The translations under genes and the position numbers were made by a program. The notes under the pieces are model-generated. The model worked only from the letters and a program-made list of their open reading frames with translations. It had not been told where the DNA came from and made no database searches. Positions 1 through 64,000 of a stretch of 64,000 nt of DNA are shown here, piece after piece. The first letter of the stretch is position 1. Every line of letters begins with the position of its first letter. Origin of the DNA: Zymoseptoria tritici IPO323 (Eukaryota > Ascomycota > Dothideomycetes > Mycosphaerellales > Mycosphaerellaceae); assembly GCF_000219625.1 (NCBI RefSeq), contig NC_018213.1, positions 986,055-1,050,054 on the forward strand. Direction: 5' to 3'.

Positions 1-392
1 TCACTGCTCGCTGTTGTTCGGAGCATCTTCGCGCAGTCTTCGGACGGATTGCCATTGCCAGGTGCGGGGACTCGAAAGAGGGGATCTGGGGAAGAGGTAT
101 CCAATCAGGCGACCATCGATTGAACCTACTACGGTCCGTACCGTGAATGCCGCACGTTGGCAGGCTGGCTTCCCTCCGTTCTCCTGCTCCAAATGCAGCA
201 ACCAAGCCACTGATGGGCAAATGGTGCGGTGCAGTTCGAGCGGGACGACGCAGGTATGTTTACCGTGCAGCATGCCGGTTCGCGATTTGCAGACTGAGCT
301 GGAAGTAGTTTTACGTCAAGCCCAAGGTATGCCCTGGTTTCCCTCGCTATTCAAATTTATTCTCTTTCTCTACATTCGCATAACAAATACAC
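1..392. other. Intergenic, upstream of the P450 pseudogene
   Basis: No convincing coding region is seen. Open frames here show no recognisable domain and run out of frame into the P450. It probably holds the former P450 promoter. The left edge of the window cuts whatever lies upstream. Confidence 0.5.
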
Positions 393-2185
393 ATGGAGCG
401 ACCATCCATAGCAGTGCTGGTGGCACTTGTCGTTTTTCTTTATGGGTTTGTTCGGCTTCTCTCCGTTGGAAGGCGTCCAAAAGACTACCCACCAGGTCCG
501 CCGACGATCCCTGTACTGGGCAACATTCACCAGATGCCTACCAGAGATGCACATCTCCAATTTGAGAAATGGGCCCGCGAGTACGGTGACATCTACTCTC
601 TCATGCTGGGAACCCAAACCATGATCGTCCTTTCCAGTGACGAAGCTGTCAAAGAGTTGCTAGATCGAAACAGCGGAAACTTCAGCAACCGTCTGGAGAT
701 GTATGTGGGCCAAGTCCTGATGTAGTGACAACCTTCGACTTCTTATGATGGTGAGAAACGCCTCTTGAACTTTCCGAAGATCGCACGATGCTGACGTGTG
801 TTAGGGATATACACCCAAATGGCGAAGTGTATGCATCCGCATTCCTCCTAGCTGTTCGTGGTTCGGCTACTAATGCGATGCAGTTCCGCAAAATGATCCA
901 CCATCTTCTCAACGCTACCGTTGCGCCTCAATACGTGCCCTATCAGATTCTCGAGAACAAGCAGATGCTGAACGACCTTCTTGATACACCCAACGACTTC
1001 TTGAAGCATATTCGACGATATTCGAATGCCCTGACCACCTCCATGGTCTTTGGATGGCGTACGCCCACCTACGAAGACGATGCCGTCAAGCAATTATTCG
1101 ACGGACTCTCCGAGTTTGCAGATATCAACCAGACTGGCGTGGCAGCATTACTGGATGCATTTCCTCTACTGAGGAAACTACCAGAGACTTTGCTGCCCGT
1201 GCAGAAGAAGGCGAAAGAGTTGCACAAGGTCGAACGAGAACTCTACCTTCGTCATTGGCTCAGAGCGAAGAAGGAGATTAAGGAAGACACCATCAAGCAT
1301 TGTTTCTATGACTATCGAACAAAAAGCTTCCAGTGACCATTGTCTGATATGTATCGACAGGTGTCGGGATGGCAGAAGCTCAGAAGAAAGAAGGGTTCTC
1401 CGATGCTCAGGCGGCGTACATTTCCGGTACTCTCCTAGAAGCTGGCTCTGACACGACATCAAGCACTCTTTACGCCTTTGTTCAAGCCATGCTACTCTCC
1501 CTGAAGTTCAGCGGCATGCTCAGCAGCAGCTTGATTAAGTCGTCGGTAAACACCGCCTTCCCACCCTAGACGACCAGGCCGAATTGCCATACATCAGGAT
1601 GATCATGAAAGAAACACTGAGTGCGTTGCTACCCAAACATGCATATATACCTCCCAGACTAATGATCCTGACCTAGGATGGGCACCAACCACAGTCCTCG
1701 GCGCCGTATCCCACGTCACCACCGAGGCCGCCACTTACAAAGGCTACTACATCCCTGCCGGCGCCGGTGTCATGAACAACGTCTGGGCCATCCACAATGA
1801 TCCCGCTCGCTCACCAAATCCTCACCTGTTCGACCCGAACCGCTTCAAAGATGACAAGCTCTCACTCTACGATTCTACCTCCAACCCCGACCCATCTAAA
1901 CGTGACTGCTTCACCTTCGGCGCTGGCCGACGCATCTGTCCGGGAATGCACGTTGCGGAACGAAGTCTGTTCCTCGGGATGGCGAGGTTGCTGTGGGCCT
2001 TCAGTATCAAGCCTGCAAAGGATGCGGACGGAAATGAGATTGTGCCGCAGGGACAGAAGTTCACACAAGGATTTGTCTGCATGCCTGAGGAATTCCCGGC
2101 GGACATTGTGAGGACGGAATGGCAAGTGGCTGGATCACAGTCGTTGGATCATGACACGAAGCAGTGGATTGCTTCGCCGATTTGA
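393..2185 (+). pseudogene. Cytochrome P450 monooxygenase, disrupted
   Basis: Residual microsomal P450: N-terminal membrane anchor, proline-rich hinge (YPPGPPTIPVLGN), I-helix AGSDTTSS (about 1443-1466), ETLR (K-helix) and an intact heme-ligand motif FTFGAGRRICPG (about 1909-1944). The family hydroxylates small lipophilic compounds at the ER. Readable introns are 751-804, 829-883 and 1621-1676. Lesions are a frameshift near 723 in the MYVGQVLM region, with the following SDNLRLLMM resuming in another frame; a donor near 1308 that lacks GT although the acceptor at 1360 is intact; a one-base loss near 1497-1500; and a TAA at 1536-1538 in the restored frame. Several independent lesions make sequencing error unlikely. 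It resembles P450s annotated as O-methylsterigmatocystin oxidoreductase-like, but the substrate is unknown. The stop at 2183-2185 is intact. Confidence 0.85.
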
Positions 2186-2584
2186 GGCGTGGGGGCAGGT
2201 CAATTGGTGTGGTTATCGATTGTGTCATGTCCGCAGGCAAGTATTCAGGTGACCGGGCAGGACAGTCTAACACGGTGCGCTGATCTATACAACTACGCCG
2301 TCCTGCCAACGTGCCTGCACGCCTAGACAAGCTGATATGTCAACGTACATGTACGGTTGCCAAACGCGGCATGCTAAGGTACATGAACGGCCATTCAACA
2401 CGACGTGTCAACGCATCCAGTCGAAGAGAGGTATGTGCATATTAGGCATCGAAGGTAAAAAGTACTGAGTGCTATCACGTTACTGCTAGGCCATAGTCCT
2501 GTCATGTCATCACTTCGTTGTCCTGTCAACCTATTCAGTCGCTGCACCTCCAAGCTGCCATCAATTCGCTTCAGCATTGCACAT
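2186..2584. other. Intergenic between convergent genes
   Basis: Downstream sequence shared by the P450 remnant and the glycine-zipper gene. I see no RNA gene or repeat. Confidence 0.5.
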
Positions 2585-3328
2585 CTAATGATGATGCTTC
2601 TTCTTGTACTTCTTCGAATCATCCGAATCGGACGAAGAAGAACTTGATGACGAACTCGAACTCGATCCCCGGCGAGACTTATGCGCCTTATGCGGCTTTG
2701 GGTTCTTGTGCTGCTTCTTCTTCTTCTTCGCAGCGTCTTCCAGCATCGATCCAGCCACAGCACCGCCGATGCCTCCAAGAATGCCGTGGTTCATCTTGTG
2801 GCCACCGTAGGCACCCGCCGCTCCGCCCGCTAGAGCTCCCATCAGACCACGATCGGCTTCTGCTGGACCCCCGGGATATTGGCCTGGGTACTGGCCTGGC
2901 GGTGGATCTCCGTAGGCGCGTGGGTGTTCGGGTGGTCCTTGTTGGTAATGCTGAGGTGGCTGGTTGTATTGGCCGCCTGGTGGGCCGGGTGGATATTGAT
3001 TGTATTGCGGACCTGGAGGAGGAGCATGGCCGCCATACTGGTGCTGTTGATCGTACTGATTCTGCGGTGGGTATGATTGATTGTGGCCGCCTTGATAGTA
3101 GTTGCCTGGTGGCGGCTGATTGGGATGCTGCTGGTATTGTTGCTGATCATTCGAGCCGTAATAGCCTTGCGCAGAGCCTTGATCTTGGCCGCCATACTGC
3201 GGCTGCTGCTGATAGTTTGATTGATGCTGCGGTGGGTAGTTGCCTTGTGGAGGGCCGGAGCCGTATTGTTGGCCGCTGTAGCCGTAGGATCCTTCAGGCT
3301 GGTAGCCACCTCCGCCGTAGTTGGACAT
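2585..3328 (-). CDS. Gly/Tyr/Gln-rich low-complexity protein with glycine-zipper segment
   Basis: Single-exon, 247-residue protein. Residues 1 to about 150 are a prion-like low-complexity tract built from YGG, QQY, PPGQY and PQ units. A short glycine zipper follows (GLMGALAGGAAGAYGGHKM and GILGGIGGAVAGSMLED, about residues 160-200), then a Lys/His patch, a run of about twelve Ser encoded by varied codons, acidic DSDD and a KKKHHH tail. Glycine zippers in this setting pack against membranes or self-associate. The N-terminal composition is typical of proteins that phase-separate. No enzyme motif is visible. Similar YGQ-rich proteins with a glycine-zipper core occur in many ascomycetes without an assigned role. 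The ATG at 3326-3328 is the first in frame. The function is not known. Confidence 0.85.
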   Translation of the reverse strand: MSNYGGGGYQPEGSYGYSGQQYGSGPPQGNYPPQHQSNYQQQPQYGGQDQGSAQGYYGSNDQQQYQQHPNQPPPGNYYQGGHNQSYPPQNQYDQQHQYGGHAPPPGPQYNQYPPGPPGGQYNQPPQHYQQGPPEHPRAYGDPPPGQYPGQYPGGPAEADRGLMGALAGGAAGAYGGHKMNHGILGGIGGAVAGSMLEDAAKKKKKQHKNPKPHKAHKSRRGSSSSSSSSSSSSDSDDSKKYKKKHHH

Positions 3329-3831
3329 TGCAAGATGAGCCGTTAGTTACGAAGGGTGTTTCGTAGGTGTTGATCGGGTTGATTTACGTGAATGTCGGAA
3401 AACTGGGTGTCATATATGTAGACCCGTCAGGCCAGGAGTTGCTGCGGCCTTGTGATCGGAGCTGAAGTCCAGTCAGCGCACAGCCTCCTTGTGGCGCAGT
3501 CGAGGATGGAATGTGCGAGTACGAAATACGACGCCCTCTAGAAAACTTACCACAAACATCGACAATCACTCCCGCTGATGACTTTGCTCAAGCACGTCTC
3601 TAGCCTGTGTCGGAAAGCTGATGAGGCGATGAGGTGGCTAGAGGCAGCGAGCGGATACAAAGAGAGTGCTGGTGCGACAGGGACTTCTCTTTGTTGCCTG
3701 ACCTACTGACGATGACACGAGCAGGTTGATCCCTTCTTTGACACGTTCAGAAACATCCAGACGAGGGATAGTGGCTCAAAGCAAGGACGATACGAGATAT
3801 CCATGGAGCGGCCAGAAGTTGACAACGGCAT
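3329..3831. other. Intergenic
   Basis: Upstream region of the glycine-zipper gene and 3' flank of the VOC gene. I see no gene, repeat or RNA. Confidence 0.5.
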
Positions 3832-4428
3832 TCAGTAATGCTCCCAAATCCCTCGACTCGCGATCTCACCAACATGCCCGTCCGGATCCGCAAAATACAC
3901 ACTATACCCGCCTCGCGGCCACTCCTTTCTGCCTGTGATCGGCACTCCTTCACCTCTCAGATATGCCTCCCACTTCTCAGCGTCCTCTCTGCTCGGCACA
4001 GCTAGACAGAAATGTTGCCTCAGCTTGCCCTCGCCAGACTGGAATGCAGGCATCAAATCTTCGGTCGGACCATGCTTGGGAATGATCTGGCTCGGATCCT
4101 CTTCTGAGACGACATCGTTAGATGTCTGACCGAGCTGAAAGAGCAGCAAATTCGTTTGTCCGAGTGGGTAGACAGTGATGCGGTCCGTTGCGAGATCAGG
4201 TTTGAGACCGAGGAGGTCGGTGTAGAAGTTCTGGGCTGCGGCCATGGACTTGATGTATATGCATGTCTCCAGGACGTGTGAGATGGCGGTAGGTGGCGGC
4301 ATTGAAGATATATGGCGTGTGAGAAGACTGCGATGGATGTTTGTTGATGGTCGTTGACAGCGAGCTAATCGGCGTGGTACTGGAGTCAGTCTTAGCATCG
4401 AGCGTGACTGCTTCAAGAATGCAGTCAT
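3832..4428 (-). CDS. VOC/glyoxalase-like dioxygenase-superfamily protein, probably mitochondrial
   Basis: About 198 residues from the ATG at 4426-4428; an in-frame ATG at 4494 would add 22 residues. I prefer 4428 because the next ~40 residues (MTAFLKQSRSMLRLTPVPRR and on) are Arg/Ser-rich without acids, like a mitochondrial presequence. An internal Met before PPPTAISHV could give a cytosolic form. The remainder is one vicinal-oxygen-chelate unit pair: LETCIYI, FYTDLLGL, LLLFQLG, QHFCLAVP (a likely metal His), YFADPDGHVGEI (a likely metal Glu). The family includes glyoxalase I, fosfomycin/bleomycin resistance proteins and dioxygenases; the substrate cannot be assigned. It is divergently transcribed from the GFA gene, with about 180 bp between starts. 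Confidence 0.85.
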   Translation of the reverse strand: MTAFLKQSRSMLRLTPVPRRLARCQRPSTNIHRSLLTRHISSMPPPTAISHVLETCIYIKSMAAAQNFYTDLLGLKPDLATDRITVYPLGQTNLLLFQLGQTSNDVVSEEDPSQIIPKHGPTEDLMPAFQSGEGKLRQHFCLAVPSREDAEKWEAYLRGEGVPITGRKEWPRGGYSVYFADPDGHVGEIASRGIWEHY

Positions 4429-4610
4429 GGCGAATGTAGGGACTACGACCGGGCAAAGTCCTTGCTCAGTCTCGCGTTGGCATACTGGAAGCACGCCTTG
4501 TGAGGTGACTACCGCTGTACATCAGCGGGGTCGAGCTGTCGAGAGACCCCCCCTCTTCGAAAGAGCTTTCGCCAGGACGCAAGGATGACCATGCCCATCA
4601 AGGTACTGCT

Positions 4611-5735
4611 ATGGCCTCCAAACAGCGAACCGTCAGAGCCGCATGTCTTTGCGGAAACGGCAAGCACGACCTCACTCTTTCTAGCACCGACTTTCCTCTG
4701 CCACTGAGCATATGCCATTGCGCATCATGTCGACACATGACCGGACAGCTATGTCTGACATCAGCTCGCCTTCCTTTGACATATGCGCCAGAATCGACCC
4801 TCCTGAGTCGCCTTCAGAAGTACGACTTCTCCGAGAACATATCCCATTACTTCTGCCCTTCTTGTGGCACCAATATCCTATGCCGGACCACAGACCGCGA
4901 GAATGGAACGAACCCTTGGATGATCGCTGTGGGTACTCTCGAAGAAGGCGATACTTCAGTCTTCGAGGTCGCAAGACACATCTTCGTAGGTGACACCGGT
5001 GATGGAGGAATGGCCGACTTCCTCACGAGCGTGAACGGCAAGCACATTCCACGCTACGCGAATCATCCAGGAAGTGAACAATTGCCTCTCTACAGGACTC
5101 ATCCCAACCGGCGTACTCAAGCCTCCGCCTCACCTGATGACAAACTCCACGGCTACTGCCACTGTCGCGGAGTACAGTCCTACATCTCACGTCCCTCAAC
5201 ACGCTCAGCATGGGCAAAGATCGCGCACGAGACAGGCTCCTACCCAACTGACCAACCACTCCCGCTCCAGCGCGAGACCTTCTGGCTCCGCGCCGACAGC
5301 ACCAAGTTTCGCGCCGCCGTCTGTCCCTGCGACTCCCGCCGGCTCGCGGCCAACGGGAATGCATTCGCACAGTGGGCTTACATTCCCACTGTCGACATGT
5401 CGCTGGATGCCGAGGGCAAAATTCCCATGCCAAAATCACTGCGCTGGGGTACGTTGAAGACCTGCCGAACATCGGAGCGAGCGTCGCAGCATTTCTGCGG
5501 CAGGTGTGGAGCGGTGGTGTTCTGGAACACCGTTGCAAGGCCGCATTTGAAGGACTTTGGGGTGGGTCTATTTAAAGGTGCTGATGGGGCGAGGTGCGAG
5601 GGTTGGTTTGAGTGGAGGACCAAGGAGATGAGGCATAGGGCGGATGGGCTGAGAAGGGCGAAGGAGTTGACGTTGGCGGTGGAGGAGGGGTTGAGAGAGT
5701 ACGGAAAGCGTCTTCGGACGGCAGCAAAGCTTTGA
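4611..5735 (+). CDS. Tandem two-domain CENP-V/GFA family protein
   Basis: Single exon, 374 residues. The GFA (glutathione-dependent formaldehyde-activating) fold binds zinc through spaced Cys pairs. Domain 1 (about residues 8-140) has CLC at 12-14, CHCASC at 35-40 and CPSC at 82-85. Domain 2 (about 178-330) has CHC at 183-185, CPC at 238-240 and CGRC at 296-299, but where domain 1 has the third Cys of CxCxxC it has Arg (position 243). The second site may therefore be altered. Family members act on, or are named for, glutathione adducts; many fungal paralogues have no proven reaction. It shares a short divergent promoter with the VOC gene. Confidence 0.88.
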   Translation: MASKQRTVRAACLCGNGKHDLTLSSTDFPLPLSICHCASCRHMTGQLCLTSARLPLTYAPESTLLSRLQKYDFSENISHYFCPSCGTNILCRTTDRENGTNPWMIAVGTLEEGDTSVFEVARHIFVGDTGDGGMADFLTSVNGKHIPRYANHPGSEQLPLYRTHPNRRTQASASPDDKLHGYCHCRGVQSYISRPSTRSAWAKIAHETGSYPTDQPLPLQRETFWLRADSTKFRAAVCPCDSRRLAANGNAFAQWAYIPTVDMSLDAEGKIPMPKSLRWGTLKTCRTSERASQHFCGRCGAVVFWNTVARPHLKDFGVGLFKGADGARCEGWFEWRTKEMRHRADGLRRAKELTLAVEEGLREYGKRLRTAAKL

Positions 5736-6562
5736 ACAGTGGGCTCGATGGAGTTTGCTGGTAGGAACAGCGGTTGCCGGAACATTGTTCTGTATCTGCG
5801 AAGCTGCGGGCTTCTCGATCAATAACAAGATGACCACGCTGCTCAATACCATGCTGTCGATAAGTCCAATCGTTGCCGCAGAGATGCTGTTCCTTCTTCG
5901 ACAGAGGATGAACCTCCCAGAGTCTAGACTTCTCTTGACAACCCGAGTTGTCCGTACGTGAAAGTCTCCATATCGAGTAAAAGAGCACGCGAGCAGCACT
6001 CGGCGAATGGCAGCCCCAGAAAAGCCAATCCCCGACACGCGAACAAAGAGTAAACGCACGGGCCGTCAAAAGTCTCAATTCGAGTCCGATTTCCGTTCCG
6101 AGGCATCCGGCTCTTCAAAAATCTGGCAACTCCATCGAGCTTGTCGTCCGTCGGACATCGAGGAGGACGTGGAACCATGAACTACATCTCCGGGTTCTGC
6201 GGACTGTAGCGGAGTGTGAGGCCAGGATCGATGCGAACGTTCTCACCGCTGCCGACATCCAATGCACCGATGCGGCGGAGTTCGTGCCAATTCGGGACGT
6301 CTAGCGAGTCGTGGATGAGGGGTTGCCACGGGCGGCAAAATCGAGAAAGTCCAGGCTTTGACATCATCAATGATTTTCCTCGTGGCGTTCTGTGCTCGTG
6401 CGAACGATGTGTGCTCGCCTTCTCCGGATCGCAATGTCCTCGCGGAGCTTTCGACGTCGCATCATCGAGCAGGCGAAGAGCTGCTTCGCAAGCAGTTGAT
6501 CAATGTTCGGTGTATTAAGCATTACCTTGTTAGCCAGCGCACGCCCGAAGGCGAAACTACTC
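5736..6562. other. Intergenic with a possible minus-strand gene fragment
   Basis: No complete gene. On the minus strand, 6182-6370 reads a protein-like segment (HDSLDVPNWHELRRIGALDVG, NVRIDPGLTLRYSP) ending in a stop. This could be the C-terminus of a decayed gene whose upstream part was lost, or separated by the MITE that starts at 6572. I cannot name the family. Confidence 0.3.
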
Positions 6563-6993
6563 ATAGTTCGAGGGAAATACTAATGGCCGGCGCCCTCTTA
6601 TCTAGTGACCGGCGCCCATCGATATCGACGTGCAATCTTAACTATCGATATGCGTATAATACACAGCTTTTGCTTACCTACGCATGTCGCATTGCGTCTC
6701 TTAGGGAGCGATCCGAGGGGCCCCCCTCGCGGCCTGGAGTAGGGGTTTAGGAGGAACGACTATCCCCTAACAGCGGGGGGTGTCGGTCGCGGACACCTCG
6801 TTGTTCGTCCAGTCGTAGAACTATGTTATTATCGTTAGCAAAGCCGCGACCGAGGGACGAGGAAGCTAAGGCTGCGCAGCTAGTAGTCGATACGCAGAAG
6901 AGCTGTAAAAGATAGCGCATATTACAGCTGATATTAGTAGGCGCCGGTCCCTAGATAAGAGGGCGCCGGCCGTTAGTATTTCCCATGGTTCGA
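6563..6993. mobile_element. Mutator-type MITE with long TIRs and 9-bp target duplication
   Basis: The element spans 6572-6984 (413 bp). The 45-bp terminal inverted repeats are 6572-6616 and 6940-6984. Both begin GGGAAATACTAA when read inward and differ at only about two positions. The flanking 9-mers are ATAGTTCGA (6563-6571) and ATGGTTCGA (6985-6993), a target-site duplication with one transition. Long TIRs plus a 9-bp duplication fit the Mutator superfamily. No transposase is encoded, so it is a non-autonomous element. The TIRs are unlike those of the large Mutator-like element at 12 kb. Confidence 0.85.
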
Positions 6994-7288
6994 CCGGACT
7001 TTCACATCATCGTGGCCTCGGCCCCGTCGGCGTACCTTGCAGACGGTCGCTAACAAACCTTGTGACACGAGACACCTCGCGACGACACATTGCAGTTCCG
7101 GCCTCGTAAGCCATGCGAGCGATGTGGTCATCGCCATTTTTCCGTGACCGCTGGTCAGTGGCCATTTCGGAGGATCGTCCTGTTCTGGAATATAAGTCAG
7201 TGGAGGTGAGTCTTAGTACAAAGGTCTGGTCAGGGCCTATTCCTCGTCTTCTTTGTCTCTCCTCTGCTGCTCCTACACAATCGCAACC

Positions 7289-8635
7289 ATGAAGTCCACC
7301 ATCCTCGCCTCCGTGGCAACGCTCATCGCGAGCACCCACGCCTTCTCCGAGCATGCTCTTCTCGCACTCAAAGCACGGCCCAGCGAGATGGGCATGGACA
7401 TCCTCCCTCCCAGCGAAGACCCGTGGTACACCGCACCCGCAAACTACGAGCTCGCGGCTCCAGGCACGATTCTGCGCATTCGTCCCGCGGGGGGAAACTT
7501 GACCATGGTGCAGAGCAACTCGTCCGCGGCATACAACATCCTCTTCCGCACGACGAACAGCCGGTATAAGCCCACCTGGGCGGTGACAACGCTTTTCGTT
7601 CCGGAGAATGTCACATACGGCTCGAGCGACAAGCTGCTGTCGTATCAGATCCCGTACGATTCAGCGGATGTCAATGCCAGTCCTTCGTACGCTTTGTACT
7701 CGGCTGGATTTGGGGACATCTCGTCTGCGTTGGGCAGGGGTTGGTTCGTATCAGTGCCGGATTATGAGGGACCTCTGGCTTCGTTCACAGCGGGCGTGAT
7801 GTCAGGTCATGCTACGCTGGATTCTGTGCGTGCTGTGCTGGCGTCCGGATTCGGTCTGGCGCCGAACGGCACCCGCTATGCCATGTGGGGATACTCTGGT
7901 GGTGCGCTGGCGAGCGAGTGGGCGGCGGAGTTGCAGGTGCAGTACGCCAGCGAGCTCGATTTCGCGGGCGCGGCATTGGGTGGATTGACGCCGAATGTGA
8001 CGAGTGTGTTGCAGGCGACTCGTGGAACTGTAAGTCCGGCTCATAAGAGATCAGCGATGCGATTTCGACAATCAATGTACTGACCAACCTCGCCGCAGAT
8101 CTATTCCGGCCTCAACCCATCCGGAATCCTCGGTCTTGCAAGCCAATGGCCCGAGCTGATGGCCTTCCTCAACCAGAGCCTGAAGACTGACGGCGAATTC
8201 AACGCAACCGGCTTCTACGCCGCAAAGAACTACACCCTCACCGAGGCCATCACGACTTTTGCCAACCAGGACATCGCAGACTACTTCGACAGCAGCGTGG
8301 ACATCAACAACAATCCCGTCTCGTCGAAAGTCATTCAGAGTGACGGAATCATGGGATATCACGGCGTCCCGCTGATGCCCGTGTTTGCGTACAAGGCCAT
8401 CATGGATGATGTCTCGTACGTCAACGATACTGATGCGTTGATCGAGAAGTATTGCGGGATTGGTGCGACTATCCGGTACGATCGGAATACTGTTGGCAGC
8501 CACTCGTCAGAGTCCACGAATGGTGCTCCCAGAGCGCTGGAGTTCTTGGAGCAGGTGTTGTCCGGGCAGTACAACGAGACGGGATGCCAGATTATGAATG
8601 TCACTGTTCAGGTGAACAGCACTTCGACGGCGTGA
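7289..8635 (+). CDS. Secreted lipase, LIP family (PF03583-type)
   Basis: Two exons (7289-8029 and 8099-8635), with intron 8030-8098 (GTAAGT..CTGACC..GCAG), giving 425 residues. It starts with a signal peptide (MKSTILASVATLIASTHA). The alpha/beta-hydrolase nucleophile elbow is GYSGG with Ser203. The catalytic acid and His must lie in the C-terminal half (YHGVPLMPVFAYKAI, then GSHSSE). Several N-glycosylation sequons (NLT, NSS, NVT, NGT, NQS, NYT, NET) agree with secretion. The family hydrolyses triglycerides or short-chain esters outside the cell. I chose the ATG at 7289 over an in-frame upstream codon because only it begins a clean signal peptide. Confidence 0.92.
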
Positions 8636-10115
8636 GCGGCCAGTGGGAGACGATGTTAGTAATGATCATGTAGTGATGAGTAATGAAAAGCGCTGTCCCA
8701 TCGATTATCAGATTCCGCTTTGAGTGAAAGGTGCATTCGCTCGGTCGCTCCACTCTTCACGCAAGGGAGTCATCCATCGGATTCTCCTCAGGCTTATTGT
8801 CGCCTCTATCAGGATGACGCGCTATCCTTGCCTTCATCTTGCGCGCCGCATGTCGAAGTGATGAAGTGCGAAAGTGAGAAGATGTCGAGTGTTGAAACGC
8901 TGTGGCGGTCTCTTGCGTCGGCGTTGGTGATGCAAGTGTCGGTGTCGGTGATGAAGAGGAGGAGAGGCAGAAAAGGATGAAAAGGAGGAAAAGTCAATGC
9001 GAACAAGGTCCATCCCAGCACACGCGTTGTGCAACACACGGATCAGGAAAGCGCCAAGACATATCCGACTATTGGCGGGAATTGGCAGGTACGAATGCGA
9101 GCGATTTCGAGAGCGCATTGCGGTAATTTGGACAGTGGATGCAAGATCATGGTCTGGAGACTCAAAGGTTGAGTTTGATCCGCGTGACTCGTCTGATCAC
9201 ATAGATGTGTAGTCGCAGCTGGTGACTCGAGGGTATGCCACCACGGTGAAGGGCAAAGCGGTGCCGAGATGTCAAATACCGTACATTAATGCAGCCAACC
9301 GATGCCAGAAACGAGATCCTCCGGTGCTCGTATCGAGAAGACAACGCGTCTTATGATCAGCCAACGCACCGAGTCATGATGGCCAGCTTGATCGCTTGGG
9401 AACTGCTTATAATCAAGTCCCGGCGCCCTCCTCGTTCATGACTGATGATAATTTCCATTTTCTCGTCTTTTCGTGGGACAAGTCTTTACATACAGCGCGA
9501 AGGTTGGAGATGTCAAGCAACGGACCACAAGACGCGAACCCACTCCACCCACATGCCGCAGAAAGTCGCCGTTCTGCATCTATATGTACAGTCGCCCATC
9601 CCACACACCCACACGCCGTCCGGAAAGCGAAAATTTCAAAGGACCTACTGGCCGAGATCCACCCATGCCGTTATACGCCTGGAAAGAGAAAAGGTATCCA
9701 ACTTGTCCATGTGTGCATGGCTGAGACGAGTGATGGATTCCTGTCTGCTTCCACCAAAAAAAACAAGATGCTGCTCTGTGTCTATCTTCTTCTCCCCGGT
9801 TCTTCCCATGATTCAATCTCCGAGTCCAAGTCGGTTGAGGAGCAGGTTGATCTTTGGTGAGGAGGGTACTGTTCGAATGCTCGGTGGTTTGACTGGTCGC
9901 GGCGGGCTTGCCGGTCTAAGAATAAAATGAATAACGCCGCGGGAAAGAAGCATGGAGCCTTTGCCAGTCCCGAAAATGCTCGTGAGCAGGACGCCAGAAC
10001 GCAGCAGAACGCCGCAGCAGCGCAGCGTGACGCCACCCCAATGGAGACTGCCAACGGCATGTGCAAGCGCGGCAGGACGGATGTGATGCGATGCAATGTG
10101 GTGTTTGTATCCCAT
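8636..10115. other. Long intergenic region
   Basis: About 1.5 kb between the convergent lipase and mannosyltransferase genes. The frames here have no domain or codon bias I can recognise. No repeat, RNA gene or transposon end is seen. Confidence 0.5.
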
Positions 10116-11420
10116 CTAACCCACCGCAGGTGCATCATTGCCGCCATCGCCTTCCGCTACGGCCTTGAGCGCTGCTCTGGCTGCCTCTTCCTCCTGCTTT
10201 CTACGATCCTCCTGTTGTTTTCTTTCCTCTTCCTTGACTTGCTGCTCTTTGATGGCAATCTGCTTGATCTTCTGATCTTGCGGGAGAGCGTTGAACGCCG
10301 CGGTGTCCTCGTCCCATTGCTTGACGCACTCGGCGACCCAATTGCACTTCTCGACTTCACCGTAAATCGGGTGGTTGAATCGCGGATGGGTGGTCGGCCA
10401 GCCGGAGGCGTGGTAGTGGTGCTTGACAAGAGCCTGCTTGGCGTCGTGGGTGCCAGAGTCAGAGTGGCCCTGTCCGGCGGCGAAGGCTTCCACGGTGAGC
10501 ACGAGCACACGGCCGACTACGATCGACTCCTGCATGCTGTGGAAGATGTCCCAGCTCATGGGCTTGCCGGTGCGTTTGGTGATGTCCTTGAGGATGGCCT
10601 CGGTGAACGCTGAAGGTCCGGTACCGCTGATAACTTGGTCGAAGTCCAGCTTGATCTCCGAGATTCTACACCTTTGCTGCTTGGCGACCGTGTGCAGCCA
10701 CTTCATGATGTTCTCGATGAGCGTGAGCATCACCGGAAGTTGCGGCTTGCACATGAATGTCCACTGGCAGAATGACTTGCACTTTGAGCCCAATACCGGA
10801 TGGTCAGAGAACTCCGGTTGGTCAATCTCAATGCCCACGACCATGTCAATGTCCGTCTCCTCCCATCTCTTGGGAATGAAGTTCTTGACGGGCTTGAGAG
10901 CCTCCACGTCAATGTCGGTGTACAGACCACCCTCCACGTACATGATCATGTAGCGCAACAGATCAGCTTTGATGATGCGAGCAGTCAATTCGCGGTAGAC
11001 GTAGACAATGTCGGGTCGGTTGAAGCCCTCTGGGCCGAAATGTGTCTCCACGTATGCGAGATCGTTCTCATCGGTGAGCACCTCGTAGCGAAAGTCGGGG
11101 TTTTTAATGATCCATGTGCGGGCAGTGTTGTGATCGCGCTCCTCGAACATCATGGGATCGACCTTCCATGTTTGCCAGATTTTCCGCGGAAAATGTGTGG
11201 GTTTGGGTCGTGAGAAGATGGCCAGACTTGTGCTTGGGCCGGAGCCCGTCATAAAATAGAGGAAAAGCAGAAGAGCGATGCATGCTGGCAGTAATCGTTG
11301 CAGCTGCTTCGGGACGCCCATGGGTACAGAGTTGAAGAGGTCCTGAGGGCCCTTGATGTTAGGACCGCCGCCCAATTTCATGTCTGCACTCTCGCCGCGG
11401 GAGAGACCCCGATTTCTCAC
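10116..11420 (-). CDS. OCH1-like alpha-1,6-mannosyltransferase (GT32), Golgi
   Basis: Single exon, 434 residues (421 if translation starts at Met14). It is a type II membrane protein: short cytosolic tail, one transmembrane anchor at about residues 42-57, then a lumenal GT32 domain opening with PRKIWQTWK. The nucleotide-sugar/Mn site is the DXD motif in GGLYTDIDVE (Asp169, Asp171). The last ~60 residues are a charged Gln/Glu/Lys-rich, probably coiled-coil tail. GT32 proteins such as Och1/Hoc1 start or extend outer-chain N-glycan mannose in the cis-Golgi. Whether this is Och1 itself or a paralogue cannot be decided here. Confidence 0.9.
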   Translation of the reverse strand: MRNRGLSRGESADMKLGGGPNIKGPQDLFNSVPMGVPKQLQRLLPACIALLLFLYFMTGSGPSTSLAIFSRPKPTHFPRKIWQTWKVDPMMFEERDHNTARTWIIKNPDFRYEVLTDENDLAYVETHFGPEGFNRPDIVYVYRELTARIIKADLLRYMIMYVEGGLYTDIDVEALKPVKNFIPKRWEETDIDMVVGIEIDQPEFSDHPVLGSKCKSFCQWTFMCKPQLPVMLTLIENIMKWLHTVAKQQRCRISEIKLDFDQVISGTGPSAFTEAILKDITKRTGKPMSWDIFHSMQESIVVGRVLVLTVEAFAAGQGHSDSGTHDAKQALVKHHYHASGWPTTHPRFNHPIYGEVEKCNWVAECVKQWDEDTAAFNALPQDQKIKQIAIKEQQVKEEERKQQEDRRKQEEEAARAALKAVAEGDGGNDAPAVG

Positions 11421-12011
11421 GCGCGGCGTGACTGAAATTTTGGTGGACAGATTGACGGCCGCGACGCGCGGGAAAGCGAGTGGCGGAAGAGTTTGGCGGT
11501 GCTGACGGGGGCTCGGAGGAGGCCGAGTAGGGATCTTGCGCGGCGGTGGTGCTAGAGGAAGCGTGTACTGTCGGAGAGCAGGGGATCAAAATTGCCGCAA
11601 GGAGATGTTGCACGACACACGCGCATAAGAAGAAGAATGAAGCGTCATGCGCGGGCAGCGGTGCCAAGAAGCAGAAGCGAAAGTCGTCGTCGTCGTCGTC
11701 GTCGAGGTCGTCGTCGTCGGTGGGCGTAATCTAGGGATGTAAGTGCGAGGAATGGTATGGACGAGGATGTACAGTAGTCGAGGAAGAAGAGATGAATAAT
11801 CTGGGCAGGAGCGTGAAAGATTCCACCAGAGCAGACCGACTGGAAATCACCCTGGGTCGCCTTGTGCTTGTGTCCCAACCGGCCGCCAGAACACATGAAA
11901 ATAGGGTATGCTCCCGCTGCTGGTCCCAAAGCTAAAACCAACGGCCGAGGCTTGCCACTCGCCAATCCGAATCCGCCGTTTGGACGCCGCCCCGCAGTAC
12001 GAAAGTTACAT
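11421..12011. other. Intergenic with CGT microsatellite
   Basis: Upstream region of the GT32 gene. It holds a CGT/ACG trinucleotide repeat at about 11683-11720, interrupted once. No gene is seen. The right end abuts the target duplication of the Mutator-like element. Confidence 0.6.
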
Positions 12012-12351
12012 CCCGCTGTGGGTGGTGTCTACAATGAGGCAGGTTCGGCTTTTCGGTAATCCGGTGCACCAGCCTTACAGCTACCGGAAATACGCGCACC
12101 GACGCGCACGGACGTTTTAAGGTGCACAAACGTCGTTTTCCGTCGAGCTACGTATCCTCCGTGTCTATGTTGTCTATGTTGTCGATATATACGCTTTTTG
12201 CTCGTTTTAAGGTGTTGTTGTCGCCTTAACCGCTGCTCTTGTACTAATCTCTTTATTCCCTCCTTACTGCTGCCGTTCTTAGTGCGCTAGTAGAGTAGCT
12301 ATAGAGTCTCTTACTAGTGTTTAAATCGGTACTCTTAATAACGCTTAAGTC

Positions 12352-12573
12352 GGTATGTTTCACGCTAAGATGCTAGATAATCTATTATATAAGGCTCCAG
12401 AGCTTGTCGACGACGCGCTGCTCGATGCAGCTAGATTCGATAGTAGATTCGAGGTCGGTAGATCGGACGATAAAGAAGGTAGTAGAGTCGTTCCTGTTCG
12501 TAGTGTATTAGCAGAGCTCGTTAGACGCGATGTTGCTACGCTACAGCAGCAGGTAAATAAGCGTTGCTCTTAG
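12352..12573 (+). pseudogene. Short frame inside the MULE
   Basis: A 73-codon open frame starting ATG at 12352 (FHAKMLDNLLYKAPELVDD and on, charged, helical). It lies upstream of the transposase-like reading and is followed by in-frame TAG codons. It may be the N-terminal part of the transposase or a separate small element gene. No family is recognised. Confidence 0.35.
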
Positions 12574-12919
12574 CTTAAGTCGCAAGAGCAAGAGCGTAAG
12601 AACGAGGTTATAGAGGGCGCGGCCGCCTTAGCCCTTAAGAAGGAGCTATTTAGTAATGTTAATAATAATAAGGATAAGAAGATGCAGAAGAAGAAGACGC
12701 GGATATCTATTAGCGTTAGTACTGTCTCCTTACGATAGAGTAGTGTTAACAGTAAGGGCAGAGCGCTGCTGCGACTACTACCGGATACTATTTAATAGCG
12801 CGACAGGCTCTTTAACGGACGCGTAGAGCAGATAACGCACAAAGAGATGTGCTTATATTAGCCTCTCGTCGACAACATCTAGAAGGGTAATAGTGCGAGG
12901 GCATTAAGGACGAGGTCCG

Positions 12920-15882
12920 GATTGTATCGCACGTTCCGGTTTATATGTCGTTGCTATAAGCGCTATAAACCGGTATCGAAGAAGACAGGCGTTCTACTAA
13001 AGAAGCAGCGCGACTGCTCGACGCATAGTAGTAAGAAGTGTCTTACTGCTATAAAGTTTACCTGCTTTTATAAGCCTACCGAAGACACGCCTAATGCCGC
13101 TATTAATAAGGATAGTATGCGTATATTGTTTTGTTTGTTTGTTTGTTTGTTTGTTCTATTTACGTCCTTTTGGAGTCTATAACTATGTAGGACGGCCTTG
13201 CAAGCAAGGCAGTAGATCTATTTACAATCAAATTCTTTTAGTATTCTTTGACCTTAGGGGAAACCCCGTGCCTAAGGCAATGCTAAAGGACTTTAACCAA
13301 ATGCAAGACAAAGGAAATCGAACGAGTGTCGTTGTCTGTTGTCTACAGCTAGGGCTGCAGAATTTTCGCGCTAAGCTTTTTGCAGAATTTTTAGCGGATC
13401 CTTCCGCTTCGCACATACGCTGCAAATTCGAATGCAAAAGCAGTGCAAAGCAGTGCAAAATGCCGTGCAGAAGCAGAAAAGCAGCTGTCTAACTCGCTGC
13501 CTTCTCTTATCCTTAATATGCCTTTGTGGAACTGTATGCTGCTTCCAAACGTATACAGCTACGCAGGTTGATCGTAGAGTTATGGATTCCACCGACTGTT
13601 CCAGCTCTTTGAAGTGCATGTATGGACATGCGATTTCGATTCGGATTTCGAGGAGGTGCGCGTATAGGGCAGAGTGGACTGCTTCTTCTTCTTCTTCTCG
13701 TTCGTAGCGTAGAGAGCTATTCGTTCGAATCGTGCTGTTGTTCTGTAGCTTGTGTTTCGAGGCGGATTTCGAGAAGGATTTCGGGCGGATTTCGAGAGGT
13801 TTTCGAGGAGGTTTCTTCCAGACTGTCTTGGTTTCCCTTCCAAGGAAGGTACTTACGACGGCCACCGCGTGAAGGTGCAGTCTGTTCGGCCGTCATAGTA
13901 TGCGTATAGATAGCACAGCGTAGTAGCGGACTAACAAGAAGGACGCCTACCTCCTTCGTCTACTACGCTAGACTCTCGAACGCCTTTACCCTAAGGACTA
14001 CGTCGGCGACGGCGAGCCCTTCTACAACTACGATCTCGCGCATATCGACAGGAAGAAGCTAAACAGCTTTGTAACGTAGGTCGCCGGTAAGGAGGTAGCG
14101 CGTAGATACCGGCCGGCGGAGGTAAAGGCGAATCTCGTCGGTAGAGGTTTAGGGATTTCGGATAGTTACTAAATGCTCGTAAACGCTAGTAGCGTGCGAT
14201 TAAACAACAAGAGCGTCTACAACGCCGCACGAGGCTTTTAAAAGAAGAATCCAGATCCTCGGTATTAGGGCAACAAACTAAGTGTATTAAAACAGGTGTC
14301 GGACATAGTAGAGTAGCAGCGCGATCGTAAGTTGTTGTTTTTTAATGTCTTAATGTTAGTATATATAAGAAGGTCGGAATTTCAAAAAGTCCGGACTGAA
14401 ATATACGCACCGGTTCTAAAGCAACGCGTACGAATTTTATGTCGACGGTAGTTTTCGAGCAAAAGGTAGAACTAATTCTTATACCGGAAGCTAGATTTTG
14501 CGCGTATAATTAGTTACGCGCGCGAAAAATCTTCCGAGAATTTAAACCCTCTTACTAACACTAATTTCGTATATATAGGTAATTATCTATCTAAACATAT
14601 TGCTAGCATTGTCTACGAGGATAGTAGCACCTCTAAATGCACTATATTCGTCCGTCCTAGTAGGCTTTAATTGCTCCGAAAATACGGCTACTTTACGATC
14701 TACGACTCGACCTATAAGACGAATTACCTCGAGCAAAAGCTCTTTAGCTTAATAATCCGCGATAGCACTAATACCTACCGAGTTTGCGTATACTAGCTCT
14801 TAGCGCGAGAGGACGGCGAGATAATCGCGGCGGCGATGCGACAGATTAAGAGCTAGTGTACAATAATAGGGAATAAGAGGCTATAGGAGCCTAGATATAT
14901 AATAACCGATAATTCCGGAGCTAAGCAAAGGGCTGTACAAATAGCATTCCGTAGCCTTATTAACGGTAAGCAGGAAGTTACTTATCTTATCTGCTATTAG
15001 CACTATAGCCAGACTCTCTAGAAGCAGTTTAAAGGGCGTAAGTACTTACGGACTCTTAGTTACCTTTTAAAGGCGATAAGCATACGCAAAACGGAGGCTG
15101 GTATAAGGGACTTACTAGAGTCTGCTACTACTTACCTACCGTCTAATACTCCTTAACAGAAGGTTAATTATATATAGTAGACTATGTAGAATAACCGTTA
15201 CCTCTAGGCCTTCTACTTCTGCTATTACTTATAGACTCTGCTTTAGATTCGCACGACGAGCAACCTTAAGAACTTCTACTCGCTGCTTAAGGGCGGCAGC
15301 GGCACGAAGCAGAACATAAATTACTTCTCGCTCCGTAGTATCGCTAGCTATCTTTATAACGTAGTTAACACTATAGAGCGGCGCGCGGTAGTAAAGGAGT
15401 CTAAGGCGCGCACGAAGATTTATCCGACTACCTTACGACACTTATAGCTTAGGAAGTTTCCTTATACCGTTCAAGTCCTCGTTACTAATAAACTAGCTTA
15501 TAGTAAGATAGACGCTCTTATAGGAGCAACTAATAAAGACAGTAACCTCCCTCCGAATCGATGCGGCTGCTCCTTTTACCTTAGATATCTCCTTATCTGC
15601 CGCTACGTTTGGAGCTACTACCTGCTCTATAATAACCTTACGACGAAGGACTTCGACTACTAGACGTACGAGTAGGAAGAGAATAGCTAGGAGGTGTATT
15701 ACACGAGCAGCCGCGTACTAGTTAATAAAGATAAGGAAGATAAGGATACAACTAGCATTAGTCGACATACGGCGATAATAAAGGAGGCAACACAAGCAGT
15801 CCGCGAGCGATACTATGCTCTTAACGACGACGAATACCTTAACTCTGTGCCTAGCTTAAAGGACATTATTATCGAGCACTAG
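12920..15882 (+). pseudogene. Mutator-like (FAR1/Hop-type) transposase, RIP-inactivated
   Basis: Read with TAG tolerated, the plus strand gives an N-terminal Cys/His-rich DNA-binding segment (YRTFRFICRCYKRYKPVSKK, about 12920-13110). After the nested insertion comes LRKYGYFTIYDSTYKTN (first catalytic Asp about 14704), TDNSGAKQRAVQIAFR (second Asp about 14907), a NLKNFYSLLKGG segment where MULEs carry the final acidic residue and helix, and a degraded SWIM zinc finger (CGCSFYLRYLLICRY, about 15562-15609; the final His of CxH is Tyr). It would cut and paste the element. Numerous in-frame TAG codons and the insertion at 13126 make it non-functional. Confidence 0.8.
13112..13908 (-). mobile_element. 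Nested SINE/LINE-like retroposon, not RIP-damaged
   Basis: A 769-bp insertion at 13126-13894, flanked by perfect 14-bp direct repeats ATAGTATGCGTATA (13112-13125 and 13895-13908). Next to the left repeat is a (TTTG)n tract (13128-13156), which on the minus strand is an (AAAC)n 3' tail. A variable-length duplication plus a simple-repeat tail is the mark of target-primed reverse transcription, so the element points leftward. Unlike its host it is rich in CA and TG. The minus strand has a 164-codon open frame (13371-13865) with no recognised domain. I do not see a convincing tRNA-type A/B box or a reverse transcriptase, so it is either a SINE or a truncated LINE. Confidence 0.75.
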
Positions 15883-16515
15883 CTTACGCAGTTGCAGAAG
15901 GCTACCGCGCTATTTAACCGCAAGATAGTAAATTAGCTTATTACTAAGATCGCAGTCTCTCGTCCTTCGTATAAGATTCTACTACCTCTAACACGCCCTT
16001 ATGTTACTACTATAGCTACGCTCGCTCCGAGCACACCTCTTAGCAGTTATTACGCTAAGCAGAAGATTATAGTGCCGCGCTCTTAAGCACTATAGCAAGC
16101 ACTAGCTCCTACACTAGTAAACAACAACACTAGCAAGAGGATCAAATTAGACAACATAGCGGCGGCGGCGGTAGCAGTAAACGACAGTAAGATAAGGCAC
16201 TAACAACACTAGCAACAATAAGGGCAATAAGGGCGATTACCGCTATAAAAAGGACCTTCTTATTAGCTTATCAAATAGCATAAACAATTGCATAGTCAGG
16301 TAACTGCGATACTATTAACACTATCAAAAACCGTGTATACTATCGACATAGTAAACATCTCTTACACGAGCACTCGGAGAATACGCGCGCCGACGAAACG
16401 AGGTGATTGTGCACCTTAAAACGTCCGTGCGCGTCGGAACGCGTATTTCCGGTAGCTGTGCGAGAGAGACCGAAAAGCCGAACCTGCCTCATTATAGACA
16501 TCGCCCCGCTGTGGG

Positions 16516-17775
16516 ATTTCATGAAGCAAATACCGGGATCCTCCAGCTGTCATCATATGGTCGGATTCAATGTCGCCCCTTTCTGTGGTCATGCGGTAGA
16601 TGCAGTAACGCGATCATCCTTGTCCGCGGCGAAATCAACCATATCATACTGGGTACTGCCTGCCGACCAGAGGGGAGACGACGATGGCGAGGTTGTACGG
16701 TAGAGAACGCGACTATCGCAAGTTTTACGAACACCTCCTATTATTACAACCAACCAGACTCGGTGTGAAGGATTGTGCAAGCTTGGCGACGATGCGTTTT
16801 GCTACATGTCCTCAACCATCCGCTAGGCCCAGGGTTCAGAAATGACCGGTATGAAAATCACATCGACATCCTTCACGATCGGACAGCAGACCATGGAAGA
16901 GTTCGTCAACGGTCCGAATACTGCGACTCCTTCGATCCACCACGACGTCTTTCTTCTCTTCCTTTCATCCTTCAGATGATAGGCAGTCCTCGCTCCTCCT
17001 CCCCGTATGCCGTGAACAGTTGCATGCATAGCCAGTTTCATACGTTCGAGGCCTCCCTTGTAATCTACACTCATGCCAGCCCGTTGCCCACCAACAATCT
17101 AGTTCTGGTCCAGGAGACAGTCCCGGTTCCGCCCACATCAAATTAGGGAAAGTGTCTCCGCTCTCAATTTTACGAGGACTGCGAGCCGAGAGTGCGGGGT
17201 GTATATTTTCTACAGGGATTGGCGCCTCAGCCTCTCTCCATTCGTCGTCTCGCCCGCAGGCACAGCAAAGGTGGCCGAATCGGTGGTTTCGTACAAACGC
17301 GAACGAGCGAGCTGCAGGAACGAGATGTGTCGTGTTACATATATCCATCCGCGGACCGAGGGAACGCGTGCAAACAGGTGACTGTTGTGTGAGTCTTGAG
17401 TTAGACCTTACCAACGCCTTCACAATTGCATGCCATGGATCATCGACAGCGCAATGTCTCATTCTTGGGAGAATCTTCGTATCGTCCACAATCACGCCGC
17501 CAACGTGTGACAAGATCCATCAATCGCGAGACTTCTCACTGGCACATGCCAAAATTCGAGTCCAACGGCAGGCAGACCCGAGCCGCCGCGGGAAGACCCC
17601 TTGCTCCAGGATTTCGCCAAGAAATAGCCCTTCAGCTTGCATCAGCAGTCGGCTGAAGAAGCCGACATTATCTTGACTTGACTGACGGCTCGGTGTCTTC
17701 GATCACGATTCACAAGTCATGTCCACCTAGGAGCGAACAGAGTTGGTCCCGCTCGTCGACCACTCCGCACCCGCG
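16516..17775. other. Long intergenic region
   Basis: About 1.26 kb of normal-composition DNA between the MULE and the acyltransferase gene. No gene, RNA or repeat is recognised. Confidence 0.5.
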
Positions 17776-19350
17776 ATGTCGCGAATGTCGCCCACGATGA
17801 AAGAGCACGATGCGAGGGACCGAGCGAATGGCGCACTGGAGAATGGCGAGATGAATGGAGGAATCGGGTTACGACTCCTGGCACAGCCCGAAGATGATTA
17901 CCGGGACAGGCCCTCGTCCTCATACAGCAGCGGCAGTCTGCTTCGAACGTTCTCTGGCGCACTGGGAAAGATGAGGCCAAACTTCGGTCTCAAGAGCTCC
18001 AAGGCGGCCGGCACAAAACTTCGGCGGACGGCGTACCTGGACGGTCTCAGAGGCTTCGCTGCGTTTCTGGTCTACATCCACCATCATCAGCTTTGGGCTC
18101 ACGCGGGAATCGGCGAGATACTCTTGGAGAATGCGTGGGGTTTCGAAGGGAACTACTCCTTGGTGCAGCTTCCGGGAATCAAAATATTCTTCGCCGGTGG
18201 TCATTTGGCAGTCGCGACTTTCTTCGTACTATCCGGCTACGTGCTATCGACCAAACCCTTGACTTTGATTCAATCTGGGGAGCTTCCCAAGATGGCAGAG
18301 AATGTGACATCTGCACTTTTCAGACGATGGATGCGGCTGTGGTTTCCAATCCTCCCTGTCACATTCGCAATGGCCCTCGTTCCCCACGTGCTCGGCATGG
18401 TGCTTGACTTCGAAGCACAATCCACTCTCGCAGAGGAGCTATGGAAGTGGTATACCAACATGAAAAACTTCACCTACATCTTCAACAATGACCAAATGGT
18501 GGACTACCAACCGCACATCTGGTCCATTCCAGTTGAGTTCAGGGGATCGATTGTTGTGTACACTACCTGTCTGGCGTTCTCCCGTTGCACAAGGAACGCT
18601 CGGCTATGGTGCGAGGTCGGCCTAATGTTCTATCTCATGTACATTGTCGACGGCGGCCACATGGCCATGTTCGTCATGGGCATTTTCCAGGCCGATCTTG
18701 ATCTCCTCGCAGTTTCCAACAACCTTCCAACCTGGATATCCAATCTTTCTCCTCACAAAGTCACTCTATCATGGCTGGCCTTCATCGCGGCCGCCTACCT
18801 CGGCGGTGTACCTCCCAGCACCCGCGAGATCAGCCACCTCCAGGCATCTCCTGGGTGGTACTACCTCTCCTTCCTCAAACCGCAAGCCTTTTTCGACTTC
18901 AAATGGTTCTACCTCTTCTGGGCAGCATCATTCCTTGTCTTCTCGGCCGGTCGACTTCCATGGCTCAAGCACTTCTTCGAGACCAACGTCTGCCTCTACC
19001 TCGGCCGCATCTCCTTCATGCTCTATCTCTTCCACGGTCCAATTCTATGGACGCTCGGCAACCGCCTGTACGCAGCCGTGGGATGGGTCCAGGAGAAGCA
19101 AATGCTCCAGTGTCCCACATGGACCAATGCTTTCCCAATCACCAAGTGGGGACCGGCATTCGGCTTGGAGATCGCTTGGATTTTGCCGCATGTGATCCTG
19201 CTGCCTTTGACCCTGTGGGTGGCCGAGCTGGGCACCACATGCATCGACGACCCGGCTATCAAGCTGGCGGCGTGGTTATATAAGCAGACGGGCTCATTGG
19301 CGGGCGGTGCGAATGCGTTACCAGAGCGCAGGCCTCCGGGACCGCCTTGA
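17776..19350 (+). CDS. Acyltransferase-3 family membrane protein
   Basis: Single exon, 524 residues from the ATG at 17776; the frame opens slightly upstream only with a TTG. After about 85 polar residues the acyltransferase_3 (PF01757) signature begins: LRRTAYLDGLRGFAAFLVYIHHH, with the diagnostic DGLRG and a downstream His. It continues with about ten hydrophobic segments, including FFAGGHLAVATFFVLSGYVL, WSIPVEFRGS and GRISFMLYLFHGPILW. The family moves acyl groups onto sugars, lipids or small molecules from the membrane. Fungal members are often unassigned, and some sit in biosynthetic clusters, but none is evident here. Confidence 0.88.
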   Translation: MSRMSPTMKEHDARDRANGALENGEMNGGIGLRLLAQPEDDYRDRPSSSYSSGSLLRTFSGALGKMRPNFGLKSSKAAGTKLRRTAYLDGLRGFAAFLVYIHHHQLWAHAGIGEILLENAWGFEGNYSLVQLPGIKIFFAGGHLAVATFFVLSGYVLSTKPLTLIQSGELPKMAENVTSALFRRWMRLWFPILPVTFAMALVPHVLGMVLDFEAQSTLAEELWKWYTNMKNFTYIFNNDQMVDYQPHIWSIPVEFRGSIVVYTTCLAFSRCTRNARLWCEVGLMFYLMYIVDGGHMAMFVMGIFQADLDLLAVSNNLPTWISNLSPHKVTLSWLAFIAAAYLGGVPPSTREISHLQASPGWYYLSFLKPQAFFDFKWFYLFWAASFLVFSAGRLPWLKHFFETNVCLYLGRISFMLYLFHGPILWTLGNRLYAAVGWVQEKQMLQCPTWTNAFPITKWGPAFGLEIAWILPHVILLPLTLWVAELGTTCIDDPAIKLAAWLYKQTGSLAGGANALPERRPPGPP

Positions 19351-19788
19351 GCGACAGGACTCACTGGAGGACATGACACAGATTAGCATTCGTAGGATTG
19401 TACATTCATCAACTTGTCCGGCTGGGAAACAGCGCGGAGCTCTGTCACGATTTGACTGCTTGTCTTCCTCGGCCCGCCATTTGACCTGTGCGACCTCTCG
19501 GTGCAGGACTTCTGGATATGGGAACGGCGTTCGTCGTCTCTCCGAAGCTGGCATGATTGAGCTTCGACAATCGTGACCCCTCATCACCTTCCAAGTCTAC
19601 GGCGAGGCTTGCGCAGGTGCAGGTCCTGTTTCGACTACGTCTACGACCAGCGTGACGACAACGTCAACGACCAGGAATGCGACCAGTCTGCGTCCGCTGC
19701 CGCAAAAATTTCGACTATTGATACCATGACATTCAATTCTGCTGTGTCGTGTCTGGCCGTTCCCGTGTCTAGTCACCATCAGCGCAAT
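19351..19788. other. Intergenic between convergent genes
   Basis: 3' flanks of the acyltransferase and amine oxidase genes. Nothing else is seen. Confidence 0.5.
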
Positions 19789-21889
19789 TTACTTGCAGCA
19801 TGCATCGCCATTCGTTTCATTCGTCTCATGGCCATTCACTCCATTCCCATTGACCACCAACCTGCTCTCCAAATTTCTATTGCTCGGAACATCAATCGAT
19901 GGATTCGCCGTGAAAAAGTCTGCCGGCCGCAACTGGATCTGATGAATCTCCACCGGCATCACAGGCCAGTCCTCGACTCTCGGATTATGTGTCAGACCGA
20001 ACACCGACCACACCACAATGTCCTCATTCTGTACATTGTCGCCTCTTTCCACAGCGTCTGCAACACCACCGACCTCTCGTTTGCTCTGCAGAGTGTAGCG
20101 ACCACCAGCGAAGAACTCGTCATCGACGTGCTTCGTGACCCAGACGTGGTGTTGAGCGAACAGCGCGCGCTGCGCTTGGACGGACTCCGGGTCTGCTAGC
20201 AGGAGCTGGGTGGCTGGAGGAATGAATTTGAAGCCGACTGGCTTTCCGCTGATGGGATTGAGCTTTGATTCGTTCACGATTTTGAACACGCGGTTGTTCA
20301 TGGGCTGGGCGTCGGCCCAGCTGGCTTTTGTGAATGGCGTGCGCTTGACTTCGTAGTAGTTGCCGCGAGGATTGGTTTCTGGGTTCATTGGTACTGGGAG
20401 GGATTCTTCCTGGACCATTGTGTTGGCATGACCATCGATCGCTGGGTCCATCCGTACAGCAAATATGTGCTGATGATTCTGCGCAAGGACACCCGGACTG
20501 ACCACGTTGCCGTAGTCGCTGACCTTTCCAGGATCGATGTTGACGCACGAGACAATGCCGGTCGCACGAGTCTCAATGTCGATACCGGCGCTTTGATTGA
20601 ATTTATACGCGAAGATGTACTCGTAGTTCGCCAGAGTGATGATGAATTGTACAACGAGTTCTCGGTTGCGAATCACAACAGCTCGGCCAGTGCGCCAATT
20701 CGTGTGCTTCCAGCCGATGCCATTGTCTTGCTCGTGTAGACAGATCACATTCTTCTGCGGCCAGACCTGCGAGTCGCCGGTGATGCCGACGCCGTCGAAA
20801 TAATGAATTGTCCCGAGACAGTCGCAACCGAGCGAAAGGTTATTCGCGCAATTGCCGGCTCCGCCGTCGCCGAAGTCGAAGGCTTGTTTGCGGTGGAATG
20901 GTGCCCGTGCATCGGCGTACGGGACTGACATCTCACTGATGGCTAGTCGATGGAGGATGGATCTTCCGTCATACCAGACATCATGGATCACAGCTCCCTC
21001 ACGTGGATTGAATGAGACCCGGAAGCGCCACTTCTGCCACTCCACCAGGGAATCGTCCGTCACCGCGAAGGATGCACCATCAGGCTGGACGACGTTCAAG
21101 GTCTTCAGGTCTGTTCGCACTCCATGGGGCAGAAGCTCAGGAACATACTCAGCAGCGGTGCAGTGGTCCACGATTTTCTTGCTGTGAGTCTTGCCGGTCA
21201 TCGAGTCTCCTTTGCCTCCGGTGGCCAGTCTATCTATCCGGATGATCTTCCGTGTGTTGACGTCCATTACTGGGATCAAAGGTAGAGGATAAGCGTAGAA
21301 GTTCGAATCTGGATTCTTATTGCTGAGATCCTGGGCGAATATAAGGCCTTGGAAAGTCCTCAGGTTGTCCTTGTCGTCGACCTCGGGTCCACCGTACGGC
21401 CACGGTTCAACGACGATCTCGAAGTTGGATGGGATGTCGAATTCCTTCATTGCTTCGGCGAACTCTGGAGAGGCCTTGACCGTCTCAACGAGGACATCAA
21501 ATTCAGCACTTCATCGGGTCAGCTGAAGCTCCTGAGCTCTGGCAGTGCAGTTCTTACAGCTTGAGTGGCGCATGATGTTCCTTTCCGATAACCTCGTGCT
21601 TGACCCGAGACTGCTTCTCAACATCGACAACAGACTCATGGAAGTACGGGATCTTGTCGGAGCCAATGACATCGTAGCTGACGGCGGCGAGGCGTGACGG
21701 GCGTGGCGAAGCCTCTGTGAGGCTACCGGAATGCTCGAGATCCAAGAACTTCACCAATTCTTTCTTGGGTGGCTCTTGGAGAGCAATCTCCCTGATCATG
21801 ACAAGCTCGCCATCATGTTCCCGAAGGACAATGTCCTTGGCCAGCTGGACTTCTTGTACAGAGAGACTTTTGAGTGGATGAGGAGGCAT
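19789..21889 (-). CDS. Copper amine oxidase (topaquinone-dependent)
   Basis: Two exons, 21558-21889 and 19789-21508, around a 49-nt intron with GTAAGA donor and GCTGAC branch site, giving 683 residues, normal for the family. The product oxidatively deaminates primary amines to aldehyde, ammonia and H2O2. The C-terminal catalytic domain carries the cofactor motif LANYEY, whose Tyr (about residue 406) becomes topaquinone. It also has a copper HxH pair in NHQHIFAVR (about 456 and 458) and a third His in LTHNPRVEDWPVMP. Asp in the YADARAPFHRKQAFDFG region is the likely catalytic base. No signal peptide is seen, so it is intracellular, perhaps peroxisomal, although the C-terminus (DACCK) is not a PTS1. 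The 3' neighbour in the opposite direction is unrelated. Confidence 0.93.
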
Positions 21890-22424
21890 GCTGGGGGAAA
21901 GGTGTTCTGCTTCGGATTGGGTAAAGAGATGAGATGTATAGGAAAGGAGACTGAAACACTTGCAGCAGAGGCGAGGACCGTATTTATGTTTGACTGCAAG
22001 GTGGGCCAAGTGCAGTCACGTACAGAGAACGAGCTCGAGATTGGCATGAACCCAGTCGAGATAGGCAGGAGTATGCATGGCAGATGGAGAACTGGAGAAC
22101 TGGAGTCGCGTGTACCTTCCCGAACAGGTAGAGCCATGATCTAGATCGGCTAGCCACAAGCTTAGCGTCGATCTGCCAGTCTGAGAGGTAACGGGCTTGC
22201 GGGCATCGCGACCACTTCCCCTTATCAAACATCGATGTCGTCTTCCAGGATATAGCATCTCACGCGGGAAGCAGTAAAGTCCTTGCAGTAGCAACTGCAT
22301 GAGTTCCAATCGAAGTACAAGTTCAAACCAGACAACAAATACAGCAGAACATCAACCGACATCTCAGTTTCAGGTCTAGAGAGTATGGATGGGGTCCCTC
22401 AGCCTTCAATCAATCATCTCGAGC
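21890..22424. other. Intergenic between two leftward genes
   Basis: Upstream region of the amine oxidase gene and 3' flank of the monooxygenase gene. No further feature is recognised. Confidence 0.5.
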
Positions 22425-24620
22425 TCATACCTTGACAGTCTCGAACCCCTTCCAACCGGACAGGTAGCCACGAATCTGCGACAGAGATCGGTCAGCTACA
22501 CTTCTCAAAGCGTATCAATTATTACGTACCTCTGGACCATAGGCATTCACTCCTCCTGAGTAGCAAGTCATCTCGAAAGCCTTGCCTGGAACCGAGCCAC
22601 CCATATATGTCGAGCGAGTAGTCGGGAACAGCGACGGAGCAGCCAAGTCGTTGATGCGCTTCTTCCATTCATCGCTGGCTTCCTTGGTTGGGTTGACGTA
22701 TTTCAGTCCTTGGCGTTCAATCTGCTTAATAGCGTCCCTAATCCAACGAACTTGAATCTCCACCGTCGATGGTCCATTAGAGAGCAGAGTCGGTCCGTGA
22801 GGTCTGCACAGCGGAGCGATCACGGGTCAGCGATGTGAAGTGCCCATGGCAGGACGGTACGTACCCATAAATATGGAACAGATTTGGGTAGCCGGAGATG
22901 GTGGTCCCCAGGAACGTATTCGCCGCCGCTCTCGAAGAAACATCAGTATTGACTCTGCTGTCCTTAGCATGCATGCAAGACTCACTTCCACTCATCTTTG
23001 AGGTATGTTCCATTGATCGACTTCAGACCCATGTTCGTCATGCCTCCGGTTACCTGAATCGAAACGTTAAAATCGGCAGCTTGATACCTTGTGCTACCTT
23101 CGCGACTCACCACATCGAATCCAGTTGCCAAAGCAATGATGTCGAACTCTCGTTCTTCGCCATTGGCAACAATGCCCTTCTCGGTAAATCGTTCGATCGG
23201 TGTTCCATTCTCCTCATTGATGTTTACAATGGTGACATTGTCCTGGTCCAACACCTCGTAGTAGTTCTGCTCGAGACATGGGCGCTTTACGCCGAACGGG
23301 TGTGGAGGCTCTTCCGGGAAGAGCACCTTCTTCTTTTGCTCATTCTTGACACGCTTCGACTGCTGCTTGCGCCAGTAGTTATAGCTCTCACGGTTGCTCT
23401 TCTGGTCAAACAAATAGTCTTTGTATCCGCCAAGCCACAAGGCGAAGCCAGCTTGTTCCCAGAGCTTGTCGAAGTGAGCCTCGCGCTCTTCCTCGTTGTC
23501 GTCGAAGGTGTTGCGTTCGCAGAGATCGTAGTGGAAGCCGGCGAAGCAACGCTCACGCATCTCGTGGATCGTCGGATAGAGTGGCTTCATTGCGTCTTGC
23601 TCTTCTTTCGAGAGAGACCTCTTGCCCATTGGGAGCGCTAGATTCGGGGTTCGTTGGTATACGGTGAGCGAATTGACTTCTGGGCCCATCTCTTGGATGC
23701 ATTGAACGCCTGAGGCACCTAAGGAATGGTGTCAGTAAAAGTTATTGGCATGTTCGATGAGATGGAAACACACCAGTGCCGATGACAGCTACCTTCTTGC
23801 CCTGAGTGGATGTCAGCGCGGTCGTCAAAAGCGTATCGTACTTCCTGCAGCTTGCCTTGTAGTCGACGCCCTCAGCGGGCCAGAAAGAGGTGTGATGAAT
23901 CGTGCCCTTGGAGGAGTCAAGGCCGGGTACATCAGGAATGTCTGTAAGATGGATAGTCAGTCAACGAACAACATGAGATCTGCATTGCAATACTCACATC
24001 TCTTCGCCGCGAACCCGGCAGCAACAATGAGGAATCGAGCTTTCGCAGTCCGTCCATCCTGTGTCTTGACGGTCCACTTGCCTTCGTCCTTGTCGAATTC
24101 TGCGCCAATGACCACCGTCTCGAATGCACAATCTTTGCTCAGACCAAGAACTTTGTCGGCGTGGTCGAAGTAGCGTTGAAGTTCGTCCCATCCTGGATAG
24201 TTTGTCGTCCAGTAGAAGTCCTTGTACACTTCTGGAATGGCTAGCTCATAGATTGGGACGGGGCTGAGAAAGTTAGTCACTGGTGGCAGATGTGCTTGAT
24301 CCGAGCTTCATGTTACCTGTCGACCCTGGCACCTGGGTATACATTCTATGGTCGTTAGCAGAGGACATCGAACAAGGCAGCATTGTACATACCCATCGCC
24401 ATGTTCCTCCGAAGCCCTGCCCAGCGTCGTAGAGGACAGTCTTGAAGCCTTGCTTCCTGCACTCGTGCAGCGAATAGGCACCTCCAAAGCCAGCTCCAAT
24501 GATGAGGACATCTAAATCAAGGTTGTCTGCATAGGGACCTGTGGTATCACGTCTCTTACCATACTGATGGAGATCAGTCTTCAAGATCCGCTCGGGCTTT
24601 GGATCACCGACGCTGCCCAT
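22425..24620 (-). CDS. Flavin-dependent Baeyer-Villiger-type monooxygenase
   Basis: Ten exons by splice signals and phase: 24393-24620, 24317-24345, 23998-24263, 23856-23941, 23774-23801, 23111-23718, 22986-23053, 22865-22930, 22530-22803, 22425-22475. Total 567 residues. The FAD Rossmann motif is VLIIGAGFGG, with GGTWRWN following. The BVMO fingerprint appears as KGTIHHTSFWPAE, lacking the usual leading Phe. The NADPH Rossmann motif is VAVIGTGASGVQ, and ATGFDV is conserved near the end of that domain. Such enzymes use NADPH and O2 to turn cyclic or linear ketones into esters or lactones; the substrate is unknown. Intron 23802-23855 has a GC donor. The GT alternative inside it would create an early stop. 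Confidence 0.9.
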
Positions 24621-25459
24621 GTTGATGTGTCTTTGAGATAGTATTCGTGAACCGTTATGACAGAGTAGATTGTGTAAAAGACGAGGGATATGCGAAACAC
24701 ACTTTACCTTGCCATGGGACTTCTGAGCTATTAGAGCACTTCTGGAGAGTCGGCTTTCCGTTCATCCGCATGTCGTCCAGTACATTCTGGCGCCATGCCC
24801 GAGACCTTGTCACGTCGTACGCGAGTCTAGCTAACTGGGACCCCTCCCTGAAGTTGGAGACTGCGGGGGAGGAGGCTGAGGTATATGTACGTACCAAAGT
24901 ACATATGCATGCTGCAATACAGGATTCAGAACCGCCACGACAGACGTCCAAAGTGCAGGCATAGTCTGGAGTTGAATCATCCGTGGTCGCTTGTGCAGTC
25001 CGAATATCGAAATCCAGAATCTTGCATTCAATGACCGTTGTGTTTGCGCCATACGATGGTCGCGACCGATCGATTCGATCATCCTCCGGAGTTCTGGAGG
25101 ATGGGTACTCGCGAAGACGACTTTCGAGGAGGGGAGCTCAGGGATGTGGTCGAGCTGGAACCAGGAATCAGCTGTGCACGCAACCCACGTTCATCACCCT
25201 CCAGCCATGACGGTGGAAGACGGTCGATGAAGTGAAATCCTGTTACACATCACTAGCGTGAAGACAACGTGCGAGAGAATCCACATGGCCAGAGACTGTG
25301 AAGGCATCAGATCGAGAGCCAGAGTTTGCATTATCGAGGCCAAACAGCACCCACATCCGAGTATCGAACCATGACCAGGCTGCATCTAAGGACGTGTTGC
25401 TCTGCTGCCGTTCTGGCGTCGCAGTCGCCGTGGCACAGTCGGCAAGCCGCAAGTTCATC
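24621..25459. other. Intergenic, about 0.84 kb
   Basis: Promoter region of the monooxygenase and 3' region of the PPR gene. Open frames here show no family features. Confidence 0.5.
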
Positions 25460-27982
25460 TTAAGGACTCACGTCTCTCTGCAACTTGAAGACCTTCATGC
25501 CGTTGTCATCCTCCTCAAAACCGATGGACTCAAGCTTGCTCCAGACATTCGGGTACGCCTCCTTAGCCCATTCCTCAACTTCCTTTTGCTTGTTCTGTCC
25601 CGGCGCACCGTTGTACATGCTGCCAATTAGGAACGCATCGATCTCAGCCTCATTGTCTTTCTCCGCCTTCTCTATCGTGTCGATGGCCGTTGCAATGTCA
25701 CCGTTGCCCACCAAAGCTCCCGCATAGCTGGCCCACATACTCTGATCGAGATCGATCTTCATTCGTCGCAGCTTCGCCCAAATGTCCTTGGCTTTGATGT
25801 CACCGAATGGAGACCGCTCACACGCACGCAGCGCTATGTGAATGCTGTTGTAGCTCGGGCCTTCCTTGCTGGCGACGATGTCGTCCCATTGAGACAGGCC
25901 CCGACGCGGCTGGCCACATCCACTGTAGCCAATGATGAGGGCATTCCGCAGATAGGTCGTCGGGTCGATATTGTAGTCCAGCTTGAGCTGGTTGTGGATG
26001 ACCTCAAGGCTGTCAAGATCTTTGATCTTGGCTGCATTCAGGAACGCGGAAACATAGGTGTCCGTCGTGGGGTACGTGTCGCTTCGTGAGTGGGCGCGCA
26101 TAGCGTTGAAAATATTGACAGCCATGTCTGGTCGCCCGCGGCGGAAGAACTCTTCCATCAATTTTGTCCTTTGCGGCCGAGGAGTCTCGTCGAAGATATT
26201 GCGAAGAATGCAGTACGCATCCCAGGCTCGAGGCGTTCTGGTCGCTGGGTCCGTACAGTATCCTACAAGGCTATTTCGAATGCTCTCCCGTTCTGTCGAG
26301 GAGAAATGGAAGGAGTGCGTATTAAGAAGGTCGATAACATCGTGGAGCTCGTCGCGGCTGAGGTGGAGAAGGGCAAGCCTAGAGACCGTTTCCGCCTCGA
26401 ACCGCACCTGTCGGTCCGAGAGATCGGCCGCTACGTTCATTATCGTGTCAAAGTCGTGCCTCTGCGATTGGCACAACGCAACGATCAGCTTGTTCACAGT
26501 CGGTCCATCCTTCTCTGAAGAATCGCCTGCTGCTTGGAGATTCTTGTAGGCCACAAGAGCACCGTCAACATCGTTGACCGTGAGTCGATACTGCATTTGC
26601 AGCACATATGTCCAAGCATCGGGCTCGATGCCTCTGGCCTTTCCTAAGGCGATGAAGCGCTCGGCCAAGTAAGGGTCATTCCTCGACACAGCGTAATTCA
26701 CCAGCCCGTTGATAGTTTGGATGTCTGGCAGTCTCCACTCATCGCGATTGGCCTTGCTCTTGTTGGAAGCCTCCATAACGTCCAGCATCCGGTTGATTTC
26801 GTCAGCGCCCTTTCCAGTCCCGGCTGCCCAAACGAATACAGTATCCCAGACTTGCTTCGGAGGATCGTTGCCCAAGCTTCGCCGCACGATCTTGTGGCCC
26901 AGCTCTAACTCGCCATGTGCTAGACACCACTGCAGCACCTCACTCAGCCGAAACGGACCACTTGCCTCGGCACTGGGCGCCCCCGAGGTTCCTGCTTCGT
27001 CTGCCTGACCGGCCTCGAGGAACCACTTCTCTATTGCACCTGCATCACTTCCATGCAAGGAATACACTAGCATGGCTCTGGCCACAGAGTCATGCCCGGC
27101 CCAGCCACGGTCTCGCAGCAACCTCAGAGTGCTCCGTACTCCATCTCCGTCATTGGCTGCAGCGCAACCGTAAAGTACATCGCTCCAGAGCCGTCGATAC
27201 GCATCCCGTACACTCGAAGTATCGGACGCAGCAGCATTACCCACTTCTGCTTGTGCAACGTCGTCAATCTCCCTGCCATTGCTACGGTGATCGTTTTCGC
27301 CTGCAAGTTCCTCATACTCGAGGACGAGTTCACGAGCTTCGCTGAAACGCCCTGTTCGACTCAAGATTTTACAGCATACCTGCAGCGCGTCGAGCACCGT
27401 TTTGTCGTCAACATCGACCTCCTTCGCATCGACGTAAATCGCTTTGGCGAGGTCGGCGTGGAAGCTCGTGGACGGCGGATGCGGACGACGAAGCACGGGC
27501 GCTGCATAGCGGACCATGGAGACGAAAGTCGAATGCCCGTCGGGTTTAAGAGCTTGTCCAGTCCGCATGCAATACCGCAGACACTGCAGTACCAGCTCCG
27601 CTTGTATATCCTCGATTCCTGTCTTGGTAGATCCCCTTATGAAAGCAAAGAACTTTCGGAGCGCAGCTAACACGTGCTGGGGGTGAGGAAGACGAGCGTT
27701 CATTCTTTCAAGCTTCGCGAACTGCATCATGTCCTCCACGCCTGGTGCGATATCTGCATCCTTGCTCTCTTTCTGCTTCTTCCGGAACATGCTGAAGTTG
27801 AAAAAGGTTCGCCGTTGGGAATGCGGTGCCGATTGGGCTCCGTGGCCCGGCGTAGAGGTGCCCAGCCATGCATGATGTATTCTAGCCCTCGAATGGAGTT
27901 GTCGCCGTAAGCATCCGCGATAGACGATGGGCTCGTTGGCCAGAAGGCGGCGGAAGATGTGGCGGGTGAGATGGGCCGGCAT
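25460..27982 (-). CDS. Mitochondrial pentatricopeptide-repeat protein, CIA84-like
   Basis: Single exon, 840 residues. The N-terminus is a basic mitochondrial presequence (MPAHLTRHIFRRLLANE, then SQRRTFFNF). It continues with helical PPR-like repeats, for example TINGLVNYAVSRNDPYLAER, DAWTYVLQMQYRLTVND and TYVSAFLNAAKIKDLDSL. Length, the N-terminal layout (RRTFF, then a PGVEDMMQF segment) and repeat spacing recall fungal CIA84, an assembly factor of the complex I membrane arm, but other large fungal PPR proteins of RNA processing are possible. A GTGAGT lies at the final codons, so a short further 3' exon cannot be excluded. It is divergent from bS18m across about 264 bp. Confidence 0.75.
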   Translation of the reverse strand: MPAHLTRHIFRRLLANEPIVYRGCLRRQLHSRARIHHAWLGTSTPGHGAQSAPHSQRRTFFNFSMFRKKQKESKDADIAPGVEDMMQFAKLERMNARLPHPQHVLAALRKFFAFIRGSTKTGIEDIQAELVLQCLRYCMRTGQALKPDGHSTFVSMVRYAAPVLRRPHPPSTSFHADLAKAIYVDAKEVDVDDKTVLDALQVCCKILSRTGRFSEARELVLEYEELAGENDHRSNGREIDDVAQAEVGNAAASDTSSVRDAYRRLWSDVLYGCAAANDGDGVRSTLRLLRDRGWAGHDSVARAMLVYSLHGSDAGAIEKWFLEAGQADEAGTSGAPSAEASGPFRLSEVLQWCLAHGELELGHKIVRRSLGNDPPKQVWDTVFVWAAGTGKGADEINRMLDVMEASNKSKANRDEWRLPDIQTINGLVNYAVSRNDPYLAERFIALGKARGIEPDAWTYVLQMQYRLTVNDVDGALVAYKNLQAAGDSSEKDGPTVNKLIVALCQSQRHDFDTIMNVAADLSDRQVRFEAETVSRLALLHLSRDELHDVIDLLNTHSFHFSSTERESIRNSLVGYCTDPATRTPRAWDAYCILRNIFDETPRPQRTKLMEEFFRRGRPDMAVNIFNAMRAHSRSDTYPTTDTYVSAFLNAAKIKDLDSLEVIHNQLKLDYNIDPTTYLRNALIIGYSGCGQPRRGLSQWDDIVASKEGPSYNSIHIALRACERSPFGDIKAKDIWAKLRRMKIDLDQSMWASYAGALVGNGDIATAIDTIEKAEKDNEAEIDAFLIGSMYNGAPGQNKQKEVEEWAKEAYPNVWSKLESIGFEEDDNGMKVFKLQRDVSP

Positions 27983-28246
27983 GTCAAGGGCGAGAAGACC
28001 TCGAAGAACTGGGATCCATCGATTGCGGTGGGCAGGCGCTTCAGTCGTCCAGTATCGTTCTCAGTGCCGGGGAACTTGATCTGTAGTTCTAAAGCAGGAT
28101 TGTGTTGTAATGGCTCCCATCTTCTTCGCGGATGATGTTGCACGCTAAGCTTCCCGTCATCTCAAAGCTTCGGAGGTGAGACTTTCTCCGCAAACACCAT
28201 TCATGCGGGCGACCGCACACGTCTGATCCTCCTCATACACACCATC

Positions 28247-29020
28247 ATGTCCCTGGAATCAGCCTTTGCGCGGCTCGCGTTACGGCCTTCGACGGTCTGT
28301 CGTCAGTGTCGACGAAATATCACCACCGCACCGCCGCAGCGACAAGCTCCGCAGTCCTCAACAGCAGCCTTCACACGTTAGTCGGCGCATGCACGCATGC
28401 TCTGTATACGACCACGATCTGACTGTACCTCTGCAGAGACCCTTCAAGCCTCACGTGAGCAGAACGCGAGCCCAGCATCCTCCCAACGATCCAGCAAATC
28501 CTTCGATCTCGCAGCACGAAGTATCCTGGAGAGCACCAGCAAGTCGACGCAATTCCACAAGACGCAAGCACAACGCGATGCCGAGCGCACATACTCGGCC
28601 AAGGATCTCTCGCAGCAAATCCCACGGCGGTGGAAAGCTGGCGATGTCTACGCGCCGCATGATCTGAGCGGTGTGGAAATGTCAAAGTGGAAGAAGCTGC
28701 GCAGGAAGCCGAGACCAAAATACGACGTCCTCGATCAACTGGGCGTGAATCCTCTGGATCACTACAAGGTGCGCTGCAAGATGCAATGTTAACGTCTGCT
28801 GATGGCCAGACCGCTAACAGTCCTACTGCAGAACTTCAGCATTATGTCGGAGTATATCACGCCGATGGGACGAATCCGACACAGCAACGATACTGGGCTA
28901 CGACCTGTGAATCAAAGAAAAATGGCAAAGGCGATACGACGCGCGATGGGCATGGGTCTGATGCCGGGTGTCCACCGACATCCCGAATTGCTGAAGATGG
29001 AGATGAGGAACCAGAGATGA
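28247..29020 (+). CDS. Mitochondrial small-subunit ribosomal protein bS18m
   Basis: Three exons, 28247-28376, 28437-28768 and 28832-29020, with introns GTTAGT..GCAG and GTGCGC..CTAAC..GCAG, giving 216 residues. The N-terminus (LESAFARLALRPSTVCRQCRR) is a basic presequence. The S18 core is at the end: YDVLDQLGVNPLDHYKNF, then ITPMGRIRHSNDTGLRPVNQ and KMAKAIRRAMGMGLMP, matching the bacterial S18 pattern of YITPRGKI..R..TGL....QR.L..AIKRAR..GL. It sits on the platform of the mitoribosomal small subunit and contacts mRNA and bS6m. The long N-terminal extension is normal in fungi. Confidence 0.9.
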
Positions 29021-29273
29021 CAGTCGGATCTAATTGTACCAACACCAATACCGAATTTGTGCGCAATAGTGCCACACACCTTTTGCAATTCCAGGCATGG
29101 TCAAAGAGCACATCATACCCAGTCACTAGCCATCGTCCACTGGCAAATCGATGGGCTGGCTTCGCATGAGCCGGTCTTTACACCAAAGTCGCAGAACAAG
29201 ACCGAGTCTTCCCTGCATTTCGTCGAGCTCTCTCTCTCATGGCAAATACTGCTTCATACGGTACAGCTAACAT

Positions 29274-31205
29274 CTAAGCATAGACTGGCTGCAGCTTCCC
29301 ACACATCCTGTGCATGACTCTTTCCGGCAATTCCGCATCGTACACCATCCTCAGCCACTCCGCGACCAATCCTCTGGTCTTTGCCGGGTCGATGATGTCC
29401 TCTACGCTGAAGTGATTCGCCGTCCTCACTGGATTCATCAACCGCCGATACATCGTCTGCAGTTCCTTGTACCTCTCGTTCTTCGCCTCCACGCCCTTCT
29501 CCTTTTCAATCTGGCGCAACTCATGCGAATGCGCAACTTCAATGCCGCCGTCCAGCGGCAAACTCCCCCACTCGCCAGAGGGCCATGCGATCCGAGTACG
29601 TGGAGTTCTGCAGTCAACCATCACACCGCCCGCTACACCGAAGCACTTCCGGATGATGACGCTGAATATCGGTACTGTGGTCGTGTAGTATGCCTTGGTG
29701 AGCTCGACTCCCCATCTCATTGTTGCTGTCCGCTCGGCCACCGTGCCCACCGCGTATCCTGGAACATCGACAAATTGCAAGATCGGAAGGTTGAAGATGT
29801 CGCAGAACTTCAGGTGTCTCGTCAACTTCTGCGAGCCGGCTGCGTCAATAGCGCCGGTGAGTATTTCTGCGTTGTTCGAGATGATGCCCACAGGTCTCCC
29901 GCCCAGTCTCGCCAACCCGACGATGGCCGTTCGACCCCACAGGTGGCCAATTTCGAAGAAACTTCCGGCGTCGACAACTGTGGTGATGACCTTTCGCGGA
30001 TCGTACATTCTTTCTCTTTTCCTGGGAATCACCGTCCTGAGTTCTGTGCTGACACGATCTACTGGATCTTCGCATTGTACGACCGGAGGCACTTTAGTCC
30101 CGCAATTCGGCAGATAGCCCAGTACGGTCCGGATTTGCTCAAAGCACTCTTCCTCATCCGCTGCTAAGTTGTCGATGGTTCCGTTCGTGCTATTGGAGTG
30201 AGCATGAGATGCACGACATGAGTATAGTCAAGAGAGCGGTCTGACTCACCAGTGCATTGCCGGTCCGCCGAGATCAGTGAAGCTGAGTCCTTCTTCAAAT
30301 GTTGCCTTCTCGACGACCGATGGTCCGGCGTTGAACAAGCTGCCGATGTCCCCGGCCATCACTGAGAAATGGCAAGACACCACACGAGCTGCTCCCAGCC
30401 CGATTGCCGGCCCGAGGACAGCTCCGAGGTTGGGAATGCCCATGTTCAGCTGCTTCGCTACGATGTCAAAGCCCTGCATCGGCGGGACATAAGAGAAACC
30501 GCTCGACTCAATCGATGTGATGCTGCCGCCACCGGAAGATCCATCCGTCAGCTTGACCATTGGCAACTTCATGCTGATCGCAAGTTGTTCGGTGTACAGT
30601 GTCTTCGCCATAAGATGCCCATCTTGATGGCCGGCACGAATACTGAAGTCGTCCGCTGTGAATACGATTTGCCTCCCGTTCAACTTGCCAAAACCCTGAA
30701 CGTTGTTGTGAGGCGTGTAGTCTTCGGGCTCCTCACGCTCACCGCCGAGCTGCTTCCATTTGACCTTTCCAGTTAGACCTCCGATTTCCTTGAACGATCC
30801 TTGATCGAGTAGTTTGTATACTCGTTCGCGGACCCATAGTTTTCCGGATTGCTTCTGTCGGATGTATCCTCGTCGTTCATTGTTTGGGGTATCAGCCATC
30901 TTCCGAAGGGTTTTCAATTGGCCCAGAATGTCGCTATAGTCAGCCGGTAACTCGTCATCCTTCTCCTTCCGACGTCGACGTCGACCGGCATTGGGTGGAG
31001 TTCCGTTCTCGTCGTTCGTGGACGACAGATGTGCAGATAGCTGCGAAGCTCTCGCTGTAGCCTTTTCATTGGCCGTTTTGGCCTGGTCTTCGTTTGCCAT
31101 TGTGACAAGGGATATATCGCTGGTTGAAAGATAAGATCTGTTACTGATACATGTCCTGAACATCAATGGCCGTGGTTTGGAGGTACAGCCGAGGTTTGGC
31201 AGCAA
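29274..31205 (-). CDS. Acyl-CoA carboxylase carboxyltransferase (beta) subunit
   Basis: Two exons, 30250-31205 and 29274-30189, with intron 30190-30249 (GTGAGT..AATAG), giving 623 residues from the first ATG. That start adds a basic presequence-like stretch (MFRTCISNRSYLSTS); a shorter start at 31100 (MANEDQAK) would be non-mitochondrial. The crotonase-like carboxyltransferase fold is clear: YIRQKQSGKLWVRERVYKLLD, DFSIRAGHQDG, KLTDGSSGGGSI, then RLGGRPVGIISNN, FVDVPGYAVGT and KCFGVAGGVM. The family transfers carboxyl from biotin to propionyl-, methylcrotonyl- or a related acyl-CoA. An Arg/Lys-rich linker follows the N-terminus. The biotin-carrying alpha subunit is not in this window. The exact acyl-CoA is unknown. 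Confidence 0.88.
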
Positions 31206-31285
31206 CGACTCCGCTGCTTCCGTGTTCGGCTAGCGCGAACGACCAGCAGGGATCGTGTCAAGAATCTGACTAGTCTCAGAAGCAC

Positions 31286-31337
31286 AGACCCTCTTGGCGA
31301 GCACTAACCTCTTCGAGCGCCTCGCCTGAGAGGGTCT
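31286..31337. repeat. Left subterminal hairpin of the large element
   Basis: Arms AGACCCTCTTGGCGAG (31286-31301) and CTCGCCTGAGAGGGTCT (31321-31337) pair almost perfectly, with one extra base, around a 19-nt loop. It starts 15 bases inside the element end. Confidence 0.8.
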
Positions 31338-31866
31338 AAGGGCCTAGCAGCGTTTTTGGGTAATGCTATATAGCGCCGCGACATCGAAAATTCAAAACTA
31401 CTTTTATCGCATAATTAAGGTATGTATAAAAAGCTGCATGTCGATCTAATTACACTGCTATAAAAATTATGCTATAATTCTATCGCTGTCGTGCGTAGTA
31501 GGGGTATTAGTTTCTAACTAGTATCGCAGCTAGATTCTTATACTAAAAGCTTAAAATTACTATGCCTATGTCTATTACGCCCCTATATCCGTTACTAGTA
31601 CTATGTTATTTGTCTGCTATAGCAAGACGCTGCCGCGCGCGTTTCTCCTTAGCCTTAATCGCTGCCGCCCTGCTCTACTAATCCGCTAGGTTCTACTTCG
31701 TTAATAGTAGTTAATAAGCTCTTAGTTGTCGGCTAGAGCGACTACGTATACTCGACTAAGTTGCTACAGTCTCGATATAGGGATGCTATCCTATGTTGTA
31801 ATAAGTCGACGGCGCTGTGCTACGAGGCGCTAGCCGCGTTATAAATAGGTTGTTAACTTAAGCGGG

Positions 31867-32235
31867 CTATAGATTCCGGGTCGTCCGCCTAGCATCTCTA
31901 GTATTACGTCCGTTATCTAGCCTTATCCCTAGCCTCCCCTCTATGCGCTGTCCTAAACGTAATTCTTATATCTTATCTATATAGTAGTAGTTAGAGCTTC
32001 CTACATAGTATCCTAAGCCTCTATATCGCGACTAATCGTAGTTGTCGGATAGGCGCCGTACTAGAAGATCGTATACGGATTCGAAGTCTTGTTCTTGCAC
32101 TATACGCTCGTCCTACCGCTACGCCTAGCGCTCTTCTTCTAAGTAGTTCTAGAAGGCGCGCAACTTTTGTAGACCTTACTTCGGGTAGCGGTTAATACTA
32201 CGATAGACTAACTAGTCGTCTAAGGAGAAGCACAT
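31867..32235 (-). pseudogene. Small charged protein gene of the large element
   Basis: From an ATG at 32233-32235 the minus strand reads about 120 codons with internal TAGs at presumed Gln positions (DD.LVYRSINRYPK, LRAF.NYLEEER, EQDFESVYDLLVRRLSDNYD). The product would be Arg/Glu-rich, helical and without a known domain. It follows paralogue B in the same direction. Confidence 0.4.
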
Positions 32236-32686
32236 AGTATCTAGCGAATATTAGTATAGTTCGGATGTTTGCCTAGGTAGCTAAGGCATGCTTACTAGTC
32301 TCGCTTAATAGTTGTTAATGTTAGTATTCGAGAGAAGTCTTAGGGGCTCTTACGGGGTTGTTTTGTATGCTATTCGGTTGCCTAGCTACGCGGCGTAACG
32401 TTAGCATCTCGTTAGTAAATTCTGTTAGCTACTAATTGCTATTCGTACGTAGCTGTCGACTTATCTACGTTACCGGCCTTTATCTAATAAATAGTTATGC
32501 TAAAGTGCTATAAGAATAGCAATCGCCTTGCGTGTTCTATAATCTTATAGCGAACTCTATTATTATATAGCAATGTTTAATAAAAGGGAGCCTTACGTTT
32601 GCTAGAGCACTAGTAAATAAGACGGTTCGGGTTATAAAGGCACTAGGGTTGTATTAAAAAGGACTTAACTGTAAGCATGCTTTTAA

Positions 32687-32860
32687 CCTGTAGGGCTATC
32701 TTGTCGATAGGTAGAATTAGACAGCGATGTTAGGACTTGTAGTCTACCGCCGTCCGCGTTATGTCTCGTCTCTACTCCTATCTTATATAGGAGTCGCGAT
32801 GCGTAAAATCTAATGCTCGCTTAGCAATCGCTCTACCCGTAGGGCTATCCTAACAACGGG
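32687..32860. repeat. Two copies of a GGGCTATC motif downstream of paralogue B
   Basis: Copies at 32687-32713 and 32835-32860. Each has core GTAGGGCTATC followed by a CCTAACAAC-like stretch and complementary flanks (CCTG..AGG or CCG..CGG). The spacing between copies is about 148 bp, the same as in the pair near 35.7 kb. Confidence 0.7.
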
Positions 32861-33099
32861 CTAAGTTTAATGCTGCTCTACTAAAGTCGTAGCGCGATGC
32901 TAGTAAATGTAATAAAAGTACTGAAATCTAAGTTAAAATATCCGCATACTCCGTAGTGCCCTCTTATTATCCGCACCTATCGCTCTGTTTCTTAGTAGTC
33001 GCGGTAGCGACCGCCCTAGCTAGACTCGCGGCGCTTCTACTTTCCTGCCTTAGTAGACGTGTTAGTAAGGTCCTAAGTCGTGTTGTCCTTACCGAGATC

Positions 33100-34680
33100 C
33101 TTTATACGCGTGTCCTAATCCCGAGGCTTATATACTCGACGAGCTAGTACCTCTGCCGTATAAGGCTTTACTATACTTAATAGTGCAACTAAGCAGCTGC
33201 TACGGCTACGGAACCTGTCGAACATCCCTATCGCTCTAGTCCGGGGTTCCGGTTCTACGCTAGGATCCGGGCTAAAACCCAAGCCTAAGTTTATGTCTAA
33301 GAAAATACTACCCTTCTTCTTCTTACTAGGTATCTTATCTACCTTTAAACTAACTATCCTGCTGTCCTTAAAGGGGGGATAGCTAGACGTCTAGATCCCC
33401 TTAAGATCCTTATCTAAGTCCTCCTGTACAAACTCTAGCGAGAGTTAGGAAGTCTTCTTAGAGCGGCGACGACGTCGGCGGCTTACTAGCTAATTGTCTA
33501 CCTCTATCTTATCCGCTTAGGGCTGCTAGGTAGTGCTCTGCGAGCAGGTAATATAGCGCTAATTGCGCGCGAAGTCTTTAGGCTTCCTCCTTAGTTCCTC
33601 TAGCTCCTCCTTTATCCTACTAGTTGTCCTCCGAGGCGTCTTCTTCTTTAGACTTGTAGTCTTTATTCTTAGCCTCGAAATGCCCGATCCTATCGACTAA
33701 GCATCTCTAGTATCGGACTTAGATAAGTTCCGGAGCTCTTAATTACGTAGTATCGACCGACACTCCTCTACTCCGTCCTTTAATGCGCTCTTAATCTGTC
33801 TAACGTATGTAGCAGTATCGTCGTTCCGGCTAAAGGTAAAGGGAACGCTTAGTATACCTACTATATAGTTAGTTACCTAGATAGAGTCGTCTAAGGTAGG
33901 ATAGGTAACGGAGTCTAGGATACTAGTACTATCGTCGAAGATCTCGCTAATGCGCACTTACTAGGTAACTCTGTTTAGCAATAATAATAGCTAAGTTTCT
34001 TCTCGCTTACTACCTTTGCTCGTACGCGATACGCGCTTCTTTACCGGGACTATGCTAATGCTACATAAGTAGTAACTGCTATTAAGTAGGCAGTTCGTAC
34101 AAGCGCCGCCGAAGAGGAGAGATTTGCTATCTAGCGCGGGAAACGTAAAGCAGCCGTTAACCAGGCCTTTCGCGTCTAAAGATAGTCCGCATTAGTTGTA
34201 GCTACGTTAACCTACCTTATCGTCTAGCTCGCCTATTTTATTTGTACCCTTTATAAAGCTAGCTAGGATAGCGCTAAGCTTCGTAGCGCTTCCCTATAGG
34301 TTAACGTTTATATCGCTACGTAGACGGTCCTTAATTTCCTACGGGCTAATAAGCCTCGCCTAGCTTACTAAAGAATCTAGGATAGACTCTAGTTCGCTAT
34401 AAGGGCGACTATTTGTATAAGTCGACAGGATAAACTCTCTACATTTTTGTACCGCTGCTCTATCCTCCTATAATAGAGCTTAGTAAAGCTTTCTAATAAA
34501 CTCCGCGATGCTCTCCTTCGTATGCTCGACTTGCTTATAGCTAAACTAATACTTCTATAGCTACCTTATAACGGCCTTATACTCCTCCTAGTCTGTTCTA
34601 GATAGCGTATTACCCTAGCTCGCTAGGCGCTCGAGACCGTCGCGGATAATCTTCGCGCGTTTTCCTAGAGTCTCGGACAT
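33100..34680 (-). pseudogene. Element paralogue B, unknown family, RIP-inactivated
   Basis: Starts at the ATG at 34678-34680 (MSETLGKRAKIIRDGLERLA). With TAG read through, it continues as a Gln-rich helical protein of about 500 residues: DRAAVQKCREFILSTYT, SATKLSAILASFIKGTNKIG, SYNQCGLSLDAKGLVNGCF, then an FDDSTSILDSVTYPTLDD segment and a Lys/Arg-rich C-terminal region. It aligns by eye along its length with paralogue A, for example LSAILASFI.GT..IGEL and YIVG.L....F.FS. No domain is recognised. A conserved Cys/Gly segment (GGACTNCLLN) could bind metal, but this is a guess. The 3' end is approximate. Confidence 0.55.
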
Positions 34681-35602
34681 TTTGGTAGTACTATAGTCTC
34701 GTTAGTCTTTAAATTGTAAATCGCGGTAAATGTTAGGAAGTTATAAGCTTATAATAGCTGCTTCTAATAAGGCAGCGTAGTTACGAATAGTAGCCTACTC
34801 GACGTAAGCGGACGATAGCGGATAGTATAGCGGATAGTGTAATAGATAGTGTAATAGATAATATAGTAGATAATATAAGGAAGGCAGAAGGGGAAGGAGG
34901 TTAATAAAGGATAGAGAAAGAAGATTAAGAAACGAGGTTAGTAGGGCTGTAGATATACGCAGGTTGCCCTCTGTACAGCTAGCATAATTACCGCTTTCGA
35001 GTCGGCTAGTTAGTGCGTTAGCTAGCTCGTGAATTTACTACGCGGCCCCTCCTGCGCGTATAACAGCGCGTAATAGGTTTGCTATCGCGCCTTGCACGTA
35101 GGTGTTTAGGGAGTACGATATTACTTATCGTCGCGGTTAGGTTACATAGTTTACTAGGCTTACTTTAGTAGTAAGATCTTAGCCGTAAAGTCGGTTATAT
35201 AGCTTATTAGCCTCGCTCCGGTAGTAAGGACTTAGCAGTAACTTTAGCTATTCTAGTAGTACTAGGAATTATAAGGTATGCAGTATAGCTAGATCTAAGA
35301 TTTATTCCGGTCTACAGTTTAGACCTCGTCTTATAGCTCCTCTTATGTTTACGAGCCTCGAGGCTATATTAGACTCCTTAGTCCGTATATATATACTAGG
35401 CCCGCCTACTTTAGCGTAGGCATAATACGAGTCCTAGACTCCGGCGTTATAGTAGCTCGGATAATAAGTATAATACGGATAAAGAAGCTGCGCTCCTATT
35501 TATAATACTACTAGGTTTACGCAATACCTAAGTAATGTAAGGCAATAGCTAATAGGGATACTAAGGTTTAATTCGAAGAATGTATTTAGCAACTTGCTAT
35601 CG

Positions 35603-35780
35603 ACCTATAGGGCTATCCTAATAACAGGTGCGAACGGACCTTTAATAACAGGCTTATAGTCTATTACTAATTAGCATGTCGTGTTAGAGCGACTGCCGTT
35701 CGTAAAATCTAAGGCGCAATGCGCTAAACAAATGCTAAAAAGCGGTTGCTAGTCCTGCAGGGCTATCCTAACGACAGGAC
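35603..35780. repeat. Two copies of the GGGCTATC motif downstream of paralogue A
   Basis: Copies at 35603-35628 (CCTATAGGGCTATCCTAA..ACAGG) and 35752-35780 (GTCCTGCAGGGCTATCC..GACAGGAC). The ends of each copy are complementary, so each could form a small hairpin. They mirror the pair at 32.7-32.9 kb at a constant offset of about 2917 bp. Confidence 0.75.
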
Positions 35781-35889
35781 AGCAGCATAGCAGCTACGTA
35801 GGTAATAAAGCAAAACGCGAATCTAAAATAGCAGTACAGGCGCTATAAATTAAGCAAGCTCTAGTGTCTTAGTATAGCTATCTAACTAC

Positions 35890-37445
35890 CGCTTACGGTA
35901 GCGATTACTCTTGTCTACTTTGTTACTCCTACTAGGCCTTATAGTGCCCGTAGGCACGGACTCTATAGTAACGTCTCGGTCCCCTCTAGCGTCGACTATC
36001 TCCTTATCTAAAATTTGTCGCGGCTTGTAGACCCTCCGCTTAGGCAGCTGCGAGGCGCAAGGCTAGGAAGGCTAGGTTACTATGCGACTCTTATTACGAC
36101 TGCTTAGCAAGCTGCTAAAGATATTGCTTATTATTAAAGCTTGCTTCTTTGCTAGCGTAGTCTCCGGCTCGGGGCTGCTAAATAGGTCGGTAAGTGCTAG
36201 TTTCTTCCTTCCAGATTTCCGGGCCGAAGGGACGACTAGATTGTCCTTATTTTTAACGTCTATTTCTCCGAAGCTGCCGGGCAAATTCTTTCGATCCGAG
36301 CGGCGCCTAGAACAGTCCTCGTCGATAGGAACCCTCCTGCCTTAAGTCGGTTGCTCTAATCTCGTGCTCCTATACTACTTACGCTCTCGGACCTTAGCCT
36401 TCGGTATGCTAAACACTAGTATAGAGTCTTTAGATCCGGATAAGGACACCTGTCTCTCCTCGGCCGCGGCTATCTTAGTTTAGTCTCGAGCTATAGCGGC
36501 ATTCCTAATAGCAGTCCGATATGCTTCTATAGTCTTAGCCGCTATGCTTTCTATTTAACTAACGTAAGCCTCCGTAGTATCGTACTAGCTAAAGACGAAT
36601 AGAATATTAAGTGTACCTACTATGTAGTCTTCTTGTAGGATAGAGTTGTTCGAAGTAAGATAGCTAACGGCATCTAGGATACTATCTCCGTCGAAGATGT
36701 CTGCAATATTAACTTCGGCTAGGACGCGTCTAAGTAATGCTAATAGCGGATCGTTGCGCCGTCTAGTCGACGTATTAGCCGTATTTTTAGATGCTAGCCT
36801 GTCGTAAACTCGCGATAACTTCCTTCTGCTAATGCTACATCCCTTCTTATTGCCGTCTAGCAGGTAGTTAGTATACGCGCCCGACTAGAGCTTAGACAAA
36901 CTATCCGGCGCCGGGAATGTATAGTAGCCTTTAACGAAGCCTTTCTAGTTATCGTATAGACCGTATTAGTCGCAGCCGCGTTAACTATCCTTCTCCTCTA
37001 GCTCGCCTATGCGCTCGGTACCTACTATAAAGCTAGCTAGGATCGCAGAAAGCGAAGTAGTGCTTATATATAGGTAGAAATCGTTGCGGCCGCGCATACG
37101 CGCAGCGATCTTGTCCTAGGGAATAAGCTTCGCCTAGTCGGCTCGGCTGTCGAGGAGAAGCATAAGTTCGGTGTGCGGTCTGCTAGAGGCGTATAACCTA
37201 GGTATAAATCTCTTAAGTAGATCTAGTATAGCACTATCCTCCTATATAAGGATGCTATAAAGCTTAACGATAAACGCTATTACCTCGAGCTCTAATATCT
37301 GTATTTTTAGCTAGCTGAACTAGTTCGCCTATATCTAGATGTATGCCGCGTTATACTAGTCTTAATTAGTGCCTAGTAGGGCTTCGCTAAAGTCGGCTAG
37401 TCGCTAGAGACCCGAGAGGTTTCTGCCGCTCGTAGGAGTGCTTAT
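35890..37445 (-). pseudogene. Element paralogue A, unknown family, RIP-inactivated
   Basis: Paralogue of the gene at 33.1-34.7 kb, in the same direction. The expected start codon is ATA (37443-37445), consistent with ATG lost by a G-to-A change. It then reads LSGLQRLADFSEALLGTN with TAA/TAG at Gln positions. Matching blocks include LSAILASFIVGTERIGELEE, GLYDNQKGFVKGYYTFPAPD, a segment of LLRRVLAEVNIADIFDGDS and SILQEDYIVGTLNILFVFS. The tail is Lys/Arg-rich with Ser (SARKSGRKKLALTDLFSSPE). No family is recognised. The 3' end is approximate. Confidence 0.55.
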
Positions 37446-37799
37446 AGTAAGCTAGTATTCGGGTTCGCGTGCGTTCGCGAAGGTAGGTAATAGAAGAGAT
37501 AGTTAATTAGTAGATAAAGTAGACAAGAGAGTAGATAAGGAAGTAGATAATAAAGTAGAGTCGAGATGTTGTTAGTAGATAGAAGAGTTCCGAGTAATAA
37601 TATCGATAGGGCGGTAGATATACTAGGAGGCACCTATGTAGTTAACACAATTAATGCCTATAAATTTCAGTAAATTAGCTAACGATAGTAGGCGCATAAT
37701 AGCGCCCTGCTACGCCTGGTTTACTCCCGTATAGCATATAGCGACTAGCGAAGTAACTAACATTACTCTACCTCGCCTTATTATAAAAGCTCTAATTCG

Positions 37800-40700
37800 T
37801 ATCTGTCTATCGGATCCTAGGATAACATAATAAGTCCAGGTGTTAGGTCGGTCGCTGCCGCTCGTTGCAAGTAAGGGTCTGTCCTTAGGTCCGGAAGCTC
37901 TATGCTAACAGATAATAAGGGCTAGTCGGCCTATACAATTTGTTGTCCTTTAACTACTACGTTTTTATTAAAGCGTTCTAGACAGCTAACATTCTTAACT
38001 AGAGTTACTAGGTTCTTAACACCTATAGTATACAGGTCTATAGCGTAAAACTGGGCTACTACGTTAGGATCCGGATCGACTTCTTTAGTCTTTAACGTCT
38101 CGTCCTAGCATACCGCTACAACGGCATGTACCTCTTTAACTAATTTTAGGGACGTGTGCTTTGTATTTGTAGACTCCCCGAAGCTAGCCTCTATAACCTC
38201 TTGCAGATAGCTAGTATGCGTTGCTAAGAGGGTTGCCTCTTCTAGTTAATTCTCGATGTCGAATGTCTTATTACGGCGGCTACTAATAAGAGTCTTTAGG
38301 TATCGATTAAGGAACTCGTTTGCCCGGTTAATCTCGAACTAACTATCCTCGGCACCCGCTATATTTACGAACCTGTTCGCTAGCATCGCTCTTTGTAGCA
38401 CCGGATCTAACGCCTTAGAATCGGTTAGCTATTTTATCTATAGTATAATAAAAGCGTAATTCTTGTAGCTACGTATATAGAAGATTAGGATATAGCGGTT
38501 AACGACTCGACGTAGTAGGCTAATGTCCGTATATTTAATAGCCCGGCTAAGTATATAATACGTCTCGACGATATATAGGAATCGGATATAGTTTCTCCGC
38601 TCTTCGTTTCTATCGATCCGGGTAGCTGCCTTTTTAGTCGCCTTTGCCTTCTTCCCCTGCTACTTCTTCGAGGAGTACGAATTCTTTGCCTTCTAGGTGT
38701 TAGCTTTAATAGCATCGGGTTCTAGGCGACGAGCAGATAGCGAGAACACCTTCTTGTATACCTTTCCGACTAGACCTATAAAGCTGTCGGCTAACAGCGC
38801 CTAGATGTAGTTAGATATAACATACCTCTTAGGAACTACTAGGTCGATTTCTTCGTACACGAATGCTAGCACCCTTGCATTAAAGCTGTCGAGTATTAGT
38901 CGTTCTAGGTAGCTATGCAGCGCGTAAAATAATAGACATATCTTCCGCTCTATTATCTCCTAGTGTACTAGGAGTAACGATTTAGCCCGGCAGCCCTCTC
39001 TGCCGTTAAAATTGTTCTCGATTGCCTGTATTAGATATATCTTAAGGTAGAAGAGCCTAGGTAATAGCAGTACCTATTGCATGCGGTTAAAATCGTCCTT
39101 ATTCTCCCAGGACTCCTTTAGCTACGTCCGCATATTGCTTATAGAGAGCTAATCGCCGTATATTAGTAGAATATACCTAGAGGGGTTATACGTACTACCT
39201 ATAAAGTCCTTAACTAGCTGTCGAATACGCAGAACGTCGTCCTTAGCACGTTCTCCGTCTATAGGTAGTCGATTGCGAGTACTAGGGGGCTAGTCTCGAC
39301 TAGTAGAAGGCGGATTCCGTAGCGTAGGGAGGCGGTTCTATAAGGTAGGCGGCTAGTATTATAAGCTAGGAGGCTAACTCTGTAAGGTAGGCGGCTAGTA
39401 CTATAAGCTAGGAGGCTAACTCTACGAGGTAGGCGGCTAATATTGCGAGCTAGGAGGGCAGCTTTACGAGGTAGGCGGCTAGTATTATAAGCTAGGAGGG
39501 CAGCTTTGCGAGGTAGGCAGCTAATATTATAAGCTAAGAGGGCAGCTTTGCGAGGTAGGCGGCTAATATTGCGAGGAGGGGGGCTAAATTTATATGCTAG
39601 GATAATAGTTATTAGCTATAGGCGACTAATTTAGAGGAGCGGGCACTTAGGTCTGCCTAGTAGAGGGCTAGGTCTAAGTAGTAGGAGGGCGTTCGTAGTA
39701 GTCGAAATTACTAGGGCAGCAGATCTAGTCCGCGTTCTGTCCTTTAACAGCCTGTTCGTATAATTCCCTAAGCTTAAGTTACTCCTCTAGTATATTCTCT
39801 ATAACGTTATAAGTGCCTTCGGTCGTGCCCTCTTATTCGTAGATTAGATTTATAGTAGTACTAATAGTTTTCTGCTTTACTATACGATTAAAAGCCGGGA
39901 ATTAAGGGAAGCCCTTTACTTTAGTCTAGTCGATACTATTAGGGTTAGCTTTGCTACTAGTAGCGGTATCTCTACTAATACTAGGGTCCTAGCTAATATT
40001 CTTCTTTTTCTTTAGTTTCTTTTTTAAAACAGAATCGTTAGATTCGACACTAAATGCCTGTATAACGTCGGCTAGATATACCCTTACTATAGCGCTTGCG
40101 ATTAAGTAGAGTAAGATTGCCTTTTGCTAAGCGTTATGCTAGTTGCCTGGGCTATCTAGGATGTCTTATAGCTAAAGCGGCCTATCCTCTCGGAATAGTT
40201 CTTTCTTTAGGCCTAAGCGTAGTACCTCGATGCTCTTAAACTATTTTGCGGTAGTAATATATTTTAGGACGTCCTGCCTGCCGAAGCTATACTAGCCGAC
40301 GCGGGCAAAGTAGTCTAGGTTGTCGAATATACTATAGGTAAGGTTAGACCGGCCGAATGCCTTAATACGACCGGCAGCTAGGTTATAGAGTATCCGGTTA
40401 TAATAGTATATACTCTTTAGGTATCCGTATATACCTAGTCTAGCTAGGACCGCAAGAACGCGACGTTTAATACCTTAACTCTACAGGTATACTCCTAACT
40501 ATATAGCGAACTAGTTCCCGGATCGAGGATGTCTTATACGCAGAAGTATACTAGAAATAAGACTAATACGGCGGAGCATTAACTTAGAGAGATCCTAAGT
40601 TGCCGGCAAGCCTAAGAGCTCCTTTACGAGAGCCTAAATAGATAGGACGTACTAACCTATAGCTACTACCGCGTCTCTATAATCTAGTTCTTCTACAGGC

Positions 40701-41183
40701 AGTTTTCTGTCCTAAGACCCGAATTCCTATATAGACTTAGCAACAGAACCTATATGTACTAATATTGCTTACCTTCCGTCCCTTTAGATCCTCGAGCTCT
40801 TTTGCTAGACTCGCAGTACTTAGCTACTTACTATTAGACATATATAGTGCGATGCACTCTACTACTTTATCCTCCTGCAGAATCCGTACTAACTTTGCTG
40901 CCCTAGTAGCTGCCCGCTTGCCCTAGTTAGGTGTGTTCTATTCTTTCTTAGTCGTTATATAAAGCGTTAGGAAGTCCTCGAACGACAGGTGCTGCCCGCG
41001 AATAGTCTATAGTATAAAGTCTACTTTCTCGCGAGCGGACTTCGAGTCGCTATACTAGTTATTCCCTCTCTTCCTCCTAGTCGGCTTAGGTTTCGTCTGC
41101 TAGCTAGCTTTAGTCGTAGGTAGCGGCGAGCCCTTAGGCGAATTAGATAGCGACTAGGGGGCAGGTAGACGAGGACTACGCAT
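37800..41183 (-). pseudogene. DUF6589-like transposon protein, RIP-inactivated
   Basis: Starts at the ATG at 41181-41183 (MRSPRLPAPQSLSNSPKGSP). An intron is likely (GGTAAGCAATATT..CTATATAG, about 40720-40780). With TAGs read through, the body gives LISSILLRIRHPRSGNQFAI, LGVYLQSQGIKRRVLAVLAR and LGIYGYLKSIYYYN, a Gln/Pro-rich repeat tract (39.3-39.6 kb), and a C-terminal core YIRFLYIVETYYILSRAIKY followed by DISLLRRVVNRYILIFYIRS and KNYAFIILQIKQLTDS. From memory of the family, this core matches fungal DUF6589 proteins, which occur in mobile elements. No catalytic residues are known to me for that family. Every long frame is broken by TAG, TAA or frameshift. Confidence 0.6.
39325..39590. repeat. 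42-bp coding minisatellite, about six units
   Basis: Units of about 42 bp, each a GGTAGGCGGCTA block followed by a TATAAGCTAGGAGG block. On the minus strand the period is 14 codons and reads as a Gln/Pro/Tyr-rich repeat (PPTLQS.PPSL) inside the DUF6589-like gene. Units differ at a few positions, and the last unit is shortened. Confidence 0.8.
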
Positions 41184-41599
41184 ATAGCGAGAACTAGAAG
41201 CTAACTGTTATTAATCTATATTATAAGATATTAATATTAACTTAGCTTAAGATAAGGTCGACGATAGTGTTAACTAATGTTAACTAAGAGCCTAGTAGCT
41301 AAAAATACACTTATAACTTAGCATTCTTGGCAAAACAAACTACCTAGCGCCGACTACCTCTTCTCTCTATTTAGCTTATCTATATAATTATTAATCTACC
41401 CGAGTCGATACCGCTAATAAACCCCGTTTACAACCTGCTTCCTACCTTAAGATGTTTCCGTAGTTATAGGCGACTAGGCTGCTTCGGAGGATGCTAGAGA
41501 AATAGGAGTAGGCGCATAAGAACCTCGACGATTAGGATCTAATTCTATGCCGAATCTGCGCACTAGCGAGGCTCGGGCAATAACAGGACTAGAAGCCGC

Positions 41600-44587
41600 G
41601 CTCTTGCCCTTCCGAGAGCCTACCGCCGTAGGGCTAGGAACTGCTATAGGAGGTAGAGGCTAGGTGCTAGCAGACAGGCCGGGAGTAGGCAGAAGAGGAG
41701 CTTTCGCCTTCCCTCGGCGGCGCTTAGAACTAGTAATAACTAAGGAGGTAGGCGATACCGGGGAGGGTATACGAGCAAGGACCGAACAAGCACTACTAGC
41801 AGTAAAGGCGACAATACAAGGGTCCGGAGCACTAGCAGACCTTACTTCCTAAGAGGCTGCGAAATAATCCTGTTCTTAACTAGAAGAGGCCTCTTCTCGT
41901 CGGAGCCGCTAGCGCTAGCGCTCCTCCTAGCGCTCCCTCTCCCGACCCTCGTACTTAGTCGCAAGCTCCTATAGCCGCTAGGCTTTAATAGACTCCGCGA
42001 CCTTGCGTAGGGTCGACAACTGCAGTACTAGCATGTTACATAACTTAGAAGAGACTACGAAGTCGATACCTATATAAAGTCCCTAGATCCGGCTATAGCT
42101 AAAATCGGGTAGCGCGTCCTCTATACTATATACTTTAGCGAGGTAGTTAACTATATACGAAGGTAGTAGAGACCTAGGAACTCCCGGAAAGACAGTATTG
42201 CTATAGTATAACCGAGCGGCTCCGGACTCCTATTTAATTAGACTATCGCGGATCGACTTAAGGTATAGCTAGGTAATACTTGCCGCTATACGAGTACCTA
42301 GATTAGTTGCCTATTCGAGTATATAATCCGAAGGCAGAGCGGATGCCGGCGAGCAGATATCGTAATAGATACGTCCTGCTACCGGCCTAGGTACCTCGGA
42401 AAACAACTTAAGTGCTGTAACGCGGCGATAAGATAGTAGAAAGGACGTACTACTTGGCGGATAAGCGTTAACAAACTTCTAGACATATCTATCTATCTTG
42501 TCGCGCTTCTGCTAATTCGTTAGTTTACCCTTCTTTTTCTTTAACTAGCTAACCTAAAGAGGTTTATCGATATCTAAACTAGCGTCTAACAGGCAATCTA
42601 TATTAGCGTTAGAGCTCGTAGGCGTTGCGGTATCGTCGTCTGCTTAGCTCTGCTATCTCGTAGGGACCTAAGAGTCCGGCGGCCTTTATATAACCTAATT
42701 ACCGAGTATCTACGGATTATATAGGAACGTAAACGAACTAGCTCCCTATTTTCGACTATCTCGGACTGCGCGGCTAGCACGCTAGATAATAGTACGCATA
42801 GTACTGTTTATAGCTAGTCGGTACTGTACAATGCGTTTAATATTAGGTAAGTTAACCCCTAGGCTAAGCGCCTTAGTAGCTAGAAGGATGCGGATACGGG
42901 AGTCGGGCTTCTAGAACTCTTAGATAACATTTGCCTAAGTCCTCCTTACAGTCCTGCCGTAGTAAGTCCTTATAAGCTAGTATACTTTGTCCGAACTTAG
43001 CTAACTAGGATACCTTACTTAGATATAGGCCCGGAGACTAGTAGCAGCAGTATAGATACCGGCACGGCTGTTAATAAAGACGACTATCTTCTCTACGCTT
43101 TAAGGTCTGGTAACGCTATCCGGGCCGACTAGGTCTGCGAGTAGATACTAAAGCGCCCGCTAGTTCGTTAGTATCCTGTCCGGAATAGCATAACACTATA
43201 TTAATATCTCCGGCTAATCGATCGGATTACGAATAAGCTAAGTGTCCGGGTCGAACCCGGCCGCCTCCTAACATTTAAGCAGAGTAGACGCGTTAAGCGT
43301 CGTAGAGTAGCCGTAAAACTTTACCCGCTTGTAAAGTATAATCCGGAGGTTCTTTAGCTAGGTATACTATTTCTAGAATCCTCCTCCCTTAATGCCCTAC
43401 TAGTAGACGAGATAAAACTTATCGTAGACGAGTATTCCTAGCCTTTTCCGCATATCGGTCCTTATTATAAGCTTCCGGAACTAGGACTGCATAGCTATCT
43501 CTAGAGATAATATTAAGTAGGTATACCTACTAGAATACAGGAGTTTCTAGTCGTCCGCTGTAGCACTAGCCTTCGTATTATATATTAGTATAACTAGCTT
43601 GCCTCCTATGCCTTCGATCCTTTTAAACTGTTCCCTGCTAATCTAGTTTAAGGGCAAGATTAGGATCGACATCTTGTTGCGGATAATAGGCTATACCTAG
43701 AAGACAAGGCTCTTACCTACGGACGTAGCAGCGATCTAGATAAGATCTCGGTTATTAAATAGCAGCTAGTAGAGTGCCCGGACCTATAGCGGGCGAGCGT
43801 AGTAGGGAAGGAGGAGTCGTACTGCCTGCTAAACTAAATGCATTTGCTAAGTAGTAGTTATAGGTAGCCCGCTATCGACGGGGATAGGCTCGTCGATCGC
43901 CTAGTTAATTGCATTGCGTACCTAAAGAAACGCCCGCTAGCGCGACAGCACAAACAGACTACTAACTATGTCTTTAGGTATCTCGAGGGATAGCTTGCTG
44001 TTAGCGCCTACTAGACCGAGCTAGGTAGAACGCATAGCTTCTAGGTTAGTGTTTTGCCGCTATATATTATATAGCGCCTAAAGCACAACCTTCTCTATGC
44101 CTGCGTTATTAACCTCTACTAGCGTACGTAACAGAGCGGCGGTTATCTTAGCTACCTATTCGCGTCGCCTAGCGAAATAGATCCTTATATCCCCTCTACC
44201 TAGGACCTTCTATATAGACAAATCTTCCTCGGACGCCTTAACGGATGCTTGTAGACTACCCTAAAGCCCTCTTATATTGTCGAAGTAACTAGGTACGTCC
44301 GAAAGCCCGCTGTTACTACTATCGTCGTTGCCTAGGCACCTATCGAACTAGTCGAGTAGGGCAGCTATACACTTAATATCTGTACTAGAAGACTACTCTT
44401 ATAATCGATTTTCCTCGACGACCGACGTCCCTATACTGTTCTTATCTTGTCTAGTGCTGCTAGTACTAAAGCTGCTCGAGATATTGCTAGCGCAAGATCA
44501 GGGATTAGTAACCTTTAGTTGTCTATAGCGGGCCTTTAGGGGAGCTATTAGAGAATCGGGGACTGTAACTTTGTAGAGGGAGCGCAT
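41600..44587 (-). pseudogene. RecQ/DEAD-like superfamily 2 helicase of the large element, RIP-inactivated
   Basis: Probable start at the ATG at 44585-44587 (MRSLYKVTVPDSLIAPL). After about 230 residues the minus strand gives YQLLFNNRDLIQIAATSVGK S (motif I, Walker A, near 43.7 kb), ILILPLNQISREQFKRI (Ia), LGILVYDKFYLVYQQG, matching a DEAH-type motif II with the acidic and His residues altered, YGYSTTLNAS (motif III) and, in the second RecA fold, VVFINSRAG and ILLATKALSLGVNLPNI (motifs IV-V). The domain order fits RecQ-type helicases of fungal mobile and subtelomeric DNA. A C-terminal coiled Arg/Glu/Gln stretch follows. The 3' end is approximate. In-frame TAGs inactivate it. Confidence 0.75.
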
Positions 44588-44630
44588 GCGGTTCTAGTAG
44601 ATATAGTTTTATTAGCATTAGTCGCTAACT

Positions 44631-44710
44631 GCGACCTCTAATAGAGCTCGCGTCCTGCTATATAAACGCGTTATTAAGATGCGAGGTACGCGAGCTCTAT
44701 TAGAGGTCGC
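44631..44710. repeat. Perfect 23-bp inverted repeat at the helicase promoter
   Basis: Arms 44631-44653 (GCGACCTCTAATAGAGCTCG..) and 44688-44710 are exact reverse complements around a 34-nt spacer. It lies about 45 bp upstream of the presumed helicase start. Perfect pairing inside otherwise mutated DNA is notable. Confidence 0.8.
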
Positions 44711-44907
44711 TACTAAGGAGGTATAGACAAATAGATAGTAGGAGGTTGTTTAGCAGGTCTAGTTGTATAAAGTTATAGTATCCGAAATTTAAATATTATA
44801 CCTAGTATCGCTATCGTCGCTACTAGCCGTTATTAATGCTATACTGTATGTTAGTAGTGTTTACATACTAATACTGCGCTCTATTACGAAAAAAGCGCGT
44901 CTAGACC

Positions 44908-44973
44908 CTCAGACTACCTACAGTAGGGCCAGCTGCTTGCAGCTAATAGGCCCGTTAAGCGAGGTGGTCTGAG
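44908..44973. repeat. Right subterminal hairpin of the large element
   Basis: Outer arms CTCAGACTACCT (44908-44919) and AGGTGGTCTGAG (44962-44973) pair with one mismatch. Inner pairs GGGCC/GGCCC and AGCTGC/GCAGCT extend the stem. It lies 12 bases inside the element end, mirroring the left hairpin. Confidence 0.75.
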
Positions 44974-44994
44974 CGCCTGAGACTAGAATCTGAC

Positions 44995-45427
44995 ATTCCA
45001 TTGTCACTACAACGTATATCGTGGCGCCCGTTCGCATGCGCGGATTCGCGCCAGCGTACCCGAAACATCGGCAGAGCTCGTAGATCGATCAGAATGACAG
45101 GAATCACGACGCGATACCACAAAATTGACCACAGCCTGACCATGTTTGGTGGCTCGCGGCAAGGCCAACGAGCCCACATTATGCATGAGCGCGGCTGTAT
45201 CTTGTGACGAAGCTGTTCGATCAGGATCATACGGGCCACTTCAAGCGATCTCATGCGGATAGTCATTCGGGTCGAGGAGCCTGGTCAGATCACATCACAC
45301 AGACCAGCTATTAAGGAGCTGTTCAATGCATGATCCCAGATGTCTGACCACTTCCCCGCTCACAAGATCCTATAACACAGCTGCTGACGATAGGACTTCT
45401 TCGAGCTCCAAGCGCCTTTCAACAGAC
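44995..45427. other. Intergenic, promoter region of the dehydrogenase
   Basis: About 430 bp of normal composition between the large element and the dehydrogenase ATG. The element therefore sits just upstream of this gene. No further motif is recognised. Confidence 0.5.
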
Positions 45428-46375
45428 ATGTCGAGACCAAAAGTCTTCGTCTTGAACGCCTACCACCCAGAGGCCATCAAGCTGCTCAACGAGTCAGACG
45501 TGGATGTTGTGCTACCTGGAGGAGATGCTTCATGGCACCAAGAGGCAGATGGACTTCTGATCCGCTCGGAGACTCGCATCACGGAGAACGATCTTGCACT
45601 GGCTAGAAAGCTCAAGGTCATCGTCAAGCTCGGCAGTGGGGTTGACAACATCGACCTGAAGGCCGCCAAAAACCATGGCGTAGCGGTTTGCAATACCGCA
45701 GCTATCAACAGCGAGGCTGTGGCAGAACTTACCATGACACTGGCCTTGTGTGTCAGTCGTCGGGTTGTCGAGATGGACCGGATGCTGCTTCGCGGGAGGA
45801 AGCTTGTGCGTTCCAGTCTGCTGGGCCAGTCTCTCCATCGCAAGGTCGTTGGCATCGTCGGAATGGGCAACATCGGCCGAGCTGTGGCGAAGAAGTGGAT
45901 TGGGGCCATGGAGGGCAGCATCGTCGCATATGACCCCTTCGTGCCTAACGGAGCGTGGGAAGATATTCATTACCGTCGAGTGGTTGATCTGGACGAGCTG
46001 CTCCGCGCGTCGGACGTCCTGACCTTGCATGTCCCATTGACGGATGTCAGCCGCGGTCTGATCGGCAAGCGCGAATTGGGGCTGATGAGGAGGCATGCAA
46101 TTCTCGTCAATTGCGCACGGGGCGGCATTGTCGATGAGGAGGCGTTGCTGGACGCACTCGAGGCCAAACAGATCTTCGGCGCTGCCTTGGATGCTCCAGT
46201 GACTGATCCGCCTACAGTCAAAGCATACAACCAGCTTCTGGCCGTCGACAATTGCATCATCACACCTCACGTCGGGGGATCGACGGAAGAGAATCAAGCT
46301 GCTAGTGGAAAGTTGGCAGTAGAGCAGATTTTGGCAGTGTTGAACGGAGAACAAGTGGATAATCGTGTCGTGTAG
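45428..46375 (+). CDS. D-2-hydroxyacid dehydrogenase, phosphoglycerate dehydrogenase-like
   Basis: Single exon, 315 residues from the ATG at 45428 (MSRPKVFVLNAYHPEA). An in-frame ATG at 45326 would add 34 Ser/Thr-rich residues. The NAD-binding motif is VGIVGMGNIGRAVAKKW. The substrate Arg is in NCARGGIVDEEALLDALEAK and the catalytic His in TPHVGGSTEEN. Where the family has an acidic Glu (as in ALDVF.EEP), this protein has ALDAPVTDPP, placing Asp at the counted Glu position. The family interconverts 2-keto and D-2-hydroxy acids with NAD(P)H. It is shorter than serine-pathway SerA enzymes and lacks an ACT domain, so another hydroxyacid is likely the substrate. Confidence 0.9.
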   Translation: MSRPKVFVLNAYHPEAIKLLNESDVDVVLPGGDASWHQEADGLLIRSETRITENDLALARKLKVIVKLGSGVDNIDLKAAKNHGVAVCNTAAINSEAVAELTMTLALCVSRRVVEMDRMLLRGRKLVRSSLLGQSLHRKVVGIVGMGNIGRAVAKKWIGAMEGSIVAYDPFVPNGAWEDIHYRRVVDLDELLRASDVLTLHVPLTDVSRGLIGKRELGLMRRHAILVNCARGGIVDEEALLDALEAKQIFGAALDAPVTDPPTVKAYNQLLAVDNCIITPHVGGSTEENQAASGKLAVEQILAVLNGEQVDNRVV

Positions 46376-46441
46376 ATCGAGTATTTGGATCACATTACAT
46401 TACATTATTGTATTCTAGCTCATTCGTCAAGTCGTAGCTCA

Positions 46442-47049
46442 CTATTTGCGTCCAGCGCAAAGCGGCTTGAGCCCATTGCCAGGATTTCCATGCCTAGCAC
46501 GACCAGCCAGAGTACCCTCCAAAACCAACAGCCGAACGATTTCAACGTATCCTCTGCTCTTCGCTATTTGCAGCGGACTCTCTCCGTGGTCATTCTCAAC
46601 CTCGATCTGAGCGCCGTTCTCGATCAGAGTCCTCGCGATCTTCAGATGGCCGTGTCGACATGCCACATGCAGCGGCGTCTGCAAGTCTCGATTCTGAACG
46701 CTAACATCTGCGCCGTTCTTGATCTCTCTTAGCACGGCATCGTGTCGGTTGTGCCGAGCAGCTATGTGGAGCATTGATTCGTCTTTTCCTTTGGATTGGA
46801 AGTCTGATGGAAGCGTTGCGTTAGTTTGATGATCGCTCGATGAGTGCTGTGGGAGTTCTTACCAAGACCAGACTTTGCTCTCTTCGCGATCTCGCTCTGG
46901 TCTCCATCATTCTGGGATGGATTCCTGCTTTTTGCCCGCCGCTCGAACTGACTGGTTGACAGGTCGTCTGTCCGGTCGTCGACGCTTTGTATCCGACGTG
47001 AACGAGCACCGGCTCCCGCAAGCAAGATGATTCCAAAATGCGAGCTCAT
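46442..47049 (-). CDS. Small ankyrin-repeat protein
   Basis: Two exons, 46863-47049 and 46442-46803, with intron 46804-46862 (GTAAGA..CTAAC..CATCAG), giving 182 residues. The N-terminal ~75 residues are charged and unstructured. The C-terminal part has about three ankyrin repeats: ESMLHIAARHNRHDAVLREI, then QTPLHVACRHGHLKIARTLI and ESPLQIAKSRGYVEIVRLLV. Ankyrin repeats bind other proteins; no partner can be inferred. The neighbouring region to the right contains possibly related degenerate frames. Confidence 0.75.
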
Positions 47050-48075
47050 CTCGGTCGGTCGGTATGGGCTATTAAGTCATGCTCCTGGCAGGAATCGTTG
47101 ATGTTGTTTGCTCAGGGACAGAATGTGTGCGAACAGGTCAGACATAAAGCAGAAATGTTAGTCGCACCAAAGACTCGAAACGCGGTGAAGGAGAATGGCC
47201 TGTCGTGCTGCTGCAAATCCATGACTCGCATACGGTACATCAAGGGTTCTGCGACGTTTCAGCGCCTTCTAGACCAGCTTCTACGTCTTTGACATGTTGA
47301 CAGACAGGCATAGATGTTTCAAAATACTCATCGACAAGCATACCATAGTTCTGATAGATTATCTTGGCTGTGATACGATCATCTTGTAAGACAGACCACC
47401 GCAGAAGCGTGTTCTGACCGAGAGAGATATCGTGTACGTCGGGAGCGTTGCATCTCATCAAACGAGATCTCACGAGTGCAACGATTCGCAACAAATCAGG
47501 ACTCAGCGGCTTTGTCTGCGCGACATGGGATCGAAACGCATAGCACCTGCAGACGACATCAGCAATTGTCGAGGAGAGTAGTGTCGTCAGAATACCTGTC
47601 ACGGGTTCGATTGTCTGCTAGGAAAGTCCGTCGGTAACCTCACGTCTGTCGTATGTAAACATGCCCAGGTGCATAAATCCATCAACTTCCAATCAAGGCC
47701 ACATGCCTGCAACATGGCATTCGCATTTTCTAGAATGAAGTGACCCCCTAATTATGCGAAGGTTAAGTTCGGTGGCGCGAAATGTGAAGATCGCTTTCGA
47801 CTGATCGCCACAACGCCGATCTTGAACCTTTATCGGGCATCATTAAGATGTCGAAAAGCCAGTCTCGCGTGGCGCGCTGACAAGTTGCATTTAGTACATT
47901 GTTCTGTCTCTGTGCCGGGGTACATGACCAAGATTGATCGCAATTCGTCGAGCCGCTCTCCCGACCGTGGGACTCGCTCAAATATGGCGAAAGCTTCCGC
48001 ATGTGATGGCAGGTCGAGACGGGAAGGACGCCGTCTTATCATATCAACGATATTGCACCCTTCCATCATGGCCAG
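47050..48075 (-). other. Intergenic or remnant of a minus-strand gene
   Basis: Two minus-strand frames look partly protein-like: 47240-47602, with an ankyrin-like stretch (GQNTLLRWSVLQDDRITAKI), and 47830-48069, charged, starting MMEGCNIVDMIRRRPSRLDL. No splice model joining them to each other or to the ankyrin gene is convincing, so I treat them as a possible decayed ankyrin-type gene. Confidence 0.3.
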
Positions 48076-51000
48076 CTAGTCCAACTTCAAATTCTCTTCG
48101 TTGAGCGTGCCGTACAAAGTCTCGCACTCGGCCCCCACGGCTGTGATATCTTGCGCCAGCTGGCCCGTGACAAGAACAAATGCATAAAATACCTCATAGT
48201 CCTGCTCGGTGGTCAATTCTTTGCCCTCTTCGGTGCCTCGATACTGCGATATCTTTGCAAGCAATCGATCTCGTCTGTCGTCTATGTTCGGGAGCACGTC
48301 GTTCAATGGGTACTCCAGCGTAATACTGCTGGCCAGCACCGTGAAGAGATGGCTGATGCGAGCGGACAGGGCGAATCGTTCCGGCCGCGTGTATCGAAGC
48401 AATGTCGCTTCTCCGGGGGTGTATTGCAGGTTTTTCGATATCACGACATTCATCGCATGGAAGGCATCCAGCATGTGGCCAGCACGCTCCAGCATGCGGC
48501 TAACAATTTTCTCAGGAAATGGTCCGGAGAACTCGAACTCTGACGATGCAGCCTTGAGCAGGCCGCGTAAGCTCGCAAGAAACGAGTGGAGCTCCGCCTC
48601 TTCACGGATATCCATGTAGACATTCCTTGGCTCTCCGAGAAGAAACATTGCGAGTGGATCTCTCTTCCAGATTAAGCCCATTCGGAGCCAAAGGATGCAC
48701 ATTCCTTCTCGTAGCTTCCGTCGTGCTGAGATCGGCGCTACCCATCGGCAGATGATGATGGCCCATATTGTGCCCACCAGCACTGAGACAACTCGATGGA
48801 GTACGATTGACCAGATGGCCGGATCAATGCCGCCTTCATCATCGTCATTGTCGTCGTCGTGGATTGACAAGCTGTAGGAGTAGAGCGCACCAAGGTTGTA
48901 CGTCAGGACTATAAAACGTCCCATGGGGCCATCTCCTTTCGCAATAATGATGTAGAAGCAGCCCACGGACATGAGCCATCCGAAGAAACCTAGAAGGTAG
49001 GGATTGGCCACACCATCGTGGTTTGAGATGAGCCATGCCAGCACCGCGCATCCCGCACCGATCACAGTGCCGATCATGCGATTGAATCCCTTGCATCGTG
49101 TTAGCGCTGTGACAGGCAATGTCTGCGTTTTGTCATTAATACCACTTACGGTCGTGTTGGACGCTCCTACGGTCATGCAGCATACGACCATATATGAGAC
49201 TAAACCCCATTCGCCTCGCCAGTGGAGGAACAGAGGCCTTGTCTCTGGAAGGAAAGCTGGCAGAGCGTACAACGCAGCTCCGAATCCAACTTTGATCGCG
49301 AAGCGCACATCGTCTCGACGGAGGATTGTGCTGGCTTTGTAGATGCTGTAGTACCAAGGTCTGCTAGCCAAAGCCTTCTCCGGATCGGCGAAGTCATCCA
49401 CTTTCTTGATCGCAGCTGGAACGTCGTATAAGGTGTTCGGCTCCGGGTAGGACTCCGGATGAGTATTACGTCTGCTGATGCCTGGCGCTCGAGGTTTTGC
49501 ACTTGGCTTCCAAAAGATCAGCCACCTCCAAGATTTGACTTGAGCATCCATCTCAAGCTTCAGATCATCGAGTATGTCCAGGTATGTGAATACGTCTTCA
49601 GCAAAGTCAAGTAACGAGAACGAGAAATGACCGCAACATGCGGAAACTTCCTCGATATCGGCCAATACCTCATCCGGCCGTCGATCGAAGAGCGTCTTGG
49701 ATCGGTCCAATTGGCGTCGCCCTTCGGCCGGCGATTCTGGACCGCTCAAGACTCTATGAGATTGGAAAGATCTAGTGCTTCGCTTAGCGTTCAGTGCAGC
49801 ATTGATGGCTCGATTCTGGTAAAGAGAGCTAAGGGCATCCTTTCGAGACTGCCGGTATAGCTCCACTGCCTGCCGGAGGCTCGAGTGGAACTGTTTCGTC
49901 ACGGCGACGTGTACGTGGCGTGCAGCCCAAGGATTGCGATCGGGCGTTCCGGCCTGGAATGGCAGCTCGTCAAGCAACTGTTTCAAGGTGTACACTAGTG
50001 ACTTCGTGGGCGGTCCAAGCTGGCTGATAAAGGCGACGAACATATCTCCCGGGCTTTTGGCGAGCAGTGCTCCACCGAAGGTGTCTCGCATGTCAGGCGT
50101 TCCCGGCTCAGTCTGGCTGTACGTGGAATAAGGTGTCGTCGTGCCTGACGGCGATGTTATAGATCCATGGTGATCCAGTCGTGGAGCACTGTTGTGTCTC
50201 TTGTGCTTAGTCTGATCGGCTGTATCGCTCCGTCCATTTGTCGCGATGAAAGGCAATTCTGGCGACTCTGAGATAATGTCCAAGCTGGTGAAGTACTGTG
50301 AGGGCTCGTGATTTGGAGTTTGAATGGGCGAAGCGACAGGCGAGCCTCTGTCTACTGTGGTTGAGGTCGGTGCGGCGGCATCGTGTGGCTGGTTGATGAA
50401 CGTAAACTGGGCTCTTGCTGCGCTGCTCAGACCACCAAGATCCTGCGAGAGTGTCTCCAGACATGATACGAGCCTGGCTTCCACGGCGTATATCCTTTCA
50501 TCGCCCAGTATGTAGCGCTCGCGTTTGGCCTCACTAAGAATCTTCTTAACAGCGCTGAGGGATGACTGGTGCTCTTTGTTCAAAGACTTGAACGACTCGT
50601 CCTCCAGCTCAGACTCTCGTCCGTGCAGGAATGCCCTGGTGATGCTGATCAATACCTCGCCCAGCAAATCTGTATTCTTCTCGATCTCAGTAGACAGCTT
50701 CTTCCGCGCCAGCGAGGGAAGGATGATAATATTGACGAGCGATGCGATGACCATGCCCAAAATTATCATTCCGAGCACCTGAGTCACTCTTTGAGTAGAG
50801 AATGCGCCAGCTTGTACTGATCCCTCGCGGATCAAGACAGTGATAGTTCCAAGAGATGCAAGCGAGGTTGCAACGTTGACAAGAGGATTAGCCAGCCGCA
50901 GTTTGACCCAAGCCATGAGACCAAAGCCTCCTGCCACGAACACGACCAGGACGATAGCATGACCGACCATGAGAAGGTCATACTGCGCGAAGAGGATCGA

Positions 51001-51620
51001 GACACCCATGCTGCTGAAGGAGATGAAGCTGGCATAGCAAAAGGCAATGAGCGCAAGAACCGACGCCTCGTGCATGCTGCCAGCTGTTCGTGCAGCATGG
51101 AAGTACACGGTCACGGTCGCCACCATATGCTTGCTGTCTTGACTACTGCCGAACCATTGGGATATGGCAGGGACCAGAGTGGCCATACTCCCGATGAGGT
51201 ACGCGATCGAACATTTGAAGATGCCTTGGCCGGTGGGAGAGCGCGCAAAGTCCCAGAAGCTGAGCGCTCGACTGCTGCAAGCATTCCATATCGCGGCCGT
51301 TGTAAATTTCTGGGCATTCGCACTGATACGATCTGCGCTCTGTTCTCCTAACAGGGGCGAACGCTCGTTGGTGAAGCGACTGCTTGCGTCTCGCAGAGTG
51401 AACTGTCTCTTCGAAACTTCGCCAGTGATGGGTGATATGAAGCTTGCGCGACGCATCTGCAAAAGGCCATTAGCAAGAAGACATGCGTACGAAGAGGTCC
51501 TGGGAATGAAGAGAGACGACGCGTTCCGCCATGGAGAAGAAGCCTTACCTTCCGCATGAACCGGCCCTCCCTTGTCTTCGTGGCGTCTCCACGCGTGGAC
51601 GATGCCGGCGCGCTGGCCAT
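48076..51620 (-). CDS. FUSC/ArAE-type membrane protein (DUF2421, brefeldin A-sensitivity related)
   Basis: Exon 1 is 51549-51620 (MASAPASSTRGDATKTREGR), intron 51457-51548, then a long exon from 51456. A further 60-nt intron at 49090-49149 is very likely: GTAAGT donor, GCTAAC branch, AAG acceptor, and removal restores the family segment around TVGASNTT and FNRMIG. The mature protein is about 1130 residues. Two blocks of transmembrane helices (about residues 85-260 and 700-900) are separated by a large cytosolic domain and followed by a C-terminal DUF2421-type helical region. Relatives are named for fusaric acid or brefeldin A sensitivity and aromatic acid export. The actual cargo is unknown. 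The protein probably acts at the plasma membrane or an internal membrane. Confidence 0.87.
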
Positions 51621-52178
51621 GGCTTCACAGAACGACTGAGCCCGAACCTGGCTCACTGCGATCTCTTATCCAGCGGCGCTGCAAGCGAAATAGAAATGAA
51701 GAGCATCGCGAAGAGGAAGCATGATGGTTGTAATGGTCATGTTTCTTGGATCGAATCCTCCTCGCATGTGTTGTCGAGAATCCGAACAACCCGAACCAAG
51801 GAATTCCATGTGTGGCTGAGCGGTGGCTGAGGAACCGCAGATCATCCTTTTCGACACGATCTGTGGCGCTGCATCGACGACACAAACGAAAAGTGCATCT
51901 ATTTTTTGACATTCAACAATGACATTGACCTTGTCGCAGTCAACAGTATCGCAACTTGATAAGCTTGATTTTCGCATTCATTGTCTAGAACATGCTTTGC
52001 TCGACATCTCTTGAGTCGTCCAAGCTGCGTTGTCTTCTGACATGTACACGCGTGAGGGATGTACAGAGTGCAGACACACACGAAGAGCCTGGGCCGTGCG
52101 ACCACATCATTCCTCGATCACGATACTTTTTCTTCGCGGTGGTTTGCTGCGTTAAGCAGTTCTCAAAGCAGTCCGCAT
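51621..52178. other. Intergenic
   Basis: Upstream of the FUSC gene and 3' of the tyrosyl-tRNA synthetase gene. I find no gene or tRNA. Confidence 0.5.
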
Positions 52179-53513
52179 TCATGCCTTGTCGCCCTCCGCA
52201 ACGCTAAGTTTCTTCATTGCCTCCTCCGTGCTCTTTCCCACACTCGCCTCTTGTGCATCTGGACCCTCGAGGTGTCCATCCGGTTTCGCCTCAATACCCT
52301 CAGCAGCAGACTTTGCGCCAGGGAAACGTGAACCAAGATTCTTCTCCTTCTTCTTCTTCTTCTCTGGGGCCGGCGGTGGTGGGTACGCCTTCTGTTCAAC
52401 CTCCTGCCACTCTTTGCTCTCATCGAATGTCTTCCTAATCGGCTCCAAGATCTCGAGGAGCGCCTTTGTTACAGCAGGCTTCAGCGCCTGGGGCTGGAGA
52501 ATGTCTGCTTCGTAATCCTCTTGCATCTTCTTGATGTCGGCATATTCCAATGGCTCAGCATCGCGGCGTTGGACAACGAACTTGGGAGTGCCGTTGTTCT
52601 TCAATGCGGAGGCCGGAAGCAGTACGAATTCCACGAAACTTAGCACACCATTTCCTGTAACCTGTTTAGGCGGACAGAACGCGCTCTTCAGCTTCTTCGT
52701 GACCACCTCGGGCGGGTCGATGAGGTCAATTTTCGAATTTGGATCTGAACTGCTCATCTTGCCTCCTTCTTGGAGACCTGGGATGAGGGGGTTCATCAAA
52801 TGAGCTCGCTTCTTCATTCCAATACGAGGAAGAGCCTCGACTGCGAGTGTGAAGATTTTCCGCTGGTCAACACCGCCGAACTGAGCATCGACACCGAGGT
52901 ACTCCTCGTCCAATGCCTGCATGAGTGGGTAGATTTGAGATGAAAGAGGCGGGGCTTCGACTTGCTTGACCACTTCGGACCCAGCCTTGGTTGCATCGTG
53001 GCCGGAGACTGAAGTGCTGAGTCGCAGTAGATCCATGAAGTATCTCGCTCCGCTGTCTCCAGTTGTTTGGTAGGTGGATCCCAGCACGAACACCAATCTT
53101 GAAGTGTCGACATTGACGGCCTTCAATGCTGCAGTGATGCAGTGACGGTAGTACTTTGCTCTCTCTTCCACAAGCTCGATTGGCGCCTTGAGGTTGTCGA
53201 GGAAGCCGTGGACATCAGCGAGGAGAATTTTGACTTCACATCCGGCAGCCAAAAATTCGGCAATCTTCAACATAGGCACAAAGTATCCACAGTGAGGCTT
53301 GCCTGTTGTCGCCGTGCCCCAGTAGATCTTCAGCGGTCTTTCGCCCTTGTTCAGTACTTCTTCAATGATTTCGGGGTTCAGCACTTCCTTGAGTCATATG
53401 TTAGCATAGTCCTTTCAGGCATTGTGTTTCTTGCATACTTGGAGATTGCTCTTGATCAAGTTGAGCTTGTCGGCAGCAGTCTGCGCCTGAGGCGCTGCAG
53501 TATCTTCCGCCAT
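52179..53513 (-). CDS. Cytosolic tyrosyl-tRNA synthetase
   Basis: Exons 53439-53513 and 52179-53387 with a 51-nt intron (GTATGC..GCTAAC..CAAG), giving 427 residues. It is a class I synthetase that attaches tyrosine to tRNA-Tyr. The HIGH-equivalent is PHCGYF (residues 56-61) and the KMSKS loop is KMSSS (235-239), as in archaeal and eukaryotic TyrRS. LLADVHGFLDN, GSTYQTT and DAQFGGVDQRK line the tyrosine pocket. The C-terminal ~80 residues are a Lys-rich tail (PEKKKKKEKNLGSRF) typical of the yeast/fungal cytosolic enzyme. It is divergent from the sorting nexin over about 270 bp. Confidence 0.95.
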
Positions 53514-53782
53514 GTTCAGCGGATGTGACGATATGTTGGATTTGTCGAATTGATGTTCAAAAGGATGTTTCGTGGTTGGAAGCTCGGATCGACCTCGCCT
53601 CGACTTTTGGCCGAGGGGCCAATGGAACCTCAGACCTCGTCCGAGCGATCGTCGTTGACCCTGCATCATTTGACGCGCAACTTCGGCGACGGTGCGAGAG
53701 GAGTAGTTCACACAGGACACGATCATCTCTTCTCTCGATCATGTCAGTAGCGCGATGACAGGACATCATATCTCTTCTGACA

Positions 53783-56700
53783 ATGGATGATACGACTTCC
53801 GACGCAGCTCTGCCCGATGCAGCGGCAAGCAGCACCCCAGTGGCCATCGACGAACCCTCGACCGGGGAGCCAGCTATAAAGTCCGAGAACAACCTGCAGG
53901 CAGGTTCAACGCAACATACGTCTCCTGGACCGACATTACAATCTATCGCCGACAAAGCTCTCGACTTCCTCTCGCACGCCTCGAACGAAACACTGGGTGC
54001 TTGCCTTGTCGGACTGGGAGCGAGCACGTACCTCGTACTAGGCAGGGTCGGCTTGGTCATAATCGGTGTCGCCGGTGGTGTGGTTCTGCATGCAACATGG
54101 GAGGGCATTCGTGGCGACAACCGGGATGTTCAAGTTAAGAAGGTAGAGCAAGATCGAAGGCGAGAAGTGGGCGTTGAGGTGGCCAGAAGGGTGCTGGAGT
54201 GGAGAGATGGCAGCAAGACAGAGGAATCCGCGGCGGCCGAAAAGGTGTACGCAAGTCAGGCATTGGACTATTCAGGCTTTGGACCAGAGACATCAGTTGC
54301 GCTTGAAAGGTTCACCGACGCTGTGATCAAGGACTACGTCCACTACTGGTACGATGCAACGATTCCAGGCGAGCAAAGCTTTCCAGCAGCAAGTCGACGG
54401 ACCTTTACGGCTTTCGTGCTTTCGCTTTCAAGTCACCTGGGACGCAAGCGACCCGCTGACACGTTTCTTGACTTTTCTGCCAACGCCAGCTCGATCATTA
54501 TCGTGCTGCTCAACGAGCTTTCTGTTGCTCTCAATGCTTCGCCGAACAGTCCTGCCGAAGAAGCCATCTTGACCTATCTGGAAATGAAGCCGGACTGCAG
54601 TCTGTCGTACATGTTGGACGAAGAGGCTCAAAAGAGGAAATTGAGGGAGTCGTCGGAAGAGATTCTCCAGGCCTATCTCGACCCGAAGTCCTACAACTGT
54701 CCACCAGTGCATGCCTTCCTGAAAGAGGTGTTTGCACAACTCATCCTTGGGTCTACAGTGACTCTGTGCTCAAGACCAGAATGGATTAACGAGTGGATCG
54801 TGTACGCGCTTGAGGAGTCGGAAACAGCAAAGGAGGTCATGGATATCGTAGATGCAGGGGTGGAGGGCAGGACTAGCAGTCCCAAAGCTGAGGCCAACGG
54901 CACCCAGCATGAAAAAGCAGAGAGCGGACAAATAACTACGCACGGAGGGCCTGAGAGTGTAGCGCATAAGAGGAAGGTCAGTCGAGCGGAGGAAGCCATG
55001 GACGAAGCTATGAGGGAAGCTCAGAGGCTCACTCAAATGATGATCGAGGAAGATCGCCGAAGAGCTTTGGAGGAGAGCAGCAGCCGAGAACTGCCATCAG
55101 TCGCGGAAAGCGCATCAGAAATAGCAACCCCAGGCGTACCAACACCGACGTCAAGCCAAAGCGACCTGAATCAGCATTCGGAGGTCACCTCCGTCGTGGA
55201 GAGTCCCATCGAAGCGGAACAGAAATCAGCTGAGCCCGGCTCGCAATTTACCAGCTTTGATCAGCTCGGCTCATCACAACAGGCGACAGCACATGCAGAC
55301 GCTTCGGAGCGGGCGCGCCCACAACTCACCCTGCTCGATGCCAACATTTCCATCTTCGACGACAGCGTTCCTGGTGAACGCGGAACTATCAAGTCAAAAC
55401 CAACGGGCGACTATCTGGTACAGATTGAACCAGCCAACTCGTTCTTCCCTGGGTGGATGATTGCACGGAAATATGCAGACTTCGAGACTCTGCACGAAGT
55501 CATCAGACGGATCTCTGTCATCACCGGAGTGCGTTTCACAGAGACTCATGCAGAGCTGCCGAAGTGGAAATCGACCACCAAAGCATCGCTCCGGACTGAC
55601 TTGGAGCGATACTTGAATGATGCTGTAAAATACCAGCCCTTGTCTGAGAGCGAAGGCATGAAGCGGTTCCTGGAAAAGGATAGAGGGCTTACCAAATCGC
55701 CCGGCGGTGCTGTCAAAGGATTCGGCTGGCCAACGCCCGATGCATTTGGTAAGCTAGGAGGAGACATGATGAATGTGCTCACGAAAGCGCCGAAGCAAGT
55801 GGCCGGCGGCGGCAAAGCTGTGTTCGGAGGCGTCGCCGGACTTGTCGGTGCTGCAGGGAAAAGGCCGAGTCAATCGCACTCAAGTCCGAGCAGAAATAGC
55901 ACCGTCGCAAGCAACGAAGAATCTATGTCATCAAGGCACAAGTCGAAGCCGAGCGCATTCCAACAGCCTATGATGACCGACAGCTATCTTGGCTCGTTGG
56001 GCGATGACAGGGAGAGCACCGAGTCGCTTCGTGAGCCTTCACTGCCACCGAGGCCACGTCGCGAGAGTGGGTCTACGATTGCCAGCATGGATGCAAGGCA
56101 CAAGGCTAGCCCATCAGTCAGCAGGCCCGGCAGTATTATCAGTCAGCGCGAGCCACCGAGGTCTGTAGAGGCGTCGCCCAGAGTCTCGACGACACAACTG
56201 CCTTCGGCGGATGCGAGGCTTGAGGAAACCATCAATCTGCCACCGCCGCCTTCGGAAATGCCGCCGGACTATGCCTTCCCTGCGACTCCAGGAAGGAATA
56301 GCATCGAGACTTCTCGGTCCTCCGTGGCAGACCCCCGCATGTCGCAGTCTATCGAGCTCGACAGGTCCTCGACCTCAGCCGAACAAGGCTCAGACAATGC
56401 CACTGCGAAGTCCGAGACCATGCAGAAGAAACCGCTGAGTGATCGCGAGACATCTGTGGCAGTGGAGCTGATGTTCGCCGTCATCTCAGAGCTTTACACT
56501 CTATCTGGTGCCTGGCAAATCCGGCGCACTCTCCTCACCGCGGCCAAGACGTTCCTTTTGCGACCCGGAAATCCCCAATTAGCTTCGATCAAAGAGCTGA
56601 TCCAGTCATCTCTTCTCGATGCGAACTTTAGCGACGCGGGCGTTGCTCATCATATCTATAAGATGCGGGAGAATGGGTTGCCGACCGCAGAGGAATTGGA

Positions 56701-56935
56701 AGTTCGGAATCGCGATTATCCAGAGAAGACTCACGAGCAGAAGGAAGAGCTGCGAATCAAAGCGCGGAGGCTCTTGGTGACCAAGGGCATGCCGCAAGCA
56801 CTGACCAGCGTCATGGGCGCTGCCGCTAGCGGAGAGGCGCTCGGCAAAGTGTTCGATTGTTTGCAGGTCCCTGGCGTCAGTCGCGGCCTCATTTTTGGAC
56901 TCATGTTACAGGCTTTGAGGGTGATAACGGACTGA
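53783..56935 (+). CDS. PXA-PX-nexin C sorting nexin, membrane anchored
   Basis: Single exon, 1050 residues. A hydrophobic hairpin lies at about residues 70-105 (ETLGACLVGLGASTYLVLGR, then GLVIIGVAGGVVLHATWEGI). A PXA domain follows at about 160-350, a phosphoinositide-binding PX domain at about 514-635 (ARKYADFETLHEVIRRIS, then AELPKW, then LRTDLERYLNDAV) and a nexin C domain at about 892-1046. The linkers are Ser/Pro-rich. An RGS domain is not evident. The arrangement resembles the SNX13/14/19/25 and yeast Mdm1 group, which tether the ER to endosomal or vacuolar membranes. Assignment to Mdm1 itself is uncertain. Confidence 0.88.
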   Translation: MDDTTSDAALPDAAASSTPVAIDEPSTGEPAIKSENNLQAGSTQHTSPGPTLQSIADKALDFLSHASNETLGACLVGLGASTYLVLGRVGLVIIGVAGGVVLHATWEGIRGDNRDVQVKKVEQDRRREVGVEVARRVLEWRDGSKTEESAAAEKVYASQALDYSGFGPETSVALERFTDAVIKDYVHYWYDATIPGEQSFPAASRRTFTAFVLSLSSHLGRKRPADTFLDFSANASSIIIVLLNELSVALNASPNSPAEEAILTYLEMKPDCSLSYMLDEEAQKRKLRESSEEILQAYLDPKSYNCPPVHAFLKEVFAQLILGSTVTLCSRPEWINEWIVYALEESETAKEVMDIVDAGVEGRTSSPKAEANGTQHEKAESGQITTHGGPESVAHKRKVSRAEEAMDEAMREAQRLTQMMIEEDRRRALEESSSRELPSVAESASEIATPGVPTPTSSQSDLNQHSEVTSVVESPIEAEQKSAEPGSQFTSFDQLGSSQQATAHADASERARPQLTLLDANISIFDDSVPGERGTIKSKPTGDYLVQIEPANSFFPGWMIARKYADFETLHEVIRRISVITGVRFTETHAELPKWKSTTKASLRTDLERYLNDAVKYQPLSESEGMKRFLEKDRGLTKSPGGAVKGFGWPTPDAFGKLGGDMMNVLTKAPKQVAGGGKAVFGGVAGLVGAAGKRPSQSHSSPSRNSTVASNEESMSSRHKSKPSAFQQPMMTDSYLGSLGDDRESTESLREPSLPPRPRRESGSTIASMDARHKASPSVSRPGSIISQREPPRSVEASPRVSTTQLPSADARLEETINLPPPPSEMPPDYAFPATPGRNSIETSRSSVADPRMSQSIELDRSSTSAEQGSDNATAKSETMQKKPLSDRETSVAVELMFAVISELYTLSGAWQIRRTLLTAAKTFLLRPGNPQLASIKELIQSSLLDANFSDAGVAHHIYKMRENGLPTAEELEVRNRDYPEKTHEQKEELRIKARRLLVTKGMPQALTSVMGAAASGEALGKVFDCLQVPGVSRGLIFGLMLQALRVITD

Positions 56936-57568
56936 GCGGTCTGTCGCTCGGTGGATACATTTCCTCCCAAGATTGCAACCCGTAACGTTGGCTTCACAAG
57001 GCGCGCAATGACACCTCAGAGCGACGGCAACTACGACACACTACGCCGATGGCGGAACTCGTTACATAAAACGAGCGTGTCTGGGCGTTTAAGACACTCC
57101 TGACTGGGTGCCATCCTGCTCATCAGAGAATATGTGATCGGCGAAGGTGGTCGGCGACTTTGATCGAGTGAAGTGGGTGAAGTGCAAGTTCAGGTGGGAC
57201 AAAGCGGGTGAAACTCCTCCCAATGCGTGGCGACCACAGTCCCACAATACAAAGAAGTTCGAATATTGAGACAGACAAAGAACTCGGACGAATCAGCGAA
57301 ATGTCTTTGATTGTGAGATTCGGGCCATGCACATTGCGACCGTGTGACATGACCTCGCTCTCCACGCCTCCTCTCCCGACTTCAGCATCTTGCCCGTCAC
57401 CCAACTTTTCGGCGGATCTTCACCAACGCATTCTGCACGACACAGTGGCAGTTGTTCTGTTGCGACAATAGGACACCGCCTTCTAGCAAGACATCGTCGC
57501 ACACATTTACGAAGCCGGTCTTCGTCGCTGCCCAAGAACTTGCAACAAAGACTGCTTACTACGAAGTC
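56936..57568. other. Intergenic, promoter region of the next gene
   Basis: About 630 bp. The frame of the next gene opens upstream at 57452 only with a TTG codon. No other feature is recognised. Confidence 0.5.
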
Positions 57569-58681
57569 ATGCCTCGACAATTGGCCATCACGCCTACGCC
57601 CTACCGGTCATCATTCCTCGCAATCCCACCTACTCCATTCTCTCCACGACTGCCTATCACACCGCCAGCAAGTCCTCCATCGCAGCATCGCCTCACAGAC
57701 CGCACGAAAAGGCTTCAACCAGGCAACGCATACCCACCACCACCATCGCCACCCCTACACTGGCTCTGGCAGTGCCACAAGTGCAATCGCGTGTACCAGC
57801 TAGGCATTACAAGACGCTGTCTCGATGACGGTCATCTGTTCTGCGCCGGCACGACTGTCATGAAACGCAGCAAAAGGAACGGCTACAAAAAGACCCTTCG
57901 TCACCAAGCTTGCGCCAGCGAATTCGATTATCAAGGATGGAAGGCTTGGGGTACCTGGCGCCGGTCACTTATGGACCAGGTGGATGCAGCAGAGGCGCTT
58001 GATTTGGCGGATAAGGAGGCTGATTCTCTCTTCTCGCCAACAGCCCAGAGTGGAGGGCAGTGGTTGAACGGCAGATGGGTCAGGAGACCTGCAGACCTCC
58101 AGACCAGCCGTGCGATTCGGAAGAAGGACTGTAGCAACCATTGCGACTATCCTTCGGAATGCAGATGGGGCAAGCAGTATGGCGTACAGACTCCAGTGCG
58201 AGCTACCGCCGTGGTTCCGTCGAGTCCTCCACCTGCGCCTCAGAAGCCGAGCAAAGTCGCCGAGACGGTGCCTCCAGTCACGTTCGACGACATCCTGCTC
58301 GACGTTTCTGAGATCGTTGATCCTGCCTCGCCGGACTATCTCGAGCCATTGACCGCAGCCCAGTCACAGTCACAGAAGGGCAACACGGAAGGCGAAACGA
58401 GGATAGTATCGATGGACGACCTGCTGGACAGCGTGAAGCGACGAAAGCGAAGGAGCTCGGGACTTCTACCTAGCCCGCTTGGAGCAAATCCACCCGATGC
58501 TGAGATTGCACCAGTACGGGATGCTTCGACGCAGAGTCTGCAGAAGGCTTTCGACGATTTTGAGCTGGATCTGTTCAAGGGATTCGGTGGTGCGACCGAT
58601 AAAGCCGAGAACTTTGTCAAAGGGCTGTTTACATCCAAGAAGAAGGTGGATAGCGAGACGCGTGAGCCAGGCTCGTTGTGA
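57569..58681 (+). CDS. Conserved fungal hypothetical protein with Cys-rich segment
   Basis: Single exon, 370 residues from the ATG at 57569 (MPRQLAITPTPYRSSFLAIP). The N-terminus is Pro/Ser/Thr-rich and disordered. About residues 65-155 form a compact Trp/Cys/His-rich region: WLWQCHKCNRVYQLGITRRC and DDGHLFC, then HQACASEFDYQGWKAWGTWR, and later CSNHCDYPSECRWG. The CxxC pair with later Cys suggests a zinc-binding fold, though no named finger fits. The C-terminus is acidic then basic, with KRRKRRS as a possible nuclear signal. I do not recognise the family. A nuclear or regulatory role would be only a guess. Confidence 0.75.
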   Translation: MPRQLAITPTPYRSSFLAIPPTPFSPRLPITPPASPPSQHRLTDRTKRLQPGNAYPPPPSPPLHWLWQCHKCNRVYQLGITRRCLDDGHLFCAGTTVMKRSKRNGYKKTLRHQACASEFDYQGWKAWGTWRRSLMDQVDAAEALDLADKEADSLFSPTAQSGGQWLNGRWVRRPADLQTSRAIRKKDCSNHCDYPSECRWGKQYGVQTPVRATAVVPSSPPPAPQKPSKVAETVPPVTFDDILLDVSEIVDPASPDYLEPLTAAQSQSQKGNTEGETRIVSMDDLLDSVKRRKRRSSGLLPSPLGANPPDAEIAPVRDASTQSLQKAFDDFELDLFKGFGGATDKAENFVKGLFTSKKKVDSETREPGSL

Positions 58682-58771
58682 TGGCGCATTTGTGAAGCAC
58701 TCGACGGTATTGAGCCTTCGTACATTAGCTCCCAGTCTTTGAAGCATACATCGTGTCTCATCAATCCGACT

Positions 58772-59953
58772 CTACAAGTGCGCGTATCTCGCCGCAGGCT
58801 CCGTGCTGCCATCCCTAGCTCTCGCATACATCTCCTCCACGAGACGATGCCTGACCACCGCATCCTCCCAAGTCCCGTACCCATCCTCCTTCCCATCAGC
58901 AAACGCCTCATATATCCTCGCAGGAGCACGCGCGGTGATCGGCAGCTCCTTCTCGTCCCACTCATCCTTCGGCACTTCAATGTTCTTCACGCTTCCCGAC
59001 TTGTGATCGTGCAACTGGATCTTATGCCCCGACCCGCCGAAGTGTAAATTCGCAGAAGGCGTCGTAATCCTGATCTCACCAGCTTTACCGTACACTCGCC
59101 ACTCAAGACCGGGTGTATCTGGAAAGGGATGGCCGCCTCGCATGTGGAACGAGAACACCGCGCCGTTCGTGAGATGACCTTGGATGGCGATCTGATCGTG
59201 CGAAGTCCGCTTGACTTCTCCGACGATTTGGACGGGCTCGTCGGTCTCGCTTTGCGGCTTGTAGGTGTGAGGTTTGTTCCGAAGGAGAGTCTTCTCGCGC
59301 TTGGTGTCGAGGACTACGGAGTAGGATGCGAGCTGGCCCACGGCGTTGGTGATGACGTCCAGGGTGTGGGAGAAATGGATCGTCACCATGTTTCCGCCGA
59401 TTTCGATGTCGGACAGATATGCTAGAGGTTCGAGATCGGCTTCGCCGAAATTGTAGCCTGCGAATGTGATTGTAACACTCAAGGGCTTCCCAATTCTTCC
59501 TTCGTCGAGCAATCTTTTCACGACATGTCCGGTTGGCGATTGACGACCTTGCAGACCGATGATCGTCTTGAGACCTTTGCTCTTCGCCAAAGCAGTGAGT
59601 TCCTCGGCTTCGGCCAGATTCTTCCCGAGCGGCCATTCGCAATGAACTGCTTTCGCTTTCGTGGCTTCGAGGATTGGTTTGAGTATGGGGTAGTGTCTGT
59701 CCACCCTCACACTGCAAACTATGAGATCAATGTTGTCATCGGCTGCGAAAGCCTCTGTTGAGCCATGGGCCTTGGTGTCGGATGACAGGCCGTGGGATTC
59801 GATGGCGGCTTGGGCAGAATCCTTGGAGCTGTTCAGTAGGGCTACGATTTTGTACTTGGCGGAGTCTTTCAGATATGGTAGATGCGCATTAACGGCCCAG
59901 GAGTCGGTCTTGTTGAGTCCGATGAAGCCGATCCGGATTGGTTGTGTGGACAT
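58772..59953 (-). CDS. Gfo/Idh/MocA-family NAD(P)-dependent oxidoreductase (Gal80-like)
   Basis: Single exon, 393 residues. The N-terminal Rossmann fold opens IRIGFIGLNKTDSWAVNAHL, a loose version of GxGxxG. The family EKP motif is present as HCEWPLGKN. The C-terminal beta-sheet domain includes IGGNMVTIHFSHTLDVI. In this group the nearest named fungal relatives are Gal80-like proteins, some enzymatic and some regulatory. The weak dinucleotide motif and CEWP instead of EKP fit the Gal80-like branch. The substrate is unknown. The gene is convergent with the Cys-rich hypothetical gene. Confidence 0.88.
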   Translation of the reverse strand: MSTQPIRIGFIGLNKTDSWAVNAHLPYLKDSAKYKIVALLNSSKDSAQAAIESHGLSSDTKAHGSTEAFAADDNIDLIVCSVRVDRHYPILKPILEATKAKAVHCEWPLGKNLAEAEELTALAKSKGLKTIIGLQGRQSPTGHVVKRLLDEGRIGKPLSVTITFAGYNFGEADLEPLAYLSDIEIGGNMVTIHFSHTLDVITNAVGQLASYSVVLDTKREKTLLRNKPHTYKPQSETDEPVQIVGEVKRTSHDQIAIQGHLTNGAVFSFHMRGGHPFPDTPGLEWRVYGKAGEIRITTPSANLHFGGSGHKIQLHDHKSGSVKNIEVPKDEWDEKELPITARAPARIYEAFADGKEDGYGTWEDAVVRHRLVEEMYARARDGSTEPAARYAHL

Positions 59954-61229
59954 GGTGCAGATGCAGAACTTGTGGTCCGTATTGATAATGCCGTCTTTGT
60001 GGCTAATTACTGTCGCTCAACAGGTTTCCGTACTTCTTGAACTTCTTACACTTTGGAAGCTCGAGATTCGTTATTGAGGCTATTAGACATATCGAATGGA
60101 AATGTGGAATTGATGCTGAAGCTGAGCTCGAATTGGTAATCACAGCTTGTTATACCCGAGGTGAATCCGGTGCGAGAGAATTCATTGTGCATAAGTCAGT
60201 CTTGTTGGACCGCATTTCTGTCACGGTGTACGTAGACTCAGACTCCCGTTGAAGGTCGGTGCTTGCCAGTCACAAATCGAAAATAAGAATGAGATATACT
60301 TATCCTTCGCGTCTCCTAGCCCAGAGCGAGCTCGGTGTTTCGTCGGACAAAGACGAGTACATCTTCGCAGCCTCGCTCAATCATTTGATGAGATTTCTGA
60401 CCGCAGTCAGATGGGCCATTGAATTGTAGCAGCGGCGAAGTTGTCAATCCGCGGACGCCGGGTCCACAGCTGTGCTCGATGCTCGTTCGAAGGATGAATG
60501 GATACGACCAGCCTTGCATCCCATGAGAAGACACGACCTCGAAAAAAATGCAGTTGAGTTCTCAATGCGGATCAAACTGATAGGCGGCATGTTTCTAATT
60601 CAGATGCCGGCCAACAGTGCGGTACTCAACGCGTGGCGAGTAATCCGGGTGCCGATGAATGCCGTGCACTTGAGCTGCGCAAATGACATTGCCACGAGTC
60701 AAGCCGTGGGATATGCAAGTCTTCCAAGCTTCCCACGTGGACCATGCTGATCAGGACGGCTGCTTGCATCGTTGTGTGCTCGCTGTATTCAAGTTGGGAG
60801 TCTCCCTTCCCAGCATTCGAGGCCATCAACCGCAACAAAGTATGAGGAGACATCTGTCCCGTGTGAATGGCGGTCGGCGAAAGCTCAGGGAATTGACGAT
60901 TGCAGCGCATACGGCACCTTTCAATTGACAGCAACGCCGGAGCCGGATACGCAAAGTTGCGTGAGGTGTCCATGTTTGGCAGTTGTAGACTTTGTCGTAC
61001 ACGTTGCCTTCCGCAGATGCGGTTGTCACATCCATCTGGTCGTTTTGTCCTCCCAGTGTCTTAAATTTTCAGGGAGCCCCACGTCCTGCGGGTCAAGGCC
61101 CAAACGTGGAGAGAGCACGTTACACCCGTACCAGGGAGCAGGCGTGGCCACGTGGGATATGTCGTGCGTCAACGTCATCGTCAAGTGCTTCTGCATTCGC
61201 ACGACTGCTTGCTGCAATCAGTGTTGAGG
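59954..61229. other. Long intergenic region
   Basis: About 1.28 kb between the oxidoreductase promoter and the Tc1 element. I recognise no protein domain, RNA gene or repeat. Confidence 0.5.
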
Positions 61230-63573
61230 TACAGTCACCTTGTGCAGCCGGTCGGACTCCACTTCCACCCTTGTCACGTGCAAGGGCCCTTGTTTATCAT
61301 TCACTAACACGGGCCGAGAAGCGGGATTAACCGAGCTAATGAGCGCGTGTTATTTGACCTTATGTGCTGATTACAAAGCAAAATTCGGGAAAGACTGGAC
61401 GGCTGAGAATTTAGCTCAACTTCGAACACCCACAACTCTACAACTACTATTACTACTATTACGAAACCGTTCCCGTTCGAATTAGCGGCATTAATAGCCC
61501 GTATAGCGACCGTTACGAGCAATTACCTTCTCGCACCGCGCCCGAAACGAGCCCGTAATCCGACTGATATTATGCTCCGTTAAAGCATCCTACACCTCTT
61601 AGATTTGCTCGCGCAACACCTCCGGCGACGACGGCAGGTCGTAGAATCGATTAAGGCGGTATTTTATTATAGCCTAGACGTTCTTAATTAGATTAAGGTC
61701 TAGTAAGTTCGCTAGCTAGATGTCGAGACCGTAAGGGATTCTAAGGCGATCTAGCTTACTACGGAAGGTAGCAGCCTTGTAGACGGATGCACCGTCCAGT
61801 ATAAGCAATAGCATAGTATCGTCGACAATAGCAGGGATATCTACATCACCGTTGACAGCATCGTCGACAATAGCGTCCTCGACTATAGGTGTTAGGCTTC
61901 TAAAGCGGCCGTCGATTGAGAAGGTGCTCTTATTAACGAAGCCGTCGAATCTACCGGTGTTAAATTGCTCTTGCAGTCGCAACGCAGCCTCTGCATTACT
62001 ACACTTACGCCAAAAGCGGTGCAGCTCTAGTATTATATAGTCCTTTAGGCTCTTAGCGTTTATCTTGCCCTAGCTGTTGTCCTAGAAGATAAGTCTGCTC
62101 TTCTTGTTGCTACTAACGAAGCTATAGACCAACTGCGTCTTTATGCGCTTGTACTTAGGCCTAAGACAGTCCGGATTGAACGCCTTATTAGTACGACGAA
62201 TAACTAGAAACTTCTGCTAACCGCCTTAACCAAACGCCGCTGCATTACCGAACTAGAAGGTCCGGCCTCGATTTAACTAATTAATGCACTACTAGCCGAA
62301 CTAAGGCCTTAGATCTAGTCTATTAGCGTTAAGGAATAGCGCACGTCTGGCCACTCGTTTAAAGTAACTACGCTCGTTTAGTCTGCGGCGAATCGTGTCG
62401 ATTAAGCAAGCCAAGTCGAGCCGTTTACGGATCTGCTTGTACGTTACTCTGCGACCTTCTGCTCTACTAGTTACGTATTCGATAATCCTGTTAGCTACAG
62501 GGGTGCTAAACTAACGCAGTCCATAGAATTAACTATGCACACCGGCTAGTGTCGCTGCTTTAGTTGCAATACTATGCACAGTAGTGTATAGCTGGCTGAG
62601 GAAGTCTGACTGCGTTAGCTGACTAACGGCTAACAACACTAGCTTCTTACGACTTACCGGCGATGCGATGTAAGGTCTATCCGGCTATACGTTTAAGGGT
62701 CTTGATCTGCGTTCGAATGGCATACGAGAGCGTGCCATTGTAACGTCCTTCGTAGCGCTCCTCGTCTGGCAACGGCGGCTGCAACACTAGCTAAGGAGTA
62801 ACTAGTAGCCATAGCAAACGACGACCGAGTCGGCTATTAGCAAGCACCGGACGGTAACTCTCGACACGGCGACCGACCATAGCGTTAGCACTACTACGAC
62901 GACTGGCACTAGCACTAGATTTACCGGCATTAGAAGGAAGGGGGTGGACGGCTAGTGCGAAGGCGTCGGAGCTGCTAGAGCTTAAGAACGAGCAGTTTGG
63001 ATTAACGTACGGCATAGTAACAACGAAGACAACGGAAGGGATAGATACACTGCTCTATACTAATTCTGCGCCCTATATATATGCTAGCTGCCCTCACGCT
63101 ATCGCTGTTAGCTCGACAGCGTAGTGGAGCTGAATCTCCGTAATCTCCGTAGAAGCGCTGTTAAAACGCCCTTAAAACTGACAGCTCTGCAACAACACTA
63201 GCGAATTCGCCTTATATATAACAGATTACATACGCTATTAAACAGCGACATAAAGCCATTAAACAGCGACATAAAGCTATTAAGCTAAACACTAGCTACT
63301 GCACACTAAGGTGAGGTAAATGCTATCGCTCTACGCACCGACCTTCCGATATCTAGCATGTTAGTAATTACTGCAGAAGCGAGTGTTTGAGAGCCTTGCA
63401 ACCGCTTAACCGAGCTATAGCACCATGCCGGCGACTATAGCACCACACCGGCCAATTACAACACCCTTGCAGCCCTTACAAGCGACAACATAGTTACTAA
63501 TCGATTCAAGAGCGAGCCCTTGCAACAACGACTTAAAACGGCTAGCTACGACCGGCTGCGCAATGTGACTGTA
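61230..63573 (-). mobile_element. Degraded Tc1/mariner element with TA duplication
   Basis: The element is 61232-63571 (2340 bp), flanked by TA at 61230-61231 and 63572-63573. The ends are inverted repeats: CAGTCACCTTGTGCAGCCGGTC on the left, CAGTCACATTGCGCAGCCGGTC read inward from the right, with weaker similarity for another 30-40 bp. CAGT ends and a TA duplication are diagnostic of Tc1/mariner. The transposase reads leftward and is broken by TAGs. Internal CA/TG depletion indicates RIP. Confidence 0.88.
61480..63015 (-). pseudogene. Tc1/mariner transposase, RIP-inactivated
   Basis: Starts at the ATG at 63013-63015 (MPYVNPNCSFLSSSSSDAFA). The C-terminal catalytic half is clear: LLLILDGASVYKAATFRSK (the second catalytic Asp, in the family's D.A..H context, about 61795), about 32 residues later LLDLNLIKNV, equivalent to SPDLNPIENVW (third Asp, about 61700), then AIIKYRLNRF. 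The N-terminal HTH region is LACLIDTIRRRLNERSYFKR. Multiple in-frame TAG codons, many at expected Gln or Trp, abolish function. Family transposases cut DNA at TA sites. Confidence 0.8.
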
Positions 63574-64000
63574 TCCAGTGGCCGTTTTCGGGCTGAACGC
63601 TTCTGCGACACGGGTCAGCCTTGTTGATAGAAGTGTTCGAAGTGCTCAGCAGGGCGATCAACTGGTCTCGCTGTTCACTCGAGACAGGAAGTTTGCTTCA
63701 AGCATCCATTTGTCCTGAGGCGTTCGTTGGTTGTGGTCCTGTAGACTCATTTATTATGGTCCACTTGTCACTGTATGTAACAGCGAGCTGGTCGATCTTC
63801 AATGTGTCGTGCTTTCTGAAAGTGGTGGAGGTAGAGGTCGCTTCGACACGTCAACTCGAAGACCATTAGCCCACTTCCACATGACTGCGTTGCACTGCGG
63901 TTGTATTGCCGATGCTCTTGCTGCAGGCGCAGTCTCTAGCTTCCCCAACCGGCTCTTGCCTGTTCGTTCCGGCTGTCAAAAAGAGCGGTCAGAACATTTA
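63574..64000. other. Right edge of window, no gene recognised
   Basis: Normal-composition DNA beyond the Tc1 element. One plus-strand frame (63621-63869) has no family features. Whatever gene follows is cut by the window edge. Confidence 0.4.

Follow-up and report, generated by a model that had tools for sequence, protein, structure and literature searches.

Academ is counted among the superfamilies with a DDD/E transposase (PMC9587614). Within it, the AcademH lineage (Kojima 2020, via citing papers) encodes a helicase and generates target duplications of 9 or 10 bp, whereas AcademX carries a nuclease in place of the helicase and generates duplications of 3 or 4 bp (PMC10045372). AcademH is found in Ascomycota and is described as low-copy in fungi (PMC10799480), and fungal Academ elements feature PF00270 (DEAD) and recQ_fam domains (PMC6416283). 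KolobokH, a Kolobok type that belongs to another transposase superfamily, likewise encodes a RecQ helicase and has been reported from fungi only (PMC9587614). Styx (IS3EU) is a large, multigene DNA transposon from Zymoseptoria, the genus studied here; it differs from the element described below in its length (7,927 bp), its IS3EU-type transposase, the 6-bp duplications of its four printed examples and the absence of a helicase from its four listed genes. For Z. tritici, the survey of Dhillon 2014 found ends and duplications unidentifiable for all its non-MITE DNA transposon families.

We analyzed a 64,000-nt stretch of the Z. tritici IPO323 genome (the window), which contains a 13,715-bp element (31271..44985) with all identified genes on the minus strand. 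According to our reading, to which we assign a probability of roughly 85%, this is a full-length AcademH-type transposon of the Academ superfamily, inactivated by repeat-induced point mutation (RIP) and using a DUF6589 protein as its transposase. The main texts of the open-licence literature searched contained no earlier description of the element in Z. tritici.

Borders, copies and mutation of the element

The element is flanked on both sides by a perfect 9-bp target site duplication, GAATCTGAC, read at 31262..31270 and 44986..44994 and corroborated by comparison of paired copies. Its inverted ends, TAGTCTCAG and CTGAGACTA, are exact. The left terminal inverted repeat (31271..31289, plus strand) is perfect over 9 bp and, over 19 bp, shows three mismatches to the right one (44967..44985, minus strand), which was delimited using a 19-bp end pattern and copy pairing. 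Within the window, this pattern occurs at the two borders only, with zero and three mismatches, compared to 0.03 occurrences expected from shuffles. Genome-wide, it gave 66 matches at up to two mismatches, while a reversed control pattern gave none. Of these sites, 21 lie in paired copies of family A, comprising the window element and copies with its ends, 22 in paired copies of family B, which has related ends, and 23 elsewhere.

Family A contains 18 long copies, including that in the window, and three internally deleted ones; family B contains 11 paired copies, seven of them about 11.6 kb long. Perfect 9-bp duplications border 20 of the 21 paired A copies and all 11 B copies, thus 31 of 32 in total, with the last one agreeing at eight of nine bases, and the duplicated sequences differ from copy to copy across this set. 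Together, both families account for 429 kb or 1.08% of the genome, nested insertions included, and the flanks of the copies that were read have a non-repetitive look by RIP index. Exact ends and duplications are now given for two large Z. tritici families. The preliminary description had proposed a single transposon with 9-bp direct repeats at both borders and matching ends, a reading that called for further copies elsewhere; these were found in numbers and are bounded alike. The remaining pattern sites may represent non-autonomous relatives. A paired end was present at none of 18 sites read over 201–601 bases each, comprising 17 of the 23 and one additional site with a right end only (L091).

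RIP statistics shift at the element borders: the TA/AT ratio, 2.02 inside, falls to 0.56 in one 300-bp flank and to 0.38 in the other, and the mutated sequence lies between the ends. The genes of the A copies examined are broken by this process. Of the hairpins noted earlier, the right subterminal stem-loop (44899..44983, minus strand) held up, with a z-score of −2.78 and none of 200 shuffles as good. The left one (31285..31337, plus strand) was not significant in the window copy (z −1.48, 16 of 200 shuffles as good).

Helicase and DUF6589 genes

The stop-broken helicase gene spans 41420..44830 on the minus strand, an extent set by homology to a family B copy. Within the searched core (42584–43783), Helicase_C matched at 42761–43096 above the Pfam cut-off (7.8e-8, minus strand), and DEAD at 43295–43771 with 3.5e-4 and 20.8 bits, below its cut-off of 26. 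The best PDB match was RecQ (2.1e-7), and recQ_fam was matched at 3.9e-9, below NCBI's cut-off. The element, therefore, encodes an SF2 helicase as previously suggested, and RecQ-like matches lie within all 29 long copies (18 of 18 in A, 11 of 11 in B). The DEAD half is weak in these families, because none of the 39 matches listed by a DEAD-profile genome search, in which 37 of 74 candidates were scored, falls inside an A or B copy.

A second stop-broken gene (37811..41168, minus strand; extent again by homology to a family B copy) carries a Pfam match to DUF6589 at 38156–39184 (2.7e-29, above the cut-off). All 29 long paired elements contain a DUF6589 match inside their ends (18 of 18 in A, 11 of 11 in B), which connects this functionally uncharacterized Pfam family with transposition. 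The two genes travel together: a helicase lies within 16 kb of 36 of 38 DUF6589 loci (the 29 long copies and seven of nine others), a limit chosen after the coordinates had been seen, and the partner is missing at two of 38 DUF6589 and three of 39 helicase loci. DUF6589 proteins or RecQ-like helicases annotated as host genes may need new labels.

We regard the DUF6589 protein as the best transposase candidate in the element, as the preliminary description had cautiously suggested, and recurrent Asp and Glu motifs favor this role. Two Asp motifs are common to several families. The putative first catalytic Asp, in (Y/F)DN(F/L) (40322..40324, minus strand), is kept in all 11 A copies read. The candidate second one, in GDQ (39152..39154, minus strand), is Asp in nine of these and Asn in two, a change that RIP could explain. 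The choice of the third acid is uncertain. Our candidate is the Glu of an ExxN motif (38315..38317, minus strand), which all 11 A copies read have retained. It was readable only in family A and on contig C18 and is present in both; a second recurrent Glu (ETYY/ELFL) is replaced by Lys in one of the 11. Contig C18 harbors a DUF6589-plus-helicase locus free of RIP, where a search for exact 8–10-bp duplications in the 13.5 kb read detected no bounded element ends. A protein search with its DUF6589 exon returned four proteins, and a profile search listed six, five of them new; the RIP-broken DUF6589 yielded no match in a protein search. The transposase role is inferred rather than demonstrated, as AlphaFold models of proteins P0002 and P0001 (seven and five aligned sequences, mean pLDDT 42) were too poor for fold reading. 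The gene region also contains a 21-bp tandem repeat (39262..39639, minus strand), probably a low-complexity linker.

Proposed placement within AcademH and alternative readings

The preliminary description had considered the element an undescribed transposon type. This is not supported, because the combination of a helicase with 9 or 10 bp duplications already describes AcademH. Terminal inverted repeats belong to the AcademH definition, and the end pattern and copy pairing establish them here. The DEAD/Helicase_C helicase, RecQ-type in fungi, duplications of exactly 9 bp in 31 of 32 copies and an ascomycete host all agree with AcademH, and under the published descriptions the element is probably a new member. 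It departs from them in having at least 29 long copies, compared to the low copy numbers described for fungi, and in its 13.7-kb length with an extra duplicated accessory stretch. The mean length of bivalve Academ elements, 5.6 kb, is well below this value. In Z. tritici, the element may have been filed as a Helitron or as unclassified.

An unlikely alternative is a separate, undescribed superfamily of fungal transposons in which DUF6589 shares no ancestry with the Academ DDD/E core, and the helicase and the 9-bp staggered cut arose independently of AcademH. Compatible with it, Pfam and PDB yielded no match linking DUF6589 to a DDE fold or to any named transposase family: PDB searches gave a single chance-level match each (E 0.54 and 1.3) and, for a RIP-broken copy, none. 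Similarly, DUF6589 went unmentioned in connection with transposition in the open-licence main texts searched. Against independent origins, the element agrees with the AcademH descriptions in its type of helicase, the length of its duplications and its host range.

The remaining readings are far less probable. Kolobok elements duplicate TTAA, and the varied 9-bp duplications disfavor KolobokH to the point of making it very improbable, despite its shared RecQ helicase and fungal distribution. A Mutator (MULE) element carrying passenger genes would accommodate the duplication length, as MuDR duplications are put at 4 to 10 bp in the literature, but appears hardly plausible without a MULE domain in any of the six frames. 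The same kind of scan detected this domain in a RIP-mutated stretch at 12–16.9 kb of the window, which is not a strict positive control because it is less mutated (TA/AT 1.06–2.29 per kb). The least credible assignment is a helicase-bearing Helitron, the label given to helicase repeats of Z. tritici: three helicase-domain families were classed as Helitrons in Dhillon 2014. That survey describes inverted ends and duplications as absent in Helitrons, whereas both are exact here; six-frame Pfam scans detected no Helitron domain in the element, and the 9-bp duplications rule out this identity.

For an AcademH-type element, the DUF6589 protein would most likely act as a DDD/E transposase that binds the TAGTCTCAG ends and possibly recognizes the adjoining stem-loop repeats. 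It would excise the element, cut-and-paste being our presumed mode over copying, and the excised DNA would be joined to a target whose two strands are cut with a 9-bp offset, with host repair then yielding the 9-bp duplication. The RecQ-like helicase probably unwinds DNA in strand transfer or gap repair. The genes of the examined A copies were subsequently broken by RIP.

Accessory stretches

Apart from DUF6589, Helicase_C, DEAD and DUF3716, six-frame Pfam scans returned nothing in the remaining frames (E up to 0.1; up to 1 for a gap-filling frame). The DUF3716 match (minus strand, 0.062) is weak, below the Pfam cut-off, and lies in the area of the first of two accessory stretches (33500..34690, minus strand). 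The second (36544..37410, minus strand) shares 34–41% identity with it, bearing out the earlier notion of two paralogues, and is listed in 16 of the 18 long A copies, with a query frame that may be non-coding.

Borders and copies of the element

The element forms a single unit of 13,715 bp at window positions 31271–44985, the window itself lying at 986055–1050054 of contig 6. GAATCTGAC is present on either side and the termini are TAGTCTCAG and CTGAGACTA, bearing out the 9-bp direct repeats and matching ends of the preliminary description. TA/AT was 2.02 in the interior versus 0.56 and 0.38 in the 300-bp flanks, and (CA+TG)/(AC+GT) was 0.43 versus 1.05 and 1.36. The signature of repeat-induced point mutation (RIP) is, therefore, limited to the element and absent from its flanks. 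Two divergent genes neighbor the insertion, encoding a carboxyl transferase (PF01039; window 30246–31163) and a D-2-hydroxyacid dehydrogenase (PF02826; 45326–46375). Because the element lies between them, with ~100 bp separating it from the initial ATG in the 30246–31163 reading frame, it may split a shared promoter region.

Copies of this family, termed A, were sought by comparing the left and right 2 kb of the element with the whole genome (39,686,251 bases, 21 contigs) and pairing the matches by hand, which yields lower bounds. We obtained at least 18 long paired copies of 13,367 to 28,423 bp, including that in the window, and at least three further short copies with internal deletions; the longest presumably contain nested insertions. 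End segments were mostly 92–94% identical to those of the window copy, with one copy at 89–90% and some broken pieces at 90–91%. Using a script that required a TAG start and a CTA finish and allowed boundaries to move by up to 4 bases, we found a perfect 9-bp duplication in 20 of 21 copies and agreement at 8 of 9 bases in the remaining one, while alternative lengths of 7, 8, 10 or 11 bases agreed poorly. With up to two mismatches, the end pattern occurred at 66 genome sites versus none for a reversed control. These comprised 21 left ends of paired A copies, 22 sites representing both ends of copies from a second family, B, and 23 without a paired end assignment. Family B has 11 paired copies (11,574 to 20,279 bp, seven of them at 11.57–11.65 kb), all with perfect 9-bp duplications. 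Together, long A and B copies total 429 kb, or 1.08% of the genome. The preliminary description had considered several unrelated insertions should no other copy share these ends; given 21 paired A copies and 66 end-pattern sites, that doubt is removed as far as copies are concerned.

Probable classification as an AcademH-like transposon

Academ is counted among the DDD/E transposase superfamilies (PMC9587614). As described in PMC10045372, target duplications measure 9 or 10 bp in its AcademH lineage and 3 or 4 bp in AcademX, lengths tied to the encoded helicase and nuclease, respectively. A fungal survey reports recognizable domains such as DEAD (PF00270) and recQ_fam in 81% (1,568/1,938) of Academ copies, which were frequently annotated as host genes (PMC6416283). 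AcademH is characterized as low-copy and present in Basidiomycota, Ascomycota and Mucoromycota (PMC10799480). Our element shares with these descriptions the 9-bp duplications, a RecQ-like helicase and an ascomycete host, but differs in belonging to a multi-copy family. By these published accounts, it is a genuine transposon that very probably belongs to a kind already known, resembling AcademH in the features just named, copy number excepted, rather than the undescribed type initially considered possible.

Other superfamilies fit less well. The 9-bp duplications exclude Helitron. Mutator is disfavored because six-frame Pfam analysis detected no MULE domain in the element, while the same scan recognized one elsewhere in the window, where mutation is less heavy. 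Kolobok, with its TTAA target duplication, is disfavored by duplication length.

Elsewhere in the window, a second RIP-mutated stretch (12001–16860, plus strand) encodes a transposase domain of the MULE type (PF10551, E 2.8e-9). A RIP-marked stretch at 61201–63998 (minus strand) gave a weak Tc3-type HTH match (E 4e-4, under the cut-off) and is possibly a Tc1/mariner remnant.

Gene content and a candidate transposase

Pfam scans of all six frames, with stop codons written as X, recovered the expected helicase and DUF6589-like gene in one minus-strand frame: DUF6589 (E 2.7e-29), Helicase_C (E 7.8e-8) and DEAD (E 3.5e-4, under its cut-off). The helicase is RecQ-like by sequence, with RecQ as best PDB match (2.1e-7), followed by ‘ATP-dependent DNA helicase’, WRN and helicase Q5, and a recQ_fam match of 3.9e-9, under NCBI's cut-off. 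When the DEAD profile was run against the genome, none of the 39 matches listed (37 of 74 candidates scored) fell inside an A or B element. Between A and one B copy on contig 17, homology covers the helicase (44830–41420, minus strand) and, in pieces, DUF6589 (41168–37811), with a weaker match in an accessory stretch near 34 kb. This stretch is present twice in A, the second being 34–41% identical and listed in 16 of 18 copies, which accounts for the ‘two paralogues’ noted previously. The DUF6589 gene region also contains a 21-bp tandem repeat (39262–39639), Pro/Ser-rich in one frame.

After merging, the genome contained 38 DUF6589 and 39 helicase loci. Matches to both lie inside all 18 long A and all 11 B copies, being partial in a few. 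Outside these families, a helicase lies within 16 kb of seven of nine DUF6589 loci, all but C18:474716 and C3:1594739; this distance was chosen after the coordinates were known. Conversely, three helicase loci are without a DUF6589 neighbor (C14:214639, C14:614259 and C18:374826), of which C14:614259 coincides with a deleted A copy. At a further contig 18 locus (113000–126500; stretches L055/L096), DUF6589 is stop-free without a RIP signature and lies 5.0 kb from a RecQ-like helicase match that is nearly open, being interrupted by one stop. Visual inspection also suggested a small cysteine-rich reading frame alongside; bounded ends were not found within the 13.5 kb read. A protein encoded on contig 18 matched one from Z. 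tritici ST99CH_1E4 at 100% identity (rounded) over 95% of the query, which makes this species very likely the host.

In DUF6589, a (Y/F)DN(F/L) motif is kept in A, B, the contig 18 protein and the relatives P0002 and P0007. GDQ occurs in the contig 18 protein, P0002, P0004, P0005 and several A copies; P0003 has RDQ, and the window and B copies have a stop at Q, B also having S for G. ExxN near the C terminus was read only in A and the contig 18 protein. Eleven A copies were read over their full length: all retain the first D and the ExxN Glu, and nine retain the second D, with N, a change that RIP can cause, in the other two. Another recurrent Glu, in ETYY (the relatives show ELFL or ELFM), is present in 10 of these 11 and may serve as third acid in place of the ExxN Glu. 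This motif order agrees with a DDD/E enzyme, from which we infer a transposase role; Pfam and PDB searches gave no link between DUF6589 and such enzymes, and two AlphaFold models were both unusable (mean pLDDT 42). We found no mention of DUF6589 in the open-licence papers searched. A 2023 library left 105 consensus sequences unclassified (PMC10652580). The present data supply exact ends for two large families and link DUF6589, as putative catalyst, with AcademH-like transposition.

Stem-loops and proposed mechanism

Of the hairpins proposed earlier, the right subterminal stem-loop held up, being stronger than 200 of 200 shuffles, while the left one in the window copy did not stand out (16/200 equally good). 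For two one-end relatives, 2/200 and 20/200 shuffles were equally good. By analogy, the transposase would probably recognize the 9-bp ends together with the adjoining internal stem-loop repeats and cut the target with a 9-bp stagger, and the helicase would likely open DNA for strand transfer or repair; among these steps, the 9-bp duplication is observed directly.

Seventeen short repeats (genome stretches L078–L090 and L092–L095) match the beginning of the left end and then differ. By eye, 14 of them have one further sequence in common, resembling a MITE family.
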